This document shows, in pieces, positions 1 through 64,000 of a stretch of 64,000 nucleotides of DNA; the stretch's first letter is position 1; each line of letters opens with the position of its first letter. Source of the DNA: Myxococcales bacterium 68-20. Its GTDB lineage: Bacteria > Myxococcota_A > Polyangia > Polyangiales > Polyangiaceae. The position numbers were made by a program, and so were the translations under genes. Where the stretch lies: the NCBI GenBank assembly GCA_001899635.1, contig MKVQ01000004.1:376023-440022 (forward strand). The letters run 5' to 3'. The notes beneath the pieces were generated by a model, which was not told the origin of the DNA, ran no database searches, and saw only the letters and a list, made by a program, of their open reading frames with translations.

Positions 1-1
1 G

Positions 2-2350
2 ACGGCCTACGTCGCGCACGGCGGCCGCGACGGCGTTCATGCTCGTGTCTCCGATTCGGTGACCATCATGGTCTCGAAGGTGACAGGGGCAAATTCGGCA
101 GAGCTCACCCAGCGCCTCCGCGCGTGGATGTCCACCGAAGGCGCGCGCCTGCTGCCGGGGGACGCGAGAGTTCACGTCGCGCTCGATACCGGCGCGACGG
201 CGGAGGAGAGGGTTACGACGCTCTTCGAGCACATCGGTATCGCCACCGTCGTGGTGGTCGTGTTGATCGGTCTGTCGCTTGGCCGTCGCGAGGCGGCGAT
301 CGTCGCCATCGTCATTCCGGCGACCCTCGCGATCGTCCCGTTCGTCTACCAGGCAGCAGGGTTCACGCTCAACCGCATCACCCTCGCGGCGATGATCTTC
401 GCGATCGGCATCCTGGTCGATGACGCGATCGTCGTCGTCGAGAACGTGCATCGGCGGTTCCAGGAGGACGGCGGCCGTTCGGTCGACCTCCGAAGCCTCG
501 CGGCCGAGGCCGTCGGTGAGGTCGCGAACCCGACCATCCTCGCGACGTTAACGGTCGTGGCGGCGCTGACGCCCACGGCGTTCGTCTCCGGCATGATCGG
601 TCAGTACCTACGGCCCCTGCCGATCGGCGCGTCGGTCGCGATGGTGTTCTCGTTGGTCATCGCGCTGACGGTGACGCCGTACCTGAGCTACCGCATCCTG
701 CGGAATGCTCACGCCGATCACGCCGTGAGCCCGGGCTGGCTTCGGCTCTATCGACGACTGCTCACGTGGACGCTCGCGAGGCCGCTGCGCGGGGCGGGAG
801 TGTTGTTGGCGGGTGTGTCGCTGCTCCTCGGCGCGCTCGCGCTCCTGCCGACGCGCACCGTGCTGGTGAAGCTCCTGCCGGGGAGCGACGCGGCGGACAT
901 GAGCGTCGTCATCGACCTCCCCGCTGGCACCTCGCTCAGTCGCGCCCACCAGGAGCAGAAGCTCCTCGCGGCGAAGCTCCTGGAGATCCCAGAGGTCGAG
1001 TCTCTCCAAGTGTACTCGGGACGACCGGGACCTTCGACCTTCCAAGGCGTCGCTCGTCACTACATGCTCCGAGCCGCCCCCCATCAGGGCGAGATCCAGC
1101 TCCAGCTCGTCTCACGCGGGAAGCGCTCACGTGACAGTCACGCCATCGCGGAGGAGGTTCGCCGCGTCACCGACGCCCACCTCTCGCCGCAGAACGCGAT
1201 CTTCACGGTCGCCGAGCCGCCGCCGGGGCCGCCGGTTCAAGCGGCGCTCGTCGCAGAGATCTACGGCGCCTCCGAGGAGGCACGGAGCGCGACCGCGACG
1301 CGCGTGCACGCTGCTTTCCTCGCCGAGCCGTCGCTCGTCGACGTGGACTGGACGCTACGCCCGTCGACGCCGCAGACCGTCCTCAGGACGGACACGACGA
1401 ACCTCTCGCTCCACGCTGTCTCGGGCGCGCGGCTCGTCGCGAGCCAACGCTCGCTGTTCGCGGGCGATGCGCTGGCGGAGCTCGAGATCCCCGGTGAGGT
1501 GGAGCGTGTCGCCGTCGTCGTCCAGGCGTCGAACGCGGCACAAACGCAGCCGAACGATATGCTGGACGTTCGCGCGGTATCGATGCGCGGGGCGTTGGTG
1601 CCGATCGCCGACATCGCGCGGCTCGAGCCTCGCGAGGGCCGACCGCCGCTGCTCCGCAAGGACCTCTTGCCTGTGGTGTTCGTCATGGGCGAGATGCGCG
1701 GGGCCGAAGCACCGGCGTACGCCGCGCTCGACATCACCCAGGCGCTGCGACGTGAGGGGGCTGACGTCGACGTTCAGTGGATGGAACGCGCCCCCGATGC
1801 CGCGCGCACGACGTTGCGCTGGGGCGGAGAGTGGACGACGACCTACGAGCTGTTCCGAGATCTCGGCGTGGCATTCGCCGCCGCGCTCGCGTTCATCTAC
1901 GTCACGCTCGTCGCTTGGTATGGCTCCTACGTCACGCCGATCGTCGTGATGATCCCGATCCCGCTCGCGCTCGTCGGGGTCGTGCCCGCGCACCTCCTGG
2001 CAGGCGTGCCGCTCTCCGGGATGGCCGTCCTCGGGCTCATCGCGTTGGCCGGAACGATGGTGCGCAACTCCATTCTGCTCGTCGACTTCTTGCAGGAGAA
2101 CCGCAGCGCTGGTCACTCTATCGTCGATTCCATCGTGCTCGCGAGCCAGGCGCGCGCGCGACCGATCCTGCTGACCGCCGGGACCATCATCTTCGGTGAC
2201 GGGATCCTGTTCTTCGATCCGCTTCTCCAGGGACTCGGTCTCACGATGGCCTCGGGGGCGCTCGTGTCCACGCTGCTCACCCTCGCGATTGTCCCGATCG
2301 CTTACAGCATCCTCGCGACGTGGACGAGCGTCGCCGCGCGCGCGGGTTGA
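2..2350 (+). CDS. RND efflux pump inner-membrane subunit, 5' end outside window
   Basis: Inner-membrane proton/substrate antiporter of the AcrB/CusA (HAE/HME RND) type. It would take substrate from membrane or periplasm and pass it to a periplasmic adaptor and outer-membrane channel. The reading frame is open to base 2, so the N-terminal third (TM1 and the first porter domain) lies outside. Visible are the TM2-TM6 block, the TM4 proton-relay pair in GILVDDAIVVVENV, a second periplasmic porter domain, and the TM8-TM12 block with AGTMVRNSILLVDF. At the position of the TM10 Lys of AcrB this protein has Arg, so the relay may differ in detail. The substrate cannot be told from the fragment. The adaptor and outer-membrane genes would be expected upstream. 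The family assignment is firm. Confidence 0.9.
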   Translation, partial: TAYVAHGGRDGVHARVSDSVTIMVSKVTGANSAELTQRLRAWMSTEGARLLPGDARVHVALDTGATAEERVTTLFEHIGIATVVVVVLIGLSLGRREAAIVAIVIPATLAIVPFVYQAAGFTLNRITLAAMIFAIGILVDDAIVVVENVHRRFQEDGGRSVDLRSLAAEAVGEVANPTILATLTVVAALTPTAFVSGMIGQYLRPLPIGASVAMVFSLVIALTVTPYLSYRILRNAHADHAVSPGWLRLYRRLLTWTLARPLRGAGVLLAGVSLLLGALALLPTRTVLVKLLPGSDAADMSVVIDLPAGTSLSRAHQEQKLLAAKLLEIPEVESLQVYSGRPGPSTFQGVARHYMLRAAPHQGEIQLQLVSRGKRSRDSHAIAEEVRRVTDAHLSPQNAIFTVAEPPPGPPVQAALVAEIYGASEEARSATATRVHAAFLAEPSLVDVDWTLRPSTPQTVLRTDTTNLSLHAVSGARLVASQRSLFAGDALAELEIPGEVERVAVVVQASNAAQTQPNDMLDVRAVSMRGALVPIADIARLEPREGRPPLLRKDLLPVVFVMGEMRGAEAPAYAALDITQALRREGADVDVQWMERAPDAARTTLRWGGEWTTTYELFRDLGVAFAAALAFIYVTLVAWYGSYVTPIVVMIPIPLALVGVVPAHLLAGVPLSGMAVLGLIALAGTMVRNSILLVDFLQENRSAGHSIVDSIVLASQARARPILLTAGTIIFGDGILFFDPLLQGLGLTMASGALVSTLLTLAIVPIAYSILATWTSVAARAG

Positions 2351-2587
2351 TCCGATCCCCACCGGGCTGCGCGACGCGCGGCGATGACGTTCTCTCGGAA
2401 CGTCGCCCGCGTCGGACATCGCCGACGACATCACGTGAGGGCGGTCAAGATGGGTGGTCGGCGGCGGAGTCGATGACGCGTCCGTCAACGAACGCGTCGG
2501 AGCTCGTCGGCGAGCGACCACGACGTCGAGCTCGATGTTGGGCGTCGTGTCCTTGACGTCGAAGGAACGAGCTTCCACGATCGAGCG

Positions 2588-3100
2588 GTGGAGCTCCAGA
2601 AGATCACGTGTGGTGGGTGTGGCGCGTCGCTCTCGCTCTCCGGCGAGCCCAAGTTCGTCGACTGTCGCTTCTGCGGTGCGTCGCTGCGCGTCGTCCGAAA
2701 CGAGTCCGCGGTCTTCACCGAGGTGCAGGAGCGCGTAGAGGCCTTGGGGGACGAGGTCGCGGAGCTCCGCAAGGACGCCGATCTCCGCGCGCTCGAGGAC
2801 AGGTGGGCGGCGACGCAGCGGGAGCTCTCCGGCTACGACCGGCGCGGCCGACTCATGCGCCCCACGCGCGGCTTTGCGGTCTTCATCATGGCGGCCTGCC
2901 TGCTCTGCGGAATCCCGGGGATTGTCTCGGCGATCATCACGCAACGGAACGTGTTCGCGCCCCTGGGCTTCACCTTCTTCGTCCTCATGTTTGGCGTCGT
3001 GCGAGGAGGGGGCACGTGGCGCCAGGCGACGCGCTACGAGGAGGCCGAGCGCGCTTATCTGGAGGAGCGCCGAGCGCTCATGCAGCTCGAGGGCGAGTAG
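2588..3100 (+). CDS. small zinc-ribbon, coiled-coil, two-TM membrane protein
   Basis: Not assigned to a named family. It opens with a zinc ribbon made of two CxxC knuckles (CGGC near residue 8, CRFC near residue 32). A charged helical stretch of about 50 residues follows (roughly 45-95), likely coiled coil. Two hydrophobic helices come next (about 99-120 and 125-140) and then a basic/acidic tail. This suggests a membrane-anchored scaffold or redox/metal-sensing protein with both ends in the cytoplasm (inference). The GTG start is chosen because a purine-rich stretch (GGAACGAG) lies upstream and the zinc ribbon begins at once. The gene stands alone, with 237 bp of apparently non-coding DNA between it and the RND gene. 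Confidence 0.7.
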   Translation: MELQKITCGGCGASLSLSGEPKFVDCRFCGASLRVVRNESAVFTEVQERVEALGDEVAELRKDADLRALEDRWAATQRELSGYDRRGRLMRPTRGFAVFIMAACLLCGIPGIVSAIITQRNVFAPLGFTFFVLMFGVVRGGGTWRQATRYEEAERAYLEERRALMQLEGE

Positions 3101-3292
3101 GCCATCGCGAGTTGGCCCCAGTCGTTGTTCCCCCGACAATGAACGGAGGCGTCGTTCAGGCGCGCGCAGTTGTGTTGGGAGACGCGATCCGTCAGCTCAC
3201 GTTCACCTCAGGCGGCACCATCACCGATCTACGCCTTGGTCGCGCTCGGCGTGGCGCACCGACGGTTCGCGCGCGACGACGCGTAGCGCGCT

Positions 3293-4543
3293 CTACTTCC
3301 AGCCGCGCGCCATCGAGCGCCCCAGCCATTCGGTGAGGGTCGCCTCGCTCGAGCCGTAGACGAACGCGTCGGCGCTGCCGGCGACCGAGGGGCAACTCAC
3401 CGTCGGCGCTCGGAAGGACGCCTTGGCGACCTCGCCTCCGGCGTGCGCGTCGAAGACGCGGATCGTCGCGTCCTCGTAGACGATCTTGTTGATGAAGGTG
3501 TTGTAGCGGCAGCTCGCCCCCTGCCGCTTGGTGACCTCTTCGCGCGCGACCCACCTCGCTTGCGCCACGCGACCGGGCGCGCCCACGTGGAGGAGACGGC
3601 CGCGGCTCCTGCGCAGGATCACGGCGTCGACGAGCGGCTGGGCGTCGGGGAGCGGCTTTCCGGTCACGACGCCGTCGACGAGCGGCGCGACCCACCAGGC
3701 CGCCTCCTTCCGCGTGACGTCGAACGTGAGGCTGCTCGACTCGGTGGTGCCGTCCTTCGTGACGCGGACCGGCACCGTGAGCGCGTGCGTGCTCGACGCG
3801 AGGGTCTCCATCGTGGTGGAGGCGGCCAGCTCGAGCGACGGGAGCTCGATCTGAGTGAGGCCGTTCGGAGCGGCGTCGAGCGACACCGCTCCGAGCTCGA
3901 CGCGCGCGCCCGGCGGCGTCGCGATGCGAATCGGCATTCCCGCCGTCTCGGGGAGCCACCGCGGAGCGATCGCCGGGGGCTCGTCGAACCGAGGCGTCGC
4001 GGCGGGCGCGGCCGGTCCGCCGGCGTCGCGCAGGCGCAGGTAGACCGCCTTGTCGCGCGCGCTCCCCGCCTTGTTCGCGGCGTCCGCGTTCCCGCTCGTC
4101 GCGCGCCCCGCCTCGCGGCCGGCGTCGAGGAGCGCAAACCACAGCGGCGTCTCGGGAATGCGAAGGAGCGCCCGGACCGGCATCTCGAGCGGCGCGTCGG
4201 TGAACCCGAAGCGCGTCTTCATCAGCGATTTTCCCTCGCCGACGATCTGGAAACCATGCCCCGAGTGGTCCTTCCATCGGCTGCGCGGCATGACCAGCCG
4301 AGCGTTGCCCGCGGCGTCGGTCGCGGTCCCTTCCCCCTTCGGCAACGTCGTGCCGAAGCCGACGCGCATCCCGGGGGGAGCGTGGACGTCGACGACCACC
4401 TCGCGCGCGTCGACGGACGAGACCGCGGCGGACAGCGTGACCTGCTCCTTGCGACAGCCCATCGCTCCGGCGGCGAGGAGCAGAAGGGCAGAAATCGCCA
4501 CCAGGGACGGGGAGCGTGTCTTCGTGGACGACCGATCGGTCAT
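3293..4543 (-). CDS. putative lipoprotein, function unknown
   Basis: About 416 residues. The start at MTDRSSTK gives a classical lipoprotein signal: a basic n-region, the hydrophobic core LVAISALLLLAAGA, and the lipobox cysteine in GAMGC near residue 30. The open frame runs further upstream, but that part is Arg-rich antisense-like sequence. The mature part is beta-rich with several short strands and has no motif I recognise; an Ig-like fold with ligand binding is possible but not shown. It sits 116 bp downstream of another lipoprotein gene in the same direction (4660-7152), so the two may share a transcript and work together in the envelope. The final residues GWK precede a TAG stop. Confidence 0.7.
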   Translation of the reverse strand: MTDRSSTKTRSPSLVAISALLLLAAGAMGCRKEQVTLSAAVSSVDAREVVVDVHAPPGMRVGFGTTLPKGEGTATDAAGNARLVMPRSRWKDHSGHGFQIVGEGKSLMKTRFGFTDAPLEMPVRALLRIPETPLWFALLDAGREAGRATSGNADAANKAGSARDKAVYLRLRDAGGPAAPAATPRFDEPPAIAPRWLPETAGMPIRIATPPGARVELGAVSLDAAPNGLTQIELPSLELAASTTMETLASSTHALTVPVRVTKDGTTESSSLTFDVTRKEAAWWVAPLVDGVVTGKPLPDAQPLVDAVILRRSRGRLLHVGAPGRVAQARWVAREEVTKRQGASCRYNTFINKIVYEDATIRVFDAHAGGEVAKASFRAPTVSCPSVAGSADAFVYGSSEATLTEWLGRSMARGWK

Positions 4544-4659
4544 GGTGAAGCGTACGGCTGGCCGGTGAAAAGCTTCCTGGCCCCGGCGGGGCGCGATGCC
4601 GTCGCTCGCGCGACTCGCGCGCGGACGCGACGAGCTGCTCGCCCCCACGCGCGGCGCCA

Positions 4660-7152
4660 TCAGTTGCCGTTCTTGCATGTGGAGGTGACGAACTGCTCGA
4701 CCCAGCGCGCGTCCCGCCCTCCCGGTGAGCGGAGGACGGCCTCGCGCGTGCCGGCGCAGTCCCCCGCGCGCCCGAGGCAGGTCGCGTACGCGTAGTCGGG
4801 ATCGTCCTGCGAGTTGCCCTTTCGCAGCGTGACGGCGGAGGAGGTGCGCTTTGCGGTCTGGTAAAGCACTCTGCACTTGTCCTTCGACTTCTTCTCGTTC
4901 CGCTCCAGCTGGCTGATCGCGGCCCAGTACTGCTCCGCGGCGGAGAGCCCCGGGGCCGTCGTGTCGACGCATTTCGAGGCGAACGACGTGAAGCTCGCGC
5001 GGAGCTCGCGATCGTCGAGCGGCTTACTCCGCCAAGCGTTCGCCGTCTTGTACGCGGTCCAGGCGGCGTTGCAGTCGAGCGCGGCATCGAAGCAGTCGAG
5101 CGGTCGTCGATGGATCTCGTGCTCGTACTTCTTCCGGAGCGCGGCGTCGTTCATCCCAGGCATGGTCGACTTGAGCACGTTCCACGCGGGCGCGCAGCTC
5201 TTCGGCTCACCGCGCCCTTCCCGGAGCACGCGGAGCGCGTTCGCGACGGCGTCCGCCGGAGGGAGCTTGCCGGCCTCGAGGGTCGTCACGCACGCGCCGC
5301 GACCGAGAGCGCCGGCGTACGCGTCCTCCGCGTCGAGCATCGAGCGGTCGGGGCGCTCCGCGCGGTACTGCTCGATGAAGTGAGCGCGCGCCTGGGAGCA
5401 GTCGCCGGCCTTGGCGAGGCAGAGAGCTCCCTGCTTGCCGACGCTGCGACCCCCGAGCTTCACGTAGTCGCTCCGATCGTCGCGGAGCGAGGCCAGCGCG
5501 CGCTTGCCGCGGGCGATGAGCCCCTTGCAGAGCGCGACCGTCGCCACCGTCGTGCTGTGGCTCGCGGCCCAATCGAGCTGCTTGTCGGCGAGCGCGAGCT
5601 CCTCCACTGGGCTGAGCGGTCCCGAGTCCTTGCCGACACACTCGCCGTACGTCGCGCTCTCGAACGAGCTCCGGCGGTCCGCCGCCTCCGTCCGCCACTG
5701 GAGATTTTCGGCGCGGATCCACTGGTCCTGCAGCGTCGGGAAGCGCTTCCACGCCGTCGGGCAGTCGCCCGCGCGCGCCAGGCACTTCGTGCCGTACTCG
5801 GCGAGCGTGCGCGCGGCGCCCTTCACCGCGCGGTCTTCCTCGTCGCGCGGCTGCACCTTCGGGAGCGCGAGGGAGCCGCTGTCGATCGCCGCGAGGCAGG
5901 CCTTCGGCGTCGTCCGCTCGCGCGACGCGCCCTCGTTCAGCACGTGGAGCGCGACGAGGAGCTGGTCGCGTGGCTCCTTCGCGCCGGTGCCGCACGCCAT
6001 GCCCACCTGGCCGTCGACCTGGCGATCGATCGCCGACGCGCTCTCGCCCGTGCCGCGCGCTTCCATCGACCGACGCGAGAGCTCCCGCCCGGCGCTGCAC
6101 TGGCCGGCGAGCATCAGGCACTGCGCGCGCAAGAAGCCGAGGCCCTTCGCCTCGGTCGACTGCGCGCCGGGCCGCTTCTCGAGGCGGTCGAACGCGTCGA
6201 GCTCCGTGAGGCATCCCTTCCCGTCGCGCGCGTTCGCCTTCCGCTGCGCGCTCGCGAGGCGCTCGTTCGCCTCGCGCGATCGGGTGTTGTCCTGCTGGAT
6301 CTTCCCGGCGAGGTTCAGCGCGTCCGGCGTCTCCGGCGCGACCGCCGCTTGCGCGTCGGGGCTGTCGCCCGGCTCGATCTCGCGGAGCGCGAGCCGGATC
6401 GGCACCTTGCAGGTCGCGACCTCGCTCGCCGACTCGCCGCGGCACGAGCCGAGGACGCCGCCCTGCTTCTCGATCGCGTTCTCGTTCTTCTTGCTGCCGC
6501 CGGCACCGATGCCCCAGACGGTCGCGCCAGCGGAGCCCTCGAGCCGCGAGAAGCTCCCGAGCGCGAACGCGCCCACGTTGTACGCGTAGACGTAGTGGGT
6601 GACGCCGCGGCAGCCCCGCAGTTTGTCGACGTCGCCGCGGTAGACGGCGGGGCGGGTCGCCTTCCGCGTGCCCGAGACGAAGTACTCCATGTGGAAGCGC
6701 TCGCCGCCCTGCACGCGCGCGCCGATCGTGTTCGCGCCGAGCGGGAGCTTCGCGTAGAGCTCGTCCTCGTTCAGGATGTCGACCTTCTCGACCGCGCCGC
6801 TCGTCCAGTCGACCGGGCCGTACGCGCCGAGCGAGCCGCGGACGTCGTCGTTCGTGCAGCTGTCGACCACCTGGAGGTTGCAGCCCTCGTAGCGGACGAA
6901 GACGATGTCGGTCGTCGCGCGCGACTCGAAGCTCGAGATGTCGGTGCCGTCCCACTCGATGACGAACGGGCGCGTGTGGTCCTGCGGGTTGCAGCGGTCC
7001 TTGCCCGCGAAGGTCTTCTCGATGAGGCGGCTCTGACCGGACTCGCGCGGAGCCGTGGTGCCCGCGACCGGCTGGTTGCCGGCACCGCAGGCGGCGAGGA
7101 GCGAGAAGGCGAGGCTCGAGAGCACGATCACGCGGGCGGCGTGCGGAGCCAT
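4660..7152 (-). CDS. large lipoprotein with recurring CLxxAGDC repeats
   Basis: About 830 residues. The start at MAPHAARV gives a lipoprotein signal (VIVLSSLAFSLLAAC); an ATG 39 bp upstream adds 13 residues and would spoil it. After about 200 residues of mixed sequence comes a long helical region. In it a two-cysteine motif recurs at least five times: CLMLAGQC, CLARAGDC, CLAKAGDC, CFDAALDC and CLGRAGDC, each followed by an A/R-rich helix. The spacing resembles TPR/Sel1-like helical repeats in which paired Cys would form disulfides after export, giving a stapled solenoid outside the cytoplasm. That reading is inference; no named family was recognised. It is probably co-transcribed with the lipoprotein at 3293-4543. 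Confidence 0.8.
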   Translation of the reverse strand: MAPHAARVIVLSSLAFSLLAACGAGNQPVAGTTAPRESGQSRLIEKTFAGKDRCNPQDHTRPFVIEWDGTDISSFESRATTDIVFVRYEGCNLQVVDSCTNDDVRGSLGAYGPVDWTSGAVEKVDILNEDELYAKLPLGANTIGARVQGGERFHMEYFVSGTRKATRPAVYRGDVDKLRGCRGVTHYVYAYNVGAFALGSFSRLEGSAGATVWGIGAGGSKKNENAIEKQGGVLGSCRGESASEVATCKVPIRLALREIEPGDSPDAQAAVAPETPDALNLAGKIQQDNTRSREANERLASAQRKANARDGKGCLTELDAFDRLEKRPGAQSTEAKGLGFLRAQCLMLAGQCSAGRELSRRSMEARGTGESASAIDRQVDGQVGMACGTGAKEPRDQLLVALHVLNEGASRERTTPKACLAAIDSGSLALPKVQPRDEEDRAVKGAARTLAEYGTKCLARAGDCPTAWKRFPTLQDQWIRAENLQWRTEAADRRSSFESATYGECVGKDSGPLSPVEELALADKQLDWAASHSTTVATVALCKGLIARGKRALASLRDDRSDYVKLGGRSVGKQGALCLAKAGDCSQARAHFIEQYRAERPDRSMLDAEDAYAGALGRGACVTTLEAGKLPPADAVANALRVLREGRGEPKSCAPAWNVLKSTMPGMNDAALRKKYEHEIHRRPLDCFDAALDCNAAWTAYKTANAWRSKPLDDRELRASFTSFASKCVDTTAPGLSAAEQYWAAISQLERNEKKSKDKCRVLYQTAKRTSSAVTLRKGNSQDDPDYAYATCLGRAGDCAGTREAVLRSPGGRDARWVEQFVTSTCKNGN

Positions 7153-7227
7153 GGAGCTGCTATAGACGAACGCGGCGAGAAGGCAATTCAAGGTTGGCCC
7201 CGCGCGCCGCCGGCACCGGAGAGGCGC

Positions 7228-7522
7228 TCAGCGGATCTCGATGGGGACGCTCATCCAGCTCGTTCCGCCGCGGTTGTCGTGCAGGACGGCCCAGAGCCCT
7301 TGCCGGTGCTGCGCGTAGGCTCGTAGAGGATGTCCGGGATCTCCGGGCGCCCCTTGAACGGGTCGCGCTCGATACGGCGCTCCTGACGGAACCGGCCGAA
7401 CGTGACGTACCAGTCGCTGTAGATCCTCTCGCGACCAGGGCGGCCCTGGGCGTCGAGGTTGTCGGGATCCACCTCGGCGTCGGAGCCGTCGAACGCGACG
7501 CCCATCCCGACGCCGTTGCAGT
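7228..7522 (-). pseudogene. 3' remnant of a gene, truncated by IS630 debris and frameshifted
   Basis: Coding-like sequence runs on the minus strand from the edge of the transposase remnant. The first frame reads through GVAFDGSDAEVDPDNLD and IYSDWYVTFGRF to DILYEP, then hits a stop near 7251. One base earlier in phase, a second frame carries on as YAQHRQGLWAVLHDNR and ends with MSVPIEIR at 7228. A single lost base near 7323 would restore one protein. The 5' part is missing and its place is taken by the IS630 remnant, so the gene is probably dead. Function is not recognisable. The fragment lies immediately upstream (75 bp) of the start of the minus-strand lipoprotein at 4660-7152. Confidence 0.6.
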
Positions 7523-8380
7523 AAACCGGCTCCGATCGGCGGCGGATACCCGCCCCGGATCGCCGACGAGCAGCTGCCGTCGTTGGTTGCGCTCGTCGCG
7601 GAGAAGCCGGACCGGACGATCGCGGAACTCTGCAAGGAATGGTTCGTTCGCCATCGGACGAAGCTGTCGATCGCCGCCATGGGCCGCACGCTCCAACGCG
7701 CGGGCCTCACGCGAAAAAAAGTCCTTCACCCCGACCGAGCAGGCGCGAGCGGACGTCCAGGAAAAGCGCCGAGCGTTCCTTCGCGAGATCGCAGAAGTAG
7801 CCCCGAACGATCTCGTCTTTCTCGACGAATCGGGCTGCACATCGCGATGACGGTGAGCTATGGGCGCGCGCCTGCGGGCGTCCGAGTCGCCGATTCGAAG
7901 CCGGCAAACTGGGGCAAGAACCGCACGGTCGTCGGCGCGATCAAGAACGATCGGATCGGCTGCCATCGGACGTTCGCGGGGGCGATGAACAAGCCACGCT
8001 TCATCGACTTCATCCGACACGTACTATGTCCGCGGCTTTCGCCCGGTGCCGTCCTCGTCCTCGACAACCTGCGGGCTCACCACGCTCCTGAAGTGTGCGA
8101 AGCTGTCGAGGCAGCGGGCGCGCACGTGTTGTACCTGCCGCCGTACGCGCCCGACCTGAATCCCATCGAGCTTTGCTGGTCCTTCGCGAAGGCCTGCCTC
8201 CGCCGCCTCGCGCAACGCACCGAGAGCGGATTACGCAAGGGCATCAACAACACAATGCTCCGCGTTCGTACCGACCAGCTACGAGGTTGGTTCAACCACT
8301 GCGGATTCGGTCAACGCAAGCGATCGGCGCCGTGCTGTAGCGCAGGTGAATCGAGCCTGGTTCGCATGGGACGCAGCTGA
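7520..8380 (+). mobile_element. IS630-family transposase remnant (5'-truncated, two frameshifts)
   Basis: The sequence encodes the middle and C-terminal parts of an IS630/Tc1-mariner DDE transposase. Recognisable pieces are PPRIADEQLPSLVALVAEKP, FLDESGC with the first catalytic Asp, MTVSYGRAP, VLVLDNLRAHHA with the second Asp, and LPPYAPDLNPIELCWS with the final Glu. The N-terminal helix-turn-helix half (about 60 residues) is absent. Two shifts break the frame: one at a run of seven A (7714-7720), where the reading moves forward one base, and a compensating one near 7841. IS630 members can use frameshifting at A-runs, but two opposite shifts plus the missing N-terminus point to decay. The family-like protein ends near the HCGF residues (about 8310). 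No terminal inverted repeats were identified. Confidence 0.8.
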
Positions 8381-8408
8381 ATCAACCCAGGTTGACATGG
8401 GCTTCAGC

Positions 8409-8448
8409 GGCGCTGACGGCGCGGCGATCCCGCCGCGCCGTCAGCGCC
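8409..8448 (-). terminator. 18-bp perfect hairpin after the EGF-repeat gene
   Basis: Bases 8409-8426 and 8431-8448 are perfectly complementary, with the 4-nt loop ATCC. The hairpin sits 6 bp beyond the stop codon of the minus-strand gene 8455-9477. There is no T-run after it, so it is a stem-only terminator or 3'-end stabiliser rather than a classical intrinsic terminator. It also lies between the converging transposase remnant and the EGF gene and could stop transcription both ways. Confidence 0.65.
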
Positions 8449-8454
8449 CAGCGC

Positions 8455-9477
8455 TCAGTGGCCGCCGTAGAATTCGCAGAACAGCCCATAATACGGAGGC
8501 GGGCAGTTGCACACGCTGTTGACGCAGGCCGCGCCATTCAGGCACGGGTTCGGCGTGCAGAACGGGTCCGGAGGCGGAATGTAGATTTCGCAGTTGAGCC
8601 CATAATAATCGGCCGGGCACTGGCACGTGTGACTGTTGACGCCGTCGACGCACGTGCCGCCGTTCTGGCAAGGATTGGGGGCACAATCGTCGATGTTGAC
8701 CCCGCAGTTCGTCCCGCTGAATCCGACCGGGCACTGGCACGTGTAACTGTTGACGCCGTCGACGCACGTGCCGCCGTTCTGGCAAGGATTGGGGGCACAA
8801 TCGTCGACGTTGACCTCGCAATTCGTCCCGCTGAATCCAGCCGGGCACTGGCAGGTGTAGCTGTCGACGCCATCGACGCACGTGCCGCCGTTCTGGCAAG
8901 GATCGGGGGCACAATCGTCGACATTGACCTCGCAGTTCCCTCCAGCGAATCCATCCGGGCACTGGCACGTATACGTGTTGACGCCGTCGACGCACGTGCC
9001 GCCGTTTTGACAAGGTGCGGGCGAGCAGTCGTCGGCGTTGATCTCGCAGTCTTTCCCTGCGAATCCGGCCGGACAGCGGCAGGTGTAGGTGTCGACTCCG
9101 TCCTCGCAGGCAGCTCCGTTCTTGCAGGGATTGGGGGCGCAGTCGTCCACGTTCGTCTCGCAGGTGTTCCCGCTGAACCCCGCGGGGCACTCGCACGTGA
9201 AAGTCCCACCCGCGCTCGTGCAGCTTCCTCCATTTTCGCATGGGCTCTGCGCACAACCATCAGCGGGGGCGTTCACCTCGCAGTTCGTGCCGGTGAATCC
9301 CACGGCGCACGTGCAGGTGTACCCCTCGGCCAGAGGCTCGCACGACCCTCCGTTCTGGCACGGTGAGGCCGAACAGACGTCCAAGTCGGCTGTCGTGTCC
9401 GTTCTGCATCCGCTCACGAGCAAGCTCGTCCCGAACAGCAAGGCCAACGTGCCCACTAACATCCTTCGCGCGTCCAT
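8455..9477 (-). CDS. EGF-like repeat lipoprotein
   Basis: About 340 residues, predicted to be lipid-anchored: the signal VGTLALLFGTSLLVSGC ends at Cys24. The rest is eight EGF-like modules, each with six cysteines in the usual pattern (DDCAPNPCQNGGTC, YTCQCP.GF.G.NC). Several carry the D-(D/N)-C and later D/N-x-Y/T features of calcium-binding EGF domains. Modules 3-7 are exactly 38 residues each; module 8 is degenerate and ends at FYGGH. EGF tandem arrays are typical of animal extracellular proteins and unusual in bacteria, although myxobacteria have some. A surface adhesion or cell-cell contact role is inference. Correct folding needs periplasmic disulfide formation. Confidence 0.9.
   Translation of the reverse strand: MDARRMLVGTLALLFGTSLLVSGCRTDTTADLDVCSASPCQNGGSCEPLAEGYTCTCAVGFTGTNCEVNAPADGCAQSPCENGGSCTSAGGTFTCECPAGFSGNTCETNVDDCAPNPCKNGAACEDGVDTYTCRCPAGFAGKDCEINADDCSPAPCQNGGTCVDGVNTYTCQCPDGFAGGNCEVNVDDCAPDPCQNGGTCVDGVDSYTCQCPAGFSGTNCEVNVDDCAPNPCQNGGTCVDGVNSYTCQCPVGFSGTNCGVNIDDCAPNPCQNGGTCVDGVNSHTCQCPADYYGLNCEIYIPPPDPFCTPNPCLNGAACVNSVCNCPPPYYGLFCEFYGGH
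8578..9147 (-). repeat. five tandem 114-bp EGF-module repeats
   Basis: Five head-to-tail 114-bp units encode EGF modules 3 to 7 of the lipoprotein at 8455-9477. Neighbouring units are close to identical at the DNA level, especially modules 5-7, which share long runs such as the CAGAACGGCGGCACGTGCGT-type core. This suggests recent unit duplication and likely copy-number variation between strains. Confidence 0.85.
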
Positions 9478-9955
9478 CCGTCCGCTCCTCGCTCGCTAGC
9501 AAAACCATCGCGTTCCCCCGGCGCGTAGATACCGTGACGGGGGGACGCCCACTTGCGCCAACTCTGGCGTCGGCGCAAGCCATCGATGGTACTACGGAGC
9601 ACCCCTCCCTAGCCACCATAAGTGCGTTGAGGTCAACGACTTCGAGTCGTCCATAACCACATTATCCGACCGGAATAACGCTCCTCGCGTGCCCGGAATC
9701 GACGTTTTTGTCGCAAGAGACGATCCGCTCAACGGGCCGTACGCTTCCACTCTGCTGAGATTCGTGCTTCGGGCGTTACGTCCACTCCGGAGCGGTCGGG
9801 CTTGACCGCTCTTCGCCGCCTGGCTTGCTTTGCATTTCCTTCTCGCTGAATCCGCCTAGCCTGATCGGCAGGATCGCAGCTGTCCAACCTCTGGGAGGCG
9901 GTTCAATGCGATTCGTTGGGACTGTTGATGCTTCTTCGAGGGAGTGACCTCTGGT
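9478..9955. other. intergenic region, foreign-cassette left border
   Basis: This stretch of 478 bp has no convincing gene. It holds the upstream region of the EGF-repeat lipoprotein (minus) and of the LysR regulator (plus). Base composition drops from about 9640 onwards (runs such as ACCACATTATCC and GTTTTTGTCGC), which marks the likely left border of the acquired cassette. It contains the 12-mer TCCGACCGGAAT at 9665-9676, repeated with one change before the dsbA-like gene. Confidence 0.5.
9665..9676 (+). promoter_or_regulatory. candidate LysR operator half, copy 1
   Basis: TCCGACCGGAAT sits inside a loosely palindromic TTAT...ATAA context upstream of the lysR-like gene. A copy with one mismatch occurs at 10895-10906, before the dsbA-like gene. 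A shared element upstream of both units is what one expects for autoregulation plus target control by a LysR protein. This is inference from two sites only. Confidence 0.35.
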
Positions 9956-10862
9956 ATGGGCGAACCGCGCAACCTTAATCGCTTGGCCTATTTCGTCGCC
10001 GTCGTCGATCACGGCGGCTTCACACAGGCGGCCGACCGGCTTGGGGTCAACAAGGGCCTGGTCAGTCGCCAGGTTGCCAGTCTCGAAGAGGAAGTGGGGG
10101 CGCGGCTGCTCGTGAGAAGCACACGGCGGGTCGAACCGACCCCGGCCGGGCGCGCGTTTCACCAGCGGGCGACGCAGATCCTGCGCGAAGCCGAGGATGC
10201 TTACGCTGAAATTGCTCAGGACAGAACGGCTCCGCGCGGCACATTGCGGATCACGGCGCCGCACGACTACGGCAATAGCGTGGCCGTTCCGGCCATCGCC
10301 GACTTTCTTGCCCGCTACCCGAATTGCCGCGCAGAGGCTCGCTTGAACGATCAAACGCTCGATCTGATGCAGGGCGATCTGGACCTGGCCATCCGCGTCG
10401 GTTGGCTCAGCGATTCCAGTCTGAAGGCCCGGCGCATCGGCAGCTTCGAGCAGGTCATGGTCGCTTCGCCGGTCTTTGCGGACAGGCTGGCCCATATGAC
10501 CAGCCCCGAACAACTGCTCGAGCTGCCGTTCATTGCCAATGCCATGCTGCGCGACCCCCTGTCCTGGACGTTTTCGAAAACCGGGACAGGAGCAGGTCCT
10601 GCTCCTGTCCCACGCAGCGCTCACGGTCGACACCACCCAGGCAGTGCATGCCGCCGCTTTGCGAGCCGTTGGTCTGGGCGTCATGCCCGACTTTGCGATC
10701 AGGCACGACATCGCATCGGGCGCCTTGCGACGCGTGTTGCCCGATTGGCAGTTGCCCGCGGGAGGCATCTATGTGGTTTTCCCCGCTGCCCGCTTTCGCC
10801 CGTCGCGCGTGACTGCGTTTGTGGACATGCTCATCGCGCGGCACGCTGCCACCACGCCGTAG
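9956..10862 (+). pseudogene. LysR-family regulator, frameshifted in the effector domain
   Basis: DNA-binding regulator with an N-terminal winged helix (NLNRLAYFVAVVDHGGFTQA, then KGLVSRQVASLEEEVGARLL) and a LysR substrate-binding domain. The ATG at 9956 has GGGAG about 10 bp upstream. The first frame is normal to FSKTG (about 10585). It then leaves the family pattern and would run on to 11137. A frame one base further on continues correctly as QEQVLLLSHAALTVDTTQ and ends at AATTP, stop at 10862. The break lies inside a perfect 29-bp palindrome. Restored, the protein is about 300 residues, normal for the family. The gene is therefore inactivated, carries a sequencing error, or makes a truncated regulator. 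Its likely targets are the dsbA-like and NAD(P)-binding genes downstream. Confidence 0.8.
10583..10611. repeat. perfect 14-bp-arm palindrome at the lysR frameshift
   Basis: Arms 10583-10596 and 10598-10611 are exact reverse complements separated by one T. The frame of the LysR gene changes within or at the edge of this structure. Such quasi-palindromes can be 'corrected' to perfection by template switching during replication, which often shifts the frame. Confidence 0.8.
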
Positions 10863-10894
10863 ACAGCGATTGTGTCGATCCAGTCAACAATGTG

Positions 10895-10906
10895 TCCGAC
10901 TGGAAT
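10895..10906 (+). promoter_or_regulatory. candidate LysR operator half, copy 2
   Basis: TCCGACTGGAAT differs at one base from the copy at 9665-9676. It lies 83 bp upstream of the dsbA-like start and 33 bp after the restored lysR stop, a plausible place for LysR control of the two downstream genes. Confidence 0.35.
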
Positions 10907-10948
10907 GACTTAATCAGTCCGCCTTCCTGTGCCACATTCGTAGCAACA

Positions 10949-10964
10949 GGGCGTTACAACGCCC
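10949..10964. promoter_or_regulatory. 7-bp inverted repeat before the dsbA-like gene
   Basis: GGGCGTT and AACGCCC flank a 2-nt centre. The pair ends 24 bp before the ATG at 10989. It could be an operator dyad or a weak terminator for lysR; its closeness to the start codon favours a regulatory role. Confidence 0.35.
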
Positions 10965-10988
10965 GTACTTTCAGGAACGGCAGTCAGT

Positions 10989-11654
10989 ATGAGCATCGCA
11001 AAAGATCACATCCGGCTCGACTACTTCTTCGATCCCTTCTGTGGCTGGTGTTATGCCAGCGCGCCAGCGGCAAAGGGTATGGCCGAACACTTCGGCGAGC
11101 AGCTGCACATGCAGCCATCGGGTCTTTTTGCCAATGAGCGCCCCGTATCCTCGATTGTGAACCACGCCTACAAGAACGACATTCGCATCGGCCAATTGAC
11201 GGGCCAGGTCTTCAGCGAGGCGTACCACCAGGAGGTGATGCGTGCGCCGGACGGAGTCTTCAGCTCCATGCCATCGACGCTCGCGCTCGTGGCACTCGGC
11301 GAGCTGGACACCGCGCTGGAGCCGCAATTCCTGCATCAGGTCCAGATTGCACGTTACGTCCATGGGCGGGATACCTCTCGGGTGGAAGAGGTGGTCGCAG
11401 TCGCGCGCACTGTCGCCGGAAGCGGATTGGATGTGGCTGTGCTCGGTGAACGCCTGCGCACCGATGAAGGATTGTTCAGAAAGACCAACGAGCGCATTGC
11501 TCGTACCCAGGCAATGATGCAGACATTGCAACTTTCTGGCGTGCCGCTGCTGCTGATGACGCGCGGCATCGATCGCAAGCTCATTCAGGGGCAGGACCTT
11601 TATGCCGGCGCAGACCATCTGGTCGGCTTGCTGAACGAACTCGCCCGAACCTGA
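10989..11654 (+). CDS. DsbA-family (thioredoxin-fold) oxidoreductase
   Basis: About 221 residues, cytoplasmic (no signal peptide). It has the FrnE-like DsbA fold: an early strand DYFFDPFCGWCYAS with the redox pair Cys18-x-x-Cys21, a long helical insertion, and a late SGVPLLLM strand carrying the cis-Pro loop. Members reduce or isomerise disulfides or act on small electrophiles; the substrate is unknown here. It follows the LysR gene and precedes an NAD(P)-binding protein by 29 bp, a three-gene arrangement common in proteobacteria. Codon use is clearly less GC-rich than in flanking genes (for example GATCACATCCGG, AATGAGCGC), which supports transfer from a proteobacterium. The preceding intergenic stretch holds a dyad and a shared 12-mer that may control it. 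Confidence 0.85.
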   Translation: MSIAKDHIRLDYFFDPFCGWCYASAPAAKGMAEHFGEQLHMQPSGLFANERPVSSIVNHAYKNDIRIGQLTGQVFSEAYHQEVMRAPDGVFSSMPSTLALVALGELDTALEPQFLHQVQIARYVHGRDTSRVEEVVAVARTVAGSGLDVAVLGERLRTDEGLFRKTNERIARTQAMMQTLQLSGVPLLLMTRGIDRKLIQGQDLYAGADHLVGLLNELART

Positions 11655-11683
11655 ATCACCCGAAACTCATCCACTCGAGAAAT

Positions 11684-12292
11684 ATGAAGATCGCACTGGT
11701 TGGTGCATCGGGCCAGGCTGGCTCGCGCATCCTGAATGAGCTCTCCCAGCGCAACCACATCATTACGGCCATTGCCCGTGACACCGCAAAGATCGCAAGT
11801 CTTCCGGGCGTCACAGCTGCCCAGGGCGATATCGCCGATCCCGAAGGGCTGGCTGCTGTCCTGAAGGGTCATGATGTCATCATCAGTTCGGTCCACTTCA
11901 CCGATTTCGACAAGGACAAGCTGATTGCTGCCGTCAAGGCATCGGGCGTCAAGCGCTACTACGTCGTTGGCGGTGCCGGCAGCCTCGAGGTCGCCCCTGG
12001 CGTGCCGTTGAACGCTACCCCGGAATTTCCAGCTGCCGTCAAACCCGAATCCGAAGGCGGCGCACGCTATCTCGAAGCGCTGAAGGCTGAAGAGGATCTC
12101 AACTGGACGTACCTTTCCCCATCGGCGCTTTTTGTAGCGGGCGAACGCACCGGGAGATTTCGCCTTGGCACGGATCAGCTGTTGGTGGGTCCGAACGGAA
12201 GCTCGATCTCGTTCGAAGACTATGCGATTGCCTTGGTTGATGAAATCGAGGCACCTCGCCATGAGCGCAGGCGCTTCACTGTCGGCTATTGA
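11684..12292 (+). CDS. NAD(P)-binding SDR/NmrA-like protein
   Basis: About 202 residues with an atypical short-chain dehydrogenase fold. The N-terminal Rossmann motif is GASGQAGSRI (residues 7-16), typical of NAD(P)-binding epimerase/NmrA relatives. An acidic DIADPEGLAAVLKGHDVII segment and the YYVVGGAGSLEV strand follow. It probably acts as a redox sensor or reductase partner of the DsbA-family protein 29 bp upstream (inference). The ATG follows a CGAGAAAT-type weak site. Codon use matches the upstream two genes and not the host, so all three arrived together. A hairpin about 36 bp after the stop probably ends the transcript. Confidence 0.85.
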   Translation: MKIALVGASGQAGSRILNELSQRNHIITAIARDTAKIASLPGVTAAQGDIADPEGLAAVLKGHDVIISSVHFTDFDKDKLIAAVKASGVKRYYVVGGAGSLEVAPGVPLNATPEFPAAVKPESEGGARYLEALKAEEDLNWTYLSPSALFVAGERTGRFRLGTDQLLVGPNGSSISFEDYAIALVDEIEAPRHERRRFTVGY

Positions 12293-12327
12293 CCGCGATC
12301 GCCCAAGAGCGGCCGATACGACCCTGT

Positions 12328-12360
12328 CATCGCCAAGCGCCTGATCGGCGTTTGGCGATG
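12328..12360 (+). terminator. hairpin ending the acquired cassette
   Basis: CATCGCCAA at 12328 pairs with TTGGCGATG ending at 12360. An inner CGCC/GGCG extends the stem around a short loop. It lies about 36 bp after the stop of the NAD(P)-binding gene and coincides with the return to host base composition. Confidence 0.6.
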
Positions 12361-12545
12361 CATGTGCCCCGCTCCCGCGCCGAAGCCGCGGCTCGAGAGG
12401 GTCAAGCGATCGATCTCGTTGGCATCCATCCACGCCGGAGAAGAGCCGCCCCCCTTGCGGTTGCTCTTCTCGCCGGGAGTGAGGCGCGTCTCCGGCTTGC
12501 GAACGCTCTTCTTCGCTGCACGCCGGGGCCCCCGCGCAGATCCTC

Positions 12546-13000
12546 GTGGCGCATCACGCCGCCCTTGCCGTCGGCACATCGCGCGCGATCCGAGCGGCGA
12601 TGCTCGGGCGGGGCTACACCGCGGAAGATCACCGCGAGGGCTGGAAGTACCTTCACACCTGCGCCGGGTTCATCGAAGACGCCGAGGAGCCCAGCATCCG
12701 CGAGGCGATCGAGGAGCTCGACGCGTGGGACGAGCCGGCGTTCCGCATCGTGCGCGCGACGCTCGAGCGGGGCTTCCCCGAGCAGGAGGCGTTCGTGATG
12801 AACGGCCTCAAGCCAGCCACCGGCGCCGCGGCCGTTCTGTCCGTCGAGCGCCTCCTCGATCGCCTCGACGCCCTCGAGCGCTCGCCCGAGCGCAAGGAGG
12901 ATGAGGCGGCGCTCGCCACTCTTTGCCAGCGTGGGATCGACGACGCGAAGCGAAGGCGTATGCGCGAGCGCGTCTCGACGGCGAAGTCCGTCGTCCCCCC
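12546..13000 (+). pseudogene. remnant of a hypothetical helical protein
   Basis: A stretch of about 150 codons has clear coding character: AHHAALAVGTSRAIRAAMLG, GWKYLHTCAGFIEDAEEPSI, FVMNGLKPATGAAAVLSVER. I do not recognise the family. The frame has no plausible start with a ribosome site; it opens after a stop near 12482 and can begin at GTG 12546. Beyond about 13000 it turns into Arg-rich sequence and runs antisense into the glutathione peroxidase gene, so the natural C-terminus is lost or frameshifted. Its position right after the acquired cassette suggests the insertion removed its 5' end. Confidence 0.5.
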
Positions 13001-13192
13001 TCGTCCGGGTCGATGCTCAGGCCGTCGCGCAGGACGTCGGAAGCTCGCGTCGGTGCGCTTGGAGTCGGTGAGGCGAATGACCAAACCGCGTCTCGCCTCG
13101 CCCGCGCGCCGCGGCGCCCATGCGCTTCGGCGCGACCTTCGTTGGCGGCGCGGTCTCCCCCAGAACAAAGCGCGCGATGGCGTTCTCGATCG

Positions 13193-13747
13193 TCAGAGCG
13201 CCGCTTCAATCGCTCGGGCGACCTCGTCGGCCTCCGGGACCGTGCGCGGCGAGAAGCGCTTCACCACGCTCCCGTCGCGCCCCACGAGGAACTTTTCGAA
13301 GTTCCAGGCGATGTCGGCGCCGCCACCGGCCTCGCTGCCGATCAAGAACTGGTAGAGCGGGCTTCGCTTCGCGCCGTTGACGTCCTGCTTCTCGAGGAGC
13401 GGGAAGTCGACGCCGTAGGTGGCGGCGCAGAAGGTGGCGATCTCCGCTTCCGTGCCCGGCTCCTGACCCAAAAATTGGTTGCAAGGTGCACCCACCACGA
13501 GGAAGCCCTTCTCGCGGTACTTGTCCTGGAGCTTCACGAGCCCTTCGTATTGCGGAGTGAGACCGCAACGACTCGCGACGTTCACGAACAGCACGACCTT
13601 GCCGGTGAGCTCCTCGGCGGGGAGCGCCGTACCGTCCAGACGGGTGAACGGGATCGAGCCCATCGAGGTCGGACCACCGTCGGGAGCCTTCCCGTACACG
13701 GCTCGATTGACGACGGACGAGGCGGCGGAGGCGATCTTCTTGAGCAT
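13193..13747 (-). CDS. glutathione peroxidase family (Cys type)
   Basis: Thiol peroxidase that reduces hydrogen peroxide or lipid peroxides; bacterial Cys versions usually draw on thioredoxin. About 184 residues from ATG 13747, which has AAGGAA 11 bp upstream; an in-frame ATG 36 bp further upstream is less likely. Family signatures are VNVASRCGLTPQY with the peroxidatic Cys61 in place of selenocysteine, the GAPCNQFLGQEPG block with Gln95, and the WNFEKFLV block with the catalytic Trp. The N-terminal 25 residues are an amphipathic extension. Length is normal for the family. It stands alone between a gene remnant and a membrane protein. Confidence 0.92.
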   Translation of the reverse strand: MLKKIASAASSVVNRAVYGKAPDGGPTSMGSIPFTRLDGTALPAEELTGKVVLFVNVASRCGLTPQYEGLVKLQDKYREKGFLVVGAPCNQFLGQEPGTEAEIATFCAATYGVDFPLLEKQDVNGAKRSPLYQFLIGSEAGGGADIAWNFEKFLVGRDGSVVKRFSPRTVPEADEVARAIEAAL

Positions 13748-13944
13748 GGGTGACGGTTCCTTCGATGCGAAGAGAGCCATCACGGTAGCACCGCTCGCGC
13801 AGGCGTCCCGCCGTATCCTACAGGTGACCGCGCGCTCGAAACGCGCCGAAGAATCGAGGGTCGTACCCCGAAATGGCGGACGCGCGACTGCGAGCAGAGG
13901 GGCCGCGCGCCTTCGATCCGAGCGCGGTCAGACCGCGTCTTCGC

Positions 13945-14337
13945 TCAGCGGAAGTACGCCTTCACCGAGCCGTCGATCAGGGTGCGGAACGACCGCGCAT
14001 ACATCCAGGTGGCGACCGCACCGTAGACGGTGCCGGCGAGCACCTTGAGCTGCCAGGTCTGGACGAACATCCACGCCGCCTTGCCGACCCCGAGGGTGCC
14101 GACGATGGTGAAGAGCGCCGTGGCGACGAGAAGGATGAGGCGCGTCAGCGACGACCGCTTGATGAGCGCGCGCCCGATGATGAACGTGACGAACCAGCTG
14201 AAGAGCATGCCGGCCACGTTCGTGACGATCGAGAACACGCCGATGCCGCTGGCGAGCACCGAACAGACCGCCGTGAAGACGGCGAAGCCGTACCAGGAGT
14301 TCGTGAGCCCTTCGATCTTCGCTTTGCCGCTCATCAT
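13945..14337 (-). CDS. small four-helix membrane protein
   Basis: About 130 residues with four predicted membrane helices: YGFAVFTAVCSVLASGIGVF, SIVTNVAGMLFSWFVTFIIG, LTRLILLVATALFTIVGTLG, and VQTWQLKVLAGTVYGAVATW. The ends are charged. No family recognised. Two adjacent ATG codons (14337, 14334) follow a strong GGAGGCGG site, which fixes the start. Downstream lies 197 bp before the peroxidase start, so it may read into that gene. A DUF-type small integral membrane protein is the safest description. Confidence 0.75.
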   Translation of the reverse strand: MMSGKAKIEGLTNSWYGFAVFTAVCSVLASGIGVFSIVTNVAGMLFSWFVTFIIGRALIKRSSLTRLILLVATALFTIVGTLGVGKAAWMFVQTWQLKVLAGTVYGAVATWMYARSFRTLIDGSVKAYFR

Positions 14338-14615
14338 CCGCCTCCGCTTCCTGGTTTCTTGGTCCCCGAACCGTAACGTACGTTCCGCCGTCCCCGAGCT
14401 TCCTTCGTGCCGACGTTCGACGGTCGACCCAGCCCAATCATTCCACCGAGGCCGTGCGAACCGTTCCGACGCCCCCGCGCGGGCCTCGATCGCTGGCCCT
14501 TCAGCAGCCCCACTTCGTCGAGAACACACGACAAACCGGGAGCTCACCCGCGCCGGACCATCGCGTTCGGCCTCCTGCGCGCAGTGCGGCGTTGCTCCCT
14601 ACCGCCGGGGCCGCC

Positions 14616-16553
14616 TCAAGGAGAGAGGCTCGGTCGGCTCGCTCGCGCCCGGATCGACGCGCGGTCGTTCTTCACCGGAATCCACACGCGGAAGACCATG
14701 CCCCCGTGAGCGGTGTTGTCGACCTCGATCGATCCACCATGGATCTCGACGATCGAGCGCGCGAGCTGGAGGCCGAGGCCCAAGCCGCCCTGACGGCGTG
14801 CGCTCTCGGCGCTCTTGAATGCGTCGAAGATCTTCTCGCGCTCGGCGACGGGAAGCCCCTCGCCGCTCGTCTCGACCTCGATCCTGAGGCGCGCGCCCTG
14901 GTCGGCGGGCAACGTCGCGCGGACCGGGACGATGCCCTTGTCGCTGAAGCGCGCCGCCGTCATGACGACGGCGGTGAGCGCCTGGACGATGCGCGTGCCG
15001 TCGATCAGGAGGGTCGGGATCCCCGGCTGGATCTCGCCCATGATCTGGACCTCCGAGCCGACGGAGAGGTCGCGTGCCTCGAGCACGGACGACATGACGA
15101 CATCGTCGACGAGGGTCGGCGCGGGCGAGACCTCGAGCTCGCCCGCCTCCACCCGCGCGCTGTCCAGGATCGTGTCGATGAGGACGAGCAGCTCCCGCCC
15201 GCGTTGCTCGATGATCGCGAGGCTCTCGTGCTGCTCCTTCGTGAGCGCGTTGCGACGAACGAGCTCGGTGAACCCGAGGACGGCGTTGAGCGGCGCCTTG
15301 AGGTCGTGGCTCATCGACGCAAGGAGGAGGCCGCGCATGCGCTCAGTGGCCTCGCGCGCCTCGATCGCGCGGCGTTGCGCGGAGGCGAACTCGCGGAAGA
15401 TGCCGCCGAGCGTGTCGATGGCCTCGAGCAGCTCGGTCACCCTCGAGAAGCGCGCCTCGTGCAGGATGATCGTGCCGCGCATGACCTCGGCGACGCCGGC
15501 GCGACGGATCTCGCGCGTGGCGAGCGCGATGTCCGAGTCGAAGAATGCCGCCGCGCGCGTACCGAGGATCGCGGCGAGCCCCACCGCGGCCATCGCGAGC
15601 AAGACATACGCGGCGAAAGCAGCGGAGAGGCGCGTCGTCCCGAAGCGCACCAGCGCGGCGCCGGGTTGGAGCGGGACCGTGACCTGCGTCTCGCCCTCGT
15701 CGCCCTGACGCAGGATCTCGCCCCCTTCGTGCGTCGGGACGATCTGCACGTGGAAGCCGAGCGCCGCCGCCGCCTCGATTGCCTCCGTACGACCGGCGAC
15801 GTCGTCGGGGTCGCCGGTGCCGAGCGACTCGAACGCAGCGTGGGCGATGTCGACCGCGTCCTTCGCGCGCGCCTCCTTGTCGAGCGCACGCGCGTGGGCG
15901 TCCGCGAGGAGCGACGCTCCGAGCGCGACGAGCGCGACGGGAAGAGCGACGGCCGCGACGTAGCGCTTCCTCAGCCGCCCGAGGACCTCGCCGCCGAGAG
16001 CGCGCAGGCCGTCCTCGGCGACACGCGGCGCGACGAGCTCGAGGGTGCGCGCGACCTGTGCTCGCATCAGGACGTAGGCGGGGAGCGTCGCGGTGCTCAC
16101 GAGCGTGAGGACGAGGAGCACGAGGGCGAGCTGCGTGTACATGTCGATCGCCTGCGGGCGGAGCGCGGGGATCAACGTGGCGAGCGAGACGACGCCGGCG
16201 AAGCCGACGTTCGCGAGCGAGAGCAGCGAAGGCGCGTCGTAGAGCGCGAGGACATGCGCTGGCTCGCCGGTGGACGACTCCACGGAGAGCGCAGCGAGGA
16301 GCGGCCGCACGCGATGAAGCACGATCACGGTGAGCCACGCCGAGAGCGCCGCCGAGAAGAGCCCCATCGTCAGGATGACGGAGAGGGATGCCTCGGCCGA
16401 CTGCGGCTCGAGGAGGAGCACCCGCGGAACGAAGACGGCGCTGAGGAGGAACGAGACGACGTGCGTCCCGACCTGGATCGAGAGCAGCCGCCAGAGGAGC
16501 CGCTTTGCGATCGGGCGACCGAAGCGCTCCGAAGTCGGGCCGAACGAGCTCAT
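14616..16553 (-). CDS. membrane sensor histidine kinase with degenerate ATP site
   Basis: About 645 residues. Multiple N-terminal membrane helices (about 25-48, 55-80, 112-135, 140-165), a further hydrophobic segment near 197-215, an extracytoplasmic-like region and a helix near 310-335 precede a linker. The phospho-acceptor box is intact: SMSHDLKAPLNAVLGF with His416. The catalytic domain is not. In the N-box the conserved Asn are replaced (ALTAVVMTAARFS, residues 525-537) and the G1 motif reads ETSGEGLP instead of xDTGxGIP. The G2 motif (GGLGLGLQLARSIVEIHGG) remains. It probably cannot bind Mg-ATP normally and may be phosphorylated by its neighbour (inference). It overlaps the upstream kinase by 4 bp (ATGA), so the two are translationally coupled. 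Confidence 0.88.
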   Translation of the reverse strand: MSSFGPTSERFGRPIAKRLLWRLLSIQVGTHVVSFLLSAVFVPRVLLLEPQSAEASLSVILTMGLFSAALSAWLTVIVLHRVRPLLAALSVESSTGEPAHVLALYDAPSLLSLANVGFAGVVSLATLIPALRPQAIDMYTQLALVLLVLTLVSTATLPAYVLMRAQVARTLELVAPRVAEDGLRALGGEVLGRLRKRYVAAVALPVALVALGASLLADAHARALDKEARAKDAVDIAHAAFESLGTGDPDDVAGRTEAIEAAAALGFHVQIVPTHEGGEILRQGDEGETQVTVPLQPGAALVRFGTTRLSAAFAAYVLLAMAAVGLAAILGTRAAAFFDSDIALATREIRRAGVAEVMRGTIILHEARFSRVTELLEAIDTLGGIFREFASAQRRAIEAREATERMRGLLLASMSHDLKAPLNAVLGFTELVRRNALTKEQHESLAIIEQRGRELLVLIDTILDSARVEAGELEVSPAPTLVDDVVMSSVLEARDLSVGSEVQIMGEIQPGIPTLLIDGTRIVQALTAVVMTAARFSDKGIVPVRATLPADQGARLRIEVETSGEGLPVAEREKIFDAFKSAESARRQGGLGLGLQLARSIVEIHGGSIEVDNTAHGGMVFRVWIPVKNDRASIRARASRPSLSP

Positions 16554-18589
16554 GACGCCCCCGTGGGCCGCGTGGGCCCGCCGGCGACGAGGTGAGCGCC
16601 CGGCGGACGCGACAGCTTGCGCGAGGGCGGCGCGTCGATGTTGCCGATCGGCAAGAGGACCTTGAACGTCGAGCCGTGGCCGAGCTCGCTCTCGACCGAG
16701 ATCGAGCCGTGATGGAGCATCACGAGGCGGCGAGTGATCGCGAGGCCGAGGCCGGTACCGCGGCGTCGGAACTGCTCGCTCCGAGCCTGCTTGTACTCCT
16801 GGAAGATGAGCGCGCGCTCCTGCTGCGAGATGCCCGGCCCCGTGTCGCTCACGAGGAAGGCGGCCATCATCCCTTCACGCCGAACGGTGACCACGACCTC
16901 ACCGCGCTGGGTGAACTTGATCGCGTTGTTGACGAGGTTGCCGAGGATCTGGCGGACGCGCCGCCCGTCGACGCGCGCGATCAGCGGCTCGCCTTCGACG
17001 CGAACGGAGAGCGGCTTCTGCCCGACGAGGCCACGCGCCTCCCGCATGACCTCGCTCGCGAGCGCAAAGACGTCGACGCGTCCACGGGTCAGGCGGAGCT
17101 GACCGCTCTCGAGCGCGGAGAACTCGAGGATGTCGTTGATGAGCGACAGGAGGTGCGCACCCGAACCGCGGATCTGCTCGACCTCTTCCTTCGCCGAAGG
17201 CGAGAGCGGGCCATCGACCTCCTCCATCAAGATGTCGGCAAACCCGAGGATCGCGTTGAGCGGGCTCCGGAGCTCGTGGCTGACGGCCGCGAGGAACGCC
17301 GCGCGCTCGCGATCGGCGACGCTCGCCCGCGCGAGGTCGCCGCGGTACGCGCTCGACGCCTTGCCGAAGCGACCCACGAGCTTGTTGAACGTCGCCGTGA
17401 GGACGCCGACTTCGTCCATCGTTCGCGTGGGGATGAGCTCGCCGGTCGGCTCGGTCCGCACCTGCGCCATCGCGCGGACGCGATGGGTCACGAAGTCGAC
17501 GTCGCGAGTGACGTCACGCGAGACGGCATACGCCACCGTCGCGGCGACGCCGAGGAGGAGCACGGCCAGCGCCGCGAGCGCACTCGCGAGCGCGCTCGAC
17601 CCCACCGCGACCCGCGGCTCGGGCACCAGCACGACGAGGCGCAGAGCCTTCGCGTCGGTCTGCGCACCGATCGCGCGCACGGCATAGTGCGAGCGCCCCA
17701 TGCGCATCTCGGCGACGCCGCGCCCCATCGCGAGCATCCTCCGCAGCGCGGCGGGCTCCGGAGCTCCGAGCGTCTGGTCATGGATGATCTCGCCGTCGGC
17801 GGTGACGATGAGCATCTCGGCAGCGCTCCTGCGCGCCGCAAGCTGCGTCGCATCGAGGCGACGCGGCCCCGAGAGCGCGCCGAGCCTCGCCGAGACCGTC
17901 GCAGCGATGAGCTCGGCTCGAGCGCCAGCGTGGTCGTCGCCGGCGCGCGAAAGCTGATCGAGGCCGACCAGGCCGATGCCAAGCGCCGCCGCGAGCCCGA
18001 TCACGACCACGAGGAGCGGCGCGAGCGGAAGGAACGGCCAGCCGCTGCGCAGACGCGGAGCACGAACGCGGAGCTCCTCCGTCGCGGGCGGGACGTCGGA
18101 GGAGGACCGGAGCACGTCGACGGCGGGCTCGCCTTCCACCGCGCGAGCGCGCGGACGAGGAGGAGGAGCTTCGTCGAAGGAGCTCGACGGCGGCCGAAGG
18201 CTCATGCCTGCGGGGGCTCGAGGCACTGTTACGGGTGGCTGTGGTTGGGGCGCGATCCCCAACATCGCTCCGGAGAGGTCGGTGTCCTCGGCCTCATCCT
18301 CCGAGTCCGAGATCGACTGAGCCGCAGGCGGGATCGAGCCGAGCGGCCGGCCGGGCAGAGCGGGAGGCGCGGGCGGAGCGGCCGATGGGCGCGGAATCGA
18401 GCCCATCGGTGGCGGCGCAACGACCGGAGCATGGGGCGGATGAGGCGTGCTGAGATCCTCGGCCGCAGGTGTCAGCACCAAGCCGGGCTGGGTCGTCTCC
18501 GGTATCTCGTCGAAGGGATCGAGACGGGTGTCGCGCTCCCCACGATCGTCGTAGCCGCCACCCGCGAAGCGCGGATCATCGTTCTTCAT
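16550..18589 (-). CDS. membrane sensor histidine kinase
   Basis: About 679 residues. A long Pro-rich disordered N-terminus (to about 180) is followed by a membrane helix (WPFLPLAPLLVVVIGLAAAL), a sensor region, a second helix, and a HAMP-like linker with RTMDEVGVLTATFNKLV. A canonical kinase core follows: AVSHELRSPLNAILGF (phospho-acceptor His), NLVNNAIKFT (N-box), VSDTGPGI (G1) and RRGTGLGLAITRRL (G2). All catalytic motifs are present, in contrast to the downstream partner gene. There is no receiver domain and no response regulator next door, so the output pathway is unknown. The long disordered cytoplasmic N-terminus is unusual and may bind other proteins. The ATG at 18589 follows a GATCCGCGC-rich leader. 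Confidence 0.92.
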   Translation of the reverse strand: MKNDDPRFAGGGYDDRGERDTRLDPFDEIPETTQPGLVLTPAAEDLSTPHPPHAPVVAPPPMGSIPRPSAAPPAPPALPGRPLGSIPPAAQSISDSEDEAEDTDLSGAMLGIAPQPQPPVTVPRAPAGMSLRPPSSSFDEAPPPRPRARAVEGEPAVDVLRSSSDVPPATEELRVRAPRLRSGWPFLPLAPLLVVVIGLAAALGIGLVGLDQLSRAGDDHAGARAELIAATVSARLGALSGPRRLDATQLAARRSAAEMLIVTADGEIIHDQTLGAPEPAALRRMLAMGRGVAEMRMGRSHYAVRAIGAQTDAKALRLVVLVPEPRVAVGSSALASALAALAVLLLGVAATVAYAVSRDVTRDVDFVTHRVRAMAQVRTEPTGELIPTRTMDEVGVLTATFNKLVGRFGKASSAYRGDLARASVADRERAAFLAAVSHELRSPLNAILGFADILMEEVDGPLSPSAKEEVEQIRGSGAHLLSLINDILEFSALESGQLRLTRGRVDVFALASEVMREARGLVGQKPLSVRVEGEPLIARVDGRRVRQILGNLVNNAIKFTQRGEVVVTVRREGMMAAFLVSDTGPGISQQERALIFQEYKQARSEQFRRRGTGLGLAITRRLVMLHHGSISVESELGHGSTFKVLLPIGNIDAPPSRKLSRPPGAHLVAGGPTRPTGAS

Positions 18590-19022
18590 CGGAAGGTCCC
18601 GTCACGGATGACGGGTCGGTGAACGCGCCCGGCCCGAGCCGAGCACCGCAGCCAATGTAGCGCGGGGGCCAGAGCAGCGCGGATTTGTGCGCGATCGCTC
18701 GAGCACACCGCGCCGGCTCCAGCGTGGATGCGCTCATCCACGCGGCGAGCGCCAGGCCCCGGCGCCGCACCGCGCGCCACGCTCGAGCGACGCGCGACTC
18801 GGTCAAATCGATGCATATCGCAACGGTGATGAAGCCACCACTCCTCATCCCCGACCGCGCATGACCGACGAAGCGCGAACACTTCGACGATCGCCGCTTC
18901 ATCGTGAAGGCCGTGCGAACGAAAAATCGTAGGAGCTCCAACGGTCGTCGACGCGGCGCGCAATACGATTTCGCCGATTGGCCCTTGTCTCCGCGAGAAA
19001 GGCAGCGCAAAAGGAGAAAAGG
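18590..19022. other. intergenic region upstream of sensor kinases
   Basis: 433 bp between divergent genes. No ORF here has convincing coding character. It should hold the promoter of the kinase pair (minus) and of the 161-residue protein (plus). The AT-richer segment GTCAAATCGATGCATATCGC near 18800 is the most promoter-like part. Confidence 0.4.
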
Positions 19023-19508
19023 ATGCGCCTCTTCCGGCGACAGCGCGACACGAAGACGTCGGTCATCCGACGCGAGGCCGTTTCGGCGACCGCCGAAGCT
19101 GCGCCTCAGTCCGTGGTCGTCCCCCCCGCGCGTCCCTCCTCCTCGTCGCCCGTTGCGCCCGTCGCCGAGAAGTCCGTCCCGGCGGACTCGCTCCCGATGC
19201 TGGCCGTGCCGCCTTCTCCGCCGTCTTACGACAGGCTCGAGGACTCGGACGTCTTCGTCTGCGAGCCCGATTCGGTGAAGGCCGCCTCCGCCAAGCGCGC
19301 CGCGCGTGAGGTCACGCTCTTCGTCCACGGCTGGCACAACGTCGAGCCAGGACTCCTCTCGTGGACGTTCCCGAGCCTCCGCGCCGCGCTCGACGCCGTG
19401 CAGCGGATGAAGAACGCCATCGGCTGGTGCGTCGTCTCCGGTACCGGCTGGAACGATCTCGACACGGCCCGTGCGAACGGCGCCGTCCTCGTCGAGCAGC
19501 TCTCGTAA
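19023..19508 (+). CDS. hypothetical protein with disordered N-terminal half
   Basis: About 161 residues, family not recognised. The first half is basic then Pro/Ala/Ser-rich and likely disordered. The second half is compact: VTLFVHGWHNVEPGLLSWTF, a helix with AALDAVQRMKNAIGW and a closing CVVSGTGW stretch. The ATG at 19023 has AAGGAG about 9 bp upstream, better than an alternative start 45 bp earlier. It converges on the kinase-receiver gene, with 37 bp between the stops. Confidence 0.65.
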   Translation: MRLFRRQRDTKTSVIRREAVSATAEAAPQSVVVPPARPSSSSPVAPVAEKSVPADSLPMLAVPPSPPSYDRLEDSDVFVCEPDSVKAASAKRAAREVTLFVHGWHNVEPGLLSWTFPSLRAALDAVQRMKNAIGWCVVSGTGWNDLDTARANGAVLVEQLS

Positions 19509-19545
19509 CGTCGACCGCGCCCTGCGCCGACGCCCGAGCCTTCGA

Positions 19546-21078
19546 TCACGGAAGGTCTTCGGGCGAATACGCAATCGCACAGACGTTGCGGACGTACTCG
19601 AGGAACGCGGATCTGGGCTCCGCCTTCGAAACGTAGCCGTCCGCGCCCGCAGCGCTCGCACGAGCGGCAAGCTCCTCGGTGGGAAGGTCGGAGACGAGGA
19701 CGACGGGCACCGTCGCCTTGTAGCGAGCCTTCACTCGGCGGCAGAGCTCCTCGCCGCTCAGTTCCGGCATCATCACGTCCATGAGCACGAGGTGTGGTCG
19801 CCACCCATCGAGCAACGCCTCGAACTCGTCCGGCGAGCCGGCAGCGCGGACGTCGAAGCCATCCTCGGACAGGACTTGGGTCTGAGCCGCGAGCGTGAGC
19901 GCGCTGTCGTCGATGAGCAGGATGCGAAGCGCCGGCTTCGTCGGCGCTTCCTCCGCGAACGAAGGAGGCAGGCAGGTCACCGCGAGCTCCTCCTCCCTCC
20001 GGGAAGGCGGGAGCGTCTCGGTCCACGTCGCCGTGAACGGCAACCGCGAGCCTCGCGAGATCACGACGGCCCCGACGCGCGACGAGAGTCGATCGTCACG
20101 CCGCCACTCGGTCTCGAGCGCCTGGAGCGCGTTGTCGAAGGACTCGAAGCTACGCGCCGCTCGGACGGGCTGCGCGGACGAGAGCGCCTGATCGATGCAC
20201 TCGATCGCGCCCGCCCACGCGCCCGTCCCGTAGGGCGCGAGCGCACGCGCGAGCTCCCCGGCGCTCTGCCATCGCGCAGAAGGCGCGCGCTGCATGCACC
20301 TCGACACGACATCCGAGACAGCCTGCGAGACCTGCGGGCACAGAGCGTGGAGCGGGACCGGATCCCGACCGAGGATCGCAGCTACGATCTCGGAGAGCTC
20401 GCCGTTGAACGGCGGTGCTCCGGAGAGGAGCTCGTAGGCGACGACACCGAGCGACCAGAGGTCCGTCCGGAGATCGATCGCAGCGCCCTTCTCGAGCTGC
20501 TCCGGCGACATGTACATCGGCGAGCCGAGCACCCGGTCGTCGTCCGTGGTGACGCCGAGCGACTTCGAGATGCCGAAGTCGAGGAGCTTCACGATCTGCC
20601 GGCCGCTCTTGTTCTTCGCGAGGAAGAGGTTCGCCGGCTTGAGGTCGCGGTGGACGACCCCTGCGGCGTGCGCATGCGCGAGCCCCTCGAGCGCCTGGAG
20701 CGCGATGTCGACCACCTCCGCCTCCGGAAGCGGGCCCTTCCGCGCGAGGAGCGTGTTCAGATCGCATCCCGCGAGGTACTCCATCACGAGGTACGGCGCG
20801 CCGCTCGGCAGCGTCCCCGCGTCCATGACGCGCACGACGTGCTCGCTCGTGATGCGCGCCACGGTCGAGGCCTCGAACGAGAAGCGCCCGATCACCTCCG
20901 TGGAGATGGGCACGCCGGGCAAGAGCGCCTTGATGGCGACGCGCTGGCGGAGGATGAGGTGCTCCGCCTCGTAGACGATGCCCATCCCGCCTTCGCCGAG
21001 GATGCTGTCGATCCGGTACTTGCCGGCGATCACGTCGCCGACGAGCGGAACTCCAGCAGCGCCATTCGGCTCGCGCAT
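19546..21078 (-). CDS. Ser/Thr protein kinase fused to a C-terminal receiver domain
   Basis: About 510 residues, cytoplasmic, no membrane helix. Residues about 20-285 form a Hanks-type kinase: glycine loop GEGGMGIVYEAE, Lys50 in RVAIKALL, HRDLKPAN with Asp145, DFG with Asp167, and SPMYMSPEQL. A linker of roughly 100 residues follows. Residues about 383-505 are a CheY-like receiver: LLIDDSAL acid pair, phospho-acceptor Asp in LVLMDVMMPELSG, the Ser of VVLVSD, and the conserved Lys in GYVSKAEP. The usual order in myxobacteria is separate proteins, so this fusion would let a histidine kinase or small phosphodonor control Ser/Thr phosphorylation. Two hybrid kinases and two sensor kinases within 8 kb are candidate inputs (inference). 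Confidence 0.95.
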   Translation of the reverse strand: MREPNGAAGVPLVGDVIAGKYRIDSILGEGGMGIVYEAEHLILRQRVAIKALLPGVPISTEVIGRFSFEASTVARITSEHVVRVMDAGTLPSGAPYLVMEYLAGCDLNTLLARKGPLPEAEVVDIALQALEGLAHAHAAGVVHRDLKPANLFLAKNKSGRQIVKLLDFGISKSLGVTTDDDRVLGSPMYMSPEQLEKGAAIDLRTDLWSLGVVAYELLSGAPPFNGELSEIVAAILGRDPVPLHALCPQVSQAVSDVVSRCMQRAPSARWQSAGELARALAPYGTGAWAGAIECIDQALSSAQPVRAARSFESFDNALQALETEWRRDDRLSSRVGAVVISRGSRLPFTATWTETLPPSRREEELAVTCLPPSFAEEAPTKPALRILLIDDSALTLAAQTQVLSEDGFDVRAAGSPDEFEALLDGWRPHLVLMDVMMPELSGEELCRRVKARYKATVPVVLVSDLPTEELAARASAAGADGYVSKAEPRSAFLEYVRNVCAIAYSPEDLP

Positions 21079-21177
21079 CGATCTCGAGAGCGTATCACCT
21101 CTCGCGGGCCGTCGAGCCGGTCGCGAGCATCGGGGACACCATCCCCGCGCGCTCGCGACCGAGCCGCTCGGGCAGGC

Positions 21178-22371
21178 TCAGACCTTCTCGAGGACGACCG
21201 CGATGCCCTGACCGCCGCCGATGCACGCGCTGCCGACGGCATAGCGACCGCCGCGACGCGCGAGCTCGTAGACGAGGTGCGTGGTGATGCGCGCGCCGCT
21301 CGCGCCGAGCGGGTGGCCGAGGGCGATCGCGCCGCCGTTCACGTTGGTCTTCTCGCGGGGGAGGCCGAGCTCCTTCTCGACGGCGAGGTACTGCGGAGCG
21401 AACGCCTCGTTGACCTCGAAGACGTCCACGTCGCTCTGCTTCAGGTCGGCACGGGCGAGCGCGTTCCTGATCGCGGGCGCCGGGCCGATGCCCATGATGT
21501 TCGGCTCGACGCCGGCAATGCCCCACTGCGCGAGGCGCGCGAGGGGCTTCAGGCCCTTCGCCTTCGCGAAGTCCTCCGTCGTGAGCACGAGGCACGCGGC
21601 ACCGTCGCAGATGCCGGACGCGTTGCCCGCAGTGACGACGCCATCCTTCTTGAAGACGGGCGCGAGCTTCGCGAGCGCCTCGATCGTCGTCTGCGGACGG
21701 GCATGCTCGTCGACGGCGAACTGCACCGTCGCCTTCCGCTGCTGGATCTCGATCGGCGCGATCTCGTCCTTGAAGACGCCCTTCTCGTTCGCAGCCGCCC
21801 AGCGCTGCTGGCTCGAGAGCGCGTACTCGTCGCAGTCCGCGCGGCTGATGCCGTACTTCGCGGCGAGGTTCTCGGCGGTGACGCCCATCGGCGTATTGCA
21901 GTAGCTGTCGGTGAGGGCGCTCCAGAGCGAGTCCTCGACCTGCGGGGCCTTGCCGAAGGCCCAGCCCTCGCGGCTGCCGCGGAGGATGTGCGGTGCCTGC
22001 GTCATGTTCTCGGTTCCGCCGACGAGCACCGCCTCGGCCTCACCGAGGAGGAGCTGCTCGGCGCCGTTGATCACCGCTTGGAAGCCCGAGCCGCAGAGGC
22101 GGTTGACGGTGAGCGCGGGCGTCGTGATCGGGAGTCCCGCCTTCAGGCCGATGTGACGGGCGCAGTAGATCGCGTCCGGGCTCGTCTGCATGACGTTGCC
22201 GATGATGACGTGACCGATCGCCTCCACCGCGATCCCGGCCTGCGCGATAGCAGCCTTCGCAGCGTGCACCGCCAGGTCGTTCGCGCTCACCCCTTTGAGC
22301 ATCCCCTGCATGGTTCCGAACGCGGTGCGCTTGGCCCCCACGACGACGATCGACTTCGACAGCTTGGCCAT
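21178..22371 (-). CDS. acetyl-CoA C-acetyltransferase (thiolase)
   Basis: Condenses or cleaves acyl-CoA: acetoacetyl-CoA synthesis or the last step of beta-oxidation. About 397 residues, standard for the family. Catalytic residues are all visible: nucleophile Cys93 in NRLCGSGFQAV, His353 in GGAIALGHPLGASG, and Cys383 in GSACIGGGQG. The ATG at 22371 (MAKLSKSIVVVGAKRTAFG) fits the family N-terminus; the open frame upstream is low-complexity antisense. It is monocistronic, divergent from the zinc-ribbon repeat protein. It could supply acetoacetyl-CoA for lipid or storage metabolism together with the MaoC hydratase 2.4 kb away, but the two are not in one operon. Confidence 0.95.
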   Translation of the reverse strand: MAKLSKSIVVVGAKRTAFGTMQGMLKGVSANDLAVHAAKAAIAQAGIAVEAIGHVIIGNVMQTSPDAIYCARHIGLKAGLPITTPALTVNRLCGSGFQAVINGAEQLLLGEAEAVLVGGTENMTQAPHILRGSREGWAFGKAPQVEDSLWSALTDSYCNTPMGVTAENLAAKYGISRADCDEYALSSQQRWAAANEKGVFKDEIAPIEIQQRKATVQFAVDEHARPQTTIEALAKLAPVFKKDGVVTAGNASGICDGAACLVLTTEDFAKAKGLKPLARLAQWGIAGVEPNIMGIGPAPAIRNALARADLKQSDVDVFEVNEAFAPQYLAVEKELGLPREKTNVNGGAIALGHPLGASGARITTHLVYELARRGGRYAVGSACIGGGQGIAVVLEKV

Positions 22372-22479
22372 GGCTATTCTCCCGAGATGAGTGAGCGGAT
22401 CCGCGCGCGAATTTAGGCGCTTTCGGGTAGTGGCGCTACCCCTCCTCCCCGCGCGGAAAACGGCTATCGTTGGGGGGCG

Positions 22480-23013
22480 ATGAACGCTGGCGTCCCTACG
22501 TGCCCGACCTGCGGTGGCGTGAACACGAACCCGCAGGCCACGCAGTGCCGCTTCTGCGGACAGGGCCTTACGCCTCAAGGCCACGGCGCGCCGCCAGGCT
22601 ATGGCGGCGCACCTCAAGGCTACGGCGCACCTCAAGGCTACGGCGGCGCACCTCAAGGCTACGGCGCACCTCAAGGCTACGGCGGCGCACCTCAAGGCTA
22701 CGGCGCACCTCAAGGCTACGGCGCACCGCAGGGCTACGGCGCACCGCAGGGCTACGGCGCACCGCAGGGCTACGGCGCACCTCAGGGCTACGGCGCGCCG
22801 CCTCCGAATCCCTATGGCCCTCAACCGAACCCCTACGGCACGCCGATCGCTGGCTTCGGCGGTGCGCAGCCGTTCCAGGGCGGGCACGGCTATGTGGATC
22901 GGAGCGGGTGGGCCGGCGGCTGGAGCACGTTCTTCTGGGTACGCCTCGCCATCGCGGCGATCGCGATCGGCGTCACGCTGCTCGGCGCATGCGTGTCGGC
23001 GCTCAGCCAGTGA
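22480..23013 (+). CDS. zinc-ribbon protein with GYGAPQ repeats and C-terminal membrane helix
   Basis: About 177 residues. An N-terminal zinc ribbon (CPTC near residue 8, CRFC near residue 23) is followed by a low-complexity region of eleven or so GYGAPQ / GYGGAPQ units (residues about 38-105). A Pro/Asn/Tyr-rich spacer and one C-terminal helix ([20 protein letters not shown]) complete it. The Gly/Tyr/Gln composition resembles prion-like, phase-separating segments, so a tail-anchored condensate or scaffold is possible (inference). The ATG 108 bp from the thiolase start leaves a divergent promoter. Another zinc-ribbon membrane protein lies at 2588-3100. Confidence 0.75.
22590..22800 (+). repeat. 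tandem 18/21-bp coding repeats (GYGAPQ)
   Basis: Units alternate between 18 bp (GGCTACGGCGCACCTCAA type) and 21 bp with an extra GGC codon, about eleven copies. Third-base differences (CCTCAA versus CCGCAG) define two sub-blocks, which suggests stepwise expansion. Copy number is likely to vary. Confidence 0.85.
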
Positions 23014-23125
23014 GGAGGTCGACCGTAAGACCGCGAACGGCTTCGTCGTGAGACAATGGGGGGATCGCCGCCAACCGCTCGAGGTTGGGGCTTAACTATT
23101 CCAACCGATTGTCCGTAGGGTAGAT

Positions 23126-24724
23126 ATGTCGATCCGTCCGTCAGGCTCGAGTCCCGACGAGATCACCTCGCTCGGCCAGCTCAGGGCCGAGATCGAGCGG
23201 GAGAACGAGCTCGCCAGGAGCCTCGCCATGACGAGGAGCGTCCTCGATGCGGTCGCCGACGCCATCCTCGTGGTGGACGAGACCGGCGCCGTCGCGAGCG
23301 TCAATCGCGGCTTCATCACGATGTGGCGCGTGCCGGAGTCCCTGAAGGGCGTGACCGAGGCGGGGGCCAACGCGGAGCTGCTGATCCGCCACGCGGCAAC
23401 GCTCACGGCGAAGCCGGAGTCGTTCCTCGAGCGCACTCGCCAGCTCTCGGAGGACAAGAACGCGGTGGCGACGGACGAGCTCGAGCTCGCCGACGGCCGC
23501 ACGATCAGCCGCTACACCTCCCCTGTCCAGTCGGGCCCCGGCGAGATCCGGGCACGCGTCTGGTCCTTCCGCGACGTCACGGAGGCGCGCGGGCTCGCTG
23601 CGCGGCGCGCGGTCGTCGCCGAGCGCATGACGTCGGTGGGGCAGCTCGTCGGAAGCGTGGCTCACGAGATCAACAACCCGCTCGCGTACATCGCAGGAAA
23701 CCTCGACGTCGTCGTCGATGCCCTCGGGGCGGGCACGCCGATGCCTCGCGAAGAGATGCTCGAGGCGCTCGAAGACGCCCGGACCGGCGTCGATCGGATC
23801 AAGGTCATCGTGCGCGATCTCCGCACGCTCTCGCGGATGGACGACGAGACGCGCGAGTCGATCGACGTGCGCACGGTCCTCGAGACCGCGCTCCAGATGG
23901 CGCACAACGAGCTCTATCATCGCGCGCGCGTCGTCCGGAACCTCCGGCCCGTTCCGCTCGTCTCCGCCAACTCGGTGAGGCTCACGCAGGTCTTCCTCAA
24001 CCTGTTGATGAACGCGGCCCACGCGATCCCGGACGGTCGCGCGAGCGAGAACAGCGTCACGATCACCACGTCGCCGAGCCCGCTCGGCGGAGCATCGATC
24101 GAGATCAGCGACACCGGCGGCGGGATCGCTCCCGCGCACCTCGAGCGCATCTTCGATCCGTTCTTCACGACCAAGCCGGTCGGAGCGGGGACGGGCCTCG
24201 GCCTCACCATCTGCAAAGGCATCGTCGAGAAGCTCGGTGGCACGATCGAGGTCGAGAGCCGGCCGGGCATCGGGACGACGTTCACCGTGGAGCTGCCGCC
24301 GAGCACGCTCGAGCCGACCGCATCGCCGCGCATCTCCACGCCGCCGGCCCCTCCCCCACCGAAGCGCTCGGTCCTCGTGATCGACGACGATGCCCGGATC
24401 CGGCGCTGGTTCGAGCGCGTCCTCGCCCACCACGACCTCATCGTGGCCCCGAGCGTCGAGAGCGCCGAGGACGCGATCAAGACGGGCTCCTTCGACGTGA
24501 TCTTCTGCGACGTGATGATGCCCGATCGCACGGGCATGGACATGCACGAGGTGATCTCGAGTCAGAGACCCGATCTCTTGTCTCGTGTCGTCTTCATGTC
24601 CGGCGGTGCATTCACCCCGGTGCTCTCTCAGTTCCTCGAGACGGTCCCGAACCTCTGCTTGAGGAAGCCGTTCGAGAAAGAAGCCCTCGAGCGTGCCATC
24701 GAACGCGTCGTCGCCACCGGTTGA
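23126..24724 (+). CDS. hybrid histidine kinase (PAS-HisKA-HATPase-receiver)
   Basis: About 532 residues, soluble. A short coiled coil is followed by a PAS-like domain (about 35-155; AVADAILVVDETGAVASVN, then WSFRDVTEARG). The kinase core comes next: SVAHEINNPLAYIAGN with His180, an N-box FLNLLMNAAHAI, G1 ISDTGGGIAP, and G2 AGTGLGLTICKGIVEKLGG. A C-terminal receiver (about 411-530) has LVIDDDARI and the phospho-acceptor in IFCDVMMPDRTG. No output domain is present, so it must pass phosphate on or regulate by binding. It is monocistronic. A perfect hairpin follows 4 bp after the stop. Confidence 0.93.
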   Translation: MSIRPSGSSPDEITSLGQLRAEIERENELARSLAMTRSVLDAVADAILVVDETGAVASVNRGFITMWRVPESLKGVTEAGANAELLIRHAATLTAKPESFLERTRQLSEDKNAVATDELELADGRTISRYTSPVQSGPGEIRARVWSFRDVTEARGLAARRAVVAERMTSVGQLVGSVAHEINNPLAYIAGNLDVVVDALGAGTPMPREEMLEALEDARTGVDRIKVIVRDLRTLSRMDDETRESIDVRTVLETALQMAHNELYHRARVVRNLRPVPLVSANSVRLTQVFLNLLMNAAHAIPDGRASENSVTITTSPSPLGGASIEISDTGGGIAPAHLERIFDPFFTTKPVGAGTGLGLTICKGIVEKLGGTIEVESRPGIGTTFTVELPPSTLEPTASPRISTPPAPPPPKRSVLVIDDDARIRRWFERVLAHHDLIVAPSVESAEDAIKTGSFDVIFCDVMMPDRTGMDMHEVISSQRPDLLSRVVFMSGGAFTPVLSQFLETVPNLCLRKPFEKEALERAIERVVATG

Positions 24725-24728
24725 GCGC

Positions 24729-24748
24729 GGCCGCACTCAGGTGCGGCC
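24729..24748. terminator. bidirectional hairpin between hybrid kinase and MaoC gene
   Basis: GGCCGCAC and GTGCGGCC form a perfect 8-bp stem with a TCAG loop, 4 bp after the hybrid kinase stop and 33 bp from the stop of the converging hydratase gene. It probably terminates both. Confidence 0.6.
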
Positions 24749-24794
24749 CGCTCAGGTGGGCGCGCTCAGGTGCGGCGCGCTCAGGTACGGGCCA
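24736..24794. repeat. four tandem 14-15-bp units around a stop codon
   Basis: CTCAGGT followed by a GC-rich spacer starts at 24736, 24751, 24765 and 24780. The last copy contains the TGA stop of the minus-strand hydratase, so the array looks like repeated duplication of the gene's 3' end. Confidence 0.6.
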
Positions 24795-25629
24795 GAGCCC
24801 AGGACGCGGTGCCTACCGCCTCGTCGCGCTCCTTGACCTTCACCTGGAGCGCGATCTTCCCCGGGGCGACGTTCCATCCCTCGGTGACGAGCGTCTCCCC
24901 CGGCCATACGGGCTTCGAGAACTTCGTCTCGAACGCGGTGAGCTTCGACGGGTCGCCGCCACACGCGCCCTTCGCGGCATGGCGAACCATGTACCCGAAC
25001 GTGCAGAGTCCATGGAGGATCGGCCCCTGCTCGAAGCCGACACGCGCAGCGAACTCGGGATCGGCGTGGAGCGGGTTCCAGTCCCCGGAGAGGCGGTAGA
25101 GCAGCGCCTGCTCGGGCGACGTCTTCTCTTCGATCCGGAAGTCGGGCTCCTGCCCCTTCGGCACCTCGGCGACCTTCGCTTCCTTCGGCGGCAGCTCGCC
25201 TCCGAAGTTGCCGGCGCCGCGGATGATGATCTGCGAGGTGGTGTCGGCGAGGAGCTTCCCCGACGTGTCCTTGATCTCGCAATCGATGACGACGATGGCG
25301 AACTTCCGCATGTCGTAGATGCCGCGAACGCGCGCCACCGTCGAGAGCGTCGCCTCCGGCGGGAGCTCGGCGTGGACGCGAACGCCCTGCTTGCCGTGGA
25401 CGACCATCGAGAGATCGCCGCCGGTCTTCACGACGCAGTCGAGCATCGGCTTGAACATCGGGACGACGGCGAAGCTCGGGAGCACCTTCGGCCCGCGCCC
25501 CTCGTAGAGCCAGTCGAGCTCATCCTTCTTGGCGCCGATGCCGAGCGCATAGAGGACGGTGTCCTTCCACGAGTAGGAGAACGTCTGCGGCTCGAGCGGC
25601 TTGTCGACGATGGAGAGATCGAGGGCCAT
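24781..25629 (-). CDS. MaoC-like enoyl-CoA hydratase 2 family protein
   Basis: Hydrates trans-2-enoyl-CoA to (R)-3-hydroxyacyl-CoA. About 282 residues from the ATG at 25629, arranged as two hot-dog folds like the hydratase part of eukaryotic peroxisomal multifunctional enzyme 2. The hydratase-2 signature is present in the second half: YRLSGDWNPLHADPEFA with catalytic Asp and His, then PILHGLCTFGY. The first half carries the substrate-binding fold without these residues. An upstream ATG adds six residues but is less likely. It could feed fatty-acid degradation or (R)-3-hydroxyacyl supply. It is divergent from the FliR/SctT-like gene with 47 bp between starts. Confidence 0.9.
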   Translation of the reverse strand: MALDLSIVDKPLEPQTFSYSWKDTVLYALGIGAKKDELDWLYEGRGPKVLPSFAVVPMFKPMLDCVVKTGGDLSMVVHGKQGVRVHAELPPEATLSTVARVRGIYDMRKFAIVVIDCEIKDTSGKLLADTTSQIIIRGAGNFGGELPPKEAKVAEVPKGQEPDFRIEEKTSPEQALLYRLSGDWNPLHADPEFAARVGFEQGPILHGLCTFGYMVRHAAKGACGGDPSKLTAFETKFSKPVWPGETLVTEGWNVAPGKIALQVKVKERDEAVGTASWALART

Positions 25630-25676
25630 GGCGAGGTCGATTCCCACGGCCTCCGAGCCGTGTCAATCTAGCGACT

Positions 25677-26381
25677 GTGGGAGGGCCGCTCGAAGATCTG
25701 CAGGGGCTCGGGCTCGCGTGGGCGCGCTTCGCTCCGACGCTCGCCATCGTGCCGGCGTTCGGGCTCAAGGCTCTGCCGACACCGGCGCGCGGAATCCTAG
25801 GCCTCGCCCTCGCAGCCGGTATCTACCCGGCGCTCGCGCCGCTCGCGGTCGATCGCCCGACCACCCCGTGGTTCGTCCTCGCGCTCGAGCAGATCGTCCT
25901 GGGAATGCCGGTCGCACTTGCCGCCGCGATCCCGCTCTGGGCCGCGACGATGGCGGGCGGCCTCGTCGACTCGCTCCGGGGGGCGCAGGACGGCTCCGGG
26001 CTCGCGGTCGTGGAGGGCACGCGGGCAACGCCGCTCGCCATCCTCCTCTCGCTCCTCGCGAGCATCGTGTTCCTGGCGACGGGCGGACCGGCGCGCGTCG
26101 CATCATCGCTCGCAACGACGACGCTGGGCGAGCATCCACTCCTCGCGGCGGCACACGCGCTGGTAGCGGGGATCGGCCTCGCCGTCGCGATCGGCGCGCC
26201 GCTCCTCGCGGCGGCGGTCGTGCTCGAGATCGCCTTCGCGCTGATCGCCCGAGCGGCGTCACCTTCGCAAGTACACGCGCTGCTCGCTCCGATGCGGGCG
26301 CTCGGGCTGCTCGCGATCGTTGCGGTCGTGCTCGAGCGCATGGCGAACGTCCTCGCGCTCGCGGTACACACGGGCTCGTGA
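25677..26381 (+). CDS. FliR/SctT-like export-apparatus membrane protein, orphan
   Basis: About 234 residues with six or so membrane helices and the pattern of the FliR/SctT/EscT family, which forms part of the export gate of flagellar and type III secretion systems. Typical segments are WARFAPTLAIVPAFGLKALP, the ALEQIVLGMPVALAAAIPLW helix, AGGLVDSLRG, and GAPLLAAAVVLEIAFALIAR. The family is normally encoded beside FliP/SctR and FliQ/SctS; none is here. It starts with GTG directly facing the hydratase gene. It may be a remnant of a lost secretion system or part of a dispersed one, as type III genes can be scattered in myxobacteria. The family call is by pattern only. Confidence 0.72.
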   Translation: MGGPLEDLQGLGLAWARFAPTLAIVPAFGLKALPTPARGILGLALAAGIYPALAPLAVDRPTTPWFVLALEQIVLGMPVALAAAIPLWAATMAGGLVDSLRGAQDGSGLAVVEGTRATPLAILLSLLASIVFLATGGPARVASSLATTTLGEHPLLAAAHALVAGIGLAVAIGAPLLAAAVVLEIAFALIARAASPSQVHALLAPMRALGLLAIVAVVLERMANVLALAVHTGS

Positions 26382-26454
26382 CACGAAGATGAGCTAAGAT
26401 TTGCGGGTCTATTTCTTCAGGGCGATCCACTAGGGTATCGGGCGGCGGGGTCAC

Positions 26455-28440
26455 GTGGCGAAGCTCCTTGCGGTACAGACGTGGGGTCTCGATGGTGCAC
26501 CACGCGAGGTGGGCTCGCTCGCCGCCGGTCTCGACGTCGGCCGGCTCTGTCCCGACGTCGCGGCGCACGTGTCGAGCGCGCTCGAGGGTCGAACGTCGAC
26601 CGTGCCCGCCGAGCACGATGGACGGCTCGTAACGTGCACCTTCGTTCCCCTCCGTACGCCGGACGGAGCGGTCTCCGGTGCGCTCTCGACCGTGACGGCC
26701 GTGGACGACGAGCCACCGCGCAAGGAGCTCCAGGAGCGCCTCGCGTTCGAGGAGCTCGTCACCCACCTCTCGACGAAGTTCGTGAGCGTCGGCATCGACA
26801 CCCTCGACGTGAGCCTGAACGACGCCCTCCGCGAGATCGGGGAGTTCGCGCGTGTCGACCGCGCGTACATCTTCCGCTTCAAGCCGAACGGGACCGCGAT
26901 GGTGAACACCCACGAGTGGTGCTCACCGGGGACCGCGCCTCAGATCGACGCGCTCCAGGACCTCTCGTTCGACACGATCCCGTGGTGGTCGCGCCAGCTG
27001 AGGGCGCGACAGATCATCCACGTCCCGGACGTCCAGAAGCTCGGGCCCGAGTCGGCGGCCGAGAAGGCGATCCTCGGCGAGCAGGCGATCCGCTCGGTGC
27101 TCGCCATCCCGATGATCTGCGAGGACAGCGTGGTCGGCTTCGTCGGCTTCGACTCGGTCCGGGAGTCCAAGCGCTGGGCGCAAACCGACATCGCGCTGCT
27201 CCGGATCGCCGGTGAGATCTTCATGAGCTCGCTCGAGCGCGCGCGAGCAGAGCGCGAGCGGCACGAGCTCGAGGCCCAGCTCGTCCAGGCGCGCAGCCTC
27301 GAGAACGTCGCGCGGCTCGCCGGCGGCGTCGCGCACGACTTCAACAACCTCCTCGCCGTCATCCTCAACTACACGACGCTCCTGAAGCGCGAGAGTGTCG
27401 ATCCCGGTCAGCGCGAGAAGCTGGACGAGCTCTTCAAGGCGGCTCGAAGCGCAGCGGATCTCACGCGCCAGCTCCTGCTGGTCGGTCGCCGCGACATCGT
27501 CGAGCCGATGCTGCTCGACCTCGGCGAGGTGATCACGTCACTGAAAGGGCTGGTCAAGCAGACGCTCGGCGACAGCATCGAGCTGGTGCTCGAGCTCGGG
27601 GAGGACCTCGACACCGTCAAGGTCGGCCTGCCGCAGATCGAGCAGGTCATCGTCAACCTCGCGCTCAACGCGCGTGACGCGATGTCTCGTGGCGGCACAC
27701 TGCTCATCCAGACGAGCAACGTCGAGCTCTTGCCAGAGCACGCCGCCCGCTACCTCGACGTCGTGCCCGGACGCTACGTGCATTTGCGGATCCGCGACGA
27801 CGGGATGGGGATGACGCCCGAGACCGAGGCGCGCGCCTTCGAGCCGTTCTTCACGACCAAGGGGCTCGGGGGAACCGGCCTCGGTCTCTCGAGCGTGCAT
27901 GGCATCATCAAGCGCGCCGGAGGGCACGTCGCGCTCTCCACCGAGCGCGGCGTCGGCACCACCGTCGACGTGTTCCTGCCGAGCGTCGCCCACGAGCTGG
28001 AACGGGACGAGTCCACTCCCGCTCCGGTCAGCTCGCCGGGCGGACGCGGTGAGACGGTGCTCGTGGTCGACGACTCGCCGATGCTGCGGAGGATCGTCTG
28101 CGCCCTCCTCGCGGACAACCGCTATCACCCGCTGGAGGCGGGGACAGCGGAGGAGGCGCTGGAGCTGTGCGCAGCGCACGCCGGCGAGATCGACATGCTC
28201 CTCACCGACGTGATCATGCCGCAGATGTCCGGGCGCGCCCTCGCCGATCGCCTTCGCGAAGAGCACGGGATCGTCCGAGTGCTCTACATGACGGGCTACG
28301 ACGACGAGATCATCGGGCACCAAGGCGCGCTCGAGGAAGGAACGTTCGTGCTCCAGAAGCCGTTCCTCGAGGCCGATCTCCTCCGCGCGGTTCGTCGCGT
28401 GCTCGACGACCCGTCCGCCCGCACCGCGATCACGGCCTGA
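26455..28440 (+). CDS. hybrid histidine kinase (GAF-HisKA-HATPase-receiver)
   Basis: About 661 residues, soluble. A short N-terminal PAS-like segment precedes a GAF domain (about 95-265: FARVDRAYIFRF, IRSVLAIPMI, VVGFVGFDSV). A coiled linker leads to the kinase core with VAHDFNNLLAVILN (His294), N-box IVNLALNARDAM, G1 IRDDGMGMTPE and G2 LGGTGLGLSSVHGIIKRAGG. The HDFNN form of the H-box is typical of hybrid kinases of this class. The C-terminal receiver has LVVDDSPMLR and the phospho-acceptor in LLTDVIMPQMSG. GTG start. A hairpin 11 bp after the stop ends the unit. Confidence 0.93.
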   Translation: MAKLLAVQTWGLDGAPREVGSLAAGLDVGRLCPDVAAHVSSALEGRTSTVPAEHDGRLVTCTFVPLRTPDGAVSGALSTVTAVDDEPPRKELQERLAFEELVTHLSTKFVSVGIDTLDVSLNDALREIGEFARVDRAYIFRFKPNGTAMVNTHEWCSPGTAPQIDALQDLSFDTIPWWSRQLRARQIIHVPDVQKLGPESAAEKAILGEQAIRSVLAIPMICEDSVVGFVGFDSVRESKRWAQTDIALLRIAGEIFMSSLERARAERERHELEAQLVQARSLENVARLAGGVAHDFNNLLAVILNYTTLLKRESVDPGQREKLDELFKAARSAADLTRQLLLVGRRDIVEPMLLDLGEVITSLKGLVKQTLGDSIELVLELGEDLDTVKVGLPQIEQVIVNLALNARDAMSRGGTLLIQTSNVELLPEHAARYLDVVPGRYVHLRIRDDGMGMTPETEARAFEPFFTTKGLGGTGLGLSSVHGIIKRAGGHVALSTERGVGTTVDVFLPSVAHELERDESTPAPVSSPGGRGETVLVVDDSPMLRRIVCALLADNRYHPLEAGTAEEALELCAAHAGEIDMLLTDVIMPQMSGRALADRLREEHGIVRVLYMTGYDDEIIGHQGALEEGTFVLQKPFLEADLLRAVRRVLDDPSARTAITA

Positions 28441-28450
28441 GACTCGTGCT

Positions 28451-28466
28451 TCGCCCTTTCGGGCGA
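28451..28466 (+). terminator. hairpin after the GAF hybrid kinase
   Basis: TCGCCC and GGGCGA pair around a TTTC loop, 11 bp after the stop. No T-run follows. A plausible transcript end before the lipoprotein gene at 28604. Confidence 0.5.
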
Positions 28467-28603
28467 GCCACCCGTGACTGCAGACCACAATCGTTCGCAC
28501 TGCGCCGAGCCCAGGACCAAGCGAGCCTCGAGGCCGCAATCCGCGCGATGTGACGAGGTCGCGCGGGTTTGAATCCGCCGCGCGGACGACCGTCCAAGCC
28601 CGC

Positions 28604-30655
28604 ATGCCGATCAGTGGTTTGCTGGGGAACAAATCGCTCCGCATCGCGGCACTCGCAGCGCCTCTCGTCGGGCTGCTCGTCGCCTGCGGCTCATCTTCGA
28701 TGGAAAAAGCCGAGGGGATCCCGACGCCTCCCGATGGCGCGGCACCTCCGGCGTTCTCGCCGGCGCTCTGTCAGGGCGCGCTCTGCTGGCTCGCGCCGCT
28801 TCCGCAGGGGAATTTCCTGAGGGCGGTTGCGACGTCGGAGACCGGCACGAGCTTCGCGGTCGGCGACCATGCTGTCGTCCTCCGCTCGAGCGGCACCGGC
28901 TGGACGGCGCTCGCGCTCCCGCCGCGCGGCCAGGCCCAGCGGAACCTGCGCGCCGTTCACGTGCTCGCGGACGACGACGTCTGGATCGCGGGCGAGCGCG
29001 GCGTCGTCCATCATTTCGATGGCACGAGCTTCACGGAGAACGCGCCGGCCGCGGCCACAGACGACTTCATCTCCGTTTGGGCTGCGTCGTCGAGCGACGT
29101 ATGGGCGGTCGCAGCGCAAGGACGTGTCTGGCGCTACGACGGCGCTGCGTGGAGCGAGAGCCTCTCGGCCAAGATCGGCGGCGTGAGCGCGAGCCTCGTG
29201 GGGATGTGGGCGTCCGCTGCCGACGACGTCTGGGTGCTCGGCGGCACCGAGGAGAAGACGCGTCTCTGGCATTTCGACGGCGCGGCGTGGACGGACGAGT
29301 CGCTCGCTCCGTCGAAGCACGATGAGGTCGCGGTCCCCGGTGCGCCGGTCGCGATCTCCGGCGCGGCGCGCGGAGAGCCGTTCATCGCGTTCGAGCACCG
29401 CGTCGTCGCGCGATCGGCGAACGGGACGTTGCGCGATGTCTATTTCGTCTCGATAAAGGACTGGCAGTCGACCCCTCCGAACACGGCGCTCTTCGTGCGA
29501 GGACCTTCCGACGTGTTGCTCGCGCGCACGGCAGGGAACGTCCAGCACTTCGTCGACACTTCCAAGGCCGTGAGCGTGGGCGACGACTACACGCAGGTCC
29601 CCGGGTTCGCCTTCGGTACGGGGCCGGGCGGACGCCCGTTCGTCCTCCGCGCGGGCGGACGTCTGTCCGATCCGGTGGCGGCCTCCGGCGAGAGCCGGGC
29701 GATCGAGACCGGAGAGCTCACGTGCGCGCCTTCCGGCGAGGGGACCGTGTGCCTCGAGAGGCTTAGCGACGGCGGAGCTCGGCTGATCCACCGGGCGAAG
29801 GACGGCGCCGCGAACGGCGCGAGCGAGCCGATCGCGCTCGCGGCCGGCGAGCCCCCGCAGCTGCGGACGGACGCGAAGGGCTCGGTCGCGCTCTTCACAC
29901 CGGCGAGTCTCGTCGTGCGTGACGCGGGCGGCACGCGCACGATGGTGCTGCCGTCGCCCGGAGATCTCCAGCACGAGCTGCGCGACGTCGCGCTCACCGA
30001 GGATGGACGCATCTACGCGCTCACCGCGCCCTGCGACCTCCACGTGGCGAAGCCCGGCGCGACCACCTTCGCGCGCGTCGACCTGAAGGACGCCGCCCAG
30101 TACGAGGAGCATTGCCATCTCCACCGCCCGTCGCCCTCGACCGTGTTCGTCACGACGCTGCACTACTTGGACGAGGACGTACCCGAGGACCGGGTGATGA
30201 CGCTGCGATCGGCGGACGGCGCACTGGTCAGGCGCGCGACGGTCCCGCGGCTATCGCTGCTCGATCCGATGACCACGGTGACCGCTTCGGGCAAGCTCTT
30301 CATCGCCGGCCAGCGCTACGGGGCGACGGCCGCCGATGCCGACTGGCACGTCTGGCGTCTCGACGGCAAGACATGGACCCCGCTCGACGGGGAATGGGCC
30401 AATGGCTCGCCCATGCTCGCGGCGTACGGCGAAACGCTGGTCGTGCACGTGGCGGGCCCGTTCGAGCGCGAGTCAGGATCGGAACTTCACGTCATCGACG
30501 ACGCGGGGACGCGCCAGATCCGCCTGCCTACCCACGGCTTGAGTACCTTCGCGATGATCGACGACCGGCGCATCCTCGGCACCTGCTCCGTCGCTGAGGC
30601 GATCGCCCCGGCCTTCGCTGTTCCCGTCGCCTCGGTCTTCGTCGCCGATCTCTGA
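28604..30655 (+). CDS. lipoprotein with DVW beta-propeller-like repeats
   Basis: About 683 residues. The ATG at 28604 gives MPISGLLGNKSLRIAALAAP and a lipobox cysteine in GLLVAC near residue 28; a start 54 bp upstream would bury the signal. The mature protein carries repeated blade-like motifs: DDVWIAGERGVVHHFDG, SSDVWAVAAQGRVWRYDG, ADDVWVLGG with LWHFDGAAW. These D-(V)-W-x-x-G and H-(Y/F)-D-G-x-x-W pairs mark a beta-propeller, common in myxobacterial exported proteins. The ligand is unknown. The partial gene at the right edge (62831) has the same motif. It is monocistronic, converging on the HEAT gene. Confidence 0.85.
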   Translation: MPISGLLGNKSLRIAALAAPLVGLLVACGSSSMEKAEGIPTPPDGAAPPAFSPALCQGALCWLAPLPQGNFLRAVATSETGTSFAVGDHAVVLRSSGTGWTALALPPRGQAQRNLRAVHVLADDDVWIAGERGVVHHFDGTSFTENAPAAATDDFISVWAASSSDVWAVAAQGRVWRYDGAAWSESLSAKIGGVSASLVGMWASAADDVWVLGGTEEKTRLWHFDGAAWTDESLAPSKHDEVAVPGAPVAISGAARGEPFIAFEHRVVARSANGTLRDVYFVSIKDWQSTPPNTALFVRGPSDVLLARTAGNVQHFVDTSKAVSVGDDYTQVPGFAFGTGPGGRPFVLRAGGRLSDPVAASGESRAIETGELTCAPSGEGTVCLERLSDGGARLIHRAKDGAANGASEPIALAAGEPPQLRTDAKGSVALFTPASLVVRDAGGTRTMVLPSPGDLQHELRDVALTEDGRIYALTAPCDLHVAKPGATTFARVDLKDAAQYEEHCHLHRPSPSTVFVTTLHYLDEDVPEDRVMTLRSADGALVRRATVPRLSLLDPMTTVTASGKLFIAGQRYGATAADADWHVWRLDGKTWTPLDGEWANGSPMLAAYGETLVVHVAGPFERESGSELHVIDDAGTRQIRLPTHGLSTFAMIDDRRILGTCSVAEAIAPAFAVPVASVFVADL

Positions 30656-30743
30656 CGCTCGGGGGCGGCCACAAGGCTGCACACTACATATCCGTCAGCA
30701 CGCCGCCCCGTCGCAAAGCAGACGGTCGCCATGACACGAGGCA

Positions 30744-31205
30744 CTACACCAACGAGCGCTCGGCCTTCTCTCGTGCCCGACGCGCCTGTGCGCGGACGGT
30801 GCGGTTCGGATCGCGATCGGCGATGCGTGCGAGTCGTTCGTCGGCCTTTGCGCGGTCCCTCTCCTTCGCACCGGGAAGCAGAGCAACGACGGCTCGGATC
30901 GCCCAACGGCGAACACCGGCGTTCTCGTGGGAGAGCGACTTGATGACCGGAGCAAGAACCTCGCGCGCATCCTCGGGGAGCTTCGATAGAGCACGCAGGG
31001 CGGCCGCGACCACGAGCGCGTACGGATGTTCAAGCGACTCGACGACGGCAGCTCGGTGATGGCGCACGCTCGCCGGCGATTGCGCTACGAGCTCCATCGC
31101 CCCAAGAGCGATCTTGCGCGACGACGGTGCGAGGAGCGCGCTCATCACGACGGGAGGGATGTCGGTTCCGACGTCCACCCGAATGCGGCGCAGTGATTGG
31201 AGCAC
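30744..31205 (-). CDS. HEAT-repeat protein
   Basis: About 153 residues if it starts at GTG 31205. It consists of helical pairs of the HEAT type: AAVVESLEHPYALVVAAALR, LSHENAGVRRWAIRAVVALL, RIADRDPNRTVRAQARRARE. HEAT scaffolds bind other proteins; no catalytic site is seen. The open frame continues to 31379, but the part beyond 31286 overlaps the TetR promoter, so the internal start is preferred. The first residues are uncertain. It is divergent from the TetR gene with about 116 bp between starts and could share its operator. Confidence 0.6.
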   Translation of the reverse strand: MLQSLRRIRVDVGTDIPPVVMSALLAPSSRKIALGAMELVAQSPASVRHHRAAVVESLEHPYALVVAAALRALSKLPEDAREVLAPVIKSLSHENAGVRRWAIRAVVALLPGAKERDRAKADERLARIADRDPNRTVRAQARRAREKAERSLV

Positions 31206-31261
31206 GTGGCTGGGCTCACACGGGCCGCGCGCTCGCGTTGTGAGCGAGTCGAGGACCCGGC

Positions 31262-31297
31262 TTGACGGACAGATTATCATGATCATATTACTATCAT
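31262..31297 (+). promoter_or_regulatory. promoter and candidate TetR operator
   Basis: TTGACG (31262-31267) and CATATT (31284-31289) are spaced 16 bp, a sigma70-like promoter before the TetR gene. An AT-rich stretch here is striking against the GC-rich background. It contains the palindrome ATGATCAT and a TATCAT repeat at 31275 and 31292, 17 bp apart. A TetR dimer bound here would block its own promoter. Confidence 0.55.
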
Positions 31298-31321
31298 CAT
31301 ACCTACTGGCGAGGACCGACG

Positions 31322-31954
31322 ATGCGCGCGAAGCCCGAGCAGAAGTCACGTACGCGCGAAGCGATCCTTGCGTCCGCATCGCGGCTGGTGCGCGAGCGGG
31401 GCATCTCGGGCGCGAGGGTCGCCGACGTGATGAAGGGAGCCGGTCTCACGGTGGGCGGCTTCTACGCGCACTTCGCGACGAAGGAGGCCTTGGTCGACGA
31501 CGTGCTTCGACGAACCGCCGAGGAGATGCGGCGTCGCTTGTTCGCGGGACTCGAAGATCGGTCGCCGCTCGAGCGGCTCGAGCGCATCCTGGAGCGATAC
31601 CTCTCGGCGTCCCATCGCGACGAGGTCGCGCAGGGTTGTCCGTTCCCGGCGGTCGTCGGGGAGGTTGCGACCGGGGCCGGCGAGCACCGGGCGACGCTTC
31701 AGGAGGTCGTCGAGCTTCTCGCGAGCGAGCTCGGGGAAAAACTTCCCGACGCATCACCTGCGTCGCGACGAACGAATGCGCTCGCCGTGATCGCGATCAT
31801 GTTCGGCGGCTTGACCTTCGCGAGAGCTCTCCGTGGGACGGCGATCTCGGATGAGATCCTGAGAGCCTGTCGAGCGTTCGCCCGTCGCGGGCTCCGTGAT
31901 GGCGACGTCGTCGAAGACCAAGCGGCGCGCTCGGCCACGCGATTCACGTACTGA
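31322..31954 (+). CDS. TetR-family transcriptional regulator
   Basis: About 210 residues. The N-terminal TetR helix-turn-helix is clear: REAILASASRLVRERGISGA, then VADVMKGAGLTVGGFYAHFA and TKEAL. The C-terminal ligand domain resembles the TetR_C group with CPFPAVVGEVATG. It probably represses itself and one or both neighbours through the AT-rich operator just upstream. The downstream NmrA-like gene starts 162 bp later and is the natural target. The ATG follows a GGCGAGGACCGACG leader with GAGG about 9 bp away. Confidence 0.92.
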   Translation: MRAKPEQKSRTREAILASASRLVRERGISGARVADVMKGAGLTVGGFYAHFATKEALVDDVLRRTAEEMRRRLFAGLEDRSPLERLERILERYLSASHRDEVAQGCPFPAVVGEVATGAGEHRATLQEVVELLASELGEKLPDASPASRRTNALAVIAIMFGGLTFARALRGTAISDEILRACRAFARRGLRDGDVVEDQAARSATRFTY

Positions 31955-32116
31955 ACCGGAACGCTGCCTGAGAGGCTGCACCTCATCCGATTGATTGCTC
32001 GCGTCCGGCGCGCAGCCGCCGAAGGCGACGGCACGGCAATGGCGTCGAGGCCCCGCTTCCCCCGATGCACACAAATCAGTTCGACGGATTCACACCATGA
32101 TCTCAACAGGACAATC

Positions 32117-33151
32117 ATGACTACAAAAATTCTGGTCATTGGCGCCACCGGCGCTCAGGGAATTCCGATCGTCCGCGCGCTGGCCGAGGACGGACGCAAC
32201 GAGGTCTCGATCTTCACGCGGGACGCGTCCTCTGCACGAGCGAAGATGCTGCTCGAGCTCCCCGGAGTGACCGCACTCCAGGGCAACACGATGAATGAGA
32301 AGGACATCTACGATGCCTTCCGTCGAGTAGACGGTGTCTACTGCAACCTCGACGGCTTCGCCATCGGGGAGGTCAACGAGACCTTTTGGGGGATACGACT
32401 TTTCGAGATCGCCAACGAGGCAGGCATCGACCACTACGTTTGGGGAAGCCTCGACTACCTCCAAAAGAAGGGCAACTTCAACAACAAGTACCGCTGCGGA
32501 CACTACGACGCCAAAGGGCGCGTCGCGGAGTTCATTCTCGGCCAGAGGCCGAAGTCGATGACAGTATCGGTCCTGACGTCAGGACCCTATATGGAAATGC
32601 TCTACGACGGGATGTTCGCGCCCCGCACGCTGCCAGATGGAACCCTTCTGTTCGCACACCCGATCGGCGAAGGGAAAGTGCCGATGATCCATCTCGACGA
32701 CATCGGTAAGTACGCTCGTTGGATCTTCGATCATCCCGATCGCTCCAACGGCATGGACCTCGAGATCGCCACCGAGCACGTCGGTTGGCGTTCTCTCGTC
32801 GAAAACGTCCAGAAAGTGACGGGCAAGAAGGCCGTCTTCAAAGATCTCGATCAGGCGGAGTATTTCGCCAATTCCGGAATGAGCGCAACGGCGCCGGCGG
32901 CATGGGCGCAAACGCCGGGCGCGCCGATCTCGGGAGGACAAACCTTCTGGGAGAACTTCTCGGGGTGGTGGTCCGCGTGGCACGACAACCTCGTCACACG
33001 CGACTACGCGTTGCTCGATCGCATCCTGCCGGACCGAGTTCGCACGCTCGAAGAGTGGATGCGCAAGACGAAGTACGACGGAAGCTTCCGGCCCATCCTC
33101 AAAGACCGCGCAGACATGCGCGATGCCCGCCGCTCGGACGGCGGGCCGTAA
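32117..33151 (+). CDS. NmrA-like NAD(P)-binding protein
   Basis: About 344 residues with an atypical SDR fold. GATGAQGIPIVRALAEDG at residues 9-26 is the Rossmann dinucleotide motif; RDASSARAKMLLELPGVTAL and GSLDYLQKKGNFNNKYRCGH follow, the latter holding the Tyr/Lys-type segment typical of NmrA/quinone-reductase relatives. The C-terminal HLDDIGKYARWIFDHP block is also family-like. It may be a quinone or isoflavone-type reductase or a redox sensor. The ATG has AGGA 8 bp upstream (ACAGGACAATC). Start-proximal codon use is less GC-rich than in neighbours, so this TetR/NmrA pair could also have been acquired. A hairpin overlaps its last codons. Confidence 0.85.
   Translation: MTTKILVIGATGAQGIPIVRALAEDGRNEVSIFTRDASSARAKMLLELPGVTALQGNTMNEKDIYDAFRRVDGVYCNLDGFAIGEVNETFWGIRLFEIANEAGIDHYVWGSLDYLQKKGNFNNKYRCGHYDAKGRVAEFILGQRPKSMTVSVLTSGPYMEMLYDGMFAPRTLPDGTLLFAHPIGEGKVPMIHLDDIGKYARWIFDHPDRSNGMDLEIATEHVGWRSLVENVQKVTGKKAVFKDLDQAEYFANSGMSATAPAAWAQTPGAPISGGQTFWENFSGWWSAWHDNLVTRDYALLDRILPDRVRTLEEWMRKTKYDGSFRPILKDRADMRDARRSDGGP
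33125..33146 (+). terminator. hairpin overlapping the NmrA-like stop region
   Basis: GCCCGCCG and CGGCGGGC pair around CTCGGA, ending 3 bp before the stop codon. The stem is fully inside the coding end and likely acts as a transcript end or stabiliser. Confidence 0.5.
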
Positions 33152-33284
33152 TTGGCTCAGGCAGGCCGAGCTACCGAGCCCCGGCTCCGCCCCGGAGGAG
33201 CGCAAGGAGCGACGACAGGAGCTCGAGCGGATGCTCCCCGCGCCGTCCGTCCACGTGAGCCGGCGTGGCTCGTCGCGGCTCCGG

Positions 33285-34112
33285 TCAGAGAGCCAAGCGA
33301 TAGCCGATCGTGAGGCCGAGCTCGAAGACCTGCACCGAGCCGCTGAGCGTCGCGCAGTCTCCGATTGGAGAACACTCCCGGGTATCCGGGAGGATCCAGT
33401 GGTAGCCGCGGAGGTTTGCGCCGGCGAGCCAGTTCTCGCTGAGATAGTAGGTGCCGCCCATCTGCGCGCCGATCGCGAAGCCCTCGGTCCGGATCGTCAC
33501 GTCACGCGTCCCGAGGATCGGCGGGACCTCGGCGCCGGCCTCGGTGGTGAAGCGATCCGCGACGATGACCGCGCCGGAAGAGAGGCCGACCCACGCCTCG
33601 AAGTACTTGTAGTGGAGCGGGATGTAGCGTCCCTCCATCCCGAGGAAGAGGTACGACCGGGAGTGCGAGCGCTTCAGCGCGGTGAGACCTCCGTATTGGT
33701 CATCCGACGTGGGGCTCGGCGCGAAGATCGCCCCCGCACCGATCACGTAGTCGCGGTGCCAGCGATAGAGGACGTGGATCCCGGTCTGGAGCGTGGCGTC
33801 CCCACGACCGATCTTGCCGACGATGGGCGTATCGCCGCCGCGCTGGCCCGGCGAGATGGGCGCGTTCGGGAGCGCGATGATGCCGGCCTCGAGCTCGGCG
33901 ATCGTGTGCGGTCGATCGATGATGCGTGCGAGCGCATCGCGCGCGACGCCCTCGTTGGGAACGGCCGCCGGGTTGGCGGTGACGACGGCTGCGTCGGACG
34001 CCGAGGCCGACGCAGTAGAGCGCGGCGTCGACGTGGCTCCGGTCGAAGCAGGCTCCGCGGCCCAGGCCACGCCGGAGGCTGCGCAATACGACACGACAAC
34101 CGAGAGGCGCAT
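33285..34112 (-). CDS. outer-membrane beta-barrel-like protein
   Basis: About 275 residues. A signal peptide is seen (RLSVVVSYCAASGVAWAAEP, cleavage after AWA), then an Ala/Thr/Ser-rich stretch. From about residue 100 the sequence alternates aromatic-rich amphipathic strands: GIHVLYRWHRDYVIGAGAIF, SYLFLGMEGRYIPLHYKYFE, WVGLSSGAVIVADRF, GTYYLSENWLAGANLRGYHW. It ends in FELGLTIGYRLAL; a terminal hydrophobic/aromatic strand fits outer-membrane insertion. The start is 14 bp after the kinase stop at 34127, so it is the second gene of that operon. A link between kinase signalling and this envelope protein is plausible. Confidence 0.75.
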   Translation of the reverse strand: MRLSVVVSYCAASGVAWAAEPASTGATSTPRSTASASASDAAVVTANPAAVPNEGVARDALARIIDRPHTIAELEAGIIALPNAPISPGQRGGDTPIVGKIGRGDATLQTGIHVLYRWHRDYVIGAGAIFAPSPTSDDQYGGLTALKRSHSRSYLFLGMEGRYIPLHYKYFEAWVGLSSGAVIVADRFTTEAGAEVPPILGTRDVTIRTEGFAIGAQMGGTYYLSENWLAGANLRGYHWILPDTRECSPIGDCATLSGSVQVFELGLTIGYRLAL

Positions 34113-34126
34113 GCAGAACGCACGCG

Positions 34127-36661
34127 CTACATCCACTTCACGCTCCCCGTCGGGTTTGGCGAAGGCGTCGTCGGAGTCGGCGTGGGCGGTGGTGTCGGCG
34201 GCGGTGTCGCCGCCGCGGCGGTGACGGAGCGCTTCGCCGAGATCGGCCTTCCGTTCTCCTGGGTGGTGAACGTGATCTCGAAGCGTCCGGACTCGAGGAA
34301 GGCGTAGCTCGCCTTGAAGACGCCGGGCGACGGGCTCTGCGCCGCCATGCGGACGCCGCCGGGCACGCCGGGACCGACGATGGTGAAGCCGGGCGCATCG
34401 AACTCGCCCTTGTTCGGCGCGATGCGCGCGGTGAGCTCGACGGTCTGCCCGAGCCGCGGTGAGCTCACCGACACGTCGACGAGCGCCTTGTAGTCGACAC
34501 GCGGACGCTGCGCCGACGGCGTGGGACCAGGCTGGAGGCCGGACACGGTAGTCTTGGGCGACGTCGTGCTCGGGGTCGGCGGTCGCTCGGGCGGCTTCGC
34601 GAGCGTGGGCGCGGCCGACGGGCTGAAATTGGCGAGCTCGGCCTCGTACTGCTCGACGAGACGCTTCGCGGATGCGTCGTGCGGATCGAGGTCGTACGCG
34701 ATCTTCGCGAGTCGGAGCGCCTCGAGGACATCGCCCGCGGAGCGCTGCGTGAGCGCCTGCGAGATCAGCTCGTTGGCGGCACGAACGCGAATGTCGAGCA
34801 GCCTGCGATCGTCCGGCCAGCGACGGAGCCCCTCGTCGGTGATGTCCTTCACGTTGTCGCCGGGCGGCTCGTGAAAGCGGTTCTTGAACATCGCGTCGGT
34901 CGCGCGCGCGACGAAGCGCTCCTCCTCTTCGGAGGTACCCGAGCCGATCTTGCCGACCTTCCACGCCCAGCCGAGCGCGATCGCTGCCCCGAGCATGAAG
35001 CAGAGGACGACCAGCAACCAGGCACGCGAGCGCCGCTCCTCGTACGCAGCCGGAGGATATTGGCTCGACCGCCTGGCGATCCCGGGGCTCGACGGATGGG
35101 GACGCATCGCCTGCGGCGTGCTCGTCACGTCGAGGGCAGGCGGAGTGTAGTGCGTGCGCACTGGGCCTTCGACGTCGCCCGGGACCGTGCGCGGGATCCG
35201 GGGCGCCGAGGCATCGTCCGCCGGAATCACCGTCGGCGTCGTCGTCGGTGTCGGGAAATACGCCGGCGACGAGCCCTGCCGCTGCTGGTGGGCGTCGACC
35301 ATCATGTCGTCGATGGTCTCGTCGACGCTCGAGGGCAGACGCGCGCGTGATCCGGCGTCGATCACGCCGGACGGACGCTCGCCCGGCAGAGACGGCGAGG
35401 ACGGTGAACGCCCGGTCGCCTCGGCCAGCCGCGCCTGGAACTCCGTCGGCGGCTCCCACTTCACCGTCGCGGCCGTCGGCGGACGCTGCCCGGTGTCGAC
35501 CGCGCTCCCGTTCGCGCTCGGGGCACTCGCCGGCGTGGGCGGCGTCATCCGGGCGGCGAGGTCGGGCGCGAGCTCGAGCTGCCGCGTGCGCTCGACCGGC
35601 GGGAGCTTCATCGCCGCCGGCGGTCGCGTGAGCAGCGGTCGCGAGAACTCGTCGGGCGAGAGCCCGGACAGCTTCGCGGCGTCGAAGATCGCATGCCCGA
35701 ACGCACGAGCGTCGGGCTCGCGCTTGGCGGGATCCTTGGCGAGGCTCGCCATCACGACTTCGGCGAGCGGCTCGGGGACGTGGGCCGCGCGCGGGATCGA
35801 GCGAAGCTGCGGAGCCGGGTCGTGGATCTGCTGGACGAGCAGGCCCACCGCTTGATCGCCATCGAAAGGCGTACGCCCCGAGAGCATCTGGAACAGCAGC
35901 GTCCCGATCGAATAGACGTCGCTCGCCGGACCGACCGCATTCCCCTGCGCGCCTTCGGGGGAGATGTAGCGCGCGGTCCCGAAGATGAGCCCTGCGGCCG
36001 TCGCGACCGACTGCTCGCCCCAGTTGATCCGAGCGATGCCGAAGTCGAGCACCTTGACGTAGTCGGGATCCGAGCCGCGCCGCACGAGCATCACGTTCTC
36101 GGGCTTGAGATCGCGATGGACGATCCCCTGGGCGTGAGCCTCGCCGGCCGCTTCGCAGAGCTGGAGCGCGATGTGGAGCGCACGGTTCAGCGGCAGCGCT
36201 CCACCGGCGGCCGCCAGCGCGCTCTGGAGGGAGAGCCCGTCGAGGTACTCCATCACCATGTAGAGCGCACGGTCGGGGAGCTGGCCGGCGAGGAGCACCT
36301 GGACGACGTTCGGATGCTGGAGGCGAGAAGCGACCTTCGCCTCACGCGTGAAGCGGGAGACGAGCTGCGCGTTCGCGGAGAGCTCGCGATGAAGGATCTT
36401 GACCGCGACGTCGCGATCGATGCCGCGCTGGAAGGCGCGGTACACGCGTCCCATCGCGCCGACCCCGACGAGCTGCCGGATCTCGATGTGCCCGGAGATC
36501 TCCTGCCCGAGGTACGGGTCGGCGGCGTCTCGCTCGGCTGCGGCGGCGCTCTGGAGCGGGGTCCCGTCCGTCGGGCAGAACAGCGCGTCGCCAGGGTAGC
36601 GCCCACCACACGCTGCGCACACCTTCGACGGCACCGTCGACACGTCCATCGCCACGTTCAC
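34127..36661 (-). CDS. Ser/Thr protein kinase, N-terminal zinc ribbon, one membrane helix
   Basis: About 844 residues. Starts with a zinc ribbon (CAACGGRYPGDALFCPTDG, residues about 15-33). A Hanks kinase domain follows (about 57-320): VGVGAMGRVYRAF loop, Lys88 in DVAVKILH, HRDLKPEN with Asp184, DFGIARINW, and an ARYISPEGA activation end where Gln is usual after SPE. A long Pro/Ser-rich linker leads to one membrane helix (LLVVLCFMLGAAIALGWAWK). Outside lies a helical part and a beta-rich C-terminal domain (KALVDVSVSSPRLGQTVELT, FEITFTTQENGRPI), then a Pro/Thr tail. The extracytoplasmic part could sense ligand. GTG start at 36661 has a GGTAGG site nearby; an ATG 12 bp on is possible. Confidence 0.92.
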   Translation of the reverse strand: MNVAMDVSTVPSKVCAACGGRYPGDALFCPTDGTPLQSAAAAERDAADPYLGQEISGHIEIRQLVGVGAMGRVYRAFQRGIDRDVAVKILHRELSANAQLVSRFTREAKVASRLQHPNVVQVLLAGQLPDRALYMVMEYLDGLSLQSALAAAGGALPLNRALHIALQLCEAAGEAHAQGIVHRDLKPENVMLVRRGSDPDYVKVLDFGIARINWGEQSVATAAGLIFGTARYISPEGAQGNAVGPASDVYSIGTLLFQMLSGRTPFDGDQAVGLLVQQIHDPAPQLRSIPRAAHVPEPLAEVVMASLAKDPAKREPDARAFGHAIFDAAKLSGLSPDEFSRPLLTRPPAAMKLPPVERTRQLELAPDLAARMTPPTPASAPSANGSAVDTGQRPPTAATVKWEPPTEFQARLAEATGRSPSSPSLPGERPSGVIDAGSRARLPSSVDETIDDMMVDAHQQRQGSSPAYFPTPTTTPTVIPADDASAPRIPRTVPGDVEGPVRTHYTPPALDVTSTPQAMRPHPSSPGIARRSSQYPPAAYEERRSRAWLLVVLCFMLGAAIALGWAWKVGKIGSGTSEEEERFVARATDAMFKNRFHEPPGDNVKDITDEGLRRWPDDRRLLDIRVRAANELISQALTQRSAGDVLEALRLAKIAYDLDPHDASAKRLVEQYEAELANFSPSAAPTLAKPPERPPTPSTTSPKTTVSGLQPGPTPSAQRPRVDYKALVDVSVSSPRLGQTVELTARIAPNKGEFDAPGFTIVGPGVPGGVRMAAQSPSPGVFKASYAFLESGRFEITFTTQENGRPISAKRSVTAAAATPPPTPPPTPTPTTPSPNPTGSVKWM

Positions 36662-37355
36662 ATCCTACCTTTTCTTCCGCCCGAAGGCTCCTTCCCCGGC
36701 CACCGCGACCACGGCCAAGGCCTCGATGTTCCTCCTCCGATCGGTCGCCGTCGGGCGCGCAGCGATCGCCTGACGACGACCGCCCCGACGTCCTCCTCCC
36801 TCACGGCTCTCCTTTCCGTCCGGCACCGTCTGGCGGTCGTTCGCACGTAGACAGGCGAGCATCCAACCGGATTCCGCTCCGTCCGCATCTCCGTACCGCT
36901 GTGTTCCGCGACACGAGCGCGTCGCCAGCTCGACGCGCTCGTCCGAACGCCGGCTCGCCTCACCGGCGGGTCCCGCCGCGTCGCGATCGCGACTCGTAGC
37001 CTCTACCGCGGATCCCGATGCCCCCGAGGCGACGTGAGCCGCGCGGGTCGCGAGCTCTTCGACGATGCGACCGAGGTTGCGTGGATGAGCCACTCGACCT
37101 GGACCGTCGCATCGACGAGCGCGACAGCCCTCGAGCTCCGGGTCGCAGGCGCGGTCGTCGTCCGACGCGCCGTCGCGATCGGATCTCCGGGCCGTCTCGA
37201 TGTCGCCACGACACCTGTGGAAGCGCGTGTGGACGCTCTGTGGATAAGCACGCTCGAGCCTATTTTTACGGGCTCAACTGCATGTGGGTGGAAGGAGGCA
37301 CGCCGCACCCCTGCGTCTTGCGGCCGGGGCGACTCTCCTCTAAGTCTCGCGAATC
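36662..37355. other. long divergent intergenic region before scpA
   Basis: 694 bp between the Ser/Thr kinase (minus) and scpA (plus). It should hold both promoters. An open frame on minus (36665-37093, 142 codons) ends 3 bp before the kinase start but lacks clear codon bias, so it is not called. A cluster of three TGTGGA motifs lies at 37216-37247. An inverted repeat GAGCC/GGCTC spans an AT-rich TATTTTTAC near 37255-37274, which may be a promoter element or short hairpin. Confidence 0.5.
37216..37247 (+). promoter_or_regulatory. cluster of DnaA-box-like motifs
   Basis: TGTGGAAGC (37216), TGTGGACGC (37228) and TGTGGATAA (37239) are spaced 12 and 11 bp, about one helical turn. The last is a perfect reverse-complement match to the DnaA box TTATCCACA. 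This would allow DnaA to bind side by side upstream of scpA. Confidence 0.45.
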
Positions 37356-38830
37356 GTGTCGGAAGTCGACCTCAACGAGCCGCCGGCAGTCGGCGGCTAC
37401 TCCGTGACCCTGCCCACGTTCGAGGGTCCGCTGGATTTGCTTCTGCACCTTTGTCAGAAGCACGAGCTCGACATCCTCGACATCCCGATCGCCTTCGTCA
37501 CGGAGAAGTACCTCGAGTACCTCGCCGTGATGCAGCTGATCAACCTCGACGTCGCGAGCGAGTACCTCGTGATGGCGGCGACGCTCGCGCACATCAAGTC
37601 GAAGATGCTGCTGCCGGCGCCGCCGCCAGGTCAGGAAGACGAGCTCTCCGTCGAGGAAGCGGATCCGCGCGAGGCGCTCATCCGCCGTCTCCTCGAGTAC
37701 CAGAAGTACAAGCTGGCCGGCGATGAGCTCGCCACCCGCGGCGTCGCGCAGCAGAACGTCTTCACGCGCGGCATGCCGATCGAGGAGGCCGCCCACACCG
37801 GCCTCCCTCCGCTGGCACAAGTGCCGCTGTTCTCGCTCGTCGAGGCGTTCCAGAGCGTCCTCTCGAAGAGCAAGATCAAGCTCTCGCACGACATCGTCCA
37901 CGAGCGCGTCACGCTCGCTGATCGCATCAACGAGCTCGTCGACATCCTCCGCGTCAAGCGCCGTGTCACCTTCGAAGAGCTGTTCGAGGGTCTCGAGACC
38001 CGGTTCGACCTCGTCATCACGTTCCTCGCGCTCCTCGAGATGACGCGGCTCCGGATGACGCGGCTCTTCCAGGCCGATTTCGACTCGCACATCTATATCG
38101 AGTTCACCGCCCAGGCGACCACGGACGAGAACGGCGAGCCGGGCCCCACAGCAGCATTCTTGGGCGAAGACGGCCAGGTGAGGTTTGATGGGGAAGCCTC
38201 GACCGTGTTCGATACCGAGGGACCTCCCGCGAGCAGCCCCTCGGACGACGAGGCGGCCTTGGATGAAGCGAGCGGGCCGTTCGACACCGAGGCGCCACCA
38301 CCGGACGGATTCGACGACCCAGACTCAATCGCAATGGACCTCCACATCGTCCCGAACGCTGACGACGAGGCGAGAGCGCCTTCGACGTGGACGATCCCGT
38401 CTCCGCCGTTCGAGCAGAGCACGGGGGCGCCGGGCGACGACGCCCCTGCCGAGCTCGCGGCCGATCCGGCTGCGCTCGATGACGACGCCCCTGCCGACCA
38501 GCTCGCATCGAGCGACGACGCCCCGGCCGACCAGCTCGCATCGAGCGACGACGCCCCGGCCGACCAGCTCGCATCGAGCGATGACGCCCCTGCCGACCAG
38601 CTCGCATCGAGCGACGCCCCGGCCGACCAGCTCGCATCGAGCGACGCCCCTGCCGACCAGCTCGCATCGAGCGACGAGGCCCATGCCGACCAGCTCGCAT
38701 CGAGCGACGACGCCCCGGCCGACCAGCTTGCTGCGAACGACGACGTCCATGCCGAGGGGTCCACGGCGAACACGGTCGACGGCGAGCTCGAATCGGATGC
38801 TCGCGACGACGACGCCGAGGATGAGAACAC

Positions 38831-38834
<4 letters not shown>
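37356..38834 (+). CDS. scpA: segregation and condensation protein A with acidic repeat tail
   Basis: Kleisin subunit of the SMC-ScpAB condensin complex. About 492 residues; the conserved kleisin part is the first 250 or so. TFEGPLDLLLHLCQKHELDI and IPIAFVTEKYLEYL are the SMC-binding N-terminal segment; LAHIKSKMLLPAPPP follows. The winged-helix end is VTFEELFEGLETR with VITFLALLEMTRLR. After residue 260 comes an unusual acidic extension with eight DDAPADQLASS-type repeats (about residues 376-461) and further Asp/Glu. GTG start; the family N-terminus fits. The stop overlaps the scpB start by 4 bp, so the pair is translationally coupled. Confidence 0.95.
38481..38738 (+). repeat. eight tandem repeats in the scpA tail
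   Basis: Units of 33 bp (copies 1-4, 7, 8) and 30 bp (copies 5, 6) encode DDAPADQLASS and DAPADQLASS variants. Copies 1-6 are almost identical DNA, differing mostly at CCT/CCG, so expansion is recent and likely unstable. Confidence 0.9.
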
Positions 38835-40219
<1,385 letters not shown>

Positions 40220-40489
40220 TGGCCCCGTGGCCAGCGTCGCGGGGCTGCCGGTCTCGACGCGGCTCGCTCACCGGCGACCGCAGAAGATCGCGCCCCGATG
40301 GGACGTCCTCCGTCACGCGGACCGCGCAGCGGCAAGACCGCGCGCGGACGCGGTAGCGAGCGGCCGAGCGCGACACGGAAGAGGGCGTCCGAGCACGGCC
40401 GACCGCCGCGCCTTCCGTTCCCGCCTCCCTTCCGCGTCTCGTTCTGCCTTCGCCTTCTCAGGCCCTTCCGGGCCGCGTCGGCGCGACGG

Positions 40490-40819
40490 TCAGCTCTCGT
40501 CCTTCGGATCGGTGTAGGCGCTGGCGAGCTTGGTCACCTCGTCGCGCAGCTTCTTGTGCGCGACGAGCTTCCGAACGAGCTCCCAGAGCGCGGGATCCGC
40601 GAGGACCTTCATCGGCGCGTCGCCGCGGGCCTTCTTCGGGATCGCGGCGGGTCCACGCGCGCGGAGCTGGTTCATCTTGTCGATGTACGGCTTCGTCGGA
40701 AAGAGATCGCCCTTCTCCCACGCGAGCACCGTGGCCTGTTCGATGCCGATCGCCTGGGCGAGCTCCTTCGCCGTGCAACCGAGCTCCTTGCGCAGCGCCT
40801 TGATGTCGTCGGGAGTCAC
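40490..40819 (-). CDS. HTH (XRE-type) DNA-binding protein
   Basis: About 109 residues. An N-terminal XRE helix-turn-helix is evident: TPDDIKALRKELGCTAKELA, then QAIGIEQATVLAWEKGDLFP. A C-terminal helical part with LADPALWELVRKLVAHKKLR may dimerise. The WEKG-type recognition-helix end is usual for the family. It is divergent from the DUF4397-like lipoprotein gene, with 90 bp between starts, and may control it or itself (inference). It converges on scpB. Confidence 0.85.
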   Translation of the reverse strand: MTPDDIKALRKELGCTAKELAQAIGIEQATVLAWEKGDLFPTKPYIDKMNQLRARGPAAIPKKARGDAPMKVLADPALWELVRKLVAHKKLRDEVTKLASAYTDPKDES

Positions 40820-40909
40820 GGCGCGACCTTAGCTCCCACGGCGCCCGAAGGCGACAGAGATGGAACCGGCCGCAGAAAGCGCCGCCGCTTCGCTTCCAGC
40901 CGCCGCTCG

Positions 40910-41998
40910 ATGCGATACGATGACGGGACTTACTTGCCATTCACCTTCCGGAGCGCCTTCCTCCTCGCCGCGGTCCTCGCGCCCGCCGTAGCGACCTCGT
41001 GCGATGACGAAGGCGGTGCGCGCGATCTCGCCCTTCGCGGAGACGGCGGGGCCGCGCCGATGCTGCAGGACGCGCAGGCTGGCGACGCCCAGACAAGCGG
41101 CCCGATGTCCACGATGCGCATCGCGCATCTCGCCCCTGGGCTCGGCCCGATCGACTTCTGCTACCAGGGCGCGAAGAAGGGCATGTTCGTCGGACCGGTC
41201 CTCGGCGGCGCTGCAGCGCCTCCGCCCTCGGACGGAGGCGACGCCGGCAATTCGGGCGAGGACCTCCCCGGCGACGGCGTCGACGCGGCGGCCCCGGACG
41301 CCGATGCCGGTCCCGATGGAGGCGACGGCCACGCGAACCTTCGCTCCGCTTCGTTCCGTACCGTCTCCAAGTATCTCGTCCTCCAGGCTGCCGGACCGAT
41401 CACGCTCGCGATCCTGCCTGCCGGCGCGAGGTCCTGCGCGAACGCGCTCCTGACCGCCGACGTCACGCTCGACCCGGGCAAGCTCTTCACCGTCGCGCTT
41501 TTCGGTCGGCCCGCAGACGGCGGCGTCGCGCTCGAGCTCGGCGCGTTCACCGACGATCGCACGACCGTGCCGGACATGCTCCGGGCGCGCGTGATCCACG
41601 CCGCCCTCGGCACGGCCAACGTGCCGGGCACCGGCCCTCTCGCCACACGCGCGGTCGCGACGAAGACGACGGTGCTCGCCGACCGCGTCGAGCCACGCCG
41701 AGCCGCGACCGCTTCGCAGGCGGTCACGGTCGATGGGCTCGGCTACGTGACCGCGCCGCCGGTCCCACCGCCCGCCTCGATCGCGATCGGCCCCGCTTCC
41801 GGCGCGGATGCCGGCTTCGAACCGTGGCTGAGCCAGAGCACGAACCTCGACCTGCGCGGCGGCTCGCTCCACACCGCTTTCGTGCTCACAAACGCGACCG
41901 ATGCGACCGATGCGACGTTCGAGGTGCTCTGGTGCGCCGACACGACGACGTCCGGCGATCGGACGACGTGCACGCTCATCCGGGGCAGCGAGCGCTGA
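40910..41998 (+). CDS. DUF4397-like lipoprotein
   Basis: About 362 residues. The ATG at 40910 gives MRYDDGTYLPFTFRSAFLLA with a lipobox-like AVATSC near residue 30; the open frame runs far upstream but that part is antisense-like. An Asp/Ala/Gly-rich linker is followed by MRIAHLAPGLGPIDFCYQGA and a later ARVIHAALGTANVPGTGP, the two repeats of the DUF4397 type (beta-rich, seen in secreted proteins). ILPAGARSCANAL and a TTFEVLWCADTT end are also present. The role is unknown; surface attachment or cell-wall association is plausible. It is divergent from the HTH gene. Confidence 0.75.
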   Translation: MRYDDGTYLPFTFRSAFLLAAVLAPAVATSCDDEGGARDLALRGDGGAAPMLQDAQAGDAQTSGPMSTMRIAHLAPGLGPIDFCYQGAKKGMFVGPVLGGAAAPPPSDGGDAGNSGEDLPGDGVDAAAPDADAGPDGGDGHANLRSASFRTVSKYLVLQAAGPITLAILPAGARSCANALLTADVTLDPGKLFTVALFGRPADGGVALELGAFTDDRTTVPDMLRARVIHAALGTANVPGTGPLATRAVATKTTVLADRVEPRRAATASQAVTVDGLGYVTAPPVPPPASIAIGPASGADAGFEPWLSQSTNLDLRGGSLHTAFVLTNATDATDATFEVLWCADTTTSGDRTTCTLIRGSER

Positions 41999-42019
41999 GC
42001 GATCGCGCGCGCGCCGCGA

Positions 42020-43399
42020 TCAGCCCGAGCCGGCGATGGTCATCCGGCTCACGCGGATCGTGGGCGCGGCGGTGGCAGTCCGGAGATCGAGGTCGGAGCC
42101 GACGGCGTCGATGCGCTTGTAGAGCTCGTCGACGTTGAGCGAGATCGTGACCTCGCTCACCGGGTAGGCAAACTCGCCGTTCTCGATCCAGAAGCCTGCG
42201 GCGCCGCGCGAGAAGTCGCCGGTGACGGCGTTGAAGCCGAAGCCCATCATCTCGGTGACGTAGAGCCCGGACTTGGTCCCCTTGATGATCGCCTCGTTCG
42301 AGTCGGTGCCCGGCTCGAGGATGAAGTTCGTGGTGCTCGCGGAGACGCCCGCGGACCCGCCGCGCGCGGCGTTGCCCGTGCTCTTGCGCCCGAGCTTCCG
42401 CGCCGAATAGCTGTCGCAGAGGTAGGTCCGGAGGATGCCCTTCTCGACGACGAGGTTCCGCCGGCTCGCGAGGCCCTCGCCATCGTACGGACGAGAACCC
42501 GGCGCGCGCTTGATGAGGGGATCATCGACGATCGTGACGAGCGAGCTCGCCACCTCGGTCCCCTCGCGTCCGACGAGGTAGCTCGACTTCCGCCAGATCG
42601 AGCCACCCATGATGCAGCCCGCGAGCATGCCGAGGATGGAACGCGCGGCATCGGGATCGAAGATGACCGGGGCCTCGCACGTCGCCACCGAGCGGGCGCC
42701 GAGCTTGCGGAGCGTGCGACGAGCGGCCTCCTCACCGACGGCCTTCGGATCGTCGAGCTCGTCGAGGAAGCGCTTCGCGGTCCAGTGGTATCCGCGGCGC
42801 TTCTTGCCTCCCTCGTCCTCGGCGACCGGCACGACGCTCAGGGACTGGTACGAGCCCTTGTACGCCGCGCGGAAGCCGCTCGAGAGGACGATCGCAGCGC
42901 CACCGGCGGTGCGGCTGAACGTGGCGCCCTCGCTGTTGGAGATGCGCGGATCGAAGTCGCGTGCAGCCTGTTCGCCGATCTTCGCCGTGGCGATCGCTTG
43001 TGCGGCGTCGACTCCCCCGCCCTTCGGATCGAAGAGATCGAGATCCGGCGCGAGCGACGGGTCGCAATGCGCCTCGTCTGCCGGACCAGCGAACGGATCT
43101 TCCTGCGCGAGCTCGACGAGCTCGAGGGCGTCGCTGACGAAGCGCTGGATCCCGCCTTCGGTGAGGTCGCTCGTGGATGTCGTCGCGACCTGCTTGCCCT
43201 TCATCACGCGAAGGCCCGCGGAGCGATGAGCAGCCTCTTCGACGAGCTCCGGCTTGCCGAGGCGCACGCGTGCGGAGAGCTCCGCGCCCGAGCGCAGGAG
43301 GCACTCGGCGACGGTCGCGCCTCCCTTGGTCGCCATTCCGATGATGCGGTCCCCGAGCTCGAGCAGCTCGGCGAGCTCCGAGTCGACGCGTGAAGTCAT
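42020..43399 (-). CDS. PmbA/TldE-family protein
   Basis: About 459 residues, member of the TldD/PmbA metalloprotease-like family, which in other bacteria processes small peptides such as microcins or works with TldD in protein turnover. Typical segments are MKGKQVATTSTSDLTEGGIQ, ISNSEGATFSRTAGG, PVIFDPDAARSILGMLAGCI, GRKSTGNAARGG and GVSASTTNFILEPG, and the closing FSRGAAGFWIENGEFAYPVSE. TldE/PmbA lack the HExxxH metal motif of TldD, and none is seen here. No TldD partner is in the window. ATG at 43399 begins MTSRVDSELAELLELG. The 337 bp upstream hold the che terminator hairpin. Confidence 0.9.
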   Translation of the reverse strand: MTSRVDSELAELLELGDRIIGMATKGGATVAECLLRSGAELSARVRLGKPELVEEAAHRSAGLRVMKGKQVATTSTSDLTEGGIQRFVSDALELVELAQEDPFAGPADEAHCDPSLAPDLDLFDPKGGGVDAAQAIATAKIGEQAARDFDPRISNSEGATFSRTAGGAAIVLSSGFRAAYKGSYQSLSVVPVAEDEGGKKRRGYHWTAKRFLDELDDPKAVGEEAARRTLRKLGARSVATCEAPVIFDPDAARSILGMLAGCIMGGSIWRKSSYLVGREGTEVASSLVTIVDDPLIKRAPGSRPYDGEGLASRRNLVVEKGILRTYLCDSYSARKLGRKSTGNAARGGSAGVSASTTNFILEPGTDSNEAIIKGTKSGLYVTEMMGFGFNAVTGDFSRGAAGFWIENGEFAYPVSEVTISLNVDELYKRIDAVGSDLDLRTATAAPTIRVSRMTIAGSG

Positions 43400-43563
43400 T
43401 GGCCCAAGGTAGCACACCTGCGAGCTCACCCGCGTGAGCGGACGCGCGAGCGAGCGAAGCCTCGGAAACCTCGCTCGCCCCGCATCGCGCAACCTGCGAT
43501 CACGCCGCTCAGCCGGGCCGGGCCGCAATACCGTTCGGTTAGGCCGCGGCCGCCGGAGACAGA

Positions 43564-43632
43564 AACAGGAAGGCGGGAGGACGGGAAGAATTTATTGATC
43601 AAACTCTCTTCCCGCCTCCCCGCCTTCCTGTT
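43564..43632 (-). terminator. 26-bp imperfect hairpin ending the che operon
   Basis: Arms 43564-43589 and 43607-43632 pair over 26 bp with three central mismatches, around a 17-nt AT-rich loop containing the palindrome TTGATCAA. It lies about 105 bp beyond the cheB stop in the direction of transcription. The size and AT-rich centre are unusual in this genome, so a repeated extragenic element is also possible. The rest of 43400-43736 shows no gene. Confidence 0.6.
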
Positions 43633-43736
43633 GAATCTCTCTCGGTTCGCTCGAACGACGGCATTGGGCCCAGCCGCACGTCACTCGTCGGCGAGCGCCG
43701 CGCTCGCGCTGCGACCGCGAGCGCAGCTCGTTCGGC

Positions 43737-44819
43737 TCAGCCTCCGAGCGACGCGAGGTACTCGGCGATCTGCGGGAGCGGAAGCACCTTGTGAGGGATC
43801 CCCGCGCGCACCGCCGCGCCAGGCATCCCGTAGACGACGGCCGTCTCCTGGGCCTCCGCGACGACGATGCCGCCAGCGTCGCGGATTGCGCGCGCACCCT
43901 CGACGCCGTCGTCCCCCATGCCCGTGAGGATGACACCGACCGCTCGCGGGCCCGCGGCAGCGGCGACGCTCTTGAGCAGGCGGTCGGCGCTCGGGACGTA
44001 CCGATCGTCCGGCCGTGGCGCGCCGATCACGATCTTGAGCTCGACGCCGTTCTGGTGGACCTCCATGCACTGCCGGCCCGGACACACGAAGCCCGTCGAC
44101 TTGCCGAGGCGATCGCCGTCCTGCCCTTCGCTGGTGCGGACCGAGCCCTTCCGGTCGAGCCGCTCGGCGAACGTGCGCGTGAACTTGTCGGGCATGTGCT
44201 GCGCGACGACGAACCCCGCGGTCGTGGTGGGAGGGATCTTGCCGAAGATCTCGAGCAACGCGCTCGGCCCACCGGTCGAGCTCGCGATCGCGACGACCTG
44301 TTTCGGCGGGATGTACACCGTCGCGCGCGAAGAGCCCGGCTCGGACAAGCTCCTCTGATCGAAGCTGCTCATGCTCGGCGGCCTCCGCGAGACCGGCGCT
44401 CCAGGGGCAAAGCTCGCCCGGAGCTGGCGCACGAGGAGCACCTTCTCGCGGATCTGATCGCGCAGGTCGGTTGCGTCGGGCGCGATCTGGGCGGTCGGCT
44501 TCGCGACGAAGTCGAGCGCACCGAGCTCGAGTGCCTTGAAGACGTTTTCCTTCTGCGAATAGCTGGAGACGACGATGACGGGCGTGGGCTGTCTCGACAT
44601 CAGGATGCGCAGGAACGTGAAGCCGTCCATGCGCGGCATCTCGAGATCCAGCGTGATGACGTCCGGCTTGAGGAGCGCCGCGAGGCGGAGCGCTTCTTCG
44701 CCGTCCGCCGCCTTCCCGACGACCTCCACCTCCGGGTAGGTCGCGAAGACCTCGGCGATGTTCCGGCGGTTGTACGCGGAGTCGTCGACGACGAGGAGCC
44801 GAATTGCACCTCGGGTCAT
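43737..44819 (-). CDS. cheB: protein-glutamate methylesterase CheB
   Basis: Removes methyl groups from chemoreceptors when phosphorylated by CheA. About 360 residues: a receiver domain (residues 1-125; VVDDSAYNR and phospho-acceptor Asp58 in ITLDLEMPRMDG, Ser/Lys in VVSS and FVAKPTA), a linker, and the methylesterase domain. There the catalytic Ser is in VVAIASSTGGPSALL, His in VVAQHMPDKF and Asp in LTGMGDDGVEG. It is the last gene of the operon and overlaps cheR by 4 bp (ATGA). The ATG at 44819 begins MTRGAIRLLVVDD. No receptor is encoded in the cluster. Confidence 0.96.
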   Translation of the reverse strand: MTRGAIRLLVVDDSAYNRRNIAEVFATYPEVEVVGKAADGEEALRLAALLKPDVITLDLEMPRMDGFTFLRILMSRQPTPVIVVSSYSQKENVFKALELGALDFVAKPTAQIAPDATDLRDQIREKVLLVRQLRASFAPGAPVSRRPPSMSSFDQRSLSEPGSSRATVYIPPKQVVAIASSTGGPSALLEIFGKIPPTTTAGFVVAQHMPDKFTRTFAERLDRKGSVRTSEGQDGDRLGKSTGFVCPGRQCMEVHQNGVELKIVIGAPRPDDRYVPSADRLLKSVAAAAGPRAVGVILTGMGDDGVEGARAIRDAGGIVVAEAQETAVVYGMPGAAVRAGIPHKVLPLPQIAEYLASLGG

Positions 44820-45778
44820 TTGACGGAGCTCGGAAGCAGCGGTTTTCGGTACACCAAATCTTCTTTCAAATGTAACAGCTCGAACGCCGTCGTGACATTC
44901 AACAGTGATTCGGCGTGGCCAAGCAAGAGTACGCCGCCGGGGACGAGGCGGTCGTAGAACATCTCGATGACCCGGCGTCGCGCGGCAGCATCGAAGTAGA
45001 GCACCACGTTCCGACAGAAGATGACGTCGCATCGACCGACGAGCTGGGTGCGCTCCTCGTCGAGCAGGTTCATCTGCGTGAAGTGGCAGAGCGTGCGGGC
45101 GGCCGGCACGACACCATGGAGCCCCGCGTGCCCCGCCTGTCCCGAGACGGTGCGCGCCGAACCACCGGAACCGAACGCGGGCTCACTCGCCTCGTGCGGG
45201 ACGAACCACTTGGCGCGGGCCTCGTCGCTCGTCGCTCGGAACGAAGCTGGACCGTAGATGCCACGGCGCGCCGCTGCGATGCACTTCTTCGAGAGATCGG
45301 AGCCGTACACCCGCAACTCCCATCCCGCGGTCGGATCGAAGAGTCCCGACTCGAGGATCAGCATCGCGATCGTGTACGCCTCTTCTCCGGTCGAACACCC
45401 GGCACTCCAGACCTGGATCCGCCGCCGCGGCTTCGCAGCGAGCATCGGCAGGAGCTCCTGCTGGAACGCCCGGAGCTGGTAGTCCTCGCGGAAGAAGTAC
45501 GTCTCGTGCGTCGTCAGGAGATCGCCGGCCTCGTCCCACTCCTCCCCGGCGAGCGGGCTGTACTTGAGAAGCTGGTAGTAGTCGGCGAACGACGTGAGCC
45601 CGCGCACGTTCAAGCGCTCGCGGAGCCGTCGCTCGAGCGAGGAGCGCGACTCGGGGCCGAACCAGATGCCCAGACGTTCGCTGACGAGATCGCGCAGCAG
45701 ACGGTACTCGTCCGCACGGAGCTGAGGCTCCCCTGGTCCGCGACGTCCTCCGAAGAGCGGCTTCTTCACGGCATTCAC
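44816..45778 (-). CDS. cheR: chemotaxis methyltransferase CheR
   Basis: Transfers methyl from SAM to receptor glutamates. About 320 residues: N-terminal helical CheR_N (YRLLRDLVSERLGIWFGPES, ERRLRERLNVRG), then the SAM domain: TTHETYFFRED, IQVWSAGCSTGEEAYTIAML and DVIFCRNVVLYFDAAARRRV, with GGVLLLGHAESL near the end. GTG at 45778 overlaps the HEAT-protein stop (GTGA), so translation is coupled; a GTG 9 bp later is an alternative. It overlaps cheB by 4 bp. Confidence 0.95.
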   Translation of the reverse strand: MNAVKKPLFGGRRGPGEPQLRADEYRLLRDLVSERLGIWFGPESRSSLERRLRERLNVRGLTSFADYYQLLKYSPLAGEEWDEAGDLLTTHETYFFREDYQLRAFQQELLPMLAAKPRRRIQVWSAGCSTGEEAYTIAMLILESGLFDPTAGWELRVYGSDLSKKCIAAARRGIYGPASFRATSDEARAKWFVPHEASEPAFGSGGSARTVSGQAGHAGLHGVVPAARTLCHFTQMNLLDEERTQLVGRCDVIFCRNVVLYFDAAARRRVIEMFYDRLVPGGVLLLGHAESLLNVTTAFELLHLKEDLVYRKPLLPSSVK

Positions 45779-47838
45779 GTCGCGCCGGACGAACGCTCCG
45801 CAAGGGCCTGCATGATCGAGCGGCGGACGTCGGCGCTCCGCTCGCGATCGAGCCGAGCGCGCAGGATGCTCTCGCCGTCGGGACCGAGCGCGCCGAGCAG
45901 CTCGGCGGCGCACCTCCGTACGGTCTCGGCGTCGTGTTCGATCGCCGACGCGAGCGCCGTGAGCGCGCGCTCGTCCCCGAGCTTCGCGATCTCTCCGAGC
46001 GCGAGCTTCACGACCTCGTGGTCCGGATGGTCCGTCGCGCTCATCAGCGCCTCGACGTGACCTTCGAGCCCGACCCCACCGACGACGTCGATCGCAGCCG
46101 CGGCGATCGACGGCTCGCGAGACCGGAGGAGCGGCCGGGCGGCGGCGAATGCGCGCTCGGGATCGGCATCACGCAGCGCACGGATCACCGTTCCGAGGCG
46201 GATCGGATCCCGTGTCGTCGCTGCGAGCGACGCGAGCTGCTCTGCGCGACCGAGCCGACCGAGCGCGCGGATCGCGGCGAGCGCGACGACGGCCTCCTCG
46301 TCAGCGAGCGAGACGGTGACGGCGTGAGCGGCATCCTCTCCACCGATCGCCGCAAGCGCGTCGATCGCCGACCGCCGAACGGCGGCCTCTCGATGCGTAA
46401 GCGCGCTCTCCAGGAACTCAGCGTCGGACGGCGCGGCCGAGCCGGCGCAAGCGAGCGCCTCGATCACGATCGCTGCCCAGAGCGCATCGTCGCCACGCGG
46501 ATCGACGCCTGCGAGCATCTCGCGCGCGGGCGCGACATGGCGCGTCGCGATCGCGGAGAGCGCCCCGTGAGCGGCCGAAGCGACCTTTCGATCGGCGCTC
46601 CGCGTATGACGCGCGACCGCGGAGAGGTCGCTGGCCGCCCCGACGATCGCGAGGCTCTTCAGCGCCGGTGCGACGACCTCGGGCGACGGATCCCCCAGCG
46701 CCTCGCGCACCGCGACCAGCGGCTCGGACTCGGACGGTGCGAGGTCGGGCAACATCGAGATCGTCGCGCCACGCAGTGAAGGCGCCGCGCCGAGACCGGC
46801 AACGAGGAGCGGCTCGACGGCCTCCTGACCGAAGAGGTGGAGCGCGGCCTCCGCACGCTCGGCCACGTCGTCCACCTGGAGCGCGTCGGCGATGAGCGAG
46901 ACATCGTCAGGATCACGCACGAGACCGAGCGCGAGGATCGCCGCGCCCCGCGCAGGCTCGTCCGTCTCCTTCGCGAGGACGCGAAGCCGAGCGTGTGCCG
47001 CCGGCGAGGCCCGGAGATTCTTGGTCGCGATCTCGACGAGCGCTCCGTCGTTCCATGCCTCTTCGAGCGAACGGCCGAGCGACATCGTCGCCTCGCGAGA
47101 GAGCGACGGGCTCGGATCGGCGATCGTCTGCGCGAGCGTGAGCAGCGCACGTGGAGCGATGTTGCCCGCCGCCGCCGCGATCGCGCTTCGCTTGAGGAGC
47201 GTGTCCGCGAGCAGCGGCTCGAGGCTCGTCCACGGGATCGTCGCCTCGAGCGCGCGAAGCGCGTCGAGCGCTGCCACGCTTACCTGGGGGCTGTGCTCGC
47301 TGACCTCGCTTCCGAGCAGCGTCGTGAGCGTCGTCGTCGCGAGCTCGCGCGCCTCCTCGCCTGCGAGGTCGGCCTTCCCGAGCCCCTCGACGGCCGCGAC
47401 GACGACGTTGACGTCGGGGTCCTTCGACGCACGCACGAGCGTCTTCATCCCCGCGAGCGTGGGCGCGCCGGCGAGGACCTCGACCGCGAGCTTGCGACCG
47501 TCCGCGTCGAGTCGGTCGAGCGCATCGATCGCGCCGGGCACCGCGTCGGGACCGATGAGGATCAGCGCCTCTACCGCTGCGTTCCGAAGGCCGATGTTGT
47601 CGTGCTCGGCGAGCGCGCGCGCGACCGCGAACACGACGGCAGTGCGGGGCTCGACCCGCGTCGCGATCGCGGCGGCCTCCTTGCGAACGCGCCAGTCCTC
47701 GTCGCCGAGCGCCGCGAGGAGGAGCTCGCAGGACTCCGGAGCCGGCAACGTCGGGATGTCCTGCGCTGCACGCCGGCGAACCTCCGGCTCGCCGTCCGTG
47801 AGACTGGCGCGAACGCGCGTCACCAGGCGCTCGGTCAC
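45775..47838 (-). CDS. HEAT-repeat protein of the che operon
   Basis: About 687 residues made of roughly 20 HEAT-type helical pairs, for example AALGDEDWRVRKEAAAIATR, LTHREAAVRRSAIDALAAIG, DHPDHEVVKLALGEIAKLGD. There is no enzymatic motif. GTG at 47838 overlaps the upstream cheW stop, and its own stop overlaps cheR, so it is a built-in member of the operon between the CheW and CheR genes. HEAT proteins occur near some myxobacterial che clusters, and by position this one may tether CheA, CheW or the methylation enzymes, or replace a receptor-linked scaffold (inference). Confidence 0.9.
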   Translation of the reverse strand: MTERLVTRVRASLTDGEPEVRRRAAQDIPTLPAPESCELLLAALGDEDWRVRKEAAAIATRVEPRTAVVFAVARALAEHDNIGLRNAAVEALILIGPDAVPGAIDALDRLDADGRKLAVEVLAGAPTLAGMKTLVRASKDPDVNVVVAAVEGLGKADLAGEEARELATTTLTTLLGSEVSEHSPQVSVAALDALRALEATIPWTSLEPLLADTLLKRSAIAAAAGNIAPRALLTLAQTIADPSPSLSREATMSLGRSLEEAWNDGALVEIATKNLRASPAAHARLRVLAKETDEPARGAAILALGLVRDPDDVSLIADALQVDDVAERAEAALHLFGQEAVEPLLVAGLGAAPSLRGATISMLPDLAPSESEPLVAVREALGDPSPEVVAPALKSLAIVGAASDLSAVARHTRSADRKVASAAHGALSAIATRHVAPAREMLAGVDPRGDDALWAAIVIEALACAGSAAPSDAEFLESALTHREAAVRRSAIDALAAIGGEDAAHAVTVSLADEEAVVALAAIRALGRLGRAEQLASLAATTRDPIRLGTVIRALRDADPERAFAAARPLLRSREPSIAAAAIDVVGGVGLEGHVEALMSATDHPDHEVVKLALGEIAKLGDERALTALASAIEHDAETVRRCAAELLGALGPDGESILRARLDRERSADVRRSIMQALAERSSGAT

Positions 47839-48374
47839 GCGATCTCCACGGAGGCGGCGTTGACACCGTCCGCGAGCGCCGCCTGCGTCACGGCCCCGAA
47901 CGCCCTGGCATCGAGCACGAAGACCAGCCGCGATCCCAGCGTGGTCACGCCTTCGATCCCGCGGGTCTCGTCGCCCGCTCCGAGCGGCGGTGCGGGACGG
48001 AGCTCGCCGCCGGCGAGACCGAAGACCTCGGACACGGAGTCGACGACGAGCGCGGCATGGTGCGCCCTGGTGTCGGGCGCCCGTCTCCCGGCTTCCTCTT
48101 TGCTCCCTGCCAGCCCGACGTCGAGCACGATCCACTTCGTCTTCCGCGATCGCGGGACCTCCGGGAGCCCGAACCGCTCGCGCAGATCGATGACGGGGAC
48201 GACGTCGCCGCGGTAATCGGCGACGCCCTTCACCGTCGCGGGAGCGCTGGGAAGGCCGACGACCACGAGCGGATTCACGATCTCGCGGACGACCTCGATC
48301 CGCACGGCGTACATCACCTCGCCGACGAGGAAGCCTACGAGGTCTTTCGAGGGGTCGTGTCGGTGGCGAGCCAT
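47835..48374 (-). CDS. cheW: CheW-like coupling protein, second copy
   Basis: Adaptor coupling receptors to CheA. About 179 residues, SH3-like folds: KDLVGFLVGEVMYAVRIEVV, REIVNPLVVVGLPSAPATVK, GVADYRGDVVPVIDLRERFG, ALVVDSVSEVFGLAGGELRP and RLVFVLDARAFGAV. It has a short insertion (AGSKEEAGRRAPDTRAH) not usual in CheW. Two nt separate it from the first cheW; its stop overlaps the HEAT-protein start. Confidence 0.93.
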   Translation of the reverse strand: MARHRHDPSKDLVGFLVGEVMYAVRIEVVREIVNPLVVVGLPSAPATVKGVADYRGDVVPVIDLRERFGLPEVPRSRKTKWIVLDVGLAGSKEEAGRRAPDTRAHHAALVVDSVSEVFGLAGGELRPAPPLGAGDETRGIEGVTTLGSRLVFVLDARAFGAVTQAALADGVNAASVEIA

Positions 48375-48376
48375 CG

Positions 48377-48862
48377 TTACTCCGCAAACAACGGCGCGAG
48401 ATCGAGGAGCATGAGGACCGCGCCGCCCTGGGGCCGACCGATGCCGACGACGTGAGGCGGCTGCTCCGTGCCGAGGACCGTGGGCGGCTCGATCTCCGCT
48501 TCCGAGAGGCGAAAGACCTGGAGCACCTCGTCCACGAGCAAGCCGATCTCTTCGTCGACCGCGTCGACGAGGAGGATGCGGCTCTTGCGATCCATCGTGA
48601 ACGTGCGCGCGAGCTTGAACCGTCGCTTCAGATCGAGGACGGCGACGAGGCGTCCGCGGACGCTCATCACCCCGACCACGTCGGGATCGGCCCGCGGCAC
48701 CTCGGTGATCGGCAGCGGCTTGAGGATCTCGACGATGCTGCCGATCTCGATCGCGTACGCCTCGCTGCCCAGCGTGAACGCGAGGTACTCCGCGCGCTTG
48801 CCGAGCTCGTCGGCGCGTTGCATCGCCGAGCGGCCTTCGATCCTGCGAGCAAGCGTCTTCAC
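48377..48862 (-). CDS. cheW: CheW-like coupling protein, first copy
   Basis: About 161 residues with the standard CheW order: EYLAFTLGSEAYAIEIGSIV, EILKPLPITEVPRADPDVVG, VMSVRGRLVAVLDLKRRFKL, and LLVDEVLQVFRLSEAEIEPP. GTG start overlaps the cheA stop by 4 bp (GTGA). Two different CheW genes in one operon suggest two coupling partners or array positions; sequence alone does not show which binds CheA. Confidence 0.94.
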   Translation of the reverse strand: MKTLARRIEGRSAMQRADELGKRAEYLAFTLGSEAYAIEIGSIVEILKPLPITEVPRADPDVVGVMSVRGRLVAVLDLKRRFKLARTFTMDRKSRILLVDAVDEEIGLLVDEVLQVFRLSEAEIEPPTVLGTEQPPHVVGIGRPQGGAVLMLLDLAPLFAE

Positions 48863-51381
48863 GCGAAGCCTCCGCCTCCTCCGAACACATCGCCGCGCTC
48901 CGCTCCGCCGCGCATGCCGCTCTCCGGCGCGTCGATGCTCCGGCGCACCACCGCAACCTCACCGCTCATCCCGGCCGGCTGCAGGCGCGAGGCCTCTCCC
49001 ACCGGAACCGTCGCCAGGACCTCGGCGATGAGCGCGGCCGCGTCGATCACGAGGCCGACGCGCTGGTCGCCGAGCTCGGTCGCGCCGGCGAACCCACGCA
49101 CCTTCTTCAGCGACCGGCCGAGCGCCTTGATGACGATGTCTTGCTGGCCGACGAGCCGATCGACGACGAAGCCGACGCGACGATCCGCGACCGTGGCGAT
49201 GACGACGTAGCTCTTCGGTCGAGCGTTCGGCCCTGCGAAGGGACGCACCTCGGGCGGCTTCGGAGTCTTCGCATCCTCGTTGAACCAGACGCCGGCGCGG
49301 TGGCCTTCGAGCTGGAAGACCTTGGAGAGACGAGCGATCGGGAGCGTTGCTCCACGCTGCGTCATCACCTCGCGACCATCGAACGTCCTCACCATCGACT
49401 CGTCGAAGACGATCGCCTCCTCGACGCTCGCGAGCGGCATGCAGAAGGTGCGCCCCGCCACCTCGACGATCAGCACGCTGATGATCGCGAGCGTGATCGG
49501 CAACGTGATCGTCATCTTCGTGCCGATGCCGACCTCACTCGTGATGTCGACGACGCCACCTAGCTTGGCGATGTTCGTCTGCACGATATCCATGCCGACG
49601 CCGCGGCCGGAGAGGCTCGTCGCCGAAGGCCGCGTCGTGAAGCCGTGCCGGAAGACGAGCGCGAGCACGTCCTTCGTGCTCATCTCGCGCGCCTCGGCCT
49701 CCGTCACGAGGCCGCGCTTGAGCGCAGCCGTGAGGATGACCGCCGGGTCCATGCCCTTCCCGTCGTCCTCGACCTCGATGACGACGTGGTTGCCCTTCTG
49801 GAAGGCATTGAGCGCGATCGTCCCGACAGCGGGCTTCTGCACGTGCATGCGCTCGTCACGGTCCTCGATGCCGTGATCGATCGCGTTGCGGATCATGTGC
49901 ATGAGCGGATCGCTCAGCTCCTCGACGATGAGCTTGTCGATCTCCGTCTCTGCACCGGTGACGACGAGGTTCACCTGCTTGTCGTGCTCGCGCGAGATCT
50001 GCCGCACGATGCGCGCGAGCTTGTCGAACACCTGGCCGAGCGGGACCATGCGCACCTCGAGGATGCCGTTCTGCATCTGCGCGAGGTGGCGTTCGAAGGA
50101 GCGATGCAGGCGCGTGAGGCTCGTCGCCAGCTCGCGCAGCTCGCCGTCGTGCGGCTGCCCGGCAGCCCCACCCTTGCCACGCATGAGCGTCTCGTGGAGG
50201 CGCACGCGCTCGGTGAGACGCGAGACCGCCGAGCGGACGATCGCGAGCTCGCCGACGATGTTCATCAGGTGATCGAGCTTCCGGATGTCGACGCGGACGG
50301 TCTGCGTGACGCTCCGAAGCGTGAGCTCGCGCTGCTGCTGCTCGCGCTGCGCCTGCGCTCCTCCGGAGCCGACAGGCGGAGCGGAGGGCGCCGGCGGAAC
50401 GGACTGGTGCACACCGGGGACCCCGGTCTGGTTCGGCGGCGGAGGCCGCGAGGTTCGCGTTCCCTCCGTGTAGTCGTCCGCCTCGCTCAGCATCCCGAGC
50501 GCGTCGTCGGTGCCGGGCTCCAGGTCGAACGACGGGAGCGGCGCCGGCGGCATCTCCGACGCCGACGGACGCGGCGGCCGCATGCTGTCGTGCGCAGACG
50601 GAGCGGCGTCGCGCCGGCGAACCTCTTCGATCGACACGTTCGGAGCGGCGACCGCCGCACCGAGGACGGAGAGCCCCTCGCGGCTCGCGACGAGAATCTC
50701 GAGCTCCACGCTCTCGGCGTCCCCGCCTTCGCCGGTCGGGAGGAACGTGATGATCTCGCCGTGGGGGCGCGTCTTCGCCTTGAGCTCGTCGAGCGCCGAG
50801 TCGATCGTCGCGAGCTGGAACTGCACCCGCATCCGATAGAGCGAGAGCCCGGCCTGGAGGTTCGTGCGGAGACGATGCTCCTCGTACTCCGTGAGGACTC
50901 CGAGGAGGCCCGGATCGAGCTCGTATTGCGCGACGACGCTGCCGCCGCCACCGCCCTTCTGCTGCGCGACCTGCCCGAGTGCAGCGAGGAGCGCCTTCAC
51001 CTCGGCCGCCGGCTCGGGACCGTCCCCCTTCGCCGCGCTGAGGATGCGCCCGTAGAGCTCGACGGACTGGAAGAGGAGATCGAGCACCTGCGGGGTGAGC
51101 TCGATCCGCCCGAGCCGCAGGTCGTCGAGGAGATTCTCGAGCTCGTGCGAGAGCCCGGACATCATCGCGGCACCGAACAGGCCCGAGAGGCCCTTCAGCG
51201 TGTGGACCGCGCGGAAGACGTCGTTGACGAGCTCGGCGTCACTCCCGCCGCGCCGGCAGACCTCGTCGAGGGCGAGGAGGTCGCGGCTGAGGCCGTCGAC
51301 GATCTCCTGCGCCTCGGAGAAGAACTCCTCCCTCGCCTTGTCACCGGCGCTGTCGCCGCGACCGCCCGAGTGCTCGCCCAT
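48859..51381 (-). CDS. cheA: chemotaxis histidine kinase CheA
   Basis: About 840 residues. P1 Hpt domain with the phosphorylated His60 in AVHTLKGLSGLFG; a variable central region with a Pro-rich stretch (about 280-340); P3 dimerisation helices (VDIRKLDHLMNIVGELAIVR); P4 kinase with MHMIRNAIDHGIE (N-box), VEVEDDGKGMDP (G1) and SLSGRGVGMDIVQTNIAKLGG (G2). P5 regulatory SH3-like part has GRTFCMPLASVEEAIVF and GFVVDRLVGQQDIVIK. Domain order and motifs are complete. It lies after cheY (7 bp) and overlaps cheW. Confidence 0.96.
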   Translation of the reverse strand: MGEHSGGRGDSAGDKAREEFFSEAQEIVDGLSRDLLALDEVCRRGGSDAELVNDVFRAVHTLKGLSGLFGAAMMSGLSHELENLLDDLRLGRIELTPQVLDLLFQSVELYGRILSAAKGDGPEPAAEVKALLAALGQVAQQKGGGGGSVVAQYELDPGLLGVLTEYEEHRLRTNLQAGLSLYRMRVQFQLATIDSALDELKAKTRPHGEIITFLPTGEGGDAESVELEILVASREGLSVLGAAVAAPNVSIEEVRRRDAAPSAHDSMRPPRPSASEMPPAPLPSFDLEPGTDDALGMLSEADDYTEGTRTSRPPPPNQTGVPGVHQSVPPAPSAPPVGSGGAQAQREQQQRELTLRSVTQTVRVDIRKLDHLMNIVGELAIVRSAVSRLTERVRLHETLMRGKGGAAGQPHDGELRELATSLTRLHRSFERHLAQMQNGILEVRMVPLGQVFDKLARIVRQISREHDKQVNLVVTGAETEIDKLIVEELSDPLMHMIRNAIDHGIEDRDERMHVQKPAVGTIALNAFQKGNHVVIEVEDDGKGMDPAVILTAALKRGLVTEAEAREMSTKDVLALVFRHGFTTRPSATSLSGRGVGMDIVQTNIAKLGGVVDITSEVGIGTKMTITLPITLAIISVLIVEVAGRTFCMPLASVEEAIVFDESMVRTFDGREVMTQRGATLPIARLSKVFQLEGHRAGVWFNEDAKTPKPPEVRPFAGPNARPKSYVVIATVADRRVGFVVDRLVGQQDIVIKALGRSLKKVRGFAGATELGDQRVGLVIDAAALIAEVLATVPVGEASRLQPAGMSGEVAVVRRSIDAPESGMRGGAERGDVFGGGGGFA

Positions 51382-51388
51382 CGCTGCG

Positions 51389-51865
51389 CTACCTTCTCGA
51401 GCCGCCGGGCGGGACGGACGGTGCGTCCTCGGAGGCTTCGAGCTGGGCCTTCGTGCGCTCCGAGCCCTGAGCGGCGTCCGTCAGCAACAACCCCTCGCAC
51501 ACGCCACGGAGCGACTCCGGGGTGAACGGCTTGGGCACGTACGCGTCCGCGCCGAGCTTGCGCCCGCGCTCCACGTCGCGCGGCGTCGCCTGCGTCGAGA
51601 TGATCACCAGCGGCGTCGAACGGTATTGCGCCGAACGACGGATGAAATGGATCAGCTCGAGGCCGTTCACGTCCGGCATGTTGATGTCGGTGATGATCAG
51701 ATCGTAACGGGCGCGCGGCAGGAGGCGCATCGCATCGAAGCCGCTCTGCGCTTCGGTCACCTCGATCGCGCCGACCGACGGCGCGAAGGCCGGGTCTTCG
51801 AGGATCGCCCGGACCAGCGAGCGCGTCGACGCGGAGTCTTCGACGACGAGGATGCGGCGCGGCAC
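51389..51865 (-). CDS. cheY: CheY-like response regulator
   Basis: About 158 residues: a single receiver domain with VVEDSASTR acidic pair, phospho-acceptor Asp60 in LIITDINMPDVNG, Ser/Thr in VIISTQATP, and Lys in AYVPKPFTPES. An extra Ser/Glu/Pro tail of about 30 residues follows. It starts with GTG at 51865 and is the first gene of the chemosensory operon; the 71 bp to the divergent CinA-like gene holds the promoter. Confidence 0.93.
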   Translation of the reverse strand: MPRRILVVEDSASTRSLVRAILEDPAFAPSVGAIEVTEAQSGFDAMRLLPRARYDLIITDINMPDVNGLELIHFIRRSAQYRSTPLVIISTQATPRDVERGRKLGADAYVPKPFTPESLRGVCEGLLLTDAAQGSERTKAQLEASEDAPSVPPGGSRR

Positions 51866-51936
51866 GATGGCGAGTGTACAGTAACTGAGGCTTGGGCCGA
51901 TAGCGACGGTGAGTGCCCGCGTGTAGACTCATCATC

Positions 51937-52686
51937 GTGTTCGACTCCTTGCCTCCGCCCAAGACCGCCGCCGCGCTCGTGATTGGCAACGAGCTGCTCA
52001 GCGGCAAGGTCGAGGAGGCCAACGTGCATGTGCTCGCACGCGCACTCCGAACGCTCGGGATCGAGCTCCGGCGCGTCGTGATGGTGCTCGACGACATCGA
52101 CGTGATCGCACGCGAGGTGAAGCAGCTCTCGGAGTCTCACGACTGGCTCTTCACCTCCGGCGGTGTCGGCCCCACCCACGACGACGTGACGGTCCACGCA
52201 GTCGCGCGCGCGTTCGGGGCGAACGTGATCGAGGATCCGACGCTCGCGTCGATGCTCCGGGAGCACTACCAGGAGCGATGCACGGACGGGCACCTCCAGA
52301 TGGCGCTGGTGCCCGAGGGCGCGAGCCTCGAGGCGCACGACAGCATCCGCTGGCCCACGATCCGCATCGGCAACACGTGGCTCCTTCCCGGCGTACCCGA
52401 GATCTTCCGCATGAAGCTCGCCGTCGTCATCGATCGGCTGGCCGGCGGAGTCGGCTTCGTGTCACGAGCGGTGTTCACGAAGATGGATGAGGGCGATCTC
52501 AAGGCGCTGCTCGATCGGGTCGTCGAGCGTTTTCCGGACGTCGGGGTCGGCTCCTACCCGAAGTGGCAAGATCCGACGTACAAGACGAAGCTGACGTTCG
52601 ATGGCCGCGATCCAAGGCGTGTCGACGCGGCTCGCGATGCGTTCATCGCGCTCTTGCCCGAAGGCGAGCCGCAACGCGTGGAGTGA
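51937..52686 (+). CDS. CinA-like molybdopterin-binding domain protein
   Basis: About 249 residues of the MoCF/CinA N-terminal fold: ALVIGNELLSGKVEEANVHV and WLFTSGGVGPTHDDVTVHAV are the signature parts, with WLLPGVPEIFRMKL near the middle. The C-terminal NMN deamidase domain of full CinA is absent, so it resembles the short eukaryote-like/FAD-related form. It may act on a nucleotide substrate; the exact reaction is not clear. A GTG at 51937 is chosen; a GTG 24 bp upstream is possible but overlaps a TAGACT-type promoter element. Divergent from the che operon. Confidence 0.85.
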   Translation: MFDSLPPPKTAAALVIGNELLSGKVEEANVHVLARALRTLGIELRRVVMVLDDIDVIAREVKQLSESHDWLFTSGGVGPTHDDVTVHAVARAFGANVIEDPTLASMLREHYQERCTDGHLQMALVPEGASLEAHDSIRWPTIRIGNTWLLPGVPEIFRMKLAVVIDRLAGGVGFVSRAVFTKMDEGDLKALLDRVVERFPDVGVGSYPKWQDPTYKTKLTFDGRDPRRVDAARDAFIALLPEGEPQRVE

Positions 52687-52812
52687 GGGGCTCAGGCGGA
52701 CGCACCGCCGCTGGGAGCCTGCGCCGACCGGTCCGAGGCGGCGGAGGCTCACCATTGGGTCTACTGCGCATCGCGTCAAAGCCCGTTGACGCAGTCGTTC
52801 GAGCGACGCGGC

Positions 52813-53502
52813 TCAGTGTCCGAGAAACGGTCGAAAGAAGTCGTCGGCCTCGGTGAGGAGCCGCGGGATCGAGGCGCCGAGCTCGTGGCCGTCATCGACC
52901 TCGATCAGACGGACATGCGGCTTGCCACGCGACCACTCGCGCGAGAGCTCGACGTCGACGACATCGTCGCGCGTGCCGTGGACGATCCGTACGGGCACAC
53001 GCACGTCCGGCCAGGGCCCGAGCTCGGTGTCGAGACGGGCCAGCTCGTCGACGAAGCCCCAGTGGACCCGAGCTCGCTGCTTCGTCGCGTAGTCGTCGAC
53101 CTCGATGAAGCCCGTCTCCTTCCACGAGCGCCAGGCCTCGCTGCCGATGCGCGCTTCCCAGCGCGTGGCGATCTGGAACGCAGGCGCCATCAGGAAGACG
53201 GCCGCGACCCGCGGATCCGCCGCCGCGACGCGGCAGGCCGTCAGTCCGCCGAGGCTCGACCCGATGAGGGCGACGCGCGCACGCGGCCCGCCCACCGCGT
53301 CGATCGCCGCGATCACCCGCTCCTGCATGGCCGAGAGCAAGAGCTGCTCGAACGACGGAACCCGGAGATCGAGCACCTCGAGCGGCGCCCCGTGTCCCGC
53401 CGCCCAGGTCGCGAACGCTCTCGCCTTCGTCGATGCCGGGCTCGACGCGAACCCGTGCAAGTAGAGGAAAACGGGCGCGGGCGGTGCGTTCTTCGGATCC
53501 AT
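52813..53502 (-). CDS. alpha/beta hydrolase (YqiA-like esterase)
   Basis: About 229 residues, cytoplasmic. Oxyanion segment FLYLHGFASSPASTKA, nucleophile Ser83 in VALIGSSLGGLTAC, Asp in VHGTRDDVVDV and His in VDDGHELG. The HGFASSP form is typical of short YqiA/UPF0227-like esterases. Its ATG overlaps the stop of the PDZ lipoprotein upstream by one base (TGATG), so the two are translationally coupled. The substrate is unknown. Confidence 0.88.
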   Translation of the reverse strand: MDPKNAPPAPVFLYLHGFASSPASTKARAFATWAAGHGAPLEVLDLRVPSFEQLLLSAMQERVIAAIDAVGGPRARVALIGSSLGGLTACRVAAADPRVAAVFLMAPAFQIATRWEARIGSEAWRSWKETGFIEVDDYATKQRARVHWGFVDELARLDTELGPWPDVRVPVRIVHGTRDDVVDVELSREWSRGKPHVRLIEVDDGHELGASIPRLLTEADDFFRPFLGH

Positions 53503-53873
53503 CACCTGAACTTTCCCTCCGCGAGGAGCGGCGTGCGCACGACCTCGACCTCGCGCTTCTCGGTGCCACGCAGGACCGTGAGCACCATCTTGCTCCCGAC
53601 GTCGCCGCGCACCGCGCGGCGGACGTCCTCCTGGCTCATCGCCCGGACATCTTTGCCGTCGATGAGCAGGATCTCGTCGTCGACGGCGAGCCCCGCCCGC
53701 TCCGCGCCCTGACCGGGGGGCATCGACCGAACGAAGAGCCGGTGGTCGCTCGACTGGCCGAGAGCCGCTCCGATCGTCCCGGGTGCCGAGCTCCCGCACC
53801 CGCAAAACCCGGCACAAAACACCGAGAAAGCCGCGACCAGCAGCCCTCGTTCACAGACCCTGAAAAAATTCAT
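53502..53873 (-). CDS. PDZ-domain lipoprotein
   Basis: About 123 residues. Signal with lipobox-like FCAGFCGC (residues about 19-26), then a PDZ domain: RLFVRSMPPGQGAERAGLAV, DDEILLIDGKDVRAMSQEDV and GSKMVLTVLRGTEKREVEVV. It binds C-terminal peptides or acts as a small periplasmic adaptor. It overlaps the hydrolase by one base. The ATG at 53873 is the only good start. Divergent from the FHA gene with 111 bp between starts. Confidence 0.85.
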   Translation of the reverse strand: MNFFRVCERGLLVAAFSVFCAGFCGCGSSAPGTIGAALGQSSDHRLFVRSMPPGQGAERAGLAVDDEILLIDGKDVRAMSQEDVRRAVRGDVGSKMVLTVLRGTEKREVEVVRTPLLAEGKFR

Positions 53874-53984
53874 TCGCTTGCAGCGTGAGTGGGCGTTGCT
53901 TTCGGTCGCGGCAGCTCGCTAATCTTTCTTCGTCCCACAAGGATGGTCCTGCGTTACGCTTCGGGGCCGGTCGCGCGTGCTCCC

Positions 53985-55568
53985 ATGTGGAAGCTGGTCA
54001 TCGAGGACGACGAAGGAAAGCGGACAGTTGTCCCCCTGTCGCGCGATGACTACACCATCGGGCGTCAGGAGGGGAACACCATCCGCCTGACCGAGCGCAA
54101 CGTCTCGCGCAATCACGGGCGCGTGCGTCGCAACCGGTCGGCCAACGGCTCTGGCTCGGTCTTCGTGCTCGAAGACCTCCGCAGCTACAACGGCCTCTTC
54201 GTGAACGGCCTGCGGGTCGCCCATACGCAGGACCTTCAGCACGGCGACCTGATCCAGATCGGCGACTACCGGATCGTCCTCCAGGACGATGCAGTGGGGT
54301 CCGCCGACGCCACCATCCCCATCGCGGCTCTCGATCTGAGCGACGCGAAGGCGACGATCCCGATCGCTGCCGCGTACCGCGGCCAGACGCTCACCGAGCG
54401 CCCGAACCGCCTCGTCATGCTCGTCGGGCCGACGCCCGGCGTGGAGTACCCGCTCGATCGCGAGCGCATGACGATCGGACGCGCCGAGGACGCGTCGATC
54501 TCCGTCAACCACAACTCGGTCTCGCGCCTGCACTGCGAGGTGCACGCGCTCGGGGACGGCCGCTTCGAGATCGTCGACAAGGGGTCGTCGAACGGCGTCC
54601 GCGTCAACGCCGTCGAGCTCCGTCGCAGCATCATCGAGGCCGGCGACGTGATCGAGCTCGGTGACGTCCGCTTCAAGTTCGTCGGCGCGGGTCAGATCTT
54701 CGTACCGGGCCCGAACGAGAGCCAGCAGCTCACGGCGATCAGCGATCGCGAAGCCGAGCTGGTGATTCCGAAGAAGGGCCTCGGCGGCTACTTCGTTCCG
54801 GTCGTCGGCGCGGGAGTCGTCGGCGCGATGATCATCCTCGCCTTCGTCTACGTGCTCCGGGCTCGCGCAGGCACGGACGAAGGCGACGGCAGGATCGAGC
54901 CCGACACGGAGCAGGCGATCCTCGCCGAAGCGAAGAGCAAGTGCACCATCGACGACTGCGAGCAAGCGCACACGATGGTGTCGACCTTCGCCGAGACCTC
55001 GCCCTGGCGTGACCACGCGGACTTCCGCTACGTCACCGCCACGTGGGCCGAGTCGCTCCTCCGGAGGGCACGCGTCGATACCGACAGCGCGAGCCGACGG
55101 GCGACGCTGAGCCGAATCCTCGCCGACCCGCGCGTCGACGCGATGGCGAGGAAGCAGGCGAACGACCTGCTCACGACGCCGGAGCCTGCGCCGACGCCGA
55201 CCGACCTCCCGACCGTCGCGACGACGAAGGACTCCGGCGGCGCCGTCACTGCGGCCGTTCCCCCGACGCCGACGCCGACGCCGACGCCGGCCCCGACGCG
55301 CACCACGCCGACTTCGCACGCGACCGTCACGAGCTCACCGCCACCGGCGCCGGCGCCGGCACCTACGCCAAAGCAGTCGGGCACGAACGCGCTCGAGAAG
55401 GCCCGCGAGGCCGCGCTGCGAGGAGAGCCCGCGGTCGTGCGCCAGCTCCTCGAGCAGAAGGTCCGTAACGGCCACGGGACCGCCGAAGAGGCCAACCTCG
55501 TTCGCCAGGCATGCAAGGCGATGAGCGATCGCGTCTGCAGCGAAGACGTGAAGTCGAAGTACCCCTAG
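53985..55568 (+). CDS. double FHA-domain membrane protein
   Basis: About 527 residues. Two FHA phosphothreonine-binding domains, one near 12-95 (YTIGRQEGNTIRL, VSRNHGRV, SYNGLFVNG) and one near 145-225 (MTIGRAEDASISV, SVSRLHCEV, SSNGVRVNA). A membrane helix (YFVPVVGAGVVGAMIILAF) separates them from an exported helical part and a Thr/Pro-rich linker (PTPTPTPTP). A closing helical repeat ends the protein. It should read Ser/Thr kinase output from inside and pass it outwards. Starts at 53943 or 53889 would add 14 or 32 residues; MWKLVIEDDEGK at 53985 is the usual FHA start. Confidence 0.9.
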   Translation: MWKLVIEDDEGKRTVVPLSRDDYTIGRQEGNTIRLTERNVSRNHGRVRRNRSANGSGSVFVLEDLRSYNGLFVNGLRVAHTQDLQHGDLIQIGDYRIVLQDDAVGSADATIPIAALDLSDAKATIPIAAAYRGQTLTERPNRLVMLVGPTPGVEYPLDRERMTIGRAEDASISVNHNSVSRLHCEVHALGDGRFEIVDKGSSNGVRVNAVELRRSIIEAGDVIELGDVRFKFVGAGQIFVPGPNESQQLTAISDREAELVIPKKGLGGYFVPVVGAGVVGAMIILAFVYVLRARAGTDEGDGRIEPDTEQAILAEAKSKCTIDDCEQAHTMVSTFAETSPWRDHADFRYVTATWAESLLRRARVDTDSASRRATLSRILADPRVDAMARKQANDLLTTPEPAPTPTDLPTVATTKDSGGAVTAAVPPTPTPTPTPAPTRTTPTSHATVTSSPPPAPAPAPTPKQSGTNALEKAREAALRGEPAVVRQLLEQKVRNGHGTAEEANLVRQACKAMSDRVCSEDVKSKYP

Positions 55569-55630
55569 CCTACCGGCTCGGCGCAGCACGACGTCCGCGC
55601 ATCGCACCGCTCTCCAGCGCTCGGAGCCAA

Positions 55631-56149
55631 TCAGAACGTGGCGCCGGCGAACACGTCCGCGACGAGCGCGACGAGCAGATCGGCCTCTGCGCGGTCGAAC
55701 GCGGCGAGGTGCGGCGAGTCGAGATCGAGCACGGCACGGAGCTCACCGCCGACCACGACGGGCACCACCAGCTCCGAGCGCGTTCGATCGTCGCACGCGA
55801 TGTGGCCGGGGAAGCGCGACACGTCGGGCACGAGCTGGACCTCGTGCGTTCGCGCGCATGCACCGCAGACACCGCGATCGAAGTCGATTCGCAAGCAGCC
55901 CATCGTGCCCTGGTACGGCCCGACGGCCAGCGTTCGATCGCCGACGCGCCGGTAGAAGCCACACCAGTTCGTCTGAACGAGCGTCTCCCAGAGAAGGCAC
56001 GCGAGTGTGGCTTCGATCGCCACGGCGTCCCGCTCACCGTCGAGCGCAGCGCGGATCTGCGGGAGCGCCTGCTCGAGGCGCGCGACGCGCTCGGCCGTCG
56101 GCAGCAGCGTCCCCCGAGCAACTGCCGGCAAGAGGATCCCTTCGGACAT
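55631..56149 (-). CDS. free methionine-(R)-sulfoxide reductase (GAF type)
   Basis: Reduces free methionine-R-sulfoxide, an antioxidant enzyme. About 172 residues with a GAF fold: LVQTNWCGFYRRVGDRTLAV, GPYQGTMGCLRIDFDRGVCG, FPGHIACDDRTRSELVVPVV. The three Cys of the redox centre are at 85, 95 and 119, matching the spacing in characterised members (84, 94, 118 in E. coli). ATG at 56149. It is convergent with the FHA gene and 62 bp from it. Confidence 0.93.
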   Translation of the reverse strand: MSEGILLPAVARGTLLPTAERVARLEQALPQIRAALDGERDAVAIEATLACLLWETLVQTNWCGFYRRVGDRTLAVGPYQGTMGCLRIDFDRGVCGACARTHEVQLVPDVSRFPGHIACDDRTRSELVVPVVVGGELRAVLDLDSPHLAAFDRAEADLLVALVADVFAGATF

Positions 56150-56325
56150 GGCCAGCCACCATAGTGGATGCCGCCTTCGCGTCGAGCGTCGCGCCGGTTG
56201 TCGGAACCAAGACAGTGACGGCGCCTGGACAGCGACTCAGCCGTGGTTTTCCCCGAGATCGCGGCGATTTCTCGGGCGACACGACCTGGCCCGCAAGCTG
56301 CATTGGAGGCTGCTCGGTGAACCGC

Positions 56326-56514
56326 ATGAGCCCCTTTGGCCCCTTCGACATGCTCGATACCGTTCCTCGCGAGGCTTCGCCGACCGGCGATCGCAACGTG
56401 CGGGCTTCGGCCCCGCGTGTCCGGCGTGAACCGCAGCCTCCGCGGCAGCACTGGTGGTCCACGTTCGACGGCTGGCGAATCGCCGACCTCGACGCGGAGT
56501 TCTCTCTCGCCTGA
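56326..56514 (+). CDS. small hypothetical protein
   Basis: 62 residues, MSPFGPFDMLDTVPREASPT..., ending in STFDGWRIADLDAEFSLA. It has coding-like composition and a good stop, but the ribosome site is weak and no family is recognised. It converges on the GT22 gene (27 bp between ends). Reported with reserve; the rest of 56150-56541 holds the upstream region of the methionine-sulfoxide reductase. Confidence 0.35.
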   Translation: MSPFGPFDMLDTVPREASPTGDRNVRASAPRVRREPQPPRQHWWSTFDGWRIADLDAEFSLA

Positions 56515-56541
56515 CCGCCAGCCGCTCTGGTCCCGCAGCGC

Positions 56542-58119
56542 TCAGGGCCCGATGCGATAGAGCGAACGGAAACGCAGCTTTCGCAACGGCGGACGCGCGC
56601 TCGCATTGTAGGCGTCGACGAGACGCATCACCTTCGCGGTGAGCACGGGATCGCGATAGACGGGCAGCTCGGAGTACACGAGCGTCGCGTGATCGTCGAG
56701 GGGCGTGCCGGTCTGCAGGATCGGACGATCGGCGATGAGCCACGAGCGCGCCGTCCCCGCGTCGATCCGACGCGAGACCTCCTCCGGGTCGGCCTTGTCG
56801 ACGTCATAGACGCGCGGATGGAACGGCGGAAGGTAGAGCGGGATCTCCGGCAGCGCCGTCGCGTGGAGCTCGTCGCCGAACGTCTCGTGAACGAAGTGCG
56901 CGAAGCGCACGTCGTGATGCCATCCGAGCGGGACGAACGCGAGCAGCGTCATCCCCGCGAAGCTCGCTCCCGCGAGCAGCTTACCCGGCCAGCCGCGTCG
57001 CTTGGCCCATCCCCACACCGCCAGGCGCGCCGTCACGCGATGGCCGAATCGCCCCGGACCGAACGACGGCCCCAGCGCCATCACGACGAACATCGTCGAG
57101 AGCACCGCGATCGGGAACAGGAAGCGCTCCTCCTTGTGCGCGATCAGGTTGTGGACGACGAAGAACGGGAGCGTCGCCCACGTCACCGGATGACGCGGAC
57201 AGCGAAGCCACGCCGCCACCGCGAGCACGAGCAGCGCGAGCACCACCGGCAAGAAGACGTTGGCCGGAAGCATCCAGAAGTAGGCGAAGGGAGGATCGGT
57301 CCCGAAGGTGCTCGCCGCGCCCTCGAGCAAGTTCGCCCGGAAGTACGACCACGCCGGGAACGTCCATGCGCCGTATCCCCAGCGATCGACGAGCGCCCCG
57401 ATCGCGAGGGCGCTCACTCCTCCGAGCACGATCGCGCCGAGCCCGCGAAGCGATGCTCTCCCGACGATCCATGCCCAGGCGACGAGGCCGATCGCGATGA
57501 ACGCCGTCTGGAAGCGCATCTCGAAGGCGATGCCGAAGAGGAGCCCCACGATGAACGCGCGTCCCGTCCGCGCGAACGCGGGCACGGACCATACGCGCCC
57601 GTCTTCGGACGGCGTCGCGCCCTCGAGCAGGAGGGCGAAGCCAACCGTGAGCACCGCCATCGCTCCGCTCTCGGACGACGTACGCACGAAGAGGTAGGGC
57701 AAGAAGCCGAGCATCGTGACGACGCGCGTGTGCGTGCGCGCCTCCTCCTCGGTCTTCATCCACGGCAGTGTCGTCCGGAGGAAGAGCGCGAGCGCGCCGA
57801 CGTTGGCGAGGCCGGTGAGGAGCCGGAAGACGAACGCGACCTGGAAGATGTCGTGCACACCGGCGAGCCCGAGCCCCCGCGCGACGAGCCAGTAGACGAA
57901 GGGCTGCAGCCACGGCCGAATCTGCCGTGCGTGCTCCCAGGGCAAGAGCTTCGGATCCACCTCACCGAGCTTCGATCGCACGAGCTCGATGACCTGAAAG
58001 TACTCGTCGGGGTGGAAGTACGCGTAGCTGAACCACGCCGTCACGCAGGTCACTGCGAGCGTCACCGCGAGGTGCGCTCGGACAAACCGGTCGATCCGCG
58101 ACGAGCCCGAGAAGGTCAC
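56542..58119 (-). CDS. GT22-type mannosyltransferase-like membrane protein
   Basis: About 525 residues with a dozen membrane helices. The first luminal/periplasmic loop has HPDEYFQVIE near residue 36, the signature of the GT22 family (PIG-B, Alg9, Alg12), which adds mannose from dolichol- or polyprenyl-phosphate-mannose to lipid-linked sugars. Further family traits are the FVRTSSESGAMAVLTV segment and HNLIAHKEERFLFPIAVLS, where HKEERF matches the conserved HKE(E/D)RF of this family. A soluble C-terminal end (YNASARPPLRKL) closes it. GTG at 58119 overlaps the stop of the RND exporter by 4 bp, so both are made together. Confidence 0.88.
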   Translation of the reverse strand: MTFSGSSRIDRFVRAHLAVTLAVTCVTAWFSYAYFHPDEYFQVIELVRSKLGEVDPKLLPWEHARQIRPWLQPFVYWLVARGLGLAGVHDIFQVAFVFRLLTGLANVGALALFLRTTLPWMKTEEEARTHTRVVTMLGFLPYLFVRTSSESGAMAVLTVGFALLLEGATPSEDGRVWSVPAFARTGRAFIVGLLFGIAFEMRFQTAFIAIGLVAWAWIVGRASLRGLGAIVLGGVSALAIGALVDRWGYGAWTFPAWSYFRANLLEGAASTFGTDPPFAYFWMLPANVFLPVVLALLVLAVAAWLRCPRHPVTWATLPFFVVHNLIAHKEERFLFPIAVLSTMFVVMALGPSFGPGRFGHRVTARLAVWGWAKRRGWPGKLLAGASFAGMTLLAFVPLGWHHDVRFAHFVHETFGDELHATALPEIPLYLPPFHPRVYDVDKADPEEVSRRIDAGTARSWLIADRPILQTGTPLDDHATLVYSELPVYRDPVLTAKVMRLVDAYNASARPPLRKLRFRSLYRIGP

Positions 58120-60722
58120 GTGCTCCCTGCTTGGTTCTTCTTCGCCCGGAGGAGCAGGTGGAGCAGCGCCGGCAAGAAGAGGAGCGCCATGATCACACAC
58201 GCGATCTCGCCCCACATCGCGAGCCGGCCGAACGACTGCAGCGCCTGATTGTCCGAGAAGAGCATCGAGCCGTAACCGACGACGGTAGTCCAGCTGCACA
58301 GCGCGACGGCCGCCCCCGTCCTCGACACCGCGGCGGTGACGTCACCTTCGAGGAGCCTCGTGCGGTCAAAGACATTGAATGGGTATTCGCAGCCGATGCC
58401 GAACGTGATCGGCAGCGCGATGAAGTTGAAGAAATTGAGCCTCGTTTCAGTATAGGCCGCAAGCCCAACGAGACAGGTGACACCCATCACGAGCGCAAGT
58501 AGCACGGAGAACGTCCCGATGCGCGAGCGCGTCGCGAACGTGACGACGATCACGACGGCGAGGAAGGATGCCCCCGTCGCGAGCGGTCCGTCCCGCTTCA
58601 TCGACCGGATGAGCTCCGCGAAGATCGTCGAGCGACTCGCGGTCTGGACGAGCGTGCCATCGGGCAGCCTGACGTTGTCCGTCGTCTTCGCCATCCGGAG
58701 GAGCGTGCGACCGTCGGAGAACGAGACTCCGAATTTGTACTTGATGTACATCAGCGTCCCGAGCGTGCCGTCGTTCTCCGTGAAGCGTCGCTTGATGAGC
58801 GGCGGGAGATCCTTCGCCTCGACGATGCCGAGATCCTCGGGCGGCTTCATCTCCTCGAGGCGCCTCCGCTCCTCCTCCGGCATGTCGTGGAGAACGCGCG
58901 GGGTGAGGCGATCGCGAATTCGCTCGAGGACCTCGAGCTTCTGCTTCTGCTCCTCGGGGGTGCCGGGAAGGAAGTGCCGGATCGTGACGATCTCCTCGAT
59001 CAAGGGGCCCTTCGGATCGGCCCGATCGGCCTCGAGGATCCGCTTCTCGAGGGCCGGCACCTGCTCCGGCGTGTCCGCCAGGATCAGCGTGCCGGAGATG
59101 CTCTGCTTGCCGCGGAAGACTTCGTTGTCGGCCTTGCTGGTCCACTCGCCCGGCCCGCCGACCTGCTTCGACGAGCGCGAGCCGAGCTTGGCGAAGTTGT
59201 ACTCCCACGGGTCCTGAAGAAACGCGGGCAGGTAGGTCGCCGTCCAGGCAGTGAAGAGCAGCGGGACGATCACGAATGCGAGCGGCCATCGCTCGGTAAC
59301 CTTGGCGATCGCGCGCATCACGGGCCCGCTCGAGCCGTCCTCCGAGATCGACGGCATCGGATCGCGGAGCCACGTCGGGAGGCGCTCCTGGACCCACTCG
59401 ACGCTCACGATGAGCGCGGGGACGAGCGGGATGATCGACATCCAGACGAGGAACATGCCGACGAAGCCGATCGTCCCGAACTGGCTGAAGCCGCGGAAGT
59501 GAGTGATCGTGAGCGATCCGTACGCGATGCTCGCGACCGACGCGCCGACGAGCTCCGCCCGGAATGCGTTGAGCACGGCCTCTCGGCGCGCCACTTCCTT
59601 CTCCATCCCGCGCGCGCAAAACTCGCGATAGCGAGACAGGAGGACGATCGGGTAGTTGATTCCGTTGCCGAGGATGATCGCGCCGAGGAAGGCGCCCGGC
59701 GTGTTGACGAAGCCGAACACGGCCGTCGCGAACGCGTACGCCCCACCGACGCCCATCAGCGCGGGGGTCGAGATGACGATCAGCGACCACGGCGACCGGT
59801 AGAAGGCGATGATGCCGCCGAGGATGAGGAGGAACGCGATCCCGCTCGCCCAGGCGGCCTGGGTCAAGGTCGACTCCTTCTCCGCAACCGCGTTCGCGAT
59901 GTCGCCACCGAAGCCGACCTTCATCTCCGGGTGATAGGCCGACGTGACATCGAGAGCGGCGATCCGCTTCTTCATGTCGGCGAGGAACAGATCGCCCGAG
60001 CGGCCGCCGGTGCCCGATGCGTTCGACACGATCCGGACGACCATGATCGTCCCCGCATCGTTCGCGAAGTAGCCGGTCGGGAAGTCGTTGTACTTCGCCG
60101 ACGCGTTCTTCCAGCGCTCGTAATACGCGTCCATCCCGAGTGTACCGGGGCGAGCCGCGTCCGCGGCGTCGGTCGGCGTCGGCGACGGAGGAGACGGCGC
60201 ATCTTCGAGGCGCTCGACGGCGCCGCTGCGATACGCGATCTCGTGGTCGAGTGTCTCGTCGGCCGCTTCGAGCTCGGAGAGGCTCACATAGAGCCATTTG
60301 TGCTTTTCGAAGAACTCCGCGAGGTCCTTCGTCCCACTCTCGACATACGCGATGAAGTCGGGCCCACAGGCGTTCTTGCATGCGGCGTCGGTCTCGGCAC
60401 ACGCGCGAAGACACGCCTCGAGCTTCTCGGACTCCGCCTCGAGGTTGGCGGAGAGATCGTCGACGAACCGCTCGTTCGCCTTCCGATCCGGGGACTCGAC
60501 GACCACGAGGAACGTCGCGGTTCCGCCGACCCGTCCGAGCTGATGTTCGAACGCCTTGAAGCCCGGGCTGTCGCGCGGGAGCAGCTCGAGGAAGTCGGAG
60601 CGAAGCTGGAGATTCCTGGCGTAGGACCACGATCCGATCATGAAGAGCAGACCGAGGAACAGGACGATGATGGGTCGCCGGCCGGCGGCGTCGACCAGGC
60701 CTCCAACGATGCGTCGGAACAT
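58116..60722 (-). CDS. MMPL/RND-family lipid exporter
   Basis: About 868 residues: TM1 (IIVLFLGLLFMIGSWSY), a large periplasmic loop with four close Cys (CLRAC, CKNAC), TM2-TM6, a second large loop, and TM7-TM12. This is the hydrophobe/HpnN-MmpL branch of RND. The TM4 motif is ILGNGINYPIVLLSRYREF, where the relay Asp of MmpL proteins (GxxxDY) is Asn. The TM10 motif is FGIGCEYPFNVFDRTR, where the Asp is Glu. This may change energy coupling. ATG at 60722 has GGGGGGAGA directly upstream; the open frame beyond it is low-complexity. It overlaps the GT22 gene and likely exports its product. Confidence 0.92.
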   Translation of the reverse strand: MFRRIVGGLVDAAGRRPIIVLFLGLLFMIGSWSYARNLQLRSDFLELLPRDSPGFKAFEHQLGRVGGTATFLVVVESPDRKANERFVDDLSANLEAESEKLEACLRACAETDAACKNACGPDFIAYVESGTKDLAEFFEKHKWLYVSLSELEAADETLDHEIAYRSGAVERLEDAPSPPSPTPTDAADAARPGTLGMDAYYERWKNASAKYNDFPTGYFANDAGTIMVVRIVSNASGTGGRSGDLFLADMKKRIAALDVTSAYHPEMKVGFGGDIANAVAEKESTLTQAAWASGIAFLLILGGIIAFYRSPWSLIVISTPALMGVGGAYAFATAVFGFVNTPGAFLGAIILGNGINYPIVLLSRYREFCARGMEKEVARREAVLNAFRAELVGASVASIAYGSLTITHFRGFSQFGTIGFVGMFLVWMSIIPLVPALIVSVEWVQERLPTWLRDPMPSISEDGSSGPVMRAIAKVTERWPLAFVIVPLLFTAWTATYLPAFLQDPWEYNFAKLGSRSSKQVGGPGEWTSKADNEVFRGKQSISGTLILADTPEQVPALEKRILEADRADPKGPLIEEIVTIRHFLPGTPEEQKQKLEVLERIRDRLTPRVLHDMPEEERRRLEEMKPPEDLGIVEAKDLPPLIKRRFTENDGTLGTLMYIKYKFGVSFSDGRTLLRMAKTTDNVRLPDGTLVQTASRSTIFAELIRSMKRDGPLATGASFLAVVIVVTFATRSRIGTFSVLLALVMGVTCLVGLAAYTETRLNFFNFIALPITFGIGCEYPFNVFDRTRLLEGDVTAAVSRTGAAVALCSWTTVVGYGSMLFSDNQALQSFGRLAMWGEIACVIMALLFLPALLHLLLRAKKNQAGST

Positions 60723-60918
60723 TCTCCCCCCGGAAAGTAAGCCGGCGTTTCCACTTACCATGGCCGGAACGCCGCGATTTCGAGCCTCCGCCGAGCTCGA
60801 TGCGGCCGCGAACGCCGGCGGCTCGGGCCGCATCGGGCGGGCGATCTCGCGCGCGATCGGGCAAATCGCGCGCTCGGGCAGTTGACCGCGCGGACGGCTC
60901 GGCCTCTCATGGTCGCAC

Positions 60919-61383
60919 GTGCACGATCCTCTCGCTCAGCTCGAGCGCTCGCACCGACGCCTCGAAGAGGCATGCGATGCGCTCACCATGGCCGCCCGTG
61001 ATCGCGACATCGAGACGGCAGGCGACGTCTGCGCCTTCTTCGCGCGGCAGGTCCGCCGTCACGAGGAAGACGAGGAGAAGTCGCTGTTCCCGCGCCTCGA
61101 GGGCCTCGAGGCGAACGCCGCACTCCACGCCGTCCTCGAGCGGCTCTCACGCGAACATCGCGAGCACGAGGCGTTGCAGGCAAGGCTGGAGGACGCGGTC
61201 GCAGGTCGATTCGACGGCGACCTGTGGAGCGAGCTCGCGACGATCGCCGATCTTCTGACGCGGGCGTATCGCGCGCACATCGAGGAGGAAGAGACGCACC
61301 TCTTCCCCGCCGCTCGCGAGCTTCTCACGAGCGACGCGCTCGAGGCGATGAGCGCGGAGATGGCGGCGCGACGCGGCCGCTGA
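60919..61383 (+). CDS. hemerythrin-like (HHE) protein
   Basis: About 154 residues, a four-helix di-iron protein of the HHE cation-binding group. Metal ligands are spaced as expected: H12 in LERSHRRLEEAC, RRHEEDEEKSLFPRL, REHREHEAL and HIEEEETHLFPAAREL. Roles include oxygen or NO sensing and iron or oxidative stress. GTG at 60919 begins MHDPLAQLERSHRRLE. Divergent from the RND exporter with 196 bp between starts. Confidence 0.92.
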   Translation: MHDPLAQLERSHRRLEEACDALTMAARDRDIETAGDVCAFFARQVRRHEEDEEKSLFPRLEGLEANAALHAVLERLSREHREHEALQARLEDAVAGRFDGDLWSELATIADLLTRAYRAHIEEEETHLFPAARELLTSDALEAMSAEMAARRGR

Positions 61384-61652
61384 CGATCGGCTAGCGACGG
61401 CCGACTTTCCGCGGCTGTTCCGTCCAGGGCAGCGCGGATCCTCGACGCCATGGCCGGCCGCCTTTTGGCTCTACCGTCGCAATCAAGCCCATCCGTCCGA
61501 CCCCACGACGAGCCTCTCGTCCCGGCGTTCCTCGTTCTATCGCGAGCCGCTACCTCTCCGTGGTCGGCGCACCGCTCACGGTTCGCGAGCGGTCGCCCGA
61601 AAATCTGCGGAGGCGCTGATCACTTTCGGGTCGGGCTCGACACTACCTCCCG

Positions 61653-62834
61653 ATGCATCGCCAGGGTTGGCAGGGTAAAGCCGCCGTCGTTCTCGGGCTG
61701 CTCCTGGTCACTGCCGTGATGGCGGGTGGCTGCGGAGCGGAATCGAGGGTCGTCGGCCTCGAGAGCGGGAGCGGGCCCACGCCATCTCTGCCGGTAGAGG
61801 CGGCAGATGCCTCTTCGCAAGAGGCCTCTACCGGTGGTGCGTGCGCATCGAACGCGTGCCCCGACGGACGCGTGAGCTGCCCGAACGCCCCGTTCCCTTG
61901 CGGCGTCGATTTGAGCTCCGACAACGACAACTGTGGAGCGTGCGGTGTTCGTTGTCCGACGGACAACAACTTTCTCGCACGTTTCTCGGGCGTAATGCGC
62001 TGCGTAGCCGGCTCCTGCCTCCTCGCTTGCGACGAGGAACATGCAGACTGCAACGGAATTCCTGATGACGGTTGCGAGACACTCGTCGCGGGGCCCTCGG
62101 CCAACGACATCAACAACTGCGGCGCCTGCGGCAACGTCTGCACCGACATCTGTTCCCAGGGAGTGTGCGGCTGTCCGCCAGGAATGACGTTCTGCCCGGG
62201 GGATGGGCAGTGCCACAACCTCAACCAAGAAGACGACAACTGCGGCGCGTGCGGCAACGTCTGTCCTCTCGACACCGAGCCTCCCTTCCCTCCCGAGTGG
62301 AACGTCTTCCGCGGGTGCGTCGCCGGCCAGTGCAACAAGCCGAGGTGTCAGCCGTTCGTCCGTGATTGCAACGGTACCTTCGTCGACCCGGGGGCCGACG
62401 GGTGTGAGACGTCGACGTTCTTCGACGTCAACAACTGCGGCGAGTGCGGGAAGGCTTGCGCCCCCGGCGAGAACTGCGTCTTCGGTGAGTGCCGCTGTCC
62501 GTGCGGGGCGGTCTGCACCAAGGGCCTCGACTCGGACCCCAACAACTGCGGGACGTGCGGGGTGAGGTGTCCGGGCGACTGGAGGTCGGTGGAGTTCTCC
62601 GCTCCGGTCTCGCTCGATCCCGCCCACGGCAAGCCCATCTGCGATCAGGGCGTCTGCGGGTACACGTGCTCCCCGCACTGGGCTGATTGCGACGGCGACA
62701 TTCGCAACGGATGCGAGACCGACCTCCGAAACGATCCGCTCAACTGCGGAGGATGTGGCGTTCAGTGTGACGGCATCGAGGGCCAGCCCTGCATCGACGG
62801 ACGCTGTCTCACGAAGGAGTGCGAGGTCCAATGA
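61653..62834 (+). CDS. Cys-rich repeat lipoprotein
   Basis: About 393 residues. A lipoprotein signal ends in VMAGGC (near residue 27). The rest is a series of Cys-rich modules of the pattern NNCGACG-x-V/R-C and DCxGxxxxGCE: DNDNCGACGVRC, INNCGACGNVC, DDNCGACGNVC, VNNCGECGKAC, PNNCGTCGVRC, LNCGGCGVQC. Such modules are common in secreted myxobacterial proteins and should be disulfide-bonded. Function unknown. The ATG follows the spacer TACCTCCCG. Its stop overlaps the next gene's ATG (ATGA), so both are translated together. Confidence 0.88.
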   Translation: MHRQGWQGKAAVVLGLLLVTAVMAGGCGAESRVVGLESGSGPTPSLPVEAADASSQEASTGGACASNACPDGRVSCPNAPFPCGVDLSSDNDNCGACGVRCPTDNNFLARFSGVMRCVAGSCLLACDEEHADCNGIPDDGCETLVAGPSANDINNCGACGNVCTDICSQGVCGCPPGMTFCPGDGQCHNLNQEDDNCGACGNVCPLDTEPPFPPEWNVFRGCVAGQCNKPRCQPFVRDCNGTFVDPGADGCETSTFFDVNNCGECGKACAPGENCVFGECRCPCGAVCTKGLDSDPNNCGTCGVRCPGDWRSVEFSAPVSLDPAHGKPICDQGVCGYTCSPHWADCDGDIRNGCETDLRNDPLNCGGCGVQCDGIEGQPCIDGRCLTKECEVQ

Positions 62835-64000
62835 GCTCCATCAAGAAGCTCGGCACGAGCTCACTCGCGGTTCTTCTCGTCGCCGAGACTGCGCTCGCGT
62901 GCGCAGGCGAGGGCGAGCTCGAGCCGGAGCGCGAGGGGGTGCCGGACGCTTCAGCTGAAGTCGCCGACGCAGGCGATGCGGGCGACGGCGCTGACGCGGC
63001 AGACGCAGCCGACGCAGACCCATGCAGTGCCTCGGGCCTGTGCATCGTCCCCGTTCCCATCGACACGCGGGTCAACGTCACCTCCGTATCGGGATCGGGC
63101 GCGAAGGACGTGTGGGCCGTGGGGACGGCTCGAACGATCCTCCACTACGACGGCGCCGTATGGGAGAAGGCCGACACGATCCCCTACGACGCAGCCCCGT
63201 TCACGATGCGCGCCGTCTGGGTCGGCGGGCCCAACGACGTCTGGGTCGCGGACGGACCGACGATCCACCACTCGACAGGATGGAAGGGCCCGAGCGCCAC
63301 GGTGTGGGAGTCGTCCGTCCTCGCCGGCACGTACACCGCGCCGACGGCGATCAGCGGCAACGACGGAAGAGTGATCATCGGACGCCAGATCTCGAATCAG
63401 TTCGACGACTACGAAGCGGCGATCGTCACGTGCAGCGGCTGGGACGCTGGCGGACTCCTCGAGCCGACGTACCTGGAAAACCGCCACTTCCGGACGAATG
63501 GAACGGACGGCCTCTGGTCGATCGCGATGACCGGACCGAATGAGGCGTGGGGAACGAGCTTTCCAACGACGAACGGGCCCGGCGCCCGAGTCGTCCGCGC
63601 GCACCTCGCGAGCCCCGGCGACGGCGGCGAACCGGACGCGGGACCGTCGTGGCAAGTCGAGGAGTACGACAGTCGTACGGAGAGAAACCTCTATGGTGTG
63701 TGGGGCGACGAGCAGGCCGTTTGGCTCGTGGGCGAAGGCGGTGTCATTCGCCGGATGACGCCGGCAAATCTTCCGTCGGGCGTCTTCGAGAACGTTCCGA
63801 GCCCGGTCATCGCCGATCTTCGCGGGATCTTCGGCTTCGGCGCAGACGACGTATGGGCCGTCGGCGACGACGCCACGGTGCTCCACTGGGACGGCAAGGT
63901 CTGGAGCAGGCTCGCGTCACCGTTCGACAGCGCTGCGGACAAGCCGCGACTCTTCTCCGTCTGGGGAAGCGCGCCGAACGACGTCTGGATCGGCGGTAAC
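62831..64000 (+). CDS. DVW beta-propeller lipoprotein, 3' end outside window
   Basis: At least 390 residues; the frame is still open at the window end. A signal with lipobox-like ETALAC (near residue 24) is followed by an Asp/Ala-rich linker. Repeated blades follow: AKDVWAVGTARTILHYDGAV, NDVWVADGPTIHHSTGW, NEAWGTSFPTTNGP, ADDVWAVGDDATVLHWDGKV and NDVWIGG. They are the same kind as in the lipoprotein at 28604-30655. ATG at 62831 overlaps the stop of the Cys-rich lipoprotein by 4 bp, so the two are translationally coupled and probably form a surface complex (inference). Confidence 0.9.
   Translation, partial: MSSIKKLGTSSLAVLLVAETALACAGEGELEPEREGVPDASAEVADAGDAGDGADAADAADADPCSASGLCIVPVPIDTRVNVTSVSGSGAKDVWAVGTARTILHYDGAVWEKADTIPYDAAPFTMRAVWVGGPNDVWVADGPTIHHSTGWKGPSATVWESSVLAGTYTAPTAISGNDGRVIIGRQISNQFDDYEAAIVTCSGWDAGGLLEPTYLENRHFRTNGTDGLWSIAMTGPNEAWGTSFPTTNGPGARVVRAHLASPGDGGEPDAGPSWQVEEYDSRTERNLYGVWGDEQAVWLVGEGGVIRRMTPANLPSGVFENVPSPVIADLRGIFGFGADDVWAVGDDATVLHWDGKVWSRLASPFDSAADKPRLFSVWGSAPNDVWIGGN

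Follow-up and report, generated by a model that had tools for sequence, protein, structure and literature searches.

An overlapping HpnN-like RND exporter and GT22 glycosyltransferase gene pair in Polyangiales, a candidate unit of membrane glycolipid completion and export

The exporter and transferase gene pair

The window analysed here, a stretch of 64,000 nucleotides, carries on its minus strand a gene for an MMPL/HAE3-type RND lipid exporter and a gene for a GT22 (PIG-B/Alg9-like) GT-C glycosyltransferase, and relatives of the two suggest that the pair completes and exports sugar-bearing sphingolipids. The exporter gene (58116..60722, 868 aa) begins with an ATG at 60722 and closes with a TGA ending at 58116, while the transferase gene (56542..58119, 525 aa) begins with a GTG at 58119 and has its stop ending at 56542. 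The two share the 4 bp GTGA (58116..58119), a stop-start overlap that points to translational coupling. The initial annotation had described such an overlapping pair, and its coordinates and the reality of both genes stand; third-position GC is of the coding type in the longest open reading frames of both frames (0.88 and 0.84). A scan for promoters and terminators found no sigma-70-like sites, and terminator-like sites numbered three against 2.4 in shuffles. We give about even weight to the view that the exporter and GT22 form a two-gene operon that finishes and exports a membrane glycolipid, most likely one with a ceramide anchor. A wider operon with the hemerythrin, GAF or FHA genes was rejected because these recur in loci of the same genus but not in those of the other genera compared.

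The transferase is assigned to GT22 by its Pfam score (Glyco_transf_22, PF03901, 100.2 bits against a cut-off of 23.8) and by its predicted fold (pLDDT 88.6). The closest PDB folds to the model are ALG12 (Z 28.9) and ALG9 (Z 23.4 and 22.8), followed by Pmt4 (Z 22.2), which is close to level with ALG9; in Foldseek, the GT22 structures ALG12 and ALG9 take ranks 1–3. This structure comparison agrees with the family originally proposed. A PDB profile search with the transferase family returned ALG9 and ALG12 as sole matches at E up to 1, while phmmer with the single sequence gave no match in the PDB. With PIG-B, ALG9 and ALG12 (CAZy GT22, PF03901) the transferase shares the GT-C fold over most of its length (434 residues for ALG12), an acidic first loop and HKEERF, although it is bacterial, is co-encoded with an exporter and, when aligned by structure, shows 13% identity with ALG12 and ALG9.

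Both motifs quoted in the initial annotation are present. HPDEYFQ (residues 36–42; 57994..58014, minus strand) lies in the first loop and is likely the catalytic acid site, and HKEERF (residues 328–333; 57121..57138, minus strand) matches HKEeRF of ALG9 in alignment. We take an acidic first loop of the H-x-D-E type together with HKEERF to be the GT22 motifs. In an alignment of 31 sequences, the window's included, D38, E39 and Q42 are almost invariant and H328, K329, E330, R332 and F333 (HKE.RF) are invariant. The proline of HPDE varies in near relatives (N, I, V, T), and the first-loop histidine is phenylalanine in most alphaproteobacterial rows. Characterised GT22 relatives take mannose from polyprenyl phosphate, and the sugar transferred here is perhaps mannose too, by analogy with the family; we set aside GT22 membership as proof of this.

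The exporter carries an MMPL domain (PF03176, 84.6 bits, cut-off 20.5), and its model, of only moderate quality (pLDDT 71), has the RND fold. The hopanoid transporter HpnN (5khn, 6wu0), of similar length, is its best PDB match both by sequence and by Foldseek (3e-25). In TM4, the exporter has GNGINY (residues 352–357; 59652..59669, minus strand) where 5khn has GLGVDF, so that an asparagine takes the place of the acidic residue of the solved structure, and in TM10 it has GIGCEY (residues 775–780; 58383..58400, minus strand), with an acidic residue that is Glu here and Asp in other rows.

In view of the likeness to HpnN, an alternative is that the exporter transports hopanoids or sterols, which the GT22 enzyme would glycosylate. 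HpnN and BstA are among the best curated profiles, a reductase-like gene near a GNAT gene in the window genome has a sub-cut-off HpnA match (132/368 bits), and a very distant MMPL protein of locus L060 has a sub-cut-off sterol-sensing match (19.9/22.3). However, the exporter falls far under the HpnN cut-offs (TIGR03480, 171.6/751.85 bits; NF052374, 85.7/1100 bits) and that of BstA (100.5/1400 bits), its TM4 residue differs from that of HpnN, and a scan of a part of the neighbours identified no gene for hopanoids or sterols. The identified neighbours of the exporter's clade are instead glyco-, inositol- and sphingolipid-type genes, and we regard a hopanoid or sterol role as very unlikely. The mycobacterial MmpL exporters, such as MmpL12 for lipo-oligosaccharides (PMC12507525), are RND proteins that export glycolipids. 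A strict mycobacterial MmpL relationship was set aside on the score of 70.7/874.7 bits for TIGR00833.

Conservation of the pair

Comparison of gene order in other genomes, as the initial annotation had proposed, covered 108 genomes of the same family. Of the 19 intact GT22 genes found there, nine belong to a tandem pair, spread over four of the nine genera that carry GT22. In all nine, the distance from exporter stop to nearest candidate GT22 start lies within −4 to +5 nt (five with a 4-bp overlap, two abutting and two separated by 4–5 nt). The genes that flank the pair in the window are found again in other genomes of its genus, though not in G188 (genus g12) or G111 (genus g49), and the flanks differ between g1, g12 and g49. 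Because nine pairs in four genera keep this spacing, the tandem pairing is more than chance. An accidental adjacency kept by descent would fit the several species, near relatives included, that have the genes apart or have one gene only, but the tight spacing amid differing flanks argues against it. So does a separate pairing in three species from one genus of another family, where a very distant MMPL gene (23–26% identity) lies convergent to GT22. We consider mere adjacency scarcely credible.

Coupling is not a strict rule. No exporter adjoins GT22 in the alphaproteobacterial loci, in G002 and G006, at two copies in G003, or in six further places in the family, two of which have less than 1 kb of upstream contig. 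Conversely, G002:C36 and the genome G004, which is 72% complete, each have an exporter orthologue without GT22. The exporter tree came from a quick search, carries single support values and is rooted at the midpoint; row L113, which duplicates the window gene, was left out. On this tree the GT22 label needs five changes, and the tree is therefore no evidence for a single origin of the pairing.

GT22 is best known from eukaryotic GPI and N-glycan assembly, as had been noted, yet it also exists in bacteria: of the 282 Myxococcota genomes sampled, 31 exceed the Pfam cut-off, and homologues occur in records titled as Alphaproteobacteria and Bacteroidota groups. No exporter resembling that of the window was found at E 1e-10 in any of 12 alphaproteobacterial genomes with a GT22 cluster or in the two searched Bacteroidota genomes with GT22; the exporter is therefore not required by GT22.

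Genomic context of the two families

The exporter family and the GT22 homologues repeatedly associate with sphingolipid-, inositol-lipid- and glycolipid-type genes. At 12 loci titled Alphaproteobacteria or Rhizobium, a GT22 homologue (38–42% identity) lies inside a sphingolipid-type cluster, a setting that differs from the GPI or N-glycan pathways of PIG-B, ALG9 and ALG12. These clusters hold a GNAT acyltransferase gene (11/12), an SPT-like gene (9/12) and a sphingolipid-desaturase-like gene (4/12), along with SDR, GT4 and PMT_2-like GT-C genes. At every locus without a GNAT or SPT-like gene, the contig ends on that side.

The physical link to SPT and ceramide synthase genes seen for these homologues was not found at the window locus, where no sphingolipid gene was found next to the pair. 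Elsewhere in the window genome, an SPT-like gene lies near a GNAT (ceramide-synthase-like) gene. It speaks less clearly for sphingolipids, since it scores higher as BioF (367 bits) than as SPT (235), as the alphaproteobacterial one also does by a small margin (341 against 319); all these scores are below cut-off.

A GT4 type that we call GT4b has an exporter of the window's type within its 1.5-kb flank at 22 of 30 loci in the window's family, and is carried by 2 of the 12 alphaproteobacterial GT22 clusters. It is commoner in genomes with GT22 (13/17) than in those without (18/91), with Fisher p of 1.1e-5 by genome and 0.007 by genus, values not corrected for shared descent. At 14 of these 30 loci, GT4b also has a MurJ-like gene nearby.

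The MurJ-like gene could also be read in favour of GT22 acting on a polyprenyl-linked glycan, in the manner of Alg9 or Alg12, or on a protein, the exporter serving an unrelated lipid and the operon reflecting shared control. The acceptors of characterised GT22 enzymes are dolichyl-diphosphate glycans or GPI, and the closest folds are ALG12 and ALG9. Two observations speak against this: in four genera GT22 stays start-stop coupled to an RND protein of lipid type even though the rest of the neighbourhood varies, and its alphaproteobacterial homologues are housed in sphingolipid-type clusters. We hold such an acceptor to be improbable.

Inositol-lipid genes form a further association. At 29 of 38 places, in 27 of 33 genomes, an HpnN-like exporter has a PAP2-type inositol-lipid-synthase-like gene no more than 1.8 kb away, a count biased by manner of finding for those exporters reached through a search for the synthase. 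One exporter paralogue in the window genome comes after genes for MIPS, a PIP-synthase-like protein and an inositol-lipid-synthase-like protein, the last two scoring below their NCBIfam cut-offs (89/170 and 145/480, respectively). Genes of these three kinds adjoining exporter paralogues recall the Bacteroides inositol-lipid pathway, although the words 'RND' and 'transporter' are absent from the main text of that paper (PMC9246714). Among 33 places found with the exporter itself (main match at least 40% identical, leaving out the split gene G040:C48, at 39% and 47%, and four short fragments above 40%), 14 have no GT22, GT4a, GT4b or inositol-lipid-synthase-like gene within 2.5 kb.

The same neighbours allow a glycolipid with a non-sphingolipid anchor, namely diacylglycerol, phosphatidylinositol or phosphatidylglycerol. 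GT4a-type neighbours resemble N-acetylglucosaminyl-phosphatidylglycerol synthase (143–185 bits, cut-off 480), and no GNAT match was found in G111, G061 or G109, all of which have the GT22-exporter pair. The inositol operon could yield phosphatidylinositol and not inositol phosphoceramide, since PAP2 proteins can be phosphatases too. On the other side, SPT-like and GNAT genes cluster with the GT22 homologue in those alphaproteobacterial loci that reach far enough, and production of ceramide phosphoinositol has been reported for M. xanthus (PMC9246714). We rate a non-sphingolipid anchor as unlikely, but still as a serious contender.

Proposed role

Weighing these associations, a glycolipid synthesis-and-export unit, as first proposed for the pair, remains the best reading; its mannose derives from the family only, and its polyprenyl-linked acceptor is less likely. 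As acceptor, a sphingolipid or inositol lipid is the likelier choice, and a polyprenyl lipid would rather be the donor. We infer the substrate, the sugar and the direction of export alike.

Under the sphingolipid reading, the lipid anchor, most likely ceramide, would receive its first sugars from cytoplasmic GT4 enzymes whose genes lie apart from the pair. The lipid would then be flipped to the periplasmic face, perhaps via the MurJ-like flippase often encoded near one GT4 gene type, where the GT22 enzyme, as a GT-C protein, would add one residue, perhaps mannose, from polyprenyl phosphate. Finally, the HpnN-like RND protein would use an ion gradient to extract the product from the inner membrane and pass it towards the outer one.

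More broadly, we tentatively propose, as a possibility short of an even chance, that the HpnN-like clade with GNGxN in TM4 and an acidic TM10 residue is a dedicated sphingolipid and glycosphingolipid exporter in Polyangiales. Its paralogues would be specialised by partner, be it an inositol-lipid synthase, a GT4, or a PIG-B-like GT22 whose action in the periplasm would give the finished mannosylated glycosphingolipid.

In Caulobacter, no flippases or lipid transporters for sphingolipids have yet been identified, according to one account (PMC11087976), and another describes the route from inner to outer membrane as not known (PMC11324152). The sphingolipid cluster in the latter holds LptC2/F2/G2 and a candidate flippase, plus SPT and ceramide synthase. 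The presumed task, bringing sphingolipids to the outer membrane, is the same; the Caulobacter proposal is an Lpt-like bridge whose genes are untested candidates (PMC11324152), whereas the candidate here is an RND protein. Among the matches listed from the open-licence literature, we recognised neither an RND exporter named for bacterial sphingolipids nor a bacterial GT22-exporter unit.

The exporter family is a candidate for bacterial sphingolipid export that is open to deletion and comes with a predicted substrate class, and the GT22 transferase would be placed in a bacterial glycosphingolipid pathway. If the reading of the clade is true, the product would be a bacterial counterpart to the mannosylated inositol lipids of eukaryotes.

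The exporter and transferase gene pair

The exporter, an MMPL/RND protein of 868 aa, is encoded on the minus strand from an ATG at window position 60722 to a TGA ending at 58116, and the 525 aa transferase follows on the same strand from a GTG at 58119 to 56542. Both frames have coding-type third-position GC and match their Pfam families above cut-off (MMPL, 84.6 bits; Glyco_transf_22, 100.2 bits). The 4 bp overlap reported in the initial annotation was confirmed, with GTGA common to both open reading frames. The neighbours scanned (hemerythrin, GAF, FHA, CheA-type, alpha/beta hydrolase and MoCF) had no evident link to the pair, and the unit was therefore taken as two genes. The block carrying the CheA-type, GAF, FHA, MoCF and hemerythrin genes (window 45775–61383) is syntenic in several genomes of the same genus, and a cysteine-rich ORF adjoining the hemerythrin gene (61653–62834) begins like a lipoprotein and contains repeats of NCGACG-type motifs.

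The transferase belongs to GT22, and its earlier description as PIG-B/Alg9-like agrees with both the Pfam score and the predicted fold. The structure model (pLDDT 88.6) had ALG12 as its closest match (Z 28.9 over 434 residues, rmsd 4.8), followed by ALG9 (Z 23.4 and 22.8), with Pmt4 just below (Z 22.2). With an E limit of 1, a 31-sequence profile retrieved only ALG9 (3.4e-13) and ALG12 (2.5e-7) from the PDB, and the alignment shows conservation of both HKE.RF and the acids of the first loop. At E 1e-3, this is the sole GT22 match in the 11.9 Mb window genome.

Conservation of the pair

Of 282 Myxococcota genomes, 31 had a PF03901 match above cut-off; none of 14 controls did. A transferase homologue at E 1e-20 was present in 17 of the 108 genomes of the window's family, giving 19 intact genes (two G005 rows being counted as one gene) and two contig-end fragments in G018. 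Of the 19 intact genes, nine sit in tandem behind an exporter and ten do not. The tandem pairs lie in the window's genome, G001, G005 and G011 (one genus), G188 and G418, G111, and G457 (contig C406) and G458. In all nine, the exporter stop lies −4 to +5 nt from the nearest candidate GT22 start, as a 4 bp overlap (n = 5), abutting (n = 2) or with a 4–5 nt gap (n = 2). The window's neighbours recur in genus-mates and are absent around the pair in G188 and G111, indicating that the pair outlives its surroundings.

The genes without a tandem exporter are in G002, G003 (two), G006, G421 (two), G392, G436, G446 and one G457 copy; for the G392 gene and one G421 copy, both counted as unpaired, the contig extends less than 1 kb upstream. 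On C44 of G003 the GT22 gene holds the window-equivalent place and the exporter is missing, G002 has the exporter orthologue there (L121) and GT22 elsewhere, and in G004 (72% complete) the exporter occurs without GT22. No exporter match was found anywhere in G006 (83% complete) at E 1e-20. The two G003 copies (L046 on C98, L047 on C44), each 77–78% identical to the window's and neither adjoining an exporter, may stem from duplication or from mixing within the bin. Another family, f24, has one genus in which three species (L060, L061, L062) carry a GT22 gene (36–37% identity) in convergent orientation to a very distant MMPL gene (23–26%); the MMPL protein of L060 has a sterol-sensing match below cut-off.

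Exporter relatives and their partners

A search with the exporter as query located 33 exporter places. Within 2.5 kb, GT22 occurred at four of them, the glycosyltransferases GT4a/GT4b at 12, inositol-lipid-synthase-like genes at three and none of these at 14. GT4b is present in 31 of 108 family genomes (13/17 with GT22 vs 18/91 without, uncorrected for descent). Its 1.5 kb flanks included an exporter in 22 of the 30 loci listed and a MurJ-like gene in 14 (e.g., L158, L223, L199, L206, L321), making the MurJ-like flippase a possible lipid-turning partner.

A PAP2 inositol-lipid-synthase-like gene occurs at 38 places in 33 of 377 Myxococcota genomes, with an HpnN-like exporter within 1.8 kb at 29 places (27/33 genomes). 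By our own estimate, in which all first-look exporter candidates of a genome (no more than 31) were counted, chance proximity would be below about 5%. Among 28 loci with these neighbours, a PIP-synthase-like gene is present in 27 and MIPS in 17; one of the nine places lacking a near exporter is at a contig end. The window's genome carries such an operon (MIPS, PIP-synthase-like, PAP2 gene and an exporter paralogue) at 9786–16571 of locus L114 (C14, 298000–317500).

The exporter is an RND protein with HpnN as its closest solved relative; HpnN proper was rejected by profile score. In TM4 it has GNGINY (window 59652–59669, minus strand), placing an unusual Asn at a likely ion-relay position where HpnN has Asp, and in TM10 it has GIGCEY (58383–58400, minus strand), with an unusual Glu at the likely ion-relay position. 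Of the 66 exporter rows, 53 carry GNGxN (9/12 GT22-linked, 12/12 GT4-linked, 18/28 inositol-linked and 14/14 others), the remaining 13 being f24 and f26 rows and four from the window's family; the TM10 position is acidic in all 66. For the moderate exporter model (pLDDT 71), VIA-align tied HpnN with NPC1-like, Dispatched and MmpL proteins, so that fold alone cannot tell the substrate.

GT22 clusters in other bacteria and the candidate lipid

One genome scan for GT22 homologues gave 38 loci. Twelve alphaproteobacterial loci, two from Rhizobium sp. MAGs, hold a homologue (38–42% identity) within one conserved cluster of a GNAT acyltransferase, SDR, unknown d17, PMT_2-like GT-C (below cut-off), GT4d (GT4b instead in two loci), GT22, GT4a, GT4c and an SPT-like gene. 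Eleven of the 12 loci have GNAT and nine have the SPT-like gene, every absence falling at a contig end; four have a desaturase, with a sphingolipid-desaturase domain in the one scanned. Bacterial ceramide synthase is GNAT-like. Since the SPT-like gene scores below cut-off for both SPT (319 of 640 bits) and BioF (341 of 426 bits), its identity as SPT rests partly on context. Of the query genes, the Bacteroidota and other remaining loci (L159–L171) had only GT22, plus isolated weaker matches to GNAT (L164) and SPT (L169). The translated start of L165, a Fluviicola contig, gave the impression of sequencing-adapter sequence and not protein.

In the window's genome, an SPT-like gene lies about 2.5 kb from a GNAT homologue (40%), which also has a reductase-like gene nearby; C37 carries GT4b together with a MurJ-like gene, and C14 and C16 have PMT_2-like genes. 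Among 13 chosen genomes, GNAT and GT4b were each found in ten, with no GNAT match in G111, G061 or G109.

Glycolipid export by RND proteins is already known from mycobacterial MmpL. The sphingolipid transport route is described as unknown (PMC11087976; PMC11324152), and an Lpt-like route is suggested for Caulobacter (PMC11324152). Some bacterial glycosphingolipids contain mannose: a figure legend includes it among the sugars of the bacterial GSLs depicted (PMC6445935). Among the matches listed from the open-licence literature, we found no proposal of a GT22-exporter unit or of an RND exporter for bacterial sphingolipids. New here are the GT22 partner, an exporter clade that resembles HpnN but is separate from it, and the association with sphingolipid-type genes.

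We infer that GT4 enzymes would assemble a glycolipid on the cytoplasmic side, after which it would be turned to the periplasmic face, extended there by GT22 from a polyprenyl-phosphate sugar, and lifted by the RND protein. The anchor is most likely ceramide, with a diacylglycerol- or PI-based anchor a possible alternative. Coupled translation of the pair would balance the amounts of enzyme and exporter.
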